DNA of 43,719 nucleotides, from positions 1-43,719 of the forward strand of contig JAGWPD010000190.1 of assembly GCA_028870705.1 (NCBI GenBank), written 5' to 3'. Positions within the stretch are counted from its first letter, which is position 1. Every line of letters starts with the position of its first letter. A program made the translations under genes and the position numbers. The DNA is from Gammaproteobacteria bacterium. GTDB taxonomy: Bacteria > Pseudomonadota > Gammaproteobacteria > Steroidobacterales > Steroidobacteraceae. Below are positions 1-43,719 of the stretch, piece after piece. Below the pieces are notes generated by a model that was given only the letters and a program-made list of their open reading frames with translations, was not told the DNA's origin and did no database searches.

Positions 1-360
1 CTGGTGCGCGCTGCAGTCGTGGAAGAACGGGTACGGGCGCTGGTTCCATCGCTCTGGATTTATGAAGTCGGCAATACCATCTCCAGGAGGTTCCCGACGC
101 AGGCTGCGCAGTGGCTTGCTGCGCTGGCGAAGTTTGGGCTCCAAGACGCGCCACGCTCCGACAAATGGCTGACGACGGCGCTGGGGCTCGTCAGTCGCTT
201 CGGGTGCACGTTCTACGATGCGGCCTACCATGCGGTCGCGCTCAGTCACAACGGGGTGTTTGTTACGGCCGACGCCAGGTATGTGAACCTGGCCGGTGAC
301 GCTGGCGGTGTGATCTTGCTTAACGATTGGCGTAGCCCGACGAACCGGCGCCGACGTTAA
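1..360 (+). CDS. PIN-domain (VapC-like) toxin, 5'-truncated by window edge
   Basis: The frame is open from base 1 and ends at a TAA at 358-360, so the N-terminus lies outside the window. What remains resembles the C-terminal two thirds of a type II toxin-antitoxin PIN ribonuclease. A conserved acidic helix (SLWIYEVGNTISRR) is followed by TFYDAAYHAVALSHNGVFVTAD, which carries the typical PIN acidic residues and the T-A-D strand end. The first catalytic Asp and any VapB antitoxin gene would be upstream and cannot be seen. In the family, such proteins cleave tRNA or rRNA when the antitoxin is degraded; that role is inferred from the fold only. The gene is convergent with the enolase-superfamily gene, with the insertion sequence between them. 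Confidence 0.7.
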   Translation: MVRAAVVEERVRALVPSLWIYEVGNTISRRFPTQAAQWLAALAKFGLQDAPRSDKWLTTALGLVSRFGCTFYDAAYHAVALSHNGVFVTADARYVNLAGDAGGVILLNDWRSPTNRRRR

Positions 361-489
361 CGCGTCATCGTTCTGATACGACGAACCTGCCCTTTCCCTG
401 TCTACCATGCGGCTGCGAGTTTCCAGCTTTGAACGGGCCTAAGACGGGGCCATTTTCACTTGATGAGCAGACTCTACACCCGTTCAGGA

Positions 490-508
490 CTAGCAGCCTG
501 ATGCAAAA
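490..508 (+). repeat. Left IS end: CTAG target copy plus 15-bp terminal inverted repeat
   Basis: CTAG (490-493) is followed by CAGCCTGATGCAAAA (494-508). The reverse complement of the whole 19-mer is found at 1774-1792. Because CTAG is its own reverse complement, the repeat can be read either as a 19-bp inverted repeat or as a 15-bp repeat plus a 4-bp target duplication. The second reading fits IS5-group behaviour. Confidence 0.9.
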
Positions 509-1788
509 CGCATGGTTGGATGATATCCGAGTAAAATCGGATGCAGCGATTGAACGCGGAGCGTGATCTGATGCGCGGTGAAGTGAACCCTCAGAGTCAG
601 ATGTTCAGTTACTTCTCGCCCGAGGCGCGAGTGCCGGCGGATCATCCACTGCGTGGCATCAAGGCCCATACGGATCGGGTGTTGAAGGAGCTGTCGGACC
701 AGTTTGCAGCGCTCTATGCCGCGACGGGCCGCCCCTCGATCCCGCCCGAGCAGCTGCTCAAGGGGCAGTTGCTGATGGCGCTGTACTCGGTGCGCTCGGA
801 CCGGCTGTTTTGCCAGATGCTCGATTACAACATTCTGTTTCGCTGGTTTCTGGACATGAGCCTGGACGATGCCGGGCTCGATCAGTCGAACTTCTCGCGC
901 TTGCGCGAGCGGTTGGTGAGCGAGGATCTGGCCCAACGCTTCTTCGATGCGATCGTCCGGATCGCGCGTGAGCAGAACCTGTTGTCCTCGGAGCACCTGA
1001 CGGTGGACGGCACGCTGATCGAGGCGTGGGCCAGTGCCAAGAGCTTCAAGCCCAAGGACGGACCGCCACCACCCAGTGATGGCCGGGGTGGGGTGGACTT
1101 TCGTGGCCGCCCCCGCACCAACGATACGCACGCCTCGAGCACCGACCCGCAGGCCTTGTCGGCCCGCAAGGGTAAAGGCAAGGAAGCCAAGCTGTGCTTC
1201 GGGGGCCATGCGCTCATGGAGAACCGGCACGGACTGTGCCTGGACATCCGCGTGAGCTCGGCGCTGGAGACCGAGCCGGCCGCGGCTGCAGCGCTGCTCA
1301 ATCGCCAGGCCCGCAAGCGCTTGAGGCCCAGCAGCCTCGGAGCGGACAAGGGCTACCACAGCAAGGCTTTCGTCCGCTTCCTGCGCCGCAAGGGGATCCG
1401 ACCGCACATCGCGCAGATCGAAGGCCGCAACACCCCCGGGCTCGACGCTCGCACCACCCGGCATCCGAGTTACTGGATGAGTCAGAAGAAGCGCAAGCGG
1501 GTCGAGGAGATCTTCGGCTGGATGAAGAGCTACGGGGGTCTGCGGCGCACGCGCTTTCGGGGCATCGAGCGGGTGCAGCTGCACGCTCACCTGGTCGGCG
1601 CCGCCTACAACCTGCTGCGCTTGTCTCGATTGCAACCCGCTACGGGATAGGTGTCTCTTGCAGAGGCTCATCACCATGGCCGATCGCGATAACGGCCTCA
1701 CAACCGGCTCGCTTGCCGCACTGATCCGATCCTCCGAACTAACTCGGACATTCATGCCCTTCGTTTCCAGCGCTTTTGCATCAGGCTG
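494..1788 (+). mobile_element. Complete insertion sequence, IS5/IS1182-type
   Basis: The element is bounded by perfect 15-bp terminal inverted repeats (CAGCCTGATGCAAAA at 494-508 and its complement at 1774-1788). It is flanked by a direct CTAG at 490-493 and 1789-1792, giving about 1.3 kb. It carries a single transposase with an intact DDE triad. A 4-bp CTAG-like duplication is what IS5-group elements make at YTAR targets, which supports the IS5 superfamily. The sequence could also be filed under IS1182-like families. Intact ends and an intact transposase suggest a recent, possibly active copy. Confidence 0.9.
571..1650 (+). CDS. IS5/IS1182-type DDE transposase
   Basis: This 359-residue transposase catalyses cut-and-paste movement of the surrounding element. 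The N-terminal part (FSYFSPEARVPADHPLR, then GRPSIPPEQLLKGQLLMALY) is the DUF772-type domain of IS5-superfamily transposases. The DDE residues are visible as Asp in LTVDGTLIEAW (about residue 146), Asp in LGADKGYHS (about 259) and Glu in VEEIFGWMKS (about 312). I chose ATG 571 because family members begin near MRGE and a GGAG lies nine bases upstream. ATG 541 in the same frame would add ten residues without a good ribosome binding site. The gene has no frameshift. A long antisense frame across it is a GC-rich shadow. Confidence 0.88.
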   Translation: MRGEVNPQSQMFSYFSPEARVPADHPLRGIKAHTDRVLKELSDQFAALYAATGRPSIPPEQLLKGQLLMALYSVRSDRLFCQMLDYNILFRWFLDMSLDDAGLDQSNFSRLRERLVSEDLAQRFFDAIVRIAREQNLLSSEHLTVDGTLIEAWASAKSFKPKDGPPPPSDGRGGVDFRGRPRTNDTHASSTDPQALSARKGKGKEAKLCFGGHALMENRHGLCLDIRVSSALETEPAAAAALLNRQARKRLRPSSLGADKGYHSKAFVRFLRRKGIRPHIAQIEGRNTPGLDARTTRHPSYWMSQKKRKRVEEIFGWMKSYGGLRRTRFRGIERVQLHAHLVGAAYNLLRLSRLQPATG

Positions 1789-1792
1789 CTAG
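1774..1792 (-). repeat. Right IS end: 15-bp terminal inverted repeat plus CTAG target copy
   Basis: TTTTGCATCAGGCTG (1774-1788) mirrors the left end exactly and is followed by CTAG (1789-1792). The CTA at 1789-1791, read on the minus strand, is the TAG stop codon of the adjacent enolase-superfamily gene. Confidence 0.9.
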
Positions 1793-2976
1793 ACGATCGG
1801 CTGGTCGGCCATTTCCAGATGCAGCCGCTCGCCCCGGTACGGATGGCGCAACGCGACTTCCTCGTTCAGTTCCACGCCCAGCCCGGGCTCGGTCGGCGGA
1901 ATCACGTAACCCTCGCTCCAGCGGATGGGCTTGCGCAGGATGTCGGCGTGGAAGCCGTCCCAGCGCTCGATGCCCTCGAGGATGAGGAAATTTGGACTGC
2001 AGGTCGCCAGCTGGATGTTGGCGGCGCCGACCACGGGGCCGCAATACAGGTGCGGTGCGATCTGCACATGCTGAGTTTCGGCCATGCCGGCGATCTTCTT
2101 GGCCTCCAGCAGGCCGCCGACGCGCCCCAGGTTCATCTGGAAGATCGCCGCCGATCCCGCCCGCAGCAGGCGCGCGAAATCATACTTGGTGGCGAGACGC
2201 TCGCCAGTGGCGATTGGAATGCTCGTGCCGCGCGCGACGCGCGCCATCTCCTCGGGTGCATCGGGCGGCACCGGTTCCTCGAACCACAGCGGATCATAGG
2301 GCTCGAGCCGGCGCGCCAGCCGGATGGCCCCGGCGGCGGTCATCTGCCCGTGCGTGCCGAACAGCAGGTCGGCCTTGCTGCCGACGGCCTCGCGCAGCTG
2401 GCGCACGAAGCGCTCGGACAGATCGAGCGCCGGGAGCGACAGTTGCCGTCCATCAAAGGCCGAGTAGGGTCCGACCGGATCGAACTTGATCGCGGTGAAT
2501 CCCTGCGCGAGATATTCCGCCGCGCGCTGCGCCGACAGGTCCGGATCATGGTAGACGTCGGTCTTGTCGCCGGGCCGCGCGTAGATATAGGTGTACGAAC
2601 GAAGCCGTTCGTGCACCCGCCCGCCGAGCAGCCTGTACACCGGCTGCCCGGCTTCCTTGCCGATGATGTCCCAGCAGGCCATCTCGAGCGAACTCAGTAC
2701 ACCCATCAGCGCGAGGTCCGGGTGTTGGGTAAAACCCGCGGAATACACGCGCCGCCACATCGCCTCGATGTCATGGGGGTCCTGGCCCTGCAGGTAGCGC
2801 GCGAACACGTCTTCCAGGAGCTTGACCACGATGTCCGGGTGGAATGGCAGGCAGTAGGCCTCGCCGATGCCGGAGACGTTGCCGCTGGTCGTGAGCTTCA
2901 CGAACACGAAATATCGGCCACCGTAATGCGGCGGCGGGTTGCCAACCACGAAGGTCCTGATGTCCTTGAGCGTCAT
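1789..2976 (-). CDS. Enolase-superfamily (mandelate racemase/sugar-acid dehydratase-like) protein
   Basis: This 395-residue protein has the capping domain and the (beta/alpha)7beta barrel of the mandelate racemase branch. Recognisable positions are KFD (164-166), WFEEP (231-235), TGER (257-260, a metal-ligand Glu) and APH (307-309). Family members dehydrate or racemise sugar acids after abstracting the proton alpha to a carboxylate. Two positions look unusual. The strand that normally carries the first metal-binding Asp reads GTHGQ (207-211), and the Asp of the usual His-Asp dyad region reads QMN (280-282). The substrate is therefore unclear. The ATG is preceded by GAGGGA at good spacing. The gene lies 34 bp downstream of the MFS gene, so the two are probably cotranscribed as transporter plus enzyme. 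Its TAG stop sits inside the IS target site. Confidence 0.82.
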   Translation of the reverse strand: MTLKDIRTFVVGNPPPHYGGRYFVFVKLTTSGNVSGIGEAYCLPFHPDIVVKLLEDVFARYLQGQDPHDIEAMWRRVYSAGFTQHPDLALMGVLSSLEMACWDIIGKEAGQPVYRLLGGRVHERLRSYTYIYARPGDKTDVYHDPDLSAQRAAEYLAQGFTAIKFDPVGPYSAFDGRQLSLPALDLSERFVRQLREAVGSKADLLFGTHGQMTAAGAIRLARRLEPYDPLWFEEPVPPDAPEEMARVARGTSIPIATGERLATKYDFARLLRAGSAAIFQMNLGRVGGLLEAKKIAGMAETQHVQIAPHLYCGPVVGAANIQLATCSPNFLILEGIERWDGFHADILRKPIRWSEGYVIPPTEPGLGVELNEEVALRHPYRGERLHLEMADQPIV

Positions 2977-3010
2977 GCGCGGATCCCTCTGGCTTCAGGC
3001 GCGGCCAGGC

Positions 3011-4336
3011 TCATGCGTGAGCCTCCACGGCGATGCCCGTGGCGCGCTCCTGGTCGGCGACGATCCGGCGGGTCGACCAGAAGAAATGGAAAGTGGCCCA
3101 GAAGCCGGTCGGCGCCAGTATCAGCAGCGACAGGCGGAGCGATTCCGGTGTCATCACATGGCCAGGTCCGAGCCAGTCAGCGAGGCTTCCGAACCCGACC
3201 GGAGCCACGATCAGGTTGAAGAAATTGGCGGCGAACAGCGTGCTGGCGCAGAACACCGCGCGCATGCGCGGTTCGGCCAGGTTCAGCAGCAACCCGAAGC
3301 ACGGGCCGATATAGAAATAGATCGAGGGTATGAACAGCCAGAACAGCACCCGCGCCAGCGCCAGCGAATGCGTGGCGTAGATGACGATCGACACGACGGT
3401 GGCGCTGCCGATCCACCAGCCCATGAGCTTGACGATGCGCCGCGGGTTCGCCATCGACGGGCGCGTCAGCAGCCAACCCGTGTACAGCGTTGCCGCTCCG
3501 CCGCCGAACAGGTGGATATTGCCGGTGATCGCACCGGCCTGGCCCGGCGACAGGCCGTAGACGCGGTTCAGGAACATCGGCGTCCAGTACATGAGGCCCC
3601 AGCCCCACAGCGCCGTCAGCGCACTGGCGAACATCACGTGCACCGCCGAACGCTGCGACCACAGGTAGCGCATCGCATCCATGAACGAGGGTTTCGCATC
3701 GGCGATGTGCGCATCGAGGACGCCGCGCCGCGGCTCGCGCACTGTGAACCAGATCAGCAACCCGACCAGCACACCCGGCAGACCGAGCCACAGGAACGGG
3801 GCGCGCCAGCCGTGCAGGTCGGCGATCGCACCGGTCGTGTCGGATGCGAAATACGCGCCGATCGGCGCCCCGAGCGAGAACACCGTCGCGGCCATCGGCC
3901 GGCGCACGGCCGGGAAGTAATCCGAGATGAGCGAATTCGCGCCCGGCGTGCCGCCCGCCTCGCCGACGCCAATGCCGATACGGGCCGCCAGCAGCTGCCA
4001 GAAATTGCGTGACAGGGCCGTCGCCATCGTCATTGCCGACCACCCGATGATCGATGCGGAGACGATCGCGCGCCGGCTGCCACGGTCGATCAGCCAGGAG
4101 ATCGGGAAGCCCATCGTGATGTAGAACAGTCCGAGCCACAGGCCGGTGAGCGCCCCAACGCCGCCCGCGGTCAGGTGCAATTCCTCGCGGATCGGCTCGA
4201 GCACCTGCGTGATCATGTAACGATCCGTGATGCTGAGCGTATATACGCTGCACATCAGCATGAGGACGTACCAGCGGTACGCCATCGAGGGCGGGGCGCC
4301 GGGTGCGGCGGGCGTCGTTCTTTCCGGCTGGGTCAT
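3011..4336 (-). CDS. MFS transporter, spinster-like / organic anion type
   Basis: This 441-residue integral membrane protein shows about twelve hydrophobic segments. The loop after segment 2 (ISWLIDRGSRRAIVSAS) matches the MFS signature DRxGRR in variant form. GIGVGEAGGTPGANSLISDYFP in segment 4/5 is typical of spinster-like MFS carriers common in proteobacteria that use TonB receptors and aromatic or organic acids. It would import a small organic solute into the cytoplasm by ion coupling. The paired enolase-superfamily gene suggests a sugar acid or related carboxylate, but this is inferred from context only. It is the first gene of a two-gene minus-strand unit, divergent from the dehydrogenase at 4562 across about 225 bp. 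Confidence 0.85.
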   Translation of the reverse strand: MTQPERTTPAAPGAPPSMAYRWYVLMLMCSVYTLSITDRYMITQVLEPIREELHLTAGGVGALTGLWLGLFYITMGFPISWLIDRGSRRAIVSASIIGWSAMTMATALSRNFWQLLAARIGIGVGEAGGTPGANSLISDYFPAVRRPMAATVFSLGAPIGAYFASDTTGAIADLHGWRAPFLWLGLPGVLVGLLIWFTVREPRRGVLDAHIADAKPSFMDAMRYLWSQRSAVHVMFASALTALWGWGLMYWTPMFLNRVYGLSPGQAGAITGNIHLFGGGAATLYTGWLLTRPSMANPRRIVKLMGWWIGSATVVSIVIYATHSLALARVLFWLFIPSIYFYIGPCFGLLLNLAEPRMRAVFCASTLFAANFFNLIVAPVGFGSLADWLGPGHVMTPESLRLSLLILAPTGFWATFHFFWSTRRIVADQERATGIAVEAHA

Positions 4337-4561
4337 GCTTGTTGATATCCGGTACGAAACTGACGCTGCGATATTGCCTGAAAACGCCGCCTCAGTCCGT
4401 CTTTAGCGGCCCCGCGAGGTTGCGGCCTCAATTTCGGATAGCGTTTCGCCTCCATATGCTTTTTTTCGATGGGCGCGGTGGGTCGCGGCCGGACCGGAAA
4501 TTCGGAGGCACGCTGTGTAAACTGCGATTCCGGCTTCCAGCGACATGGTCAAGGCGCACAC
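4337..4561. promoter_or_regulatory. Divergent intergenic region (probable back-to-back promoters)
   Basis: This is the longest non-coding gap outside the IS. It separates the start of the minus-strand MFS gene from the plus-strand dehydrogenase. It is visibly less GC-rich than its surroundings and includes a run of seven T at 4460-4466. I could not identify convincing -35/-10 boxes or an operator. The promoter role is inferred only from the divergent arrangement. Confidence 0.35.
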
Positions 4562-5533
4562 GTGGAGCATCCCCGTATCGGATTCATCGGCCTCGGCAAC
4601 GTGGGCGGCAAACTGGCCGGGAGCCTCCTGCGTCACGGCGTGGACCTGACCGTACGCGACCTGAATCCCGACCTGGTCGCGGGCTTCGTCAGCCGGGGCG
4701 CGAAGAGCGCCACCTCGCCCAAAGCGATGGCCGCGCAGGTCGACATCGTGATCACCTGCCTGCCCTCGCCGGCCGCCTCGCGCGCGGTGCTGGAGGGCGC
4801 CGATGGCGTGCTGGCGGGCCTCGCAGCGGGCAAGATCTGGCTCGAGATGAGCACCACTGACCAGGCGGAAGTGCGCCGCATCGGTGCGTTGCTCGAAGCG
4901 CGCGGCTGCCTCGCGATGGATTGTCCCGTTTCGGGTGGTTGCCATCGCGCAGCCACCGGCAACATCTCGATCTTCGCGGGCGGCAGCCGTGCGGCGTTCG
5001 AGCGGGTGCTGCCGGTACTGAAGATCCTCGGCCGGCAGATCCTGCATACCGGGCCGCTGGGCTCGGCCTCGACGCTCAAGGTGGTGACCAACTACCTGTG
5101 CACCGTACACCTGGCCGCGCTCGCCGAGGCGCTTTCGGTGTGCAAGGTCGCCGGCATGGACATGAACACCGCCTACGAGGCGATCCGTATTTCCTCGGGA
5201 AATTCGTTCGTGCACGAGACCGAATCGCAGGTGATCCTCAACGGCAGCCGCGACATCGGCTTCACGATGGATCTGGTGATCAAGGATGTTGGACTGTTCG
5301 ACCAGCTGGGGCGTTCACTGCAGGTGCCCCTCGAGATCTCGCCGCTGGTGCTGGAAATCTTCAGGGACGGCGAGCGCCGCTACGGTCCGCGCGAGCATTC
5401 ACCTAACATCATCCGGCGCATCGAGGACGCGTGCGACATCAGGGTGCTGGGCAGCGGCTTCCCCGCCGAAATGGTCGACGACGAGCCGGAGGCCGCGGGC
5501 TGCGAGGTCAGGCCGCGGGGCCGAACCCAATGA
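4562..5533 (+). CDS. NAD(P)-dependent beta-hydroxyacid dehydrogenase (3-hydroxyisobutyrate dehydrogenase family)
   Basis: This is a 323-residue protein in the usual size range. It has an N-terminal Rossmann motif GFIGLGNVGG (about 7-16), the substrate-binding segment DCPVSGG (about 120-126) and the catalytic Lys in STLKVVTNYL (Lys about 173). The family oxidises a beta-hydroxyacid, or reduces an aldehyde acid such as tartronate semialdehyde, with NAD(P). The specific substrate cannot be told. I chose GTG 4562 because homology begins immediately after it (EHPRIGFIGLG) and an AAGG lies upstream. The frame stays open to an ATG at 4469, but that extension does not resemble the family. It overlaps the convergent aldehyde dehydrogenase by 26 bp. 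Confidence 0.85.
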   Translation: MEHPRIGFIGLGNVGGKLAGSLLRHGVDLTVRDLNPDLVAGFVSRGAKSATSPKAMAAQVDIVITCLPSPAASRAVLEGADGVLAGLAAGKIWLEMSTTDQAEVRRIGALLEARGCLAMDCPVSGGCHRAATGNISIFAGGSRAAFERVLPVLKILGRQILHTGPLGSASTLKVVTNYLCTVHLAALAEALSVCKVAGMDMNTAYEAIRISSGNSFVHETESQVILNGSRDIGFTMDLVIKDVGLFDQLGRSLQVPLEISPLVLEIFRDGERRYGPREHSPNIIRRIEDACDIRVLGSGFPAEMVDDEPEAAGCEVRPRGRTQ

Positions 5534-6941
5534 CGCCCTTGATCTCGAGGAAGTCGTGGATGCCCCAGTCGGCGTATTCGCGCCCGTTGCCGGATTGCTT
5601 GTAGCCGCCGAACGGGGCCATGGTGTCCCAGTCCGGATAGTTCAGCTGCACCTGGCCGGCGCGCAGCTGGCGCCCGACCGCGCGCGCGTGTTCCGGATTG
5701 CCGGACTGCACGTAGGCCGCCAGCCCGTACACGGTGTCATTGGCGATGTCGATCGCCTGCTGTTCCGACTCGTATGGGATGATCGACAGCACCGGTCCGA
5801 AGATTTCCTCGCGCGCGATCGTCATGTCCGGGCGCACCGGCCCGAAGACCGTCGGGCGTGCGTAATAGCCGTGCTTCAGGCCCGCGGGCCGGCCCGGCCC
5901 GCCCGTCACGAGCGGCGCGCCTTCGGCCAGCCCCGCCGCGATGAGCTTCTGGATCTTGTTGAACTGCGCCTCGCTCACGACCGGCCCGAGCTGGATGCCT
6001 GCGGCGCGCGGATCGCCCACCGTATGGCTTTCGGCCGCTTCCTTCGCGATCTGCAGCGCCGCCTCGAGCCGGGCCTTCGGCACCAGCATCCTGGTCGGTG
6101 CATCGCAGGACTGGCCGCTGTTGCTGAAGCAGGCGGCGACGCCCTGCGTGACCGCCGCGCGCAGGTCGGCGTCGGGCAGGATGATGTTGGCCGACTTGCC
6201 GCCCAGTTCCTGCGTCACGCGCTTGACCGTGTCCGCAGCGCTCTTGGCCACCTGGATGCCCGCGCGCGTGGAGCCGGTGAACGACACCATGTCGACGTCC
6301 GGATGGCTGGCGAGCGCCTGTCCCACCGTCGGGCCGTCGCCGTTGACGAGATTGAATACGCCTGGCGGCACCCCCGCCGCGTCCACGATCTCCGCGAAGA
6401 TGATGCCATCGAGCGGCGCGATCTCGCTGGGCTTGAGCACCATCGTGCAACCCGCGGCCAGCGCCGGCGCCACCTTGGTGGTGATCTGGTTGAGCGGCCA
6501 GTTCCACGGCGTGATCAACCCGACGACCCCGATGCCCTCGCGGATGATGCGGGTATTGCCGCGCTGCTGCTCGAATTCGAAATGCTGCAGCGCTGCGATC
6601 GCGGCTTCGAGGTGCGCCCGGCCGGCCCACACCTGTGCATCCCGCGCGAACGACAGCGGCGCCCCCATTTCATCGGACACGACCTGCGCGATCTCCTCGG
6701 CGCGCTCGTTGTAGAGCCGCAGGATCTTCTGCAGCAGCTCGAGGCGATAGGCCTTGCTGGTCCGGGAAAATGCCGGGAAGGCGGCGCGCGCCGCGGTGAT
6801 CGCGCGTGCCGCATCGGCCACCGTGCCCATCGCGATGGTGGCGAATGCTTGCTCCGTCGCGGGGTTGATCACCGGGAGTGTGGCCGCGCTGAGCGGTTCC
6901 GTCCAGGCGCCGTTGATATAGAAGCGGGTCGCGTTTTTCAT
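5508..6941 (-). CDS. NAD(P)-dependent aldehyde dehydrogenase
   Basis: The 477-residue protein has the complete ALDH fold: the PWNWPLNQ cofactor segment, VLKPSEIAPL, FTGSTRAG (nucleotide loop), general-base Glu in QELGGKS (about 245), nucleophile Cys in NSGQSCDAPTR (about 279) and EEIFGPVLS. It oxidises an aldehyde to the acid in the cytoplasm. The sequence around the nucleophile differs from that of the BetB copy at 37446, so it is probably not a second betaine aldehyde dehydrogenase. ATG 6941 is taken as start; an in-frame GTG at 6947 adds two residues. It is divergent from the HyuA-like gene across about 85 bp. It could act with the neighbouring dehydrogenase on a semialdehyde, which is inference. 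Confidence 0.88.
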   Translation of the reverse strand: MKNATRFYINGAWTEPLSAATLPVINPATEQAFATIAMGTVADAARAITAARAAFPAFSRTSKAYRLELLQKILRLYNERAEEIAQVVSDEMGAPLSFARDAQVWAGRAHLEAAIAALQHFEFEQQRGNTRIIREGIGVVGLITPWNWPLNQITTKVAPALAAGCTMVLKPSEIAPLDGIIFAEIVDAAGVPPGVFNLVNGDGPTVGQALASHPDVDMVSFTGSTRAGIQVAKSAADTVKRVTQELGGKSANIILPDADLRAAVTQGVAACFSNSGQSCDAPTRMLVPKARLEAALQIAKEAAESHTVGDPRAAGIQLGPVVSEAQFNKIQKLIAAGLAEGAPLVTGGPGRPAGLKHGYYARPTVFGPVRPDMTIAREEIFGPVLSIIPYESEQQAIDIANDTVYGLAAYVQSGNPEHARAVGRQLRAGQVQLNYPDWDTMAPFGGYKQSGNGREYADWGIHDFLEIKGVIGFGPAA

Positions 6942-7027
6942 CCGCACATGCTACGACATTTTCCGCTACCCGCCTCCGGCTCCCGTAAAATATGGTGTTC
7001 CGGGGCCAGCGCCATGGTGGAAGCACG

Positions 7028-9082
7028 GTGAAACAGCACAAGCAGCAACCGGGCGGAGCCCTCTGGCTCGGCCTGGACACCGGGGGCACGTACACCGATG
7101 CCGTGCTGCTGCGGGACGGGCGCGCGGTGATTGCGAGCGCCAAGGCGCTCACCACGCACTGGGATCTCGCGGTCGGCCTTGGCAATGCCATCCGCAGCGT
7201 GCTCGGCAACCTGCCACCCGGCTGCGATCGCCGCGACGTGCAGCTGGTATCGGTGTCGACGACGCTGGCCACCAATGCCGTGGTCGAGGGCCGCTTCAGC
7301 CCGGTGGCGACCGTGCTGATCGGATTCGATGAACCGATGCTGGCGCGATCCGGGCTGCGACGGAGCGCCGCGAGCCCGATCCTGCTGGTGCGTGGCGGGC
7401 ACGATGCCGCCGGGGAAGAATTACAGCCGCTCGACGAAGCGGGCCTGGCTGAGGCCGTGCGCGAATGCGCCGGGCGCGTCGAAGGCTACGCCGTCGCGGG
7501 TTGCTTCTCGGTCCGCAACCCCGGTCACGAGGAACGGGCACGCACGCTGATCCGCGCGCTGTCCAATCAGCCGGTGACCTGCGCGCATGAACTGAGTTCG
7601 AAACTCGACGCGCCACGGCGCGCATTGACGGCCACGCTCAACGCACGGCTGACGCCGCAGATCCGTCACCTGATCGATGCCTTGTCGCAAGTGCTCGAGA
7701 CCGAATCGCTCGACGCGCCGCTGATGATCGTCAAAGGCGACGGTTCGCTGATGAAGGCGGAGGTCGCCTTGGAATACCCTGTCGAAACCATCTTGTCCGG
7801 GCCAGCCGCCAGTGTAGTAGGCGCCGGCTTCCTCACGGGCTTGAGCGATTTTTTGGTATCCGACATGGGTGGCACCACCACCGACTGTGCCGTGGTCAGG
7901 GGCGCTCGCCCCGCGATCAACGCGGAAGGGGCGCTGATCGGCGGCTGGCGCACCATGGTGGAGGCCGTCGACGTGCGCACCGTCGGGCTCGGCGGCGACA
8001 GCCAGGTCGTGCTCGATCGCACGGCGCGCCTGCTGGTCGGTCCGCGCAAGGCGATGCCGCTCTCGCTGCTGGCGCTGCAGGCACCCGCAGTGCTCACCGA
8101 GCTTCGCGCGTTGGCGGCCACGCAGCACCTGCCCGACTACGCCACGCAGTTCGCGTTCCGTAATCCCGGTCGCGCGGCGCCGCCGCACCTCGCCGGGGCC
8201 GAGTTGCGCGTGTGGCAGGCACTGACGGACGCGCCACGCCGCGTCTCGCAGCTGGTGCATAGCGCGCCGGGCCGGGAGGCATTGCGGCGCCTCGCGGATG
8301 CCGGCCTCGCCACCATCGCCGCGTTCACCCCCAGCGATGCGATGCACGTGCTCGGCCGGCAGCAGGGCTGGTCGCGCGAGGCGGCGGAGCTGGGCGCCGG
8401 CCTGCTGGCGAGCGAGGAGCGCAACACGCGTGGCGCGCGCGATTCCGCCAGCGTGCAGGATCTCAGCCACCGCATCGTGGAACACGTGACGCGCGAGTCT
8501 GCCCGCGTGGTGCTGGCCACCGCACTGGCGCAGGATCCGGGCCTCGAAGCGCGCGCCGGCTCGTGGGGGCTGCTCGGCGATCGGCTGACCGATACGGTCA
8601 TCTCCGGCCTGCAATTTTCGGCGCTGGTGCGCGCGGACTGCGGCCTGGCCACGCACCTGGTCGCGATCGGCGCGCCGGTCGCCGGATATTACCCCGAGGT
8701 CGCGCGGCGCCTCGGCGCCGGGCTGTCGATCCCCGCGCATGCCGCGGTCTGCAATGCGGTCGGCGCGGTGGCGGGCGTGGTGACGCAGAGCGCCGAGGTG
8801 ATCGTCAACCAGCCAAGCTTCGGCGTGTTCCGCGTGCATGATCCGGCCGGCAGCCGCGACTACGAAGCGCCGGAGGCGGCCATCGAGCACGCGCGCAAGG
8901 CGGCGCTCGGACTGGCGATCGCCGCGGCCCGGCGCGCCGGCGCGACCGATCCGCAGGTCGAGACCAGCGTGCGCGAACGGCGGGCAAGCATGGGGTCCGA
9001 CCTCGACTACCTGGCCGAAGCGCTGGTGCGCGCGACCGCGACCGGGCGCCCCTACGCCGGCCACCTGCGCGCGCAGGATTAG
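7028..9082 (+). CDS. HyuA-like hydantoinase/oxoprolinase family protein
   Basis: This is a 684-residue ASKHA-fold protein with the phosphate-binding loop LGLDTGGTYTDAVLL near the N-terminus, STTLATNAVVEG, and the second ATP-binding signature SDMGGTTTDCAVV in the middle. HyuA proteins couple ATP hydrolysis to opening of five-membered cyclic amides (5-oxoproline, N-methylhydantoin) or carboxylate activation, usually with a HyuB partner. No HyuB-type gene is adjacent. GTG 7028 is preferred because GGAAG precedes it and homology starts shortly after. ATG 6992 is an alternative twelve codons upstream without a clear ribosome binding site. The last four bases overlap the convergent oxidoreductase. 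A role in making sarcosine from N-methylhydantoin would fit the locus but is only a guess. Confidence 0.8.
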   Translation: MKQHKQQPGGALWLGLDTGGTYTDAVLLRDGRAVIASAKALTTHWDLAVGLGNAIRSVLGNLPPGCDRRDVQLVSVSTTLATNAVVEGRFSPVATVLIGFDEPMLARSGLRRSAASPILLVRGGHDAAGEELQPLDEAGLAEAVRECAGRVEGYAVAGCFSVRNPGHEERARTLIRALSNQPVTCAHELSSKLDAPRRALTATLNARLTPQIRHLIDALSQVLETESLDAPLMIVKGDGSLMKAEVALEYPVETILSGPAASVVGAGFLTGLSDFLVSDMGGTTTDCAVVRGARPAINAEGALIGGWRTMVEAVDVRTVGLGGDSQVVLDRTARLLVGPRKAMPLSLLALQAPAVLTELRALAATQHLPDYATQFAFRNPGRAAPPHLAGAELRVWQALTDAPRRVSQLVHSAPGREALRRLADAGLATIAAFTPSDAMHVLGRQQGWSREAAELGAGLLASEERNTRGARDSASVQDLSHRIVEHVTRESARVVLATALAQDPGLEARAGSWGLLGDRLTDTVISGLQFSALVRADCGLATHLVAIGAPVAGYYPEVARRLGAGLSIPAHAAVCNAVGAVAGVVTQSAEVIVNQPSFGVFRVHDPAGSRDYEAPEAAIEHARKAALGLAIAAARRAGATDPQVETSVRERRASMGSDLDYLAEALVRATATGRPYAGHLRAQD

Positions 9083-10302
9083 GACGGCTGCTGCGAAAAG
9101 CGGCCGGGCCGGTACGGCGCCAGCGCAGCGACCTCGCGTGCGTACAGCAGTTCGGCCCGCACATGCAGGCCGAGGATCGGCGCCAGCGTCATCCCGCTGT
9201 GGGTCACGGCGACATATACGTCCGGCGCACCCGGCACATGGCCCACGATCGGCAAGCCATCCGTGGGCATCGGCCGGAACCCGAGCGTCACGCGATCGAG
9301 TGTCGCGGCACGCGCGTGCGGCAGGAAAACCCTGATCTTGTCGAGCACGCGGTTGCCGTGCATGGCGCGAATCGCCGGGTCGGGGAAATCGACCGCGCCG
9401 GCGCGGATCGCCGCATGCACCGGCAGGTCGGGCGGCTCGGGTGAATCGGTGCCGACCAGCGCGCCATCAGCCATCTGCTTGAACGACAACCCGCCCGGCG
9501 CGTCGCAGACCGTGCGCACCTCGAGCGGCGCCGGCGTGCTGTGCGCGAGGAAACCGGGCGAATGGCGCAACCGCAGCCGGAACCCGGCCATTGCGAGCAG
9601 CGCGGGCGCATCGACTCCGGCGGCGATCACCAGCCGGTCGAGCGGGACCACGCCGCTGCTGGTGTGCACCGCGCGCAGCCGGCCGGCACGCATCTCGAGC
9701 CGCTGCACCTCGACGGGGCACTGGAAGCGCGCCGACCGGAGCCGCGCCTGCGCCAGGAATTGCAGCGTCGCGTGCACCGGGTCGATGTGGCCATCGAGCG
9801 CCGAGTAGATCGCCGCCGCGACCGGGCCAGGCTCGATTGCAGGACCGAAGCCGGCGAATTCCGCACTGGCCAGGTAGCGCACCGGATAGGCGGTGCCGGC
9901 CATCTGCGCGGCATTGGCGCGGACGGCTTCCGCTTCGGCCGCATCGTGCGCCCAGTTCAGATACCCACCCCAGGTGATGCCCAGGCCGAGCGGCTGGTCG
10001 AGCTCGCGCCAGACCGCGATGCTCGCGAGGCGCAAAGCCTGGTAATGGCGGTCGTCAACGAAGGCGTTCAGCCACGCAAAGGAATTGCGCGTCGCGCCGG
10101 CCGCAGGCGCCGTCCGCTCGAACTGCATGACTTCCGCCCCCGCCTCCGCCAGCCGCCAGGCGATCGAGGCGCCGACGATTCCGCCGCCGACCACGCCCAC
10201 GCGCGGACCGCCCGAGCGGATCGTGGCTCCGGCCGCACCGGCTCCGGCCGCGAGCGCCGCGCCCATTCCGGTCAGGGTCTTCAGGAATTGTCGGCGGCGC
10301 AT
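9079..10302 (-). CDS. Tat-exported FAD-dependent oxidoreductase (DAO family)
   Basis: The 407-residue protein begins RRRQFLK followed by an Ala/Gly-rich hydrophobic stretch, a twin-arginine signal for export of a folded cofactor protein. The FAD-binding Rossmann motif VGVVGGGIVGASIAWRL follows at about residues 35-51. The end of the D-amino acid oxidase-type fold (GFRPMPTDGLPIVGHVPGAPDVYVAVTHSGMTLAP) is intact. Family members oxidise C-N bonds of amino acids or methylated amines. It is the last gene of the minus-strand unit headed by an MttB homologue, 32 bp after a dimethylglycine dehydrogenase-type gene, which suggests a methylated amine or amino acid substrate in the periplasm. No covalent-flavin His motif (WHAAG) is present. 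Confidence 0.83.
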   Translation of the reverse strand: MRRRQFLKTLTGMGAALAAGAGAAGATIRSGGPRVGVVGGGIVGASIAWRLAEAGAEVMQFERTAPAAGATRNSFAWLNAFVDDRHYQALRLASIAVWRELDQPLGLGITWGGYLNWAHDAAEAEAVRANAAQMAGTAYPVRYLASAEFAGFGPAIEPGPVAAAIYSALDGHIDPVHATLQFLAQARLRSARFQCPVEVQRLEMRAGRLRAVHTSSGVVPLDRLVIAAGVDAPALLAMAGFRLRLRHSPGFLAHSTPAPLEVRTVCDAPGGLSFKQMADGALVGTDSPEPPDLPVHAAIRAGAVDFPDPAIRAMHGNRVLDKIRVFLPHARAATLDRVTLGFRPMPTDGLPIVGHVPGAPDVYVAVTHSGMTLAPILGLHVRAELLYAREVAALAPYRPGRFSQQPS

Positions 10303-10334
10303 GTTCGTTCCAGTCCGGCGCGGCCGCGCACGCC

Positions 10335-12761
10335 TCAGGCGCGCAGCCGCAGGTTGTCCGGATCGTACAACGGTTCGCGGCCCACGACCGCCCGCCGCCG
10401 TTCACCGAGGATCTCGACTTCGAGTTCGGTGCCGGGCACGGCCAGGTCGGTGCGCACGTAGGCGAGCGCGATGCTGCAGCCGAGGCGGTAACCATAGCCG
10501 CCGGAGGTCACCAGCCCGACGACCTCGCCGCCACGGTACACGATCGAAACGGCGGCGGCATCGGCGTCGCCGGCGTCCACCACCAGCGGCACGAAGCGCT
10601 CGCGCGGACCGTTCGCCGCCTCGCGGCGCAAGGCTTGCTGGCCAATGAAGCCGCCGGGCTTGTCCAGCTTCACGAAACGGTCGAGCGAGGCCATGAATGG
10701 CGTGTACTCGGTGGTGAGGTCGGCCTTCCACGAGCGGTAGCATTTCTCGAGCCGCAGGCTGTCCATCGCGTACAAGCCGAAATCCGCAAGCTCCAGGCTG
10801 GCGCCGGCTTCGCCAAGCAGCTCGTACACCGAAAGCAGGTGCTCGACCGGAACGTGCAGCTCCCAACCCAGTTCGCCCAGGTAATTGACGCGCAGCGCGA
10901 TGGCCTGTGTGTAACCGATCCGGATCGTACGCATCGACAGCCATGGGAACGCGGCGTTCGACAGGTCGGCATCGGTGAGCGGTGCCAGCAGCTCGCGCGA
11001 ACGCGGGCCAACCACGATGAGCGTCCCGTACCGCGCCGACAGATTTTCGATGCTTGCGCCGCTGCCAGCGGGCAGGTGTTCGCGCAGCCAATGCTCGTCG
11101 TGCCGCTCGCCCGCCGCGGCGCTGATCAGCCAGAAACGTTCGGGCGTGAACCCGGTGAGTGTCATCTCGGTGACGATGCCGCCGGAGGGTGCGCAGAAAT
11201 AATTGAGCGCGGTGCGTCCCGGCCGCGGCACGGTGCCGGCGACCATGCGGTCGAGCCAGGCGGCGGCGCCGGGGCCCGTGACTTCGAACTTCGTGAATCC
11301 CGGCAGGTCGAGCACCGCCACACGCTGCTGGACTGCGGCGCATTCACGCGCGACAGCGGCGTGCCAGGCGGGGCGCCGGAACGAGAGTTCCCGCCCTTCG
11401 GCGCCATCGCCGGGCCGCGGGAAATACACGGCCCGCTCCCAGCCGCCACGCGCACCGAAGCACGCGCCCTTGTCCCTGAGGCGCTGGTAGACCGGCGAAG
11501 TCTTTGCGGGCCGGCCCGCCGGCCGCTCTTCGGCCGGATAACCGATGCCGTATTCGTGCTGGTAGGTCTCGATCGCCTTGGCCAGGGTGTACCTGCGGTT
11601 CGCGAATTCCAGGTAGCGCCGCGAATCCAGCGGCCAAATGTCCCACTCCGGCTGGCCGTGCGCCACCCACTCGGCGATGCACTTGCCGGCGCCGCCCGCC
11701 TGCGCGATGCCGAAGGTGAATGCACAGCAGTGGTAGAAGCCGGGCAATCCCGGGACCGGACCGATCAGCGGGTTGCCGTCGGGTGCGTAGGGAATCGGAC
11801 CGTTGATCACGGTCTTGACGCCGACGGTACTGAGGATGGGGATCCGCTCGCAGGCCGCCTCGATGTATTTTTCCAGTCGGCCGGTGTCATCGTCGAACAA
11901 CTGGTGCGCGAATTCCTCCGGGATGCGATCGAGCCAATGCGCCCTCGCCTGCCACTCGTATGGGCCGAGGATCAGGCCGTGCCGCTCCTGGCGCAGGTAA
12001 TAGCTGACATCCGGATCGCGCACCAGTGGCAGGCGCGCCGCGCCACGTGCGACCAGTGCGGGTATCTCCTCGGTCACGAGATACTGGTGCGAGAGCGTCA
12101 CCATCGGCAGGTCCTGGCCCACCAGCGCCGCGACTTCGGCGCCACGGTAGCCCGCCGCATTGATCACCGACTGCGCCGTGATCACGCCGCGCGTGGTCTC
12201 GATGCGCCACTCGCCCGAGGGCGTGCGTGCAATGGCCGTGACCCGCGTCTGGCGCTGGATCTCGGCGCCGGCGTCACGCGCACCCTTGGCGAGCGCCTGC
12301 GTCATCTGCGCGGGGTCGATGTCGCCGTCATGGGGATCGTAGAGGCCCGCACGTATGCCAGCCAGCGTAATGAACGGATGGCGAGCGGCCACCTCGGCGG
12401 GACTGAGCATCTCGAATTCAATCCCCTGAGCGCGCGCCTGCGAGACCACATGGCGGAATTCATCGACCCGATCGGCGGTATGCGCGAGGCGGAGGCTGCC
12501 GGTGACGTGGTAGTTGATGTCGTAGCCGACGCGCGCGGCGAGGCCGGCATAGAGGCGCGTGCTGTGGCGCTGCAGCTTGATCAGGTTCCAGGAGGTCGAG
12601 AAGTTCGGGCAGTTGCCGGCGGCGTGCCAGGTCGAGCCCGCGGTCAGTTCGTCGCGCTCGAGCAGCACGGCATCGGTGACCCCGAGTTGCGTGAGATGGA
12701 ATAACGCGGAACACCCGACGGCACCACCTCCAATAACGACAACCTGTGCGTGACTCTTCAT
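10335..12761 (-). CDS. FAD oxidoreductase-GcvT fusion, dimethylglycine dehydrogenase type (copy 1)
   Basis: The 808-residue protein combines an N-terminal DAO-type FAD domain (GGGAVGC at about 11-17) with a C-terminal aminomethyltransferase (GcvT-like, folate-binding) domain from about residue 430. SxTWHAAG places His46 where rat dimethylglycine dehydrogenase attaches FAD covalently. Such enzymes oxidise an N-methyl group and pass the formaldehyde-level carbon to tetrahydrofolate. Near the C-terminus MDSLRLEKCYRSWKADL is the conserved GcvT-type strand. ATG 12761 is chosen because it aligns with the MKSHA start of copy 3 and GGAGAAG lies upstream; GTG 12773 is possible. It lies 27 bp after copy 2 in the same operon. 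The exact amine is unknown. The segment after WHAAG (NCPNFSTSW) differs from both other copies. Confidence 0.87.
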   Translation of the reverse strand: MKSHAQVVVIGGGAVGCSALFHLTQLGVTDAVLLERDELTAGSTWHAAGNCPNFSTSWNLIKLQRHSTRLYAGLAARVGYDINYHVTGSLRLAHTADRVDEFRHVVSQARAQGIEFEMLSPAEVAARHPFITLAGIRAGLYDPHDGDIDPAQMTQALAKGARDAGAEIQRQTRVTAIARTPSGEWRIETTRGVITAQSVINAAGYRGAEVAALVGQDLPMVTLSHQYLVTEEIPALVARGAARLPLVRDPDVSYYLRQERHGLILGPYEWQARAHWLDRIPEEFAHQLFDDDTGRLEKYIEAACERIPILSTVGVKTVINGPIPYAPDGNPLIGPVPGLPGFYHCCAFTFGIAQAGGAGKCIAEWVAHGQPEWDIWPLDSRRYLEFANRRYTLAKAIETYQHEYGIGYPAEERPAGRPAKTSPVYQRLRDKGACFGARGGWERAVYFPRPGDGAEGRELSFRRPAWHAAVARECAAVQQRVAVLDLPGFTKFEVTGPGAAAWLDRMVAGTVPRPGRTALNYFCAPSGGIVTEMTLTGFTPERFWLISAAAGERHDEHWLREHLPAGSGASIENLSARYGTLIVVGPRSRELLAPLTDADLSNAAFPWLSMRTIRIGYTQAIALRVNYLGELGWELHVPVEHLLSVYELLGEAGASLELADFGLYAMDSLRLEKCYRSWKADLTTEYTPFMASLDRFVKLDKPGGFIGQQALRREAANGPRERFVPLVVDAGDADAAAVSIVYRGGEVVGLVTSGGYGYRLGCSIALAYVRTDLAVPGTELEVEILGERRRAVVGREPLYDPDNLRLRA

Positions 12762-12788
12762 TATTCGCTTCACTTCTCCAGGGCGCGC

Positions 12789-15248
12789 TCAACCCCTGAT
12801 GCGCTCGCTCCTGGCGTCGTACCAGGGCTGGAGCTGAACCGCGGCCGGGAAGCGCTCGCAGGCGACTTCGACTTCCCAGCGGCCCGCTGCGAGCCACTCG
12901 CCCGTGACACCCGCATCGCAATTCACGTAACCCATGCCGAGCGAACGGCCCAGCCGGTGGCCCCATGCTCCCGACTTGATCGACCCTACGATCACGCCGT
13001 CGCGAACGATCGGTTCCTCGTGGTAGAGCAGCGGCGCCCCGGGCGAGGAATCCTGCAGCATCACCTGCACCAGGCGCTTCGGCAGCGAAGCGCGTGCGCG
13101 CTGCGCCAGCAAGGCATCGCGCCCGAGAAAGCCCCCGGGCTTGTCCCAGGCAACCACGAAGCCGAGCCCCGCTTCGAGCGGCGTGTCTTCATCGCCGATG
13201 TCGTGGCTCCAGTGGCGGTAGCCCTTTTCCACGCGGCAGGCCGCCATCGCGTGGTAGCCCGCATGGCGCAATCCCAACGGCTCGCCCGCGGCCACCAGCC
13301 GCTCATAGACATCGAGGCAGTGCTCGGCCGGAATGTAGAGTTCCCAGCCCAGTTCGCCCACATAGGTGATGCGGCTGGCGCGCACGCAGGCATAGCCGAT
13401 CTCGAGCTCGCGTGAATGACCGAAGGGATGCGCGGCATTCGACAGGTCCGCGCCCGAGAGCGACTGCAGCAACTCGCGTGAGCGCGGGCCCATGATGCCG
13501 AGCATCGCGACGCCGGCCGTGACATCCGTCACCGCGCAATGCGCGCCGGGGCTGGCTGCGACCTGCCGGCGGAGCCAGGCCAGGTCGCGCGTCTGGCAGA
13601 TGGCGGAAGTCACGACCAGGAACTCGTGCGCTGTGAGCCGCGTGATGGTCAGGTCTGCCTCGATGCCTGCGCGCTCGTTGAGCCACTGCGTGTACACGAT
13701 CCGGCCCGGCGCCACGTCCACACTGGCCACCGACATCTGGTCGAGGATCGCGCAGGCATCGGCGCCCTGCACCAGGAATTTCGCGAAGCAGGTCTGGTCG
13801 AACAGCGCCACGGCATCGCGGACCGCGCGGCATTCGGTGCCGCAGGCGTCGAACCAGTTCTGCCGTCCGTAGGAGTATTCATAGCGCGGCGCGGAGCCTG
13901 GCGCGGCAAACCAGTTGGGCCGCTCCCAGCCGGCGGTCTCGCCCATGCAGGCTCCCGCGGCGACCAGGCGGTCGTGGAGCGGCGTGCGCCGCGCGCCGCG
14001 CGCGGTCTCGTACTGGTAGTACGGCCAGTGCATCGCGTACAACAGGCCGAGCGTCTCGACCGTGCGATCGCGCAGGTAACGCCGGTTCGCCTGGAATGGC
14101 ACGATGCGCCGGATGTCGACATCGGCGAGATCCAACGGCGGACGCCGGTCCCTGATCCATTGCGCCAGCACCTTGCCCACGCCCCCGCTCGACTGGATCC
14201 CGATCGAGTTGAAGCCGGTGGCGACGAACAGGCCGCGCACCTCGGGTGTCTCGCCCACGTAGTAGCGATCATCCGGCGTGAAGCTCTCCGGGCCGTTGAA
14301 GAACAGCTGGATGCCAGCGTCGGCAAGCGCGGGCACGCGCCGGATCGCCGCGTTCAGGATCGGCTCGAAATGTGCATAGTCCTCGGGCAAAGTCTCGAAG
14401 CTGAAATCCGCGGGGATCCCCTGCATGCCCCAGGGCTTGGCCACGGGTTCGAAGCAGCCGAGCAGGAGTTTGCCCGCGTCCTCCTTGTAATAGGCGCATT
14501 CGTCCTGGACGCGCAGCACCGGCAGGTTTGCGGGCAGGCCCGGCATCGGCTCGGTGACGATGTAGAAATGCTCGGCCGCATGGAGCGGAACCGCCGCGCC
14601 GCACTCGCGCGCGATCGCGTGCGACCACATGCCTGCGCACAGCACTACCGTATCGGCCGCGATGTAGCCAGCGCGCGTCTCCACGCCGATCGCGCGGCCG
14701 CGCTCGACGCGGATCCGCTGCACGGCCGTGCTCTCGAAGATGCGCGCGCCGCGCATCTTGGCGCCCTTCGCCAGCGCCTGAGTGGTGTCGATCGGGTTGG
14801 TCTGGCCGTCCTTGCGCAGGAACACGCCGCCGACCAGGTCATCGACCGCGAGCAGCGGCCAGCGTTCGCTGATCTCGGCCGTGCCCAGCACGTCGATCTC
14901 GAGGCCAAAAGTCCTGCCCATCGAGGCGCCGCGCTTCAATTCCTCGAAGCGCGCCGGCGTCTTCGCCACGCTGATCGACCCGTTCTGCTTGAAGCCGGTG
15001 GCCTGCCCGGTCTCGGCCTCGAGCGAGTGGTAAAGGTCGGCCGTGTATTTCGCCAGTTCGGTGAGGTTGCGCGTGGCCCGCAGTTGCCCCACCAGGCCCG
15101 CGGCATGCCAGGTCGTACCGGAGGTGAGCTTGCTGCGCTCGAGCAGCACCACGTCGGTGATGCCGAGCTTCGTCAGGTGATAGGCGATCGAGCAACCGGC
15201 AACGCCGCCGCCGATGATCACGACGCTGGCGCGATCCGGAGGTGACAT
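12789..15248 (-). CDS. FAD oxidoreductase-GcvT fusion, dimethylglycine dehydrogenase type (copy 2)
   Basis: This 819-residue protein has the same two-domain plan as copy 1: an FAD motif GGGVAGC (about 13-19), TTWHAAGL with the candidate covalent-FAD His at 48, and a GcvT domain from about residue 430 ending in GRWEVEVACERFPAAV. In the GcvT domain the usual GGI-x-x-E segment reads RAGIEADLTI, so the acidic residues are arranged a little differently from the other two copies. It probably demethylates a secondary or tertiary amine in the cytoplasm with folate as carbon acceptor. ATG 15248 follows the MttB stop by 7 bp. A GTG at 15263 would overlap MttB. Coupling to the MttB homologue suggests the two act on consecutive substrates. 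Confidence 0.87.
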   Translation of the reverse strand: MSPPDRASVVIIGGGVAGCSIAYHLTKLGITDVVLLERSKLTSGTTWHAAGLVGQLRATRNLTELAKYTADLYHSLEAETGQATGFKQNGSISVAKTPARFEELKRGASMGRTFGLEIDVLGTAEISERWPLLAVDDLVGGVFLRKDGQTNPIDTTQALAKGAKMRGARIFESTAVQRIRVERGRAIGVETRAGYIAADTVVLCAGMWSHAIARECGAAVPLHAAEHFYIVTEPMPGLPANLPVLRVQDECAYYKEDAGKLLLGCFEPVAKPWGMQGIPADFSFETLPEDYAHFEPILNAAIRRVPALADAGIQLFFNGPESFTPDDRYYVGETPEVRGLFVATGFNSIGIQSSGGVGKVLAQWIRDRRPPLDLADVDIRRIVPFQANRRYLRDRTVETLGLLYAMHWPYYQYETARGARRTPLHDRLVAAGACMGETAGWERPNWFAAPGSAPRYEYSYGRQNWFDACGTECRAVRDAVALFDQTCFAKFLVQGADACAILDQMSVASVDVAPGRIVYTQWLNERAGIEADLTITRLTAHEFLVVTSAICQTRDLAWLRRQVAASPGAHCAVTDVTAGVAMLGIMGPRSRELLQSLSGADLSNAAHPFGHSRELEIGYACVRASRITYVGELGWELYIPAEHCLDVYERLVAAGEPLGLRHAGYHAMAACRVEKGYRHWSHDIGDEDTPLEAGLGFVVAWDKPGGFLGRDALLAQRARASLPKRLVQVMLQDSSPGAPLLYHEEPIVRDGVIVGSIKSGAWGHRLGRSLGMGYVNCDAGVTGEWLAAGRWEVEVACERFPAAVQLQPWYDARSERIRG

Positions 15249-15255
15249 GCGCTGC

Positions 15256-16821
15256 TCAGGCACCTTTGGGCCGCATGCCCTCGCGTGGCAGGCGCACCGG
15301 GAAGCGGCGGCGGATCTGCACGTCGACCGCTTCCGGCACGTGCGCGGGGAAGTGGTTGGCGAGTATCTGCGCTACCTTGCGCGCGGCGCGCTCGGTGATG
15401 TCGGTCGCGCCCTGCTCGGTCCATTCGTTGGGACTGCGCCGGTCACCGACCGCCGGGTAGAGATATTCAGTCTGCATCAGCTGCAGCGTCTGGTCGCTCC
15501 CGAGGAAGTGCCCCGGGCCATTTACGCAGACATCCCTGATGGTCTCGAAGGACAGGCGCTCCTCGGTGACCTCGATTCCCTTGATCGTGCGCTGCGCCGC
15601 GCCGATGATGTCATTGTCGATCAGCAGGCTCTCGAGCGAGTAGCCCAGGAGGCTGGCGTGCATGCCAGCCGACTCGTAGATCATGTTGACGCCCGAGTTG
15701 CCGACCAGCGCGTGATTCAGCGCCTTCTCCGCTCCCGACTGGCCGTCCGGGATCTTCGAATCGGTCATGCCCGAGGCCGTGCCGCCGGTGAGCTCGTAGA
15801 AGTTGGCCATCTGGCCGGCGGCCGAGGACAGCAGCGCCTGCTCCGGGCTCCCGCCCGACATCGCACCCGTGCGCAGGTCGGACACGAAGCACCAGGTGCC
15901 GAAGATCGCGGGATGCCCCGGCCTGATCGCATTCACGTATACCAGGCCCGCCAGCACTTCCGCGACTTCCTGTGCCAGCGCTCCGGCGAGCGCTGCCGGT
16001 GCGGTCGCGCCCGCCTGCCCGGCCGACAGCAGCAGCACGGGCATGCCGCCGCGCACCGCGACTTCGAGGCAGCGACAGGCGTCGGTAGCGAACTTCATCG
16101 GCGGCACGACGAAGCAATTCGACTGGCTCACGAACGGGCGCTCGCGCCATTGCTGCTCGCTGCCCGCAATCAGGTGCAGCATCTGCAGCGAGGCTTCGAG
16201 TTGCTCCGGTTGCACCCAGCTGCTGCCCACGTGCTTGGTCGTGCTCATGACCGAGGCGTAGCAGGTGTTGAAGTCCATCTCGAAGGGGTCGGGGATGTCG
16301 CGCGGCACCACTGCCCGCTGGAAGAAGTGGATGTGGTCCATCGCATCGACGATGCGGCCGATGTCATAGAGGTCCTGGATCGTCGACTGGCGGTAGCTGC
16401 CATCCGCGTTGACCATGTTCACGGCCGCGCCGGCGGTGCCGAAGTAGGCGCGCTTGCCCCAGGGTTCGAGGTCGTGCTTCGGGTCCTGTGCGTGCAGCGG
16501 GAAATTGCGCGCTGCCTTGGCGAGCGTGTCTTCGACCAGTGAGCGCGGGTACAGCAGCCGGCCCTGCGGACTGCGTGTGCAGCCGGCACGCGTCATGATC
16601 TCGACGCCCGATTCAGTCGCATCGGCCAGGCCGACCTCGGACAACAGGCGCAGCGCGGTCTGGTGGATCAGCTGCACGTCGCCATCGCTCAGCGGCCGAT
16701 AGCGGCCGCTGGTCATCCCCGGCCGTACCGGGCGCAGGTGATCGGGCAACGGCCCGGCCCGTTCCGCGCGGCGGGCATCGCGCCCCGAAGGTCGCCGGGC
16801 TACAATCGGACCGTCACTCAC
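15256..16821 (-). CDS. MttB-family (trimethylamine methyltransferase-like) protein, no pyrrolysine
   Basis: The 521-residue protein matches the TIM-barrel MttB superfamily throughout, with diagnostic stretches GTWCFVSDLRTGAMSGGSPE and GMTDSKIPDGQSGAEKAL. Classical MttB reads an in-frame amber codon as pyrrolysine; here the frame has no internal TAG, so this is the non-pyrrolysine branch, which includes the glycine betaine methyltransferase MtgB. MtgB moves a methyl group from glycine betaine to a corrinoid protein. The N-terminus carries a basic motif RRPSGRDARRA that is shared with the second MttB homologue at 42157. GTG 16821 has AGGAG at good spacing. It is first in a four-gene unit with two DMGDH-type fusions. 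No corrinoid protein gene is nearby. Confidence 0.85.
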   Translation of the reverse strand: MSDGPIVARRPSGRDARRAERAGPLPDHLRPVRPGMTSGRYRPLSDGDVQLIHQTALRLLSEVGLADATESGVEIMTRAGCTRSPQGRLLYPRSLVEDTLAKAARNFPLHAQDPKHDLEPWGKRAYFGTAGAAVNMVNADGSYRQSTIQDLYDIGRIVDAMDHIHFFQRAVVPRDIPDPFEMDFNTCYASVMSTTKHVGSSWVQPEQLEASLQMLHLIAGSEQQWRERPFVSQSNCFVVPPMKFATDACRCLEVAVRGGMPVLLLSAGQAGATAPAALAGALAQEVAEVLAGLVYVNAIRPGHPAIFGTWCFVSDLRTGAMSGGSPEQALLSSAAGQMANFYELTGGTASGMTDSKIPDGQSGAEKALNHALVGNSGVNMIYESAGMHASLLGYSLESLLIDNDIIGAAQRTIKGIEVTEERLSFETIRDVCVNGPGHFLGSDQTLQLMQTEYLYPAVGDRRSPNEWTEQGATDITERAARKVAQILANHFPAHVPEAVDVQIRRRFPVRLPREGMRPKGA

Positions 16822-16861
16822 GCAACTACTCCTGTGGACCTCGAGCGGTCGGGATTATCGC

Positions 16862-17437
16862 ATGAACAGGCTCGTCAGTTTTACGCAGATGAAGGCAGGC
16901 ACGCGCGCGGACTACGTGCTGCTGGACCAGTCGGAGCGCGAATTTGCGCTGCAGCTGCCCGAGCGCGTGCTGGGCGCGCTGCGCGAGCTCGATCACTCCG
17001 TCGAAGGCTACCCGGTCAGCCGGCTCGAGCACAGCCTGCAGGCTGCCACGCGCGCCCGGCGCGATGGTGCGGATGACGAACTGGTGCTGGCGGCGCTGAT
17101 CCACGACATGGGTGACCTGCTGGCCCCATATAACCACGCCGAACTCGCAGCCGCGGTGATCCGGCCTTACGTGCGCGAGCAGGTGAGCTGGATCGTGGAA
17201 CAGCATGGGTTGTTCCAGACCTATTACTACGTGCATCACCTGGGCGGTGATCGGAACATGCGCGAACGGTTGCGCGGCCACCGCTGGTATGAGGCCTGCG
17301 CCGCGTTCTGCGAACAATACGACCAGGCGTCGTTCGATCCCGGCTACGCGAGCCTGCCGCTGACGGATTTCGAACCGCTGGTGCAGGAGATATTCGCGCG
17401 CCAGCCGCACGATCCGCGTTACACGGCGGTCGCATGA
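16862..17437 (+). CDS. HD-domain protein, PhnZ/TmpB-like mixed-valence di-iron oxygenase candidate
   Basis: This is a 191-residue HD-superfamily protein. Candidate metal ligands are His57 (SRLEHSLQ), His81-Asp82 (LIHDMGD), His92 (PYNHAE), His115 (EQHGLF) and Asp154 (EQYDQ). That is six positions in the order used by PhnZ, TmpB and myo-inositol oxygenase, and the 24-residue gap from the first His to HD equals that in PhnZ. Those enzymes use O2 and a di-iron site to cleave C-P or C-C bonds. TmpB releases glycine betaine and phosphate from a hydroxylated trimethylammonio-phosphonate. The betaine context makes that role attractive but unproven; a plain phosphohydrolase is possible. Its stop overlaps the next start (ATGA), so the two are coupled. 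Confidence 0.7.
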   Translation: MNRLVSFTQMKAGTRADYVLLDQSEREFALQLPERVLGALRELDHSVEGYPVSRLEHSLQAATRARRDGADDELVLAALIHDMGDLLAPYNHAELAAAVIRPYVREQVSWIVEQHGLFQTYYYVHHLGGDRNMRERLRGHRWYEACAAFCEQYDQASFDPGYASLPLTDFEPLVQEIFARQPHDPRYTAVA

Positions 17438-18648
17438 GCGGCGTGCCGTGCCGCTGGACACGCACCGCCTGCTTGGCGGCCCTGTCGGCGCTGGCAACCG
17501 GCGCCGCACTGGCACGGCCACCGCCGATACGGCACGTCTTCGTCGTGGTGCTCGAGAATCAGTCCTATGCGCTCACCTTCGGTCCGGACTCGCCAGCCCG
17601 GTACCTGAACTCGCTCCGCCAGCGAGGCGCCAGCGTGCCGAACTACTACGGCACCAGCCACATGAGCCTGGGCAACTACCTCGCGATGATCAGCGGCCAG
17701 GCGCCGAACCCGGAGACGAACTTCGACTGCGAGGTCTACTCGGAATTCGTCAGCACCGGCACCCGCCCCGATGGCCAGGAAATCGGCAAGGGCTGCGTGT
17801 ACCCCGCGCACGTGCCTACGCTGGCCGACCAGCTCGTTGCAGCGAAGCTGAGCTGGCGTGGCTACTTCGAGGACATGGGCAATGATCCGGCGCGCGAGCG
17901 GGCAACCTGCGGTCATCCGCCGCGGGGCCAGGCCGACAATACCCAGGACGCGACGCCGCGCGACCAATACGCCACGCGCCACAATCCGTTCATGTACTTC
18001 CACTCGATCATCGACACGCCGCAATGCGACCGGAATGTCGTCAACCTGCGCGAGCTGGCGCACGACCTGCGCTTCGAGCGCGCGACGCCCAATTTCGTGT
18101 TCATCGTGCCCAACCTTTGCCACGACGGGCACGATGGCGGCGGCAGTTCACGCTGCGTGAATGGCGAGCCCGGCGGACTCGAGTCCGCGGATGCGTTCCT
18201 GCGCAAGCTCGTGCCGCGGCTCACTGCCGCGCCGGCGTTCCGGCACGACGGCCTGCTGATCATTACTTTCGATGAAGCCGCCATCACGGGTGATGACCAG
18301 GCACAGGGCGGCGGCCCCCGGGGCAATGGCGCGGCAGCGGCCTGCTGCGACGAACAGCCTGGCCCGAATATCCCGGCCTACAACTCCGCCCCGGGCTATC
18401 ATTCAGCAACGGGGATGAACGGCCCGGGTCTGGTCGGGCCGGGAGGCGGGCAGGTCGGCGCGGTGCTGCTCTCGCCATTCATCCGTCCCGGCACGACCAC
18501 TGGCACGCCCTACAACCATTACTCACTGCTGCGCAGCGTCGAGGACCTGTTCTCGTTGCCGCACCTGGGCTATGCCGCGCAGGATGGATTGCAGCCGTTC
18601 GGCCCGGATATCTACACCCGGCCGCCCACGCGTACCGCGGGGCCCTGA
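17434..18648 (+). CDS. Secreted phosphoesterase (acid phosphatase/phospholipase C-like, AcpA/SapM type)
   Basis: The 404-residue protein begins with a Sec-type signal (hydrophobic LAALSALATGAALA, cleavage near Ala-Arg). It then shows the phosphoesterase-family motifs HVFVVVLENQSY (metal-binding Glu-Asn), TSHMSLGNYLAMISG, LIITFDEA (metal Asp-Glu) and YNHYSLLRSVEDLF near the end. These match Pfam phosphoesterases such as AcpA, SapM and phosphocholine-specific phospholipase C relatives, which release phosphate or phospho-head groups outside the cytoplasm. It overlaps the HD-domain gene by 4 bp, so both are made together. Its end overlaps the convergent GDPD by 37 bp. A role in releasing phosphocholine or phosphate from lipid head groups is inferred from the surrounding choline genes. 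Confidence 0.82.
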   Translation: MSGVPCRWTRTACLAALSALATGAALARPPPIRHVFVVVLENQSYALTFGPDSPARYLNSLRQRGASVPNYYGTSHMSLGNYLAMISGQAPNPETNFDCEVYSEFVSTGTRPDGQEIGKGCVYPAHVPTLADQLVAAKLSWRGYFEDMGNDPARERATCGHPPRGQADNTQDATPRDQYATRHNPFMYFHSIIDTPQCDRNVVNLRELAHDLRFERATPNFVFIVPNLCHDGHDGGGSSRCVNGEPGGLESADAFLRKLVPRLTAAPAFRHDGLLIITFDEAAITGDDQAQGGGPRGNGAAAACCDEQPGPNIPAYNSAPGYHSATGMNGPGLVGPGGGQVGAVLLSPFIRPGTTTGTPYNHYSLLRSVEDLFSLPHLGYAAQDGLQPFGPDIYTRPPTRTAGP

Positions 18649-19613
18649 GCGCGCAGCACCTGCAGCGCGAGGTCGGGACGATCGGTGATCAGCCCGTCGA
18701 CGCCCATCGCGATGATCCGCAGCATGTCGGCCGGATCGTTGACCGTCCAGGGTATGACCTTGAGTCCGAGCGCCCGGGCCTCCGCCACCTGCGCGTGGCC
18801 GAGATCGAGATAATCGGGTGACCAGGTGCCTGCGCCGCTGGCCTGCGCGAGCCGTGGCACCGAGCCGCCGAAACCGCGTGCGTCCAGGCCGCCCAGCCAC
18901 GGCGAGGCTGCCGCGCGCTCGAATTGCACCGTGTCGTCCGCGCCCTGCTGGTCGGTCAACGCGCCGGTCGCCAGGCCCGGGGCAAGGTGATGCACGCAGT
19001 TCAGCACGCGCCAGTCGAAGCACTGGATCGTGGTTCGCGCCGCCATGCCGCTCGCCGCGACCACGGCCAGCAGCGCCGCGGTGAATACCGCGGGAGTCGC
19101 GGTCAATTCCGGCTGCAATGGGAAGGTCTTGACCTCCACGTTGAGGTGGACCGAATTGGCGGCGTTACGCTCGATCAGCGCGTACAGCTCGGCGAGCCGC
19201 GGAATGCGCTCGCCATCGATCGGCTGCTGCTGCGGGTGGGCGCGCTCGTAAGCGGTGCCGGGCCGGATGCGGCCGACGTCGTAGGTGGCCAGCTCGGCGT
19301 AGTCGAGCGCGTGGATCAGCGGCCCCGGCCCGGATAGGAACCGGCCCGCCGCATCGCGGGTGTGATCGGGATTGAGCTGCGGGTCGTGACTGATCACGAC
19401 CACGCCGTCACGGGTCAGGGCGCAGTCGAGCTCGAGCGTGTGGACGCCGAGTGAAAGCGCACGCTCGAAGCCACCTAGCGTGTTCTCCGGCCACAGGCCG
19501 CGGGCGCCCCGGTGGCCCTGCAGATCAAACCATTGCTCGCCCAAGCTGCCCCCGCAGGTGGATGGTGCCAAAGATTCCAATTCAGTGACGGCCCGCGCGT
19601 CTCCCGGTACCAT
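18612..19613 (-). CDS. Glycerophosphodiester phosphodiesterase
   Basis: The 333-residue protein contains the GDPD barrel signature HRGARGLWPENT, then HTLELDCALTRDG and VVISHDPQL (catalytic His and metal-binding Glu/Asp), VEVKTFPL, and the closing WTVNDPADMLRIIAMGVDGLITDRPD. It hydrolyses glycerophosphodiesters such as glycerophosphocholine to glycerol-3-phosphate and the alcohol. No signal peptide is evident, so it is probably cytoplasmic. The N-terminal 30 residues before QGHRG are not typical of the family; the true start may be a downstream TTG, and ATG 19613 lacks a clear ribosome binding site. In this locus it could supply choline to BetA. It is divergent from the ABC binding protein across 38 bp. 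Confidence 0.85.
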   Translation of the reverse strand: MVPGDARAVTELESLAPSTCGGSLGEQWFDLQGHRGARGLWPENTLGGFERALSLGVHTLELDCALTRDGVVVISHDPQLNPDHTRDAAGRFLSGPGPLIHALDYAELATYDVGRIRPGTAYERAHPQQQPIDGERIPRLAELYALIERNAANSVHLNVEVKTFPLQPELTATPAVFTAALLAVVAASGMAARTTIQCFDWRVLNCVHHLAPGLATGALTDQQGADDTVQFERAAASPWLGGLDARGFGGSVPRLAQASGAGTWSPDYLDLGHAQVAEARALGLKVIPWTVNDPADMLRIIAMGVDGLITDRPDLALQVLRAQGPAVRVGGRV

Positions 19614-19651
19614 TGGGCGGCGCTGGCACCAGGCATCCTGGGGGACATTAC

Positions 19652-20743
19652 ATGAAACTCGTGCTTTCCGTATTGCTCAGTGCCGGCATGCTCCTGGCTA
19701 CCGGCTGCTCCTCGCACCACGGGGACCAGGGAGCGCCCGGCACCGACGAGTCCAAGACGCTGCGCATCATCACGTGGTCCGATTACATCCCGCAGGAAAT
19801 CGTCGACCAGTTCAGGCAGGAGACCGGCATCCAGGTCGAGGTCTCGCTGTCGAACAACGAGGAGATCATCTCCAAGCTCCGCGCGACCGGTGGCGCGGGC
19901 TTCGACCTGGCGCAACCCTCGCAGGACCGCATCATCAGCGCGCAGCGGGAGTTCCGCATATACCGACCAATCGACCTAACCAAGGTAAAACTGGACGAAT
20001 TTAGAGCAGACCTGCTCGAGATCGTGAAGAAGAATGCCACCTACGAAGGCCAGCTGTATGCCCTGCCCTACGTCTGGGGCACCGAAGGCCTGCTGGTCAA
20101 TTCGAAGCGGGCCAGCATCAGCGACTACCTGGACCTGTGCCGGCCCGACCTGAAAGGCAAGACCTCCGTGCGCCTGCGCCGGCCCACGCTCATGGCCTTC
20201 GCGCTGGCCATCGGCAAGGACCCGTTCGCGCTGTATGGCGACCCCAGGGCCTACAGCGCGCTGATGGATGAAGTCGGGCGCACGCTCATCGCGTGCAAGC
20301 CCAACTTCCGGTTCTTCTATGACAACAAGGACCAGCTCATCAACGGCGTGCGTTCAGGCGAAATCGTCGCCTCGATGATGTGGGATTCGGTGAGCTGGAA
20401 GCTCAACCGCGAGAACCCGGACCTCAAGTACATCAATCCCAAGTCGGGCGCGATCGCCTGGCTGGATACGATGGCGCTGCCCGCGCGCGGCCGCAACGAG
20501 GCCGGCGCCTACAAATGGATCAATTTCACGATGCGGCCGGACGTCGCGGCAAAGATCGCCAGGTCGATCGGCAATTTTACCGCCTCGAAGGATGCGGACG
20601 CGCTGATGGATCCCGAGCTCAAGGCGCAGTTCGCCGCGAGCTTCCCCGATGGCATGAAGAACCTGAAGTGGTATCCGGCCATTCCGCCGGGTCTCGAGGA
20701 GATCGAGGGCCGGGTGCTCGACCGGATCAAGGCGGCGAATTGA
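19652..20743 (+). CDS. ABC transporter substrate-binding lipoprotein, spermidine/putrescine (PotD/PotF) type
   Basis: The 363-residue protein starts with a lipoprotein signal (lipobox LLATGC, Cys about 19) and the polyamine-binding fold start TLRIITWSDYIPQEIVDQF. The ATG is preceded by GGGGGA. Homologues bind polyamines in the periplasm, and relatives bind other cationic or quaternary amines. The neighbouring choline and sarcosine genes suggest that the ligand here may be a methylated amine, which is inference. Codons for about residues 103-119 (19958-20008) form a patch of ATA, CGA, CCA, CTA, GTA, AAA, TTT, AGA and GCA that stands out from the GC-rich usage around it. It heads a tightly packed transporter operon, 2 bp before the ATPase start. 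Confidence 0.87.
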   Translation: MKLVLSVLLSAGMLLATGCSSHHGDQGAPGTDESKTLRIITWSDYIPQEIVDQFRQETGIQVEVSLSNNEEIISKLRATGGAGFDLAQPSQDRIISAQREFRIYRPIDLTKVKLDEFRADLLEIVKKNATYEGQLYALPYVWGTEGLLVNSKRASISDYLDLCRPDLKGKTSVRLRRPTLMAFALAIGKDPFALYGDPRAYSALMDEVGRTLIACKPNFRFFYDNKDQLINGVRSGEIVASMMWDSVSWKLNRENPDLKYINPKSGAIAWLDTMALPARGRNEAGAYKWINFTMRPDVAAKIARSIGNFTASKDADALMDPELKAQFAASFPDGMKNLKWYPAIPPGLEEIEGRVLDRIKAAN

Positions 20744-20745
20744 CG

Positions 20746-21879
20746 ATGGCGGCGAATTCCACCGCCGCTGCGCGGCCGGACCTCGAAGCGCACGCCGTCA
20801 TCAAGCGCTTTGGCCACCAGGTCGCGGTCGACGCCGTCTCATTCAGCGTCGCGCGCGGCAGTTTCTTCTCCATCCTCGGGCCGTCGGGTTGCGGCAAGAC
20901 GACGTTGCTGCGGATGATCGCCGGGTTCATCGCCCCCGATGGCGGTGATATCCGGATCGGCGGCCGCAGCATGGCCGGAGTGGCGCCCAACCGGCGCCCG
21001 GTCAACATGGTGTTCCAGCACCTGGCGCTGTTCCCTATGATGAACGTGGCCGAAAACGTCGCCTTCGGTCTGGCGCGGCGCGCCGTGCCGCGCGCCGAAC
21101 GCACCCGCAAGGCCGAAGCGATGCTCGAGCGCGTCGGCCTGGCCGGCGCCGGCCTCAAGCGTGTCGATGAACTTTCGGGCGGGCAGCGCCAGCGCGTTGC
21201 GATCGCGCGCAGCCTGGTGCTCGAGCCAACGCTGCTGTTACTGGATGAGCCGCTGGGCGCCCTCGACCTGAAATTGCGCGAACACATGAAGATCGAGCTC
21301 AAGCAACTGCAGTCGGCGTTCGGCACCACCTTCGTCTACATTACCCATGACCAGTCCGAGGCGCTGGTGCTATCCGATCATGTCGGCGTAATGAACCGCG
21401 GGCACTTCGAGCAACTCGGCACCCCGCAGGAACTCTATTACGCTCCCGCCACCCCATTCGTCGCGGCCTTCGTCGGCGCCAATAACCGGATGACCGGGAA
21501 GGCGAGCGCAGTGCACGGCGAGCTGGTCGATGTGACGACCGACGCGGGCTGGCGGATCAGGGCCCGGCGCATCGGCACGATCGGCGTCGGTGCCGCCGTC
21601 GAGGCCTTTGTGCGGCCCGAGGCTGCCACGATCGGGCGCACGAGCGCGGAACTGGCGCCATTGGCCGGCCAGGTGGTCCACGCAGGCGATGTCGAGAGCC
21701 TGCTGTTCGATGGCGCCAATTCCGCCGTGTTGGTGCGGGAAGCGGCCAGCCGGTTCGAGTTCCGAATCGCCCTGCCGCAGACCGGACGCTACGCCGACCT
21801 GAAGGTGGGGGAGCGCATCGCCTTCAGTTTCGATCCCGAGCGCGCCGCGTGTTTTGCGGCGCCGCCCGCCCATGCTTGA
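20746..21879 (+). CDS. ABC transporter ATPase, PotA/PotG type
   Basis: The 377-residue ATPase energises the importer encoded around it. Walker A is GPSGCGKTT, the Q-loop is VFQHLALFP, the signature is LSGGQRQR, Walker B is LLLLDEPLGALD, and the H-loop is ITHDQSEAL. A C-terminal TOBE-like domain (about residues 250-377, including VEAFVRPEAATIG) is typical of PotA-type subunits. ATG 20746 is chosen although the frame is open far upstream, because it sits just after the binding-protein stop and the family N-terminus fits. The 3' end overlaps the first permease by 8 bp. Confidence 0.9.
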   Translation: MAANSTAAARPDLEAHAVIKRFGHQVAVDAVSFSVARGSFFSILGPSGCGKTTLLRMIAGFIAPDGGDIRIGGRSMAGVAPNRRPVNMVFQHLALFPMMNVAENVAFGLARRAVPRAERTRKAEAMLERVGLAGAGLKRVDELSGGQRQRVAIARSLVLEPTLLLLDEPLGALDLKLREHMKIELKQLQSAFGTTFVYITHDQSEALVLSDHVGVMNRGHFEQLGTPQELYYAPATPFVAAFVGANNRMTGKASAVHGELVDVTTDAGWRIRARRIGTIGVGAAVEAFVRPEAATIGRTSAELAPLAGQVVHAGDVESLLFDGANSAVLVREAASRFEFRIALPQTGRYADLKVGERIAFSFDPERAACFAAPPAHA

Positions 21880-22756
21880 AGCGACCGCGACCGCGGCCTG
21901 GCACCGGCGGCTGATGCTGGGCCTGCTGCTCGCGCCGGCGCTGCTGTGGCTGTTCGCGCTGATCGTGCTGCCGCACCTCGATCTCGCGCTGCTTTCGTTC
22001 CGCGAGCCGGTCGCGCCGCGCAAGTACGTGCCGAGCCTGGCGCAGTACCGCACTTTCTTCGCCGAACCGCTCTACTGGCATGTGTTCATGCGCACTGCCA
22101 TCCTGTCGGCGCTGGCGACCGCACTGACGCTGCTGATCGCGTTCCCGGTCGCGTGGACGATCGCCAAGCTGGCGCGCGGCCGGATGGGTGCGCTGCTGTT
22201 CGTCGTATGCCTGATCCCGTTCTGGGTGAGCGAAACGGTGCGCACGCTGGGCTGGATGATCCTGCTGCGTGAATCCGGCGTGCTGCCGGCGCTGCTCGTG
22301 CGGCTGGGCCTGACGAACGGCCCGGTGGAACTGCTTTACCACGACGCAACGATACTCGTCGGCCTCGTGTACACCTCGCTCCTGTTCATGGTGGTGCCGC
22401 TGGTCGGGAGTCTCGAGAGCCTGGATAATTCGCTGATCGAGGCGGCCTATGACCTCGGCAGCGGCGGCTTCGCCATCCTGCGCAAGATCGTCATACCGCA
22501 CGCGGCGCCGGGCATCACCGCCGGCTGCATCGTGGTGTTCATGCTCACGCTCGGCAACTACCTCACCCCGACGCTGCTGGGCGGCAAGAACTCGCTGTGG
22601 TTCACCGAGCAGATCTACACCCAGTTCATCACCCGCTTCAATTGGGAACAGGGCGCAGCCTTCGGTTTCCTGCTGCTGGCGCTGTCGACCGCGATGGTGT
22701 GGTTCGGCCTGAAGCTCAGCGGCCAGCGCTTCAGCGACGTGATGCGGCGCACATGA
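21872..22756 (+). CDS. ABC transporter permease, PotB/PotH type
   Basis: The 294-residue inner-membrane subunit has about six hydrophobic helices. The first is LMLGLLLAPALLWLFALIVLP. The EAA-type cytoplasmic loop that docks the ATPase reads EAAYDLGSGGFAILRKIVIPHAAPG. ATG 21872 overlaps the ATPase end. In this family it pairs with the PotC/PotI-type subunit encoded next. The start overlaps and uniform strand show that the four genes form one operon. Confidence 0.9.
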   Translation: MLEATATAAWHRRLMLGLLLAPALLWLFALIVLPHLDLALLSFREPVAPRKYVPSLAQYRTFFAEPLYWHVFMRTAILSALATALTLLIAFPVAWTIAKLARGRMGALLFVVCLIPFWVSETVRTLGWMILLRESGVLPALLVRLGLTNGPVELLYHDATILVGLVYTSLLFMVVPLVGSLESLDNSLIEAAYDLGSGGFAILRKIVIPHAAPGITAGCIVVFMLTLGNYLTPTLLGGKNSLWFTEQIYTQFITRFNWEQGAAFGFLLLALSTAMVWFGLKLSGQRFSDVMRRT

Positions 22757-23613
22757 TCCCCTCGCTGCCGAGGCCGTTGTGGCTGCGTGCTTCAACCGCC
22801 GTGTTTCTGGTGGCGTTCCTCGTTTTCCTGTTCCTGCCGCTGGTCATCGTTGCGGTATTCGCGTTCAACGATGCGAATTATCCGGCCCCGCCGTGGCACG
22901 GATTCACGCTCGACTGGTTCCTCGGCAATGATTCCGCCGGCCGTGTCGGCCTGTTCAGGGATACACAGTTGCTGGCCAGCATATGGACCAGCTTCGTGGT
23001 CGCCTGCTGGGTCACGGTGCTCGCCGTCGTCGTCGGCACCGCCAACGCTTTCCTGATGGAGCGCGCGGACTTCCCGGGGAAAGGCGCGCTGTCGATGCTG
23101 ATGCTGGTGCCGCTGGTGATCCCGGGAGTGATCCTCGGCATCTCGATCCTCGCTTTCGCCAGCCGGGTGGCCGACTTCGCCAGCGATGTGTTCGGGCTGG
23201 AGCTCGACTTCCTGCGGCCCGGGCTGCCCCTGGTGGTGCTGGGCCAGTTCTCGTACATCGTCGCCATTGCAACGCTCACCATCAGCGCGCGTCTCAAGCG
23301 CTTCGATCGCACGCTCGAGGACGCCGCGTTGAACCTCGGCGCGACGCGGCCCGCGGTGCTGCGCACCATCACGCTGCCCTACCTGCGGCCGGCGCTGGTC
23401 GGTTCGGCGGCGATCGCCTTCCTGATGTCGTTCGAGAATTTCAACACGACACTGATGCTGGTGGGCGCCGACTCGCCGCTGACCATCATGATGTACGGGC
23501 GCATGCGCGAAGGGGCGACTCCGGTGCTCAATGCGGTGAGCCTGTTCCTGATGGTCGCCTCGGCGCTGCTGGCGCTGACGCTGATGCGGCGCAATGACCG
23601 CAAGGATGCGTAG
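22753..23613 (+). CDS. ABC transporter permease, PotC/PotI type
   Basis: This is a 286-residue permease with six hydrophobic segments and the EAA loop EDAALNLGATRPAVLRTITLPYLRPA. The extracellular segment FAFNDANYPAPPWHGFTLDWF is characteristic of the second permease of spermidine/putrescine-type importers. Its ATG overlaps the stop of the first permease (ATGA), indicating translational coupling. It is followed within 4 bp by a Na/Pi-cotransporter homologue, which is an unusual last gene for a Pot-type operon. Confidence 0.9.
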   Translation: MIPSLPRPLWLRASTAVFLVAFLVFLFLPLVIVAVFAFNDANYPAPPWHGFTLDWFLGNDSAGRVGLFRDTQLLASIWTSFVVACWVTVLAVVVGTANAFLMERADFPGKGALSMLMLVPLVIPGVILGISILAFASRVADFASDVFGLELDFLRPGLPLVVLGQFSYIVAIATLTISARLKRFDRTLEDAALNLGATRPAVLRTITLPYLRPALVGSAAIAFLMSFENFNTTLMLVGADSPLTIMMYGRMREGATPVLNAVSLFLMVASALLALTLMRRNDRKDA

Positions 23614-23617
23614 TTAA

Positions 23618-25321
23618 TTGTCCGGAACACTGATCCTCGTCAACCTGTCCGGATACGTGGGCCTGCTGCTGTGGGGCACGCACATGGTCAGCACCGGCGT
23701 GCAGCGCGGCTTCGGCACGAGCCTGCGCCGCGCCCTGGAACGCAACCTGGGCGATCGCTGGCGCGCCTTCTTCACGGGCGTCGGCATCACCGCGCTGCTG
23801 CAGAGCAGTACCGCCGTCGGCTTGATGGCGACTTCGTTCACGGCCGCTGGCGTGCTGGCGCTCGCACCCGCGCTGGCGGTAATGCTCGGGGCGAATGTCG
23901 GTACGGCGCTGGTGGCCCAGATCCTGTCATTCAACGTCGCCGCCGTGGCGCCGCTCCTGGTGCTGTGTGGCGTGCTCACCTTCCGCTGGTCACGCGGCAG
24001 CCGGGTGCGAAATGTCGGGCGTGCGGTGATCGGCCTCGGCCTGATGCTGATGGCGCTCGCGCTGCTGCAGCGTACGCTCGCGCCGGTCGAGAATACGCCG
24101 ATGCTGCGCTCGTTCGTGCAGGCGCTGGCGACCGATCCACTGCTGGCCGTGGCGCTGGCCGCGCTCCTGACCTGGGGTTGCCATTCCAGCGTGGTCATCG
24201 TGCTGGTGGTTGCTTCGCTCGCCGCCAACCACGTCACCGGTCCGACCGAAACCATGGCGTTGGTGCTGGGCGCGAACCTGGGCGGCGCCATGCCGGCGCT
24301 GATCCATGCATCGACGCCGGAGGCCCGCCGGCTACCGCTGGGGAATCTGCTGGTGCGCCTGGTCGGCGTGCTGCTGGTGCTGCCATGGCTGACGCCGATC
24401 ACGCGCCTGCTGGCGCGTTTCGTGCCGGGCGATGCGCGGCTGGCGGTCGACTTCCACCTGCTGTTCAACCTGGCGCTCGCCGCGACCTTCCTGTTCGCGG
24501 TCAAGCGCAGTGCACGACTGTTGCTCTACTGGTTGCCGGATCCCCCGCGCCCGGCCGATCCCGGCCGGCCACTGTATCTCGAGCGGGCCGCCATCGACGC
24601 GGCCAGCGTCGCGCTGTCGAATGCCTCGCGCGAGACGCTGCGCATGTCCGACCTGACCGCCGCGATGCTGGATGGCACGCTGGCCCTGCTGCGTTCCGGG
24701 GACACCGCGCACGCCGCGGGCATCTCGGCGAATGACCGGGCGACGCGCCAGCTTGGCGGCGCCATCCGCAGCTACCTGGTTGCGATCGGCGGCGAGCAGA
24801 CGCTCGATGACCGGCGCGAGGGCGACCAGGGCCAGGAGATCCTGGCCGCGGTCATAAACTTCGAGCACATCGCCGACATCGTCGCCAACAGCCTGGCCGA
24901 TTTCGCCGTCAAGGGACTGAAGCGCGGGCAGGTGCTGACCGCCGAGGAGATTGCCGTCGTCACGCGCATGCACGGCGAGCTGATTGAAAGCCACAGGCTG
25001 GCGCTGGCGGTGTTCCTGCGCGGCGACCTGGCGGCCTCGCAACAACTGGTGAGCCGTAAGCGCCAGTTCCTGCAGATGGAGGCTGAAGCCACCGCGCTCA
25101 GCGTACGCCTGCTGCGCGAGGCTGCCCTCCCCGGGCAGGGGGCCGGCGTCGAATCGGTCGAGCTGGCGGCCGAAGAGAGCGGCCTGCTGCTGCGGATCGT
25201 ACGCGACCTGCGGCGCGTCCACTCGCACCTGGCGAGCTTTGCCTATCCGGTCCTGCAGCGCGCGCAACCCCGATCGCGCAGGCGCGCAGGCGCGGAGCCG
25301 GACGTCCAGGACCCGGCCTGA
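23618..25321 (+). CDS. Na/Pi-cotransporter family protein with PhoU-like C-terminus
   Basis: The 567-residue protein has an N-terminal membrane domain with the two inverted QSS-type repeats of the NptA/SLC34 family (LLQSSTAVGLMATSF and the degenerate CHSSVVIVLVV). From about residue 330 it has a soluble helical region like PhoU. Homologues move phosphate with sodium, in or out. The start is TTG 23618 with AAGGA upstream. The first residues SGTLILVNLSGYVGLLLWGTHMV fit the family. It is the last gene of the ABC-importer unit. A link to the phosphoesterase and GDPD genes (handling of released phosphate) is plausible but inferred. Confidence 0.85.
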   Translation: MSGTLILVNLSGYVGLLLWGTHMVSTGVQRGFGTSLRRALERNLGDRWRAFFTGVGITALLQSSTAVGLMATSFTAAGVLALAPALAVMLGANVGTALVAQILSFNVAAVAPLLVLCGVLTFRWSRGSRVRNVGRAVIGLGLMLMALALLQRTLAPVENTPMLRSFVQALATDPLLAVALAALLTWGCHSSVVIVLVVASLAANHVTGPTETMALVLGANLGGAMPALIHASTPEARRLPLGNLLVRLVGVLLVLPWLTPITRLLARFVPGDARLAVDFHLLFNLALAATFLFAVKRSARLLLYWLPDPPRPADPGRPLYLERAAIDAASVALSNASRETLRMSDLTAAMLDGTLALLRSGDTAHAAGISANDRATRQLGGAIRSYLVAIGGEQTLDDRREGDQGQEILAAVINFEHIADIVANSLADFAVKGLKRGQVLTAEEIAVVTRMHGELIESHRLALAVFLRGDLAASQQLVSRKRQFLQMEAEATALSVRLLREAALPGQGAGVESVELAAEESGLLLRIVRDLRRVHSHLASFAYPVLQRAQPRSRRRAGAEPDVQDPA

Positions 25322-25332
25322 GCCAAGCGCGC

Positions 25333-25345
25333 GTGCCCCGGGCAC
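25333..25345. terminator. Short GC palindrome followed by T-run, weak terminator candidate
   Basis: GTGCCC-C-GGGCAC forms a perfect 6-bp inverted repeat with almost no loop, followed seven bases later by CTTTT. It lies in the 109-bp gap between the Na/Pi-cotransporter homologue and the third dimethylglycine dehydrogenase-type gene. It might separate the transporter operon from the sox operon, but the tiny loop and short T-run make it weak. No convincing promoter boxes were seen in the rest of the gap. Confidence 0.25.
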
Positions 25346-25430
25346 TGACGCTTTTGCACACGGAATTGTCGCTATTGGAGCGCTTCAGGGCCTGCCAGTG
25401 GCTAGACTTAGCCTCGAGAGGTCCCCAATC

Positions 25431-27890
25431 ATGAAATCCCATGCTCGAGTCGCGGTCATCGGCGGCGGCGTCGTCGGCGTCAGCACGCTCTATCACCTGG
25501 TCAAGAAAGGCTGGTCGGACGTGGTGCTGCTGGAGCGATCGGAGCTGACGGCGGGCTCTACCTGGCATGCCGCGGGGCTCCTGCCTCTCTTCAATATGAG
25601 CTACACCGTCGGCCAGCTGCACAAGTACTCGGTCGATCTGTACAAGCGGCTGCAGGCGGAGACCGGCCAGGATGTCAGCTTTCACGTGACCGGGAACCTG
25701 CGCCTCGCGACGAACATGCAGCGCATGGACGAGTACTACAAGTACTGCGGCACCGCGAACACGATAGGCGTGCCGTTCGAAGTGATCACACCCGGACAGG
25801 TCGCCGAACTCTGGCCGCTGGTGAACCTCGGCGATGGCAAGGAGACCGCGAAGATCGTCGGGGCGCTCTATCATCCCGATGACGGCCACATCGCCCCCGC
25901 CGACCTGACGATGGCGTTGCGCAAGGGCGCCCGCGCCGGCGGCGCGGAGATCAACGAACGCACCGAGGTCACCGGAGTGGCGCGCACGCCGGGCGGCGAG
26001 TGGCGGGTCACGACGAACCAGGGCGACATCATTGCCGAACACGTCGTGTGCGCGACCGGCAACTACGCACGACAGACCGGCCGCCTGTTCGGCCTCAACG
26101 TACCGGCAATTCCGGTCGAGCACCAGTACATCATCTTCGAGGAATCGCCGAAGCTGAAGGCCTACCGCGCCGGCGGTGGGCGCGAACTGGCGGTGCTGCG
26201 CGAATCCGACCAGTCCTACTACCTGCGCGAGGAGCGCATGGGCTGGATCCTCGGTCCCTACGAGCATGGCGCGCCGGCCCGCTTCGCGGATGGCGTCCCC
26301 GACTGGTTCGGGAAGAGCCTGTTCGAAGGCGACATCGAGCGCCTCGCGCCGCACGTCGAGGCCGCCGTGCGCCGCGTGCCCGCGCTCGCCGACCTCGGCA
26401 TCAAGGACATCATCAACGGGCCGATCTCGTACACGCCCGATGGCAGTCCGTTGGTCGGTCCGGCCTGGAACCACCGCAATCTGTGGCTCAATGAAGGCCA
26501 CAGCTTCGGGGTCACCGCGGCCGGTGGTTCCGGCTGGCAGCTGGCCGAATGGATCGTGGCGGGCGAACCCGGCATCGACATGCTGGCGGTGGATCCGCGC
26601 CGCTTTGGTCCCTACACTTCCAAGCGTTATGTGGTGAAGAAGAACGAGGAGACCTATCAGGAGGTCTTCACGATCCACTTCCCCGACGAGGAGCGGCCGG
26701 CCGCGCGGCCCGCAAAGACGAGTCCAGTGTACGGCAAGCTGGACCAGCTCGGCGCCGTCTGGGGTCAGCGCTACGGCTGGGAGCGCGCCAACTGGTTCGC
26801 CCCGCCCGGCGTCGAGCGCAAAGACAAGTGGAGCTTCCGGCGCAGTAATTATTTCGAGCACGTGGGCAACGAGTGCCTGCGGATGCGTAACCAGGTCGGC
26901 ATCATCGACCTTAGCCCGTTCACGAAGCACATCGTCAGCGGCCCGGGGGCGGAGGCCTGGCTCGACTCACTGGTGGCGAACAAGGTGCCGGTGAAGAGCG
27001 GCCGCATCGCGCTCTGCCATGCACTGACGCCGCGCGGCGGCATCCGCTCGGAGTTCACGATCACCAGGCTTCCGGACGGCACCTTCTACGTGGTCAGCGC
27101 CGGCGCCGCCGAGCGTTACGACGCCGACTATCTGCAAAAGCACCTGCCCGCCGACGGTTCCGTCACGCTGCAGAACATCACGACGGCGCGCGGCTGCTTC
27201 GTGGTGGCGGGCCCGCGCTCGCGCGAGGTGCTGGCCAGGCTCATCGACGCGCCGCTCGACAACGCGGCCTTCCCGTGGCTGTCGAGCCAGGTGCTCGAAG
27301 TGGGCCTCGCTGCCGATGTCTATGTGCTGCGCGTCAATTTCGTCGGCTCGCTCGGCTGGGAACTGCACTTTCCGATCGAGTACGCGCATCATCTCTTCGA
27401 TGCGTTGTTCGTCGCCGGCGCGGAATACGGCATCGGCATGGCCGGCATGCGCGCCATGGAATCCATGCGGCTGGAGAAGTCCTATCGCATGTGGGGCAGC
27501 GACATGACGCGCGACTACACGCCCTTGGAGACCGGGCTCGAGCGCTTCGTGCGCCTGAACAAAGGCGAGTTCATCGGCCGCGCCGCATTGCTGCAGCAGC
27601 AGGCCGCGGGCGTGGCCAATCACTTCGTCACGCTGGTGGTCAAGGACGTGACCGACGCGGACCCGCTCGGCAACGAGCCGCTGTTCGACCGGGGCGGCAG
27701 CATGATCGGTCGCGCGACCGCCGGTGGCTACGGGCACGCCATCAGGCAGAGCCTCGCGATCGGCTACGTGCGCCCGGCGCACTCGGCCGTGGGCACGGAG
27801 CTGCAGATCGAGATCCTCGGCAAGCGCCATGCGGCCACGGTCGTGCGCGAATCGCCCTACGATCCCGACAACGCGCAGCTGCGGGCCTGA
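25431..27890 (+). CDS. FAD oxidoreductase-GcvT fusion, dimethylglycine dehydrogenase type (copy 3)
   Basis: The 819-residue protein has an FAD Rossmann motif GGGVVGV (about 11-17), STWHAAGL with candidate covalent-FAD His46, and a GcvT-like folate-binding domain from about residue 430. The latter includes GGIRSEFTITRL and MESMRLEKSYRMWGSDMTRDYTP. It is the copy placed directly before soxBDAG, 30 bp upstream of soxB. That makes it the best candidate in the window for true dimethylglycine dehydrogenase, feeding sarcosine to sarcosine oxidase. The ATG has GAGAGG nine bases upstream. It shares its MKSHA start with copy 1. The product would be cytoplasmic and deliver carbon to tetrahydrofolate and electrons to an ETF-type acceptor, as known for the family. 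Confidence 0.88.
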   Translation: MKSHARVAVIGGGVVGVSTLYHLVKKGWSDVVLLERSELTAGSTWHAAGLLPLFNMSYTVGQLHKYSVDLYKRLQAETGQDVSFHVTGNLRLATNMQRMDEYYKYCGTANTIGVPFEVITPGQVAELWPLVNLGDGKETAKIVGALYHPDDGHIAPADLTMALRKGARAGGAEINERTEVTGVARTPGGEWRVTTNQGDIIAEHVVCATGNYARQTGRLFGLNVPAIPVEHQYIIFEESPKLKAYRAGGGRELAVLRESDQSYYLREERMGWILGPYEHGAPARFADGVPDWFGKSLFEGDIERLAPHVEAAVRRVPALADLGIKDIINGPISYTPDGSPLVGPAWNHRNLWLNEGHSFGVTAAGGSGWQLAEWIVAGEPGIDMLAVDPRRFGPYTSKRYVVKKNEETYQEVFTIHFPDEERPAARPAKTSPVYGKLDQLGAVWGQRYGWERANWFAPPGVERKDKWSFRRSNYFEHVGNECLRMRNQVGIIDLSPFTKHIVSGPGAEAWLDSLVANKVPVKSGRIALCHALTPRGGIRSEFTITRLPDGTFYVVSAGAAERYDADYLQKHLPADGSVTLQNITTARGCFVVAGPRSREVLARLIDAPLDNAAFPWLSSQVLEVGLAADVYVLRVNFVGSLGWELHFPIEYAHHLFDALFVAGAEYGIGMAGMRAMESMRLEKSYRMWGSDMTRDYTPLETGLERFVRLNKGEFIGRAALLQQQAAGVANHFVTLVVKDVTDADPLGNEPLFDRGGSMIGRATAGGYGHAIRQSLAIGYVRPAHSAVGTELQIEILGKRHAATVVRESPYDPDNAQLRA

Positions 27891-27920
27891 GCGCGCGGTC
27901 CGCGGGCGCAGCCAAGATCG

Positions 27921-29177
27921 ATGACGAGCAGATTCTCGGGCTGGTCGCTGCTGCTGGGCGGATTGTCGGGCCAGCGGCGCTGGCGCGAACAGTGGCGCGC
28001 CGCGGCCCCGAAGCGCGGCTATGACGCGATCATCGTCGGCGGCGGCGGGCATGGCCTGGGCGCCGCGTACTACCTGGCCAAGCAGCACGGCATCCGCGAC
28101 GTGGCCGTGCTCGAGAAGGGCTGGATCGGTGGCGGCAACACCGGCCGCAACACCACCATCATCCGCTCGAACTACCTGTTCGCCGAGAGCTCGGCGCTCT
28201 ACGACCATGCGATCAGGCTCTGGGAGACACTGTCCCAGGAGCTGAACTACAACGTGATGTATTCGCCGCGCGGCGTGCTGATGCTCGCGCACAATGTCCA
28301 TGACGTGCAGGTCGCACAGCGCCACATCCATGCCAACCACGCCAATGGCGTCGACAACGAATGGTTGTCGCCCCGGCAGGCGCAGGAATTCTGCCCGCCG
28401 CTCAATATCAGCGGATCGCTCCGCTACCCGGTGCTGGGCGGGGCGCTGCAGCGGCGCGGCGGCACGGCTCGCCACGACGCGGTCGCCTGGGGCTATGCCC
28501 GTGCCGCCAGCGCGCTCGGCGTCGACATCATCGAGAATTGCGAGGTCACCGGCCTGCAGCGCGACGCCAATGGCGCGATCTGCGGCGTGGCGACCACGCG
28601 CGGCACGATCGAGTGCGGTCGCGTCGGCGTATCGGCGGCCGGCCACAGCTCGGTGGTGCTGCAGATGGCGGACGTGCGCCTGCCGCTCGAGAGCTTCCCG
28701 CTGCAGGCACTGGTATCCGAGCCGGTCAAGCCGATCATGCCCTGCGTGGTCATGTCGAACACCATCCACGCCTACGTCAGCCAGTCGGACAAGGGCGAGC
28801 TGGTGATCGGCGCCAGCACCGATGCCTATACGTCGTATACGCAGCGCGGCGCGCTGCATGTCAACCTGCACACGCTCGAGGCGATCTGCGAACTGTTTCC
28901 CGCCTTCCGCAGATTGCGGATGCTGCGCAACTGGGGCGGCATCGTCGATGTCACGCCCGACCGTTCGCCGATCATCGCGAAGACCCCGGTTCCGGGGCTG
29001 TACGTCAACTGCGGCTGGGGCACCGGCGGCTTCAAGGCGACTCCGGGGGCCGGCCACCTGCTCGCCTGGACGATGGCGCACGACGCGCCGCACACGCTCA
29101 ATGCCGCCTTCACGATCGAACGCTTCCGCGATGGTACGCTGATCGATGAGGCCGCCGCCGCCGCGGTCAACCACTGA
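27921..29177 (+). CDS. soxB: Sarcosine oxidase subunit beta
   Basis: The 418-residue flavoprotein carries the sarcosine oxidation site. It has the FAD motif DAIIVGGGGHGLGAAYYL (about 35-52), the loop EKGWIGGGNTGRNTTIIRSNY, and His185 in ARHDAVAWGYAR. That His is the one that covalently binds FMN in heterotetrameric sarcosine oxidases. With SoxA, SoxD and SoxG it oxidises sarcosine to glycine, transferring the methyl carbon to tetrahydrofolate and making H2O2. The order B-D-A-G is the standard one. The N-terminal Trp- and Gly-rich stretch is usual for the subunit. The gene ends one base before soxD. Confidence 0.95.
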   Translation: MTSRFSGWSLLLGGLSGQRRWREQWRAAAPKRGYDAIIVGGGGHGLGAAYYLAKQHGIRDVAVLEKGWIGGGNTGRNTTIIRSNYLFAESSALYDHAIRLWETLSQELNYNVMYSPRGVLMLAHNVHDVQVAQRHIHANHANGVDNEWLSPRQAQEFCPPLNISGSLRYPVLGGALQRRGGTARHDAVAWGYARAASALGVDIIENCEVTGLQRDANGAICGVATTRGTIECGRVGVSAAGHSSVVLQMADVRLPLESFPLQALVSEPVKPIMPCVVMSNTIHAYVSQSDKGELVIGASTDAYTSYTQRGALHVNLHTLEAICELFPAFRRLRMLRNWGGIVDVTPDRSPIIAKTPVPGLYVNCGWGTGGFKATPGAGHLLAWTMAHDAPHTLNAAFTIERFRDGTLIDEAAAAAVNH

Positions 29178-29178
29178 C

Positions 29179-29442
29179 ATGCTGGTCATCCCCTGCCCGT
29201 ACTGCGGTCCACGGCCCGAGCTGGAGTTCAGCTACGGCGGCCAGGCGCACGTGCTGCGCCCCGCCGCCGCCACCAACCCCGATCCCGCCGGATGGAATGC
29301 GTTCCAGTACGAGCGCGCCAATACCAGGGGACTGCATGCCGAACGCTGGCGGCACGTGCACGGCTGCGCACGATTCTTCAATGTCATCCGCGACACGACC
29401 ACCGATGAAGTCCTGCGCAGCTACCGGAGCGGAGAAAAATGA
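29179..29442 (+). CDS. soxD: Sarcosine oxidase subunit delta
   Basis: This 87-residue zinc protein has CPYC (Cys6, Cys9) and HVHGC (His59, Cys63), the four ligands that hold zinc in the family. The conserved FQYERANTRG and ERWRHVHGCARFFN segments are present. It is a structural subunit of the heterotetramer. ATG 29179 follows the soxB stop by one base and its own stop overlaps the soxA start (ATGA), so translation is coupled throughout. Confidence 0.95.
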   Translation: MLVIPCPYCGPRPELEFSYGGQAHVLRPAAATNPDPAGWNAFQYERANTRGLHAERWRHVHGCARFFNVIRDTTTDEVLRSYRSGEK

Positions 29443-32400
29443 GCGGCCGGTGGCGACTCGCCGCTGGCGGCAACGACCTCGACCGCTCACGGCCGATCCG
29501 GTTCGAATTCGACGGCCGCGCCTACCAGGGACTGCAGGGCGATACGCTCGCCGCAGCGCTGCTCGCCAATGGCGTGCACCTGGTCGGTCGCTCGTTCAAA
29601 TACCATCGTCCGCGCGGCATCGTCGCGGCCGGCCCCGAGGATCCGAACGCGCTCGTGACCGTGCGGCGCGACGCGGCGCGCACGACGCCCAATCTCAACG
29701 CCGGGCAGGTCGAACTCTACGAAGGCCTGGTCGCCAGCAGCCAGAATCGCTGGCCTTCACTGCGATTCGATGTCGGCCGCGTCAACGACCTGCTGTCGCG
29801 CTTCATTCCCTCGGGTTTCTACTACAAGACCTTCATGTGGCCGCGCACGGCCTGGCATCGCCTTTACGAACCCAGGATCCGCGCGGCCGCCGGGCTGGGC
29901 ATGGCGCCTGCAGAGGCGGATCCGGACTGCTACGCCCAACGTTACGGTCACTGCGATGTACTGATAGTAGGCGCCGGCCCCGCGGGCATCGCCGCGGCGC
30001 TGACCGCGGCGCGGAGCGGCGCCCGCGTCCTGCTGTGCGACGAACAGCCGCAGTGCGGTGGATCTGTGCGGGCGGAGCGTGCGGCGCGGATCGAGGGCAA
30101 GCCGGCGGCCGAATGGTTGCGCGACGCGATGCAGGAGCTGGCGCAGGCGCGCGAGGTCACGGTGCTCAGTCGCACCACGGCCTTCGCGTACCTGCCGCAC
30201 AACATGGTCGCGTTGAGCGAGCGGCTGACCGATCACCTCGCGGCCCCACCGCCGGGCAAGCCGCGCGAGCGCCTGTGGCAGGTGCGCGCGCGCCAGGTGA
30301 TCCTGGCCACGGGCGCGATCGAACGCCCGCTGGTCTTTCCAGGCAACGACCTGCCGGGCGTGATGCTGGCCGGCGCTGCACGCAGCTTCCTCCATCGCCA
30401 TGGCGTCCTGCCCGGCAACCGGGTCGCGCTGCTCACCGCACACGACGAATCCTACGGTACCGCGCTCGACCTGAAGAATGCGGGCGTTGACATCGTCGGG
30501 CTGGCCGATTTGCGCCCGCGCGCGAGCGGGGCGCTGGTCGAGGCCGCACGCCGCGCCGGGGTGCCGATCCGCGCGGCGACGACGGCGATCGGTACGCGCG
30601 GGAACCTGCGCATCAGTGCGGTGGGCCTGTCCGCTCTGGATGCGGACGGATCCGTGAGCGGTGCGCCCGAATGGGTCGACTGTGATGCATTGCTGGTCTC
30701 GGGAGGATATACACCGAGCGTGCACCTGCATTCGCAGGCGCGTGGCAAGTTGCGCTGGGATGGTGCCGCGCAGAGCTTCGTGCCGGCGGCGGCGGGCCAG
30801 CCCTGCCGCTCCATCGGCGCCTGCAGTGGCCTGACGGGCGCCGCACTGGCTGAGGTCTTCAGCCAGGCGGCTGCGGCGGCTTGCGCTGCACTCGAGGCAT
30901 GCGGGATCGCAGCGCGCCCGGCAAGCTTCACCACCAGCGATGACATGACCAGCGGCGGGAGCTGGCTTGGCGCCCTGCCCCTGCCCGGCGCGATGCGCGG
31001 CGGCAAGGCCTTCGTGGACTGGCAGAACGACGTGACCGCGGCGGACCTCGCGCTCGCGGTGCGCGAGGGTTTCCGCTCGATCGAACACATCAAGCGCTAT
31101 ACGACCACCGGCATGGCGACCGACCAGGGCAAGACCTCGAACCTGAATGCGCTGGCAATCGCCGCGCAGCAGCTCGGCCGCCCGATTCCCGAGGTGGGGC
31201 TGACGACTTTCCGCATGCCCTATCTGCCGGTCGGCTTTGGCGGCCTGGCCGGCTACGCCCGCGGCGAACTGTTCGCACCGCTGCGCAAGACGCCGATGTA
31301 CGACTGGGCCGCGGCGCGCGGCGCGGTATTCGAGCCGGTGGCGATGTGGCAGAGGGCCCGGTATTTTCCGCAGTCCGGCGAAGACATGCACCAGGCCGTG
31401 GCGCGCGAGTGTCAATGCGTACGGCGCACTTGCGGTCTTTTTGACGCCTCTACACTTGGCAAGATCGAGGTTGCGGGACCCGATGCGGTCGAGTTCATGA
31501 ACCGCATGTACGTCAACAGCTGGAATTCGCTGCAGGTCGGCCGCTGCCGGTACGGCATCCTGCTGCGCGACGACGGCTTCGTCTACGACGATGGCGTGGT
31601 CGCGCGCATCGCCGCGGACCGCCTGCACGTCACGACCACGACCGGCGGCGCGCCGCGCGTGCTCGGCATGATGGAGGACTACCTGCAGACCGAGTGGCCA
31701 GACCTGAAGGTGTGGCTCACCTCGACCACCGAGCAATGGGCGGTGATCGCCGTCCAGGGCCCGCAGGCCCGCGCGGTGCTCGAGGACCTGGTCGGGCAGG
31801 CTGACATCTCGGCCGCCGCACTGCCGCACATGGCGATGACACGCGGGCTGGTATGCGGCGTGCCAGCGATGATCTTCCGCGTGAGCTTCACCGGCGAGCT
31901 CGGCTACGAGATCAATGTGCCGGCCGACTACGGCGCTGAAGTCTGGAACGCCGTGTGGCAGGCGGGCCAGGCGCACGGCATGTGCGCCTACGGCACCGAG
32001 ACCATGCACGTGCTGCGGGCTGAAAAAGGCTACATCATCGTCGGCCAGGACACCGACGGCACGATGACACCCGATGACGCGGGCCTCGGGTGGGCGGTCG
32101 GCAAGAGCAAGAGCGAATTTATCGGCATGGTCTCGCTGCGCAAGCCCGCGCTCCGGGATCCGGACCGCAAGCAACTGGTCGGTCTGCTGACGGCTGATCC
32201 CCGGCACGTGCTGGAGGAAGGCAGCCAGATCGCCGCGACGCCAGGGCAGCGCCCGCCGATGCGCCTGGTGGGACACGTGACCTCGTCGTACTACAGCCCG
32301 GTGCTCGGACGCTCGATCGCACTGGCGGTGGTGAGCGGCGGGCGGGCGCGGCACGGCCAGACGCTGTATGTGCCCACGCCGCGTGGCGAAACCGCGGTTA

Positions 32401-32453
32401 CCGTGACCCAGCCGGTGTTCTATGACCCGAAGGGAGAGCGCCTGAATGCCTGA
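29439..32453 (+). CDS. soxA: Sarcosine oxidase subunit alpha
   Basis: The 1004-residue subunit has three parts. The first is an N-terminal ferredoxin-like fold (about 15-100, FEFDGRAYQGLQGDTLAAALLANG) without cluster cysteines, as is normal for SoxA. The second is a pyridine-nucleotide Rossmann domain (VLIVGAGPAGIAAALTAARSG, about 173-193, plus ILATGAIERPLVFPGNDLPGV). The third is a C-terminal GcvT-like folate domain from about residue 600 (YGILLRDDGFVYDDGVVAR, HVLRAEKGYIIVGQDTDGT). It binds NAD and tetrahydrofolate and receives the methylene group made at SoxB. The start has GGAG at ideal spacing. It overlaps soxG by 8 bp. Confidence 0.95.
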   Translation: MSGRWRLAAGGNDLDRSRPIRFEFDGRAYQGLQGDTLAAALLANGVHLVGRSFKYHRPRGIVAAGPEDPNALVTVRRDAARTTPNLNAGQVELYEGLVASSQNRWPSLRFDVGRVNDLLSRFIPSGFYYKTFMWPRTAWHRLYEPRIRAAAGLGMAPAEADPDCYAQRYGHCDVLIVGAGPAGIAAALTAARSGARVLLCDEQPQCGGSVRAERAARIEGKPAAEWLRDAMQELAQAREVTVLSRTTAFAYLPHNMVALSERLTDHLAAPPPGKPRERLWQVRARQVILATGAIERPLVFPGNDLPGVMLAGAARSFLHRHGVLPGNRVALLTAHDESYGTALDLKNAGVDIVGLADLRPRASGALVEAARRAGVPIRAATTAIGTRGNLRISAVGLSALDADGSVSGAPEWVDCDALLVSGGYTPSVHLHSQARGKLRWDGAAQSFVPAAAGQPCRSIGACSGLTGAALAEVFSQAAAAACAALEACGIAARPASFTTSDDMTSGGSWLGALPLPGAMRGGKAFVDWQNDVTAADLALAVREGFRSIEHIKRYTTTGMATDQGKTSNLNALAIAAQQLGRPIPEVGLTTFRMPYLPVGFGGLAGYARGELFAPLRKTPMYDWAAARGAVFEPVAMWQRARYFPQSGEDMHQAVARECQCVRRTCGLFDASTLGKIEVAGPDAVEFMNRMYVNSWNSLQVGRCRYGILLRDDGFVYDDGVVARIAADRLHVTTTTGGAPRVLGMMEDYLQTEWPDLKVWLTSTTEQWAVIAVQGPQARAVLEDLVGQADISAAALPHMAMTRGLVCGVPAMIFRVSFTGELGYEINVPADYGAEVWNAVWQAGQAHGMCAYGTETMHVLRAEKGYIIVGQDTDGTMTPDDAGLGWAVGKSKSEFIGMVSLRKPALRDPDRKQLVGLLTADPRHVLEEGSQIAATPGQRPPMRLVGHVTSSYYSPVLGRSIALAVVSGGRARHGQTLYVPTPRGETAVTVTQPVFYDPKGERLNA

Positions 32454-33000
32454 GGCGATCGCCACGCGGATCCCGCCGCCGCGCGCGAGCGGCCTGGGCT
32501 GGCGCACGCTCGACCCACAGTCGTGCTGGTCGCTGCGCGTCGAGCTCGCGGCAGCCGCCGGCCCGATGGCAACTGCCGGTCTCCCGCTCGCGCTCGCGGC
32601 CTGCCGTGCGGCGACGCGGGGCGAGTGGGCTGCGCTCTGGCTGGGCCCCGACGAGCAGTTGCTCGTGGGGATGAATTCATCGCACGCGCAATTCGAACCG
32701 CGCCTCGCGGGCGCGCTCGCGGGCATTGCCCATGCGCTCGTCGACGTGAGCCACCGGCAGGCTGCGATCGAGATCGCCGGGCCCGACGCCACGCGCCTGC
32801 TCGCCCTGGGTTGCCCGCTCGACCTGCACCTGTCGCAGGCACCGGTCGGCTTATGCACGCGCACGGTGTTCGCGAAGGCTGAAGTCGTGCTATGGCGCCA
32901 GGAAGCGGACCGCTTCCAGCTGCAGGCCTGGCGCTCGTTCCTGCCCTACGTCACCGGGCTGCTCGCGCTCGGCTCGCAGGAACTCGCCCCGCAGGCCTGA
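32446..33000 (+). CDS. soxG: Sarcosine oxidase subunit gamma
   Basis: The 184-residue protein has the SoxG/GcvT-N-like fold, with LWLGPDEQLLVG, ALVDVSHRQAAIEIAGPDATRLLALGCPLDL, and CTRTVFAKAEVVLWRQEADRFQLQAWRSFLPYV. It is the fourth sarcosine oxidase subunit and helps form the folate channel. AGGGAG precedes the ATG. The gene ends 9 bp from the convergent end of the TonB receptor gene. No glyA, purU or folD follows, unlike in many sox operons, so carbon-one processing must be encoded elsewhere. Confidence 0.93.
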   Translation: MPEAIATRIPPPRASGLGWRTLDPQSCWSLRVELAAAAGPMATAGLPLALAACRAATRGEWAALWLGPDEQLLVGMNSSHAQFEPRLAGALAGIAHALVDVSHRQAAIEIAGPDATRLLALGCPLDLHLSQAPVGLCTRTVFAKAEVVLWRQEADRFQLQAWRSFLPYVTGLLALGSQELAPQA

Positions 33001-33009
33001 GGGACGCGC

Positions 33010-35703
33010 TCAGAACTTGAGGCCGACATTCAGCGAAATCACGCGCGGGCGCAACGGGGTCTGCGCGACGATGAACTGGTCGGTGCTGGTGAACACGGCC
33101 TTGTTGGAATCGGCCAGGTTCTCGCCCACGAGTGCCACGTTCCAGTTGCCACGCGAGCAGCCAATGGCGGCATCGACAGTCGTATACGCCGGATTGTCGA
33201 AGCGGATGCGGCTGGTGGTGATCAGGCCGTCGGCCGCCAGCGGCGGGTTCGAGCCGGCCTGCGTGAACGAATGGCCGACGTGCGAGGACCCCACCTGCCA
33301 ATAGACCTTGAGGTCGTTCACGAACCAATCGTAGCGGATGCGTACGCTGGTCTGGATCGGCGGCGAGTTGGCCGTGGGTGAGCCCTTCGGACCATAGACG
33401 TTCGCAACCGCTGGCGCGTTGGCGGCCGTGCAGCCGGCGGTGAAGTAGGTGCCACCGCAGGTGTAGGTGATGGGCTGACCCAGGGATGGTGAAGGCGTTA
33501 CGTCGTTGTTGTTCAACAGCTGCGGTGAATTGGTCTGCTCGCTGTGGTTCCAGGAACCGGCCGCCTGGATCGTCCAGCCCTCCCAGGGCCGCGCCACCAG
33601 TTGCATCTCGAGGCCCTTGAGGTCGAAGTCCTGGCCGTTCGAATTGAAGAAGACGTTGCCGACCACGCTGGAATAGAAGATGGCGACCTGAACGTCTTTC
33701 CATTTCTCCTGGTAATAGGCGCCGTTGAACTCGAGCCGATGATTGAACCACTGTGTCTTCCAGCCAATCTCGTTGTTGTCGAGTTTGTCGGAGCGGTAGG
33801 CATCGGGCACTTTGTACTGGTAGACCTGGTTCTGGTCGTAGCCGTGCAGCGCGCCGCCGTTCTGGTTGAAGCCGCCCGGCCGGAAGCCCTGCGAGAAGGT
33901 GTAGTACACCATCACGTCGGGCGTGACGTGCCAGGTCAGGTTGGCGCGGCTCTTCCAGCCCTCTTCGGTGTCCCGCAGCGGCGGATTGTGCTGGTCGAGG
34001 TGGTAGCTGTTGGCCTGGCAGCCGGTCGCGCCCGGTGCCCCCGCCTGGAAGCAGAAGAAGCTGTTCGGCACGTCGCCCTTGAGTGAATTCTTGAACTGGT
34101 AATGGCGCGTACCGAGGGTAGCGGTCAGCACCTTCGGTATCAGGTCGTAGTCGGCCGAGATGAAAAACGCGGTCTGCTTCACCTCGCGCACGTCGTCCTG
34201 GTAGAAGGAGCTGTTGGCGTCGCGCACGCCGGGATTGACGACGTTGCCGCCGCTGGTGCCGATCGGCGTGAAGCAGCCGGTGTTGCCCGGATCGACTCCG
34301 GGCGTGCCGCTCGAAGTGCAGGCCGGCACGGTCTTGTAGCGCCAGTCGCTCTGGTCGTAGAGCTTGTTGTCTTCGATATACACGCCGCCGAGTGCGCGGA
34401 AGCGCCAATCGTCGGGCGTCGACAGCCGGAACTCGTGCTGCGTGTGCTGGTTCTGCTCGTTCGAGCGCCAGATGACCTGCGGGGAGAAGCACTTCGAGGG
34501 CAGGTACTGCGTGAAGGCGCCGGGGCCGTAGCACTGGTAGTAGTCGGCATACACGCCGCGCGAATAGTTAGTGTAGTCGTTGACCTGCTCGACCTTGCGG
34601 CTCAGGTAACCGCCGGTGTAGACGGCGCGCAGCTCACCCAGCTTGCCGTTCAGGGTCCAGGCCGTGTTGGTGAACTTGTCGCGGTCAAACGAAGGATTGA
34701 ACAGCGTGACCTGCAGCGGCTGGAGCTGTTCGCGGTCCGAACCATAGGGTTGCTGGTAGAAGACGCCGTCCGCATTCAGTTCCTGGTACATCTGCGTGAT
34801 CAGCAGGTCCCAGTCCTCGTTGAACTTCAGCTTCAGCCCGGCGCGCAGGCCCTGGTAGGTCGCCGGATTGATGTCGGAGCCGGTGAAGGCGGAATTGTTC
34901 ACCGACGGGGAGCCCGGCGGCACGCAGAAACCATTGTTCGGCAGGCCGTCCGGGCACTGGCCGTTGACGGCCGGGTAATGCGCATAGGCAATGCCGACGT
35001 CGGTATTGCGCCGCGTGAAAGTGGCCGGCACGTTGTCGATGTAGCCGCCGCGGCGGTCTTCATAGGCGACCAGGCGCAAGGCAGCGCGGCCTTCGACCAG
35101 CGGCAGGTTGAACACCAGTTCGCCCGACGAGTTCGGCGCGCCATGCGCGGTCGTGCCATAGCCGAACTTGACATTGCCTTCCGTCACGTCGAGCTTCGGT
35201 TCATTGGTGATGTAGCGGATCATGCCCGCCTCGGCGCCCGACCCGAACAGTGTGCCCTGCGGACCTTCCAGGACCTCGATGCGGTTGATGTCCGCCGCGT
35301 ATACGTCGAGGTTGCGGCCCGGCAGCTGGCCCGACTGGTTGTCCAGGTAGATGGCGACATTGGGGAACGAGGCCGTGGATCCGCTGCCCTGGCTGGGTTG
35401 CTGGCCGGCCGAGAGGCCGCGCATGAAGATTTCGTTCTGGCCGGGGCCGTTGTTGGCCGACGACACGTTCGGCAGGTACTTGACGTAGTCGTCGAACGTG
35501 GTGATGTTGAGCTGCTTGAGCGACTCGCTGGTGAACGCCTGCATCGAGATCGGCACGTTCTGCATGTTCTCGGAACGGCGCTGCGCGGTGACGATGATCT
35601 CCTCGAGCGAGCCGGCCCCGCCGCCGCCGGTATCTTCCGCAAAGGCGGCCATCGACACGCCGCCAAGGATGGCGGCTACGGTACAGGAAACCTTTTTATA
35701 CAC
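33010..35703 (-). CDS. TonB-dependent outer-membrane receptor
   Basis: The protein of about 897 residues has a signal peptide (VSCTVAAILGGVSMAAFAE), then LEEIIVTAQRRSENMQNVPISMQAF, a plug domain (IFMRGLSAGQ, IEVLEGPQGTLFGSGAEAGMIRYIT), and a long beta-barrel ending in Phe (PRVISLNVGLKF). It imports a bulky solute across the outer membrane using TonB energy. I chose GTG 35703 because GGGGGA sits six bases upstream and the signal peptide begins there. ATG 35733 in frame would add ten residues. It is downstream of betB and betA on the same strand, 59 bp after betA. The ligand is unknown; choline itself is small enough for porins, so a larger choline- or betaine-containing compound is a reasonable guess. 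Confidence 0.9.
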   Translation of the reverse strand: MYKKVSCTVAAILGGVSMAAFAEDTGGGGAGSLEEIIVTAQRRSENMQNVPISMQAFTSESLKQLNITTFDDYVKYLPNVSSANNGPGQNEIFMRGLSAGQQPSQGSGSTASFPNVAIYLDNQSGQLPGRNLDVYAADINRIEVLEGPQGTLFGSGAEAGMIRYITNEPKLDVTEGNVKFGYGTTAHGAPNSSGELVFNLPLVEGRAALRLVAYEDRRGGYIDNVPATFTRRNTDVGIAYAHYPAVNGQCPDGLPNNGFCVPPGSPSVNNSAFTGSDINPATYQGLRAGLKLKFNEDWDLLITQMYQELNADGVFYQQPYGSDREQLQPLQVTLFNPSFDRDKFTNTAWTLNGKLGELRAVYTGGYLSRKVEQVNDYTNYSRGVYADYYQCYGPGAFTQYLPSKCFSPQVIWRSNEQNQHTQHEFRLSTPDDWRFRALGGVYIEDNKLYDQSDWRYKTVPACTSSGTPGVDPGNTGCFTPIGTSGGNVVNPGVRDANSSFYQDDVREVKQTAFFISADYDLIPKVLTATLGTRHYQFKNSLKGDVPNSFFCFQAGAPGATGCQANSYHLDQHNPPLRDTEEGWKSRANLTWHVTPDVMVYYTFSQGFRPGGFNQNGGALHGYDQNQVYQYKVPDAYRSDKLDNNEIGWKTQWFNHRLEFNGAYYQEKWKDVQVAIFYSSVVGNVFFNSNGQDFDLKGLEMQLVARPWEGWTIQAAGSWNHSEQTNSPQLLNNNDVTPSPSLGQPITYTCGGTYFTAGCTAANAPAVANVYGPKGSPTANSPPIQTSVRIRYDWFVNDLKVYWQVGSSHVGHSFTQAGSNPPLAADGLITTSRIRFDNPAYTTVDAAIGCSRGNWNVALVGENLADSNKAVFTSTDQFIVAQTPLRPRVISLNVGLKF

Positions 35704-35762
35704 AGCACATCCCCCATTTGCCGGATTACGCATATTGGATCAAACCGCCGGTCACAAGCAAA

Positions 35763-37418
35763 TCAGCGCTGCCGACGCTCCCAGTCAGCCGCCTGGAATA
35801 TCGGGGCTGGCGAAGGTGCGGGCGGCGCGCGGCCCAGGATCGCGTCGGCCAGCTTCTCCCCGATCATGATCGTGGGCGCATTCAGGTTGCCGGTGGTGAT
35901 CGAGGGCATGATCGAGGAGTCGACCACGCGCAAGCGCTCGACGCCGATCACGCGGCCCCGCGGATCGACCACCGAGCGCGGGTCGTCGGCAGCGCCCATG
36001 CGGCAGCTGCACGAGGGGTGATAGGCCGTTTCCACCTTGCGGCGGATGAACTCGTCGATCTGCGCGTCGGTCTGCACCGCATCGCCCGGCTGGATCTCCC
36101 GGCCGCGGTAGCGATCGAAGGCCGGTTGCGCGAACACCTCGCGCGTGAGGCGTACGCAGGCGCGCATTTCCTCCCAGTCTTCCGGCTGGCTCATGTAGTT
36201 GAAGAAGATGCGCGGCGGGTCCTCGATGCGCGGCGAGCGCAGGCGCACCCAACCACGGCTCTGCGAACGCATCGGGCCGATGTGCGCCTGGAAGCCATGC
36301 TCCTTCGCGAGCGACGAGCCATCGTAGCTGACGGCCATCGGCAGGAAATGGAACTGCAGGTTGGCGTAGCGGATGCCGGCGCGGCTGCGGATGAATCCGC
36401 CGGTCTCGAAGTGGTTGCTCGCGCCCAGCCCGTCGTGGCGCAGCAGCCAGCGCAGCCCGATCAGGAACTGGCTCAGCGGATTGAGCGCCGAGTACAGCGT
36501 GACCGGTTCCTTGCAGGCCACCTGGAAATAGAACTCGAGATGGTCCTGCAGGTTCTCGCCCACCGCAGGCAGTGCGCGCACCACCGGAATGCCCTGCGCG
36601 GCCAGCTCATCCGGAGGCCCGACGCCCGAAACCTTCAGCAGGTGGGGCGAGCCGATCGAACCGGCGCTGAGGATCACCTCGCGCCGCGCCTGCACGCTGC
36701 GCTCGGCGCCCGCGACCCGATAGCGCACGCCGGTCGCCAGCGCCCCGTCGAATTCGATGCGCGTGACCATCGCGTGCGTTCGCACCGCGAGGTTCGGGCG
36801 CCGCATCGCCGGCCGCAGGTAGGCATTGGCGGCGCTGCAGCGGCGGCCGCCTCCCACCGTCATGTCCAGCCGGCCGAATCCCTCCTGCTGCGCGCCGTTC
36901 ACGTCATCGGAATGGAGGTAACCGGCCTGCTCGCCGGCCCGCAGCCAGGCCGCGTGCAGCGGATTGCGCAGCGTGCCATAGCAGGTCTGGAGCTGGCCGG
37001 AATCGCCGCGGTATTCGTTGCCGCCTGCCGCGCGCCGCTCGGCCCGCCTGAAATACGGCAGCACCTCGCCGTAGCTCCAGCCGCTGGCGCCCTCGTCGCG
37101 CCAGCGCTCGAAGTCCAGCGGATTGCCGCGCACGTAGACCATGCCGTTGATCGAGGAGGAGCCGCCCAGCACCTTGCCGCGCGGAGTCGCCATTCGCCGG
37201 CCGCCGAGGTGCGGTTCCGGTTCGCTCTGGAATCCCCAGTTGTAGCGCGGCATGTTCATCGGGATCGAGAGCGCCGTGGGCATCTGGATGTAGATCGACC
37301 GGTCGGAGCCGCCGTGCTCGAGCACCAGCACGCTGTTGCGCCCGTCCTCGCTCAGCCGGTCCGCCAGCACGCAGCCGGCCGAGCCGGCCCCGATGATGAT
37401 GTAGTCGAATTCTTCCAA
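35763..37418 (-). CDS. betA: Choline dehydrogenase (GMC oxidoreductase)
   Basis: The 551-residue flavoprotein has the GMC signatures FDYIIIGAGSAGCVLADRL at the N-terminus, GKVLGGSSSINGMVYVRGNPLDFERW (GMC motif 1), ILSAGSIGSPHLLKVSGVGP (motif 2), the catalytic His region YHPSCSCRMG, and the end motif VDSSIMPSITTGNLNAPTIMIGEKLAD. Length and motifs fit BetA, which oxidises choline to betaine aldehyde at the inner membrane. The start is TTG 37418 with a strong GGAGG six bases upstream. It lies 27 bp after betB, the next enzyme of the pathway. Other alcohol dehydrogenases of the GMC family cannot be fully excluded without a phylogeny. Confidence 0.92.
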   Translation of the reverse strand: MEEFDYIIIGAGSAGCVLADRLSEDGRNSVLVLEHGGSDRSIYIQMPTALSIPMNMPRYNWGFQSEPEPHLGGRRMATPRGKVLGGSSSINGMVYVRGNPLDFERWRDEGASGWSYGEVLPYFRRAERRAAGGNEYRGDSGQLQTCYGTLRNPLHAAWLRAGEQAGYLHSDDVNGAQQEGFGRLDMTVGGGRRCSAANAYLRPAMRRPNLAVRTHAMVTRIEFDGALATGVRYRVAGAERSVQARREVILSAGSIGSPHLLKVSGVGPPDELAAQGIPVVRALPAVGENLQDHLEFYFQVACKEPVTLYSALNPLSQFLIGLRWLLRHDGLGASNHFETGGFIRSRAGIRYANLQFHFLPMAVSYDGSSLAKEHGFQAHIGPMRSQSRGWVRLRSPRIEDPPRIFFNYMSQPEDWEEMRACVRLTREVFAQPAFDRYRGREIQPGDAVQTDAQIDEFIRRKVETAYHPSCSCRMGAADDPRSVVDPRGRVIGVERLRVVDSSIMPSITTGNLNAPTIMIGEKLADAILGRAPPAPSPAPIFQAADWERRQR

Positions 37419-37445
37419 GGAGCCTCCGCGGCTGCTCGCGCCGGG

Positions 37446-38939
37446 TCAGTAAGGCGAATCGATGCCGCGCATCGCGACATAGACGCTCTTGAGCGTCGTG
37501 TAGTGCTCGATCGCCGCGCGCCCGTTTTCCCGGCCCAGCCCCGAGTGCTTCATGCCGCCGAACGGCAGCTCGATCGGCGTGACGTTGTAGTGGTTGATCC
37601 AGCAGGTGCCCGCCTGCAGCTGCGCGATCACGCGATGCGCGCGCGTCAGGTCGCGCGTGAATACCGCCGCCGACAGCCCGAACTCCGTGGCATTGGCGCG
37701 CCGCACGACTTCTTCCTCTGCGTCGAACTCGAGCACGGACATCACCGGTCCGAAGATCTCCTCGCGCACGATCGACATGGCATCGTCACACTGACCGAAC
37801 ACCGTCGGCTCGACGAACCAGCCGCGGCTGAGCGCACCGCGGCAGACGCGCCGGCCGCCGGCCAGCACGCGCGCGCCGGCCTGCCGTCCCTGTTCGATGT
37901 AGGCCAGCACCTTGTGCATGTGGGCCTCGGAAATCAGCGCGCCGACCTGCGTCGCCGGGTCGAGCGGATCGCCGATCTTCAGCGCGCGCACCCGCGGCAG
38001 CAAGCGCCCGAGGAATTCACGCACCACCCTGCGATGCACGAATACACGCGTGCCGTTCGAGCAGACTTCGCCCGCGGAGTAGAAATTCGCGAGCAGTGCG
38101 CCGGCGACCGCGTTGTCGAGATCGGCGTCCTCGAACACCACCAATGGCGACTTGCCGCCGAGTTCGAGCGTCACCTGCTTGAGCGTCGGCGCCGCATCGG
38201 CCATGACGGCCTGGCCCGTCGGTACCGAGCCGGTGAGCGAGACCTTGCGCACGCCGCGATGGCGCGTCAGGAGCCGCCCGGTTTCGGCCGGACCCTGCAG
38301 CACCTGGAACAGCCCGGCCGGCAAGCCCGCGGCCGCATACACGTCCTGCAGTTTCTGCGCGGTAAGCGGCGTGAGATCGGCCGGCTTGAACAGCATCGCA
38401 TTGCCGCAGGCCAGTGCGGGCGCCGACTTCCAGCAGGCAATCTGCAGCGGGTAATTCCACGCACCGATGCCGGCCACGACGCCGAGCGGCTCGCGGCGCG
38501 TGTAGCCAAAGGCCGCGGCGCCCAGGTCGAGGTGTTCGCCGCCGACCGTCGGCGCCACGCCGGCAAAATACTCGAGGCAGTCGGCAGCCGAGATCACGTC
38601 GACGACCCGCGTCTCCTGGATCGGTTTGCCGGTATCGCGCGTCTCGAGTTCGGCCAGTTCGTCGTTGCGCGCTCGCAGCAGATCGGCGGCACGACGCAAC
38701 ACTCGCCCGCGCTCGGTGCCGCTCAGCGCGGCCCACGCGGGCTGCGCGGCCTGCGCGGCCTGCACCGCGGCATCGACTTCCGCGGCGCCGTCGATGGCCA
38801 GCGACGCGAGCAGTTCACCGGTAGCCGGATTGCGGGTGTCGAACCGGGCTCTTGCGCCGGCAGCCGGCGCTCCGGCGCGCGCTGCGCGCGGCGTTCGCCG
38901 GGCCCGTTTCGTAGGTCTTGTCAAGCTGCCGCCGCGCAA
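37446..38939 (-). CDS. betB: Betaine aldehyde dehydrogenase
   Basis: The protein of about 497 residues carries the BetB-like nucleophile region [17 protein letters not shown] (Cys about 293), general-base Glu259 in [15 protein letters not shown], and the C-terminal [28 protein letters not shown], all close to BetB. It converts betaine aldehyde to glycine betaine with NAD+. The N-terminus is odd. The first 30 or so residues are Arg/Ala-rich with no family similarity, and homology begins at RNPATGE. The start is a TTG without a clear ribosome binding site; TTG 38924 is another option. It heads the bet operon, divergent from the betaine importer across about 60 bp. Confidence 0.9.
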
Positions 38940-38998
38940 TCTATGTCAGAATCCGATCATGCCGACCTGAAGAAGCGATGGTCAAGAGCGGAGCACGA

Positions 38999-40849
38999 AT
39001 GAAGCGCAATTTGATCAATCCGGCCCGGGCCAGGTTCGGCGCAGCGCTGGCCGGAGTGCTGCTGATCGTGGCCGCGGCGCCCGGATCCGCCCAGGCGCCG
39101 GCGCAGCCGCCGGCAGTGGAACCGGCCAGCTGCCAGACCGTGCGGCTCTCGGACGTCGGCTGGACCGACGTCACCTCGACCACGGCGGTATTCGCGAGTC
39201 TGCTGCGCCAGCTCGGCTACCAGCCGCAGATCACGGTGTTGTCGGTGCCGGTGACCTTCGCCTCGATGAAGAACCGCGACATCGACATATTCCTCGGCAA
39301 CTGGATGCCGGCGCAGGATGGCGACCGCCGGCCTTATGTGGCCGACGGCTCGGTCGAGGTCATCCGCGCCAACCTGGTGAACGCGAAATACACGCTGGCG
39401 GTTCCCGCCTACACTTATGCGGCGGGTCTGCACGATTTCGCCGACATCAGCCGTTTTGGTCCGCAGCTCAATCGCACGATCTACGGCATCGAGCCCGGCA
39501 ATGACGGCAATCGCCACATCCTGCAGATCATCAAGCAGAACGAATTCGGCCTCGGCAAATTCAAGCTGATCGAATCGAGTGAACAGGGAATGCTCGCGGA
39601 GGTCGAACGCGCAACCAACGCCCGGCGGCCGATTGTGTTCCTCGCCTGGGATCCGCACCCGATGAACATGCGCTTCGACCTGCGCTACCTCACCGGTGGC
39701 GATGCCACCTTCGGGCCGAATTACGGCGCGGCGACCATCTACACGACCACGCGCGCCGGCTACGGCCAGCAGTGCCCGAACCTGGGCAGGCTGCTCAGGA
39801 ATCTCCAGTTCACGCTGCGCGGCGAGAGCGAAATGATGAACGCCATCCTGAACCTGCACCAGCAGCCGGAGGTCGCCGCGGCGGCCTGGCTGCGCGGCCA
39901 CGGGGCGCTGGTCGCGCAATGGCTCGAAGGCGTGCGCAGCTTCGATGGCCGGCCGGCGCTGCTGGCGATCCAGGGCGATGCCGGGCCAGCGCCCGGCCAC
40001 CGCTTTGAGGGCTGGATCACTGCGCACAAGATCCCGCTGGGCGACGCAATGGCCGTGGCGATCGAGTACGTCAAGACCCACGGCATGGGTTTCTTCAATG
40101 CCGTGGCGGGCGGCATACGCGGCAGCGTCAATGGCGTAACGGCGGCGCTGGTGGCGATTCCCGCCGCGCTGCTGATCGCGGCCTTCACGGCGCTCGCCTG
40201 GCTGCTGCGCCGGTCCTGGAAACTGGCATTGTTCGTCGCGCTCGCGCTGCTGTTCATCATGAACCAGGGTTACTGGCTGGCGACGCTCGAGACGTTGTCG
40301 CTGGTGCTGGTCGCCGCAATCCTCTCGACGCTGATCGGCGTGCCGATCGGCATCGCCGCGGCGCATCGCCCGCGCCTGTTCTCGGCGCTGCGGCCGATCC
40401 TCGACCTGATGCAGACGCTCCCGACCTTCGTCTATCTGATCCCGACGCTGGTGCTGTTCGGCCTGGGCGTGGTGCCCGGACTGATATCGACCATCATCTT
40501 CGCGCTGCCGGCGCCGATCCGACTCACCCACCTCGGCATCTCCTCCGTGCCGCAAGCGCTGCGCGAGGCGGGCGAAGCCTTCGGCGCGACGCCGTTGCAG
40601 CTGTTGTGGAAGGTCGAGCTGCCGAGCGCGGCTTCGACCATCATCGCGGGCATCACCCAGTGCATCATGCTGAGCCTGTCGATGGTGGTGATTGCGGCGC
40701 TGGTCGGCGCGGGCGGACTCGGAGTGCCGGTCGTGCGTGCCCTCAACACCGTGCAGGTCGGCATGGGTTTCGAAGCGGGCTTCGCGATCGTGCTGCTGGC
40801 GATCATCCTGGATCGCATGAGCCGCCCGGCCGACAAGGGGCGCGCATGA
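38999..40849 (+). CDS. Fused binding protein-permease of a glycine betaine/choline ABC importer (ProX-ProW fusion)
   Basis: The 616-residue protein begins with a signal sequence (GAALAGVLLIVAAAPGSAQA). It then has a ProX/ChoX-type binding domain (about 40-330; FLGNWMPAQ, VFLAWDPHPMNMRFDLRYL, typical aromatic-cage positions). The ProW-type permease domain follows (about 380-616, ending in EAGEAFGATPLQLLWKVELPSA, VVIAALVGAGGLG and VGMGFEAGFAIVLLAIILDR). It imports glycine betaine or choline. The fusion order, binding domain before permease, is the reverse of the permease-binding domain order known from OpuA-type fusions. ATG 38999 has GGAG six bases upstream. Its stop overlaps the ATPase start. 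Confidence 0.88.
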   Translation: MKRNLINPARARFGAALAGVLLIVAAAPGSAQAPAQPPAVEPASCQTVRLSDVGWTDVTSTTAVFASLLRQLGYQPQITVLSVPVTFASMKNRDIDIFLGNWMPAQDGDRRPYVADGSVEVIRANLVNAKYTLAVPAYTYAAGLHDFADISRFGPQLNRTIYGIEPGNDGNRHILQIIKQNEFGLGKFKLIESSEQGMLAEVERATNARRPIVFLAWDPHPMNMRFDLRYLTGGDATFGPNYGAATIYTTTRAGYGQQCPNLGRLLRNLQFTLRGESEMMNAILNLHQQPEVAAAAWLRGHGALVAQWLEGVRSFDGRPALLAIQGDAGPAPGHRFEGWITAHKIPLGDAMAVAIEYVKTHGMGFFNAVAGGIRGSVNGVTAALVAIPAALLIAAFTALAWLLRRSWKLALFVALALLFIMNQGYWLATLETLSLVLVAAILSTLIGVPIGIAAAHRPRLFSALRPILDLMQTLPTFVYLIPTLVLFGLGVVPGLISTIIFALPAPIRLTHLGISSVPQALREAGEAFGATPLQLLWKVELPSAASTIIAGITQCIMLSLSMVVIAALVGAGGLGVPVVRALNTVQVGMGFEAGFAIVLLAIILDRMSRPADKGRA

Positions 40850-42087
40850 CCCGAAGCGCGGTCGAATTCCAGCACGTCGACATCCTGTTCACCCGCGAAC
40901 AGGGCCGCAAGGGCCGTGCCGCGGTACGCGCCGCCCTCGAGGCGCTCGACGGTGGCGCCGCGCGCGCGCAGATCGCCGAGCGGTTCGGCGTCGTGCTGGG
41001 CGTGGCCGGCGCCAACCTGCGGGTCGCGAGCGGCCACATCTGCGTGCTGATGGGCCTGTCGGGCTCCGGCAAATCCACGCTGCTAAGGGCCGCGAACGGC
41101 CTGAACCCTGTCACGCGCGGCCGCGTGCTGGTGCGCGACGGCGACGGCACCGCCGACGTCGCGACCTGCACGGCGGGCAAGCTCCGGCAGCTGCGGCGCG
41201 AGCGCATCGCGATGGTGTTCCAGCAGTTTGGCCTGCTGCCCTGGCGCACGGTGCGCGACAACGTCGGCTTCGGCCTGGAACTGCGCGGCGAGGCGGCGGA
41301 CCTCCGGGCGAAGATCGTCGATGAAAAGCTCGAGCTGGTGGGCCTGTCGCAGTGGGCCGGCCGTTACGTCAGCGAACTCTCGGGCGGCATGCAGCAGCGC
41401 GTCGGTCTGGCGCGCGCGTTCGCGACCGATGCGGATATCCTGCTGATGGACGAGCCCTTCTCGGCGCTCGATCCGCTGATCCGCACGAAATTGCAGGACG
41501 AGCTGCTGGCGCTGCAGGCACGCGTGAAGAAGACGATCCTGTTCGTCAGCCATGACCTCGACGAGGCGCTGCGGCTCGGCAACCAGATCTCGGTGCTCGA
41601 GGGCGGGCGCATCCTGCAGACCGGCAGCGTGCAGGACATCGTGCTGCGCCCGGCACATGCGCGCGTGGCGGAATTCGTGCAGCACATGAATCCGCTGCAG
41701 GCATTGAGCGGGGACATGGTGATGCGCGCCCGGGCCGACATGGCCCCGGCCGCGGCCGGCGCGGCGCAGGGCATGCAGCTCGACGCGGCCGGCCGCTACG
41801 TCGTCAGGCTCGACGCGGCCGGACGGCCCGCGAGCGTCCACATGAACGGGCAGCCCCTGCCGATCGTGCCGTTGGCTGCCAGCGGGGGCCAGGCGCCGGC
41901 ACCCGGTGTGCAGCTGGCTCCCGCGCACACGCCGCTCCGGCAGATCGTGGAGCTGTGTTCCCGCAGCGGCCATCCGGTCCTGCTGCAGCAGGATGGGCGG
42001 CTGTGCGGCGCCTGCGGTGAAGCGGAAATCCTGCGCGCGCTGGCCGGATCCTACAGCGCCACGGTGGTGCCGGGCGCGGCCGGATGA
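40846..42087 (+). CDS. proV: Glycine betaine/choline ABC importer ATPase
   Basis: The 413-residue protein has the extended N-terminus of ProV/ChoV ATPases (VEFQHVDILFT...VLGVAGANLRV). It has Walker A GLSGSGKST, Q-loop VFQQFGLLPWRTV, signature LSGGMQQRVG, Walker B ILLMDEPFSALD, and FVSHDLDEAL. The C-terminal part has a partly degenerate CBS-like region ending IVELCSRSGHPVLLQQDGRLCGACGEAEIL. In OpuA-type importers such domains sense ionic strength. Here only one CBS-like unit is visible after an Ala-rich linker, so osmotic gating is uncertain. The ATG overlaps the stop of the fused permease gene. Confidence 0.9.
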   Translation: MTRSAVEFQHVDILFTREQGRKGRAAVRAALEALDGGAARAQIAERFGVVLGVAGANLRVASGHICVLMGLSGSGKSTLLRAANGLNPVTRGRVLVRDGDGTADVATCTAGKLRQLRRERIAMVFQQFGLLPWRTVRDNVGFGLELRGEAADLRAKIVDEKLELVGLSQWAGRYVSELSGGMQQRVGLARAFATDADILLMDEPFSALDPLIRTKLQDELLALQARVKKTILFVSHDLDEALRLGNQISVLEGGRILQTGSVQDIVLRPAHARVAEFVQHMNPLQALSGDMVMRARADMAPAAAGAAQGMQLDAAGRYVVRLDAAGRPASVHMNGQPLPIVPLAASGGQAPAPGVQLAPAHTPLRQIVELCSRSGHPVLLQQDGRLCGACGEAEILRALAGSYSATVVPGAAG

Positions 42088-42120
42088 CGCCGCCGCACAA
42101 GTCAACGCCGCAATCGAACC

Positions 42121-42140
42121 AGCCGTGCGCAGGCACGGCT
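42121..42140 (+). promoter_or_regulatory. Perfect 8-bp-stem hairpin just upstream of the second MttB gene
   Basis: AGCCGTGC-GCAG-GCACGGCT is a perfect inverted repeat ending 16 bp before the ATG at 42157. No T-run follows, so it is not a standard intrinsic terminator. It could be an operator or an mRNA structure that limits read-through or translation from the importer genes. No Shine-Dalgarno sequence is visible between the hairpin and the start. Confidence 0.45.
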
Positions 42141-42156
42141 ACCATACTGCGTCATC

Positions 42157-43719
42157 ATGGACGAACCCGGCACCGCACCCGCCCGAGGCCGCCGCCCCAG
42201 CGGACGTGACGCAAAGCGCGCGGCACGCACGGCGCGCGCGCACAATTTCGTACCGTTCATCACGCGCAGGATCCCGTACTACGAAGTGCTCGGCAACGAA
42301 GGGTTGGAGCTGCTCGAGCACAACGCCGACACGATCCTGCAGGAAATCGGCATCGACTTCCGCGACGACCCGGAGGCGCTGGCGCTGTTCAGGCAGGCTG
42401 GCGCCGACGTGCAGGGCGAGCGCGTGCGCTTCCCGCGCGGCATGTGCCGCAAGTTCGTGCAGGCCACGGCGCCGCGCGAATTCACGCAATACGCCCGCAA
42501 CCCGGCGCACAACGTGGTGATCGGCGGCGGCAATACGGTGTTCGCGCCGGCCTACGGCTCGCCGTTCATCCGCAACCTGGACGAAGGCCGGCGTTACGCC
42601 CGCATCGAGGATTTCCGCAATTTCGTCAAGCTCGCCTACCTGGCGACGGGGCTGCACCACTCGGGGGGCACGATCTGCGAGCCCGTCGACCTGCCGGTCA
42701 ACAAGCGGCATTTCGACATGGTCTACAGCCACATGAAATACAGCGACAAGCCGTTCATGGGCTCGGTCACGCACCCGGAGCGCGCGCGCGACACGATCGA
42801 AATGGCGAAGATCCTGTTCGGGGCGGAGGCCACCGACCCGGCCACCGGGCGCATGCGCACGGTGACGATCAGCCTGATCAACGCCAACTCACCGCTGACC
42901 TTCGATGCCACGATGCTGGGCGCCCTCAAGGAATACGCGCGCGCCAACCAGGCGACCATCGTCACGCCGTTTATCCTGGCCGGCGCGATGTCGCCCGTGA
43001 CCGTCGCGGGCACCGTGGCCCAGACGCTGGCCGAATCGCTGGCTGGCATGATGCTCACGCAGCTGGTGAATCCCGGCGCTCCGGTGGTGCTGGGAAGCTT
43101 TGCCTCGTCGCTGTCGATGCAGTCGGGAGCGCCCACGTTCGGCACGCCCGAGCCCGCGCTGGTGCTCTACACGATGGCCGCGCTGGCCCGCCGGCTGGGC
43201 GTACCGTTCCGCTCCGGCGGCGGTCTGTGCGGCTCGAAGATCGCCGACGCCCAGGCCGCGTTCGAATCCGCCAACACGCTGCTGCCGACCTGCCTGGCCG
43301 GCGTGAATTTCGTGCTGCACACCGCCGGCTGGCTCGAGGGCGGGCTGTCGATGGGCTACGAGAAATTCATGATGGACGCGGACCAGGCGGCGATGATGCA
43401 CACGCTGCTCGCCGGCGTTGACCTGTCGGACAACGGCCAGGCGCTCGACGCGGTGCGCGAGGTCGGCCCGGGCAAGCATTTCCTGGGTTGCGCGCACACG
43501 CAGGCCAATTTCGAGACCGCGTTCTACCGCTCGCCGCTCGCCGACAACAACAGCTTCGAGCAATGGGAAGCCGAAGGCGCCAGCGACATGAACCGGCGCG
43601 CCAATGCGCAATGGAAGAAGCAGTTGGCCGAATACGAGGCACCGCCCCTTGATCCGGCAATCGATGAAGCCCTGCTCGACTACATGAATCGCCGCAAGGC
43701 TTCGTTTGCCGACTCGAAC
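42157..43719 (+). CDS. MttB-family methyltransferase, no pyrrolysine, truncated by right edge
   Basis: The frame runs from ATG 42157 to the end of the window without a stop (521 codons), so it is probably only a few residues short of complete. The product is clearly MttB-like: HNFVPFITRRIPYYEVLGNEG, GLHHSGGTICEPVDLPV, MGSVTHPER, TFGTPEPALVLYTMAALARRLGVPFRSGG and GSKIADAQAAFESA. There is no in-frame amber codon. The N-terminal RRPSGRDAKRAARTA motif is shared with the homologue at 15256, which supports this start although no ribosome binding site is visible. It would demethylate a quaternary or tertiary amine, presumably the one taken up by the importer encoded just upstream. No corrinoid protein gene is in view. 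Confidence 0.85.
   Translation, partial: MDEPGTAPARGRRPSGRDAKRAARTARAHNFVPFITRRIPYYEVLGNEGLELLEHNADTILQEIGIDFRDDPEALALFRQAGADVQGERVRFPRGMCRKFVQATAPREFTQYARNPAHNVVIGGGNTVFAPAYGSPFIRNLDEGRRYARIEDFRNFVKLAYLATGLHHSGGTICEPVDLPVNKRHFDMVYSHMKYSDKPFMGSVTHPERARDTIEMAKILFGAEATDPATGRMRTVTISLINANSPLTFDATMLGALKEYARANQATIVTPFILAGAMSPVTVAGTVAQTLAESLAGMMLTQLVNPGAPVVLGSFASSLSMQSGAPTFGTPEPALVLYTMAALARRLGVPFRSGGGLCGSKIADAQAAFESANTLLPTCLAGVNFVLHTAGWLEGGLSMGYEKFMMDADQAAMMHTLLAGVDLSDNGQALDAVREVGPGKHFLGCAHTQANFETAFYRSPLADNNSFEQWEAEGASDMNRRANAQWKKQLAEYEAPPLDPAIDEALLDYMNRRKASFADSN

Follow-up and report, generated by a model that had tools for sequence, protein, structure and literature searches.

The gene at positions 15256–16821 of the minus strand, here called MttB15, very probably encodes the subunit that acts first, and sets the substrate specificity, in an aerobic-type demethylation system dependent on cobalamin; the corrinoid protein of this system (MtgC) is encoded on another contig, and the substrate is probably an amine other than glycine betaine. 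This reading draws on gene content, gene order, phylogeny, co-occurrence across genomes and adjacency in relatives. The window, i.e. the whole stretch of 43,719 nucleotides that was analysed, is the entire contig C137 of a genome of 2.99 Mb in 343 contigs that is 93% complete, and the gene calls used for its feature list were made with a codon-usage heuristic. MttB15 and the unit downstream of it comprise the following genes:

15256–16821, minus strand: MttB15, non-pyrrolysine methyltransferase of the MttB superfamily, 521 aa (PF06253, TIGR02369, structure matches)
12789–15248, minus strand: FADGcvT12, DMGDH-type FAD-GcvT fusion (DAO, FAO_M, GCV_T and GCV_T_C)
10335–12773, minus strand: FADGcvT10, second FAD-GcvT fusion (Pfam domains DAO, FAO_M, GCV_T and GCV_T_C)
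9079–10302, minus strand: FAD-dependent oxidoreductase (DAO) with the Tat-like N-terminus MRRRQFLK (PF01266, 161.9 bits)

The MttB15 protein belongs to the MttB superfamily, matching PF06253 (MTTB) with 380.6 bits against a curated cut-off of 25 and over the whole domain (profile positions 2–489 of 500), while its score against the model of pyrrolysine-containing MttB, TIGR02369, is 348.5 bits and thus under the cut-off of 525. The reading frame has no internal stop, so that the gene is intact, and Met352 stands at the position of Pyl334; a pyrrolysine enzyme of the TIGR02369 class was therefore ruled out, and the non-pyrrolysine MttB homologue that the initial annotation had placed here is borne out. 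The closest solved structures are 9yce and 2qne (228 bits, approximately 460 residues aligned), the latter of which we take to be from Desulfitobacterium hafniense. This MtgB is a non-pyrrolysine member of the same family as MttB15 but differs from it in having Leu, not Met, at the pyrrolysine position. It is under the name MtgB that 2qne appears in PMC9842639, and D. hafniense, an anaerobe, has a corrinoid protein of its own (PMC12478193). Compared with Methanosarcina MttB (7xcl), likewise of the MTTB family, MttB15 lacks pyrrolysine, with Met352 in its place, whereas Tyr364 and Gly110 align with Tyr382 and Gly131 of MttB15, the residue roles in MttB being those given in PMC9842639. The nearest named records are MAGs of Gammaproteobacteria and Proteobacteria, among which those titled Steroidobacteraceae and Nevskiaceae show 81–82% identity to MttB15; homologues also occur in the culturable species Dongia mobilis (L112) and Sulfitobacter mediterraneus (L146). 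The same genome also holds a very divergent MttB homologue (L018:9367-10884, minus strand; 186.8 bits to PF06253), which is nearest to the pyrrolysine MttB structures (116 bits).

The TGA of MttB15 lies at 15258–15256 and the ATG of FADGcvT12 at 15248, which confirms the 7-bp gap to a FAD-GcvT fusion that had been described, and the second fusion and the Tat flavoprotein are likewise present on the same strand. FADGcvT12, the domain scan of which was run on 12789–15263, carries DAO, FAO_M, GCV_T and GCV_T_C in a single chain, as expected of a DMGDH-type fusion, and resembles in sequence, over nearly its full length, dimethylglycine dehydrogenase (5l46), its best match among solved structures with 470 bits. 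FAD-GcvT genes recur near MttB15 relatives in 57 of 80 named loci and in 16 of 20 loci picked from a survey of the order, some of which lie on the same contigs, while the flavoprotein at 9079–10302 is matched in just three of the 80. The only other neighbour that recurs widely and could be named is a LysR-type regulator of distant loci, its cluster being found in 19 of 57 loci with one member identified, in a count where many of the recurring clusters are shadow frames; the conserved neighbours thus gave no substrate assignment.

On the other side of MttB15 the window continues with a small HD/MIOX-like protein (16862–17437, plus strand), divergent from MttB15, with weak matches, far below cut-off, to the phosphonate HD oxygenases PhnZ and TmpB, and then, upstream at 17545–25321, with genes for a phosphoesterase, a GDPD, a PotD-like ABC transporter and a Na/Pi cotransporter with PhoU. 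The latter group bears on the idea that the substrate of MttB15 is not a betaine but an ester or other derivative of choline, such as phosphocholine or a related phosphorus compound. GDPD-like genes are also found near MttB15 relatives in L131 and L141, and the MttB relative MthB of E. limosum, likened here by description, uses phosphocholine (PMC12155760). The genes for the phosphoesterase, the transporter and the Na/Pi cotransporter lie, however, on the strand opposite to MttB15, the GDPD gene is on the same strand but two genes apart and is seen in four of the 80 loci, and MthB did not use glycerophosphocholine (PMC12155760), so that such a substrate is regarded as improbable.

The remainder of the window, on which the initial annotation was silent, contains a third FAD-GcvT fusion, sarcosine oxidase, two dehydrogenases of choline oxidation, a choline transporter and a second MttB:

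25431–27890, plus strand: FADGcvT25, third FAD-GcvT fusion, adjoining the sarcosine oxidase genes (domain scan)
27921–33000, plus strand: heterotetrameric sarcosine oxidase SoxB, SoxD, SoxA and SoxG (SoxB 686 bits, over cut-off; SoxD and SoxG; SoxA by domains)
35763–38939, minus strand: choline dehydrogenase BetA and betaine-aldehyde dehydrogenase BetB (TIGR01810 and NF009725, over cut-off)
38999–42087, plus strand: choline ABC transporter, fused binding protein-permease and ATPase (TIGR03414 and TIGR03416, over cut-off)
42157–43719, plus strand: MttB42, second MttB, MtgB-like (PF06253, 765.7 bits; runs to the contig end)

The choline binding protein and permease share a single frame (38999–40849, plus strand) in which both models score over cut-off, and the ATPase reaches 480.2 bits against TIGR03415, slightly below the cut-off of 483.75. 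Two further genes are a TonB-dependent receptor (33010–35703, minus strand), relatives of which lie near MttB15 in 10 of the 80 loci, and a DDE transposase near the contig start (550–1650, plus strand). Because the third FAD-GcvT fusion, SoxBDAG, BetA and BetB lie between two MttB genes and are joined by the choline transporter and MttB42, the window looks, by its gene content, like an island for the catabolism of choline and glycine betaine.

MttB42, which directly follows the choline transporter genes, scores about twice as high as MttB15 against PF06253 and matches the solved structures 4yyc and 2qne with 745 and 429 bits, respectively; it is thus MttB42 and not MttB15 that is the close relative of MtgB, and the two fall into separate clades. 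The tree, built from 121 MttB-family sequences from the loci, with solved structures left out and branches without support values, groups MttB15 with 95 relatives in a clade separate from that of MttB42 and its relatives. The pyrrolysine position is occupied by Met in 92 of the 96 members of the MttB15 clade and by Leu in all 11 MtgB-like proteins, while the position of MttB Tyr364 (Tyr382 of MttB15) is Tyr in 96/96 clade members; the MtgB-like set has Leu or Thr there, in a part of the alignment that may be out of register. Judged from these sequences, the MttB15 clade is distinct from the MtgB-like proteins, with fixed differences between them.

The island could nevertheless be read such that glycine betaine has in MttB15 a second methyltransferase, i.e. 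an MtgB isozyme, with FADGcvT12 and FADGcvT10 performing the dimethylglycine and sarcosine steps. This would agree with the choline and glycine betaine setting, with DMGDH being the closest solved structure to FADGcvT12, with the presence of an MttB15 relative (56% identity) in a Ruegeria MAG (L148) and with the joint increase of two pfam06253 proteins that R. pomeroyi shows on glycine betaine (PMC12478193). It is nonetheless considered rather unlikely, given that MttB42 is far nearer to MtgB 2qne, that the invariant Tyr382 and the other fixed differences set the MttB15 clade apart, and that a third FAD-GcvT fusion and SoxBDAG are already in the window. Since the window thus already has, in MttB42 and the downstream steps, a better candidate for glycine betaine, MttB15, probably a paralogue, most likely serves a different trimethylated amine.

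The window contains no B12-binding gene, PF02310 having no match on C137, just as had been claimed; its three matches in the genome are all elsewhere. One of these, at C248:6537-7244, is an MtgC-type corrinoid protein with PF02310 and PF02607 over cut-off, and the contig that carries it (12.8 kb) has, in one run on a single strand, genes for an AraC regulator resembling GbdR, MtgC, DUF1638, DUF5981, MetF, MtgD and a RamA-type activase, as well as a short gene of a “virulence factor” family. MtgD reaches 370 bits against NF005719 (cut-off 259) and the activase is over the cut-off of PF14574, while the narrow NCBIfam models stay below cut-off for MtgC (206.1 bits; 370), GbdR (397.6; 480) and the RamA-like activases (392.5; 800), so that the assignments rest on Pfam domains, gene order and, for MtgD, NF005719. 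On that basis the genome has the MtgC-, MtgD- and RamA-type genes of an aerobic MtgBCD system, and the lack of a corrinoid partner, which had been presented as a special property of this locus, does not stand, all the less so as MtgC adjoins MttB15 in some relatives. The other two B12-binding proteins were rejected as not MtgC-like, the one on C52 being a fusion of the mutase type and the one on C323 matching B12 and radical-SAM models weakly. At 93% completeness the genome has no match to PF02965, the activation domain of MetH, and two to PF02574, one on C123, below the NCBIfam cut-offs, and one on C219; this pattern would fit a split methionine synthase, the PF02574 genes being MtgE candidates only.

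The association extends to relatives. Among 296 genomes of the order, surveyed for an MttB15-type match at E 1e-60 (some of the matches belonging only to a sister group with 37–48% identity), such a gene is found in 78, of which 72 have MtgC, 72 have RamA and 73 at least one of the two; the five that have neither are 66–88% complete. The corresponding counts in the other 218 genomes are 46 and 55, and the Fisher p-values for this co-occurrence, which disregard kinship, should be read as a strong association only. When 67 MttB15 hits were tested for position, MtgC was on the same contig in 32, within 10 kb in 22, and in six no more than 100 bp away, in the same orientation, although in two of these six (G125 and G290) one stop codon interrupts the MtgC stretch, and G290 has only a partial MttB, lying at a contig end. 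Identity to MttB15 is 53–60% in those relatives that have MtgC within 10 kb, and their substrate might differ. A genome of the same genus (G158) has MtgC 11.4 kb from MttB15, with MtgD and RamA in between, and 7 of the 20 order-spanning loci picked from the survey have MtgC, MtgD or RamA within the fetched stretch. Among the 80 named loci, with flanks of up to 10 kb and many shorter, any of the three is found in one only, L079, which is the G158 contig and shows MtgD/RamA; MtgC itself is in the flank of none. Since 79 of the 80 flanks thus have none of the three genes, the adjacency is lineage-specific and the link one at the level of the genome.

These counts also bear on a further suggestion, namely that MttB15 passes the methyl group directly to folate, to a FAD-GcvT partner or to free cobalamin, without a corrinoid protein. 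The frequent FAD-GcvT neighbours and the flanks free of MtgC would be in line with it; against it are the near-complete co-occurrence with MtgC and RamA, the six genomes with closely adjoining MtgC and the established chemistry of MttB, which requires Co(I). Direct transfer to folate, which the initial annotation had left open, is accordingly disfavoured and corrinoid-free transfer was rejected as highly improbable, while its other option, a distant corrinoid protein, agrees with the MtgC-, MtgD- and RamA-type genes found together on C248. The comparison shows that the absence of a corrinoid gene beside mttB is not evidence of corrinoid independence.

A cobalamin-dependent route with dispersed genes is in print as a class, the aerobic MtgBCD system having been published in 2025 (PMC12478193): R. 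pomeroyi requires mtgC and mtgD to grow on glycine betaine, these genes not being collocated in it, and those for subsequent steps in the demethylation of glycine betaine are often near mtgBCD (PMC12478193). It is predicted there that multiple pfam06253 proteins act through this route on a range of methylated compounds, so that the idea of an MttB15-type demethylation of other amines is not new (PMC12478193). The present genome shares with the MtgBCD(E) system of Ruegeria pomeroyi DSS-3 (PMC12478193) a pfam06253 protein, MtgC, the pterin-binding MtgD, RamA and DUF1638, the position of MtgC and MtgD away from the MttB gene, the absence of the MetH activation domain and the presence of PF02574 genes, a likeness of gene content and description. 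It differs in that MttB15 is not MtgB-like by sequence and its gene comes first in a unit that includes two FAD-GcvT fusions, and in that the host is probably an uncultured gammaproteobacterium. Neither a substrate of the MttB15 clade nor its pairing with FAD-GcvT is reported in the portions of the sources covered by a narrow literature search.

As for a demethylation by oxygenases, neither PF00848 nor the GbcA model NF058607 has a match on the window contig, in agreement with the statement that GbcAB is missing from it, and when all four PF00848 hits of the whole genome were scored against the GbcA model, none reached the cut-off, the best being 265.8 bits on C37 against 670, in a search where none of 14 control genomes was over cut-off, i.e. 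one without a positive control. Of the two findings that the initial annotation had named as together speaking against it, an MttC/RamA set elsewhere in the genome was encountered, as MtgC and RamA, and a GbcA over cut-off was not. The C37 protein (L153:4407-5639, minus strand) is a Rieske oxygenase related to GbcA and to 3vca/4qup, which we take to be the stachydrine demethylase Stc2, and because of this relatedness an oxygenase route to the demethylation of some betaine is possible in this genome, which counts against a purely corrinoid-based one. In the vicinity of its gene are a GcvT-like gene that stands alone and a PotG-like (polyamine-type) transporter ATPase; this is perhaps another betaine demethylation locus.

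In the model preferred here, the reactions of which are taken from the chemistry of the family and in which the contacts between partners, the aerobic life of the host and the substrate are likewise predicted, MttB15 would transfer one methyl group from a quaternary amine to Co(I)-MtgC, from which MtgD would pass it on to tetrahydrofolate (THF), with RamA, perhaps together with DUF1638, re-reducing the cobalamin and MetF oxidizing the methyl-THF. FADGcvT12 and FADGcvT10 would then oxidatively strip the next two methyl groups, from the tertiary and the secondary amine, onto THF, while glycine betaine would more probably be handled by MttB42, FADGcvT25 and SoxBDAG. The core of the initial proposal, a demethylation unit in which MttB takes the first step and FAD-GcvT enzymes the following ones, is in this way supported by the gene content and the partner set on C248. 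A bolder version, put forward tentatively and with somewhat less than even confidence, is that MttB15 together with the two adjacent FAD-GcvT enzymes makes up a self-contained module removing three methyl groups from a quaternary amine other than glycine betaine, with one methyl-THF formed via the shared MtgC and two methylene-THF, and that MttB15 represents an as yet unassigned clade of MttB proteins found across both Gamma- and Alphaproteobacteria. The preferred model would extend the cobalamin-dependent osmolyte demethylation of aerobic marine bacteria to a probably uncultured gammaproteobacterial lineage, and it marks out a separate clade of MttB proteins that is often encoded together with FAD-GcvT demethylases.
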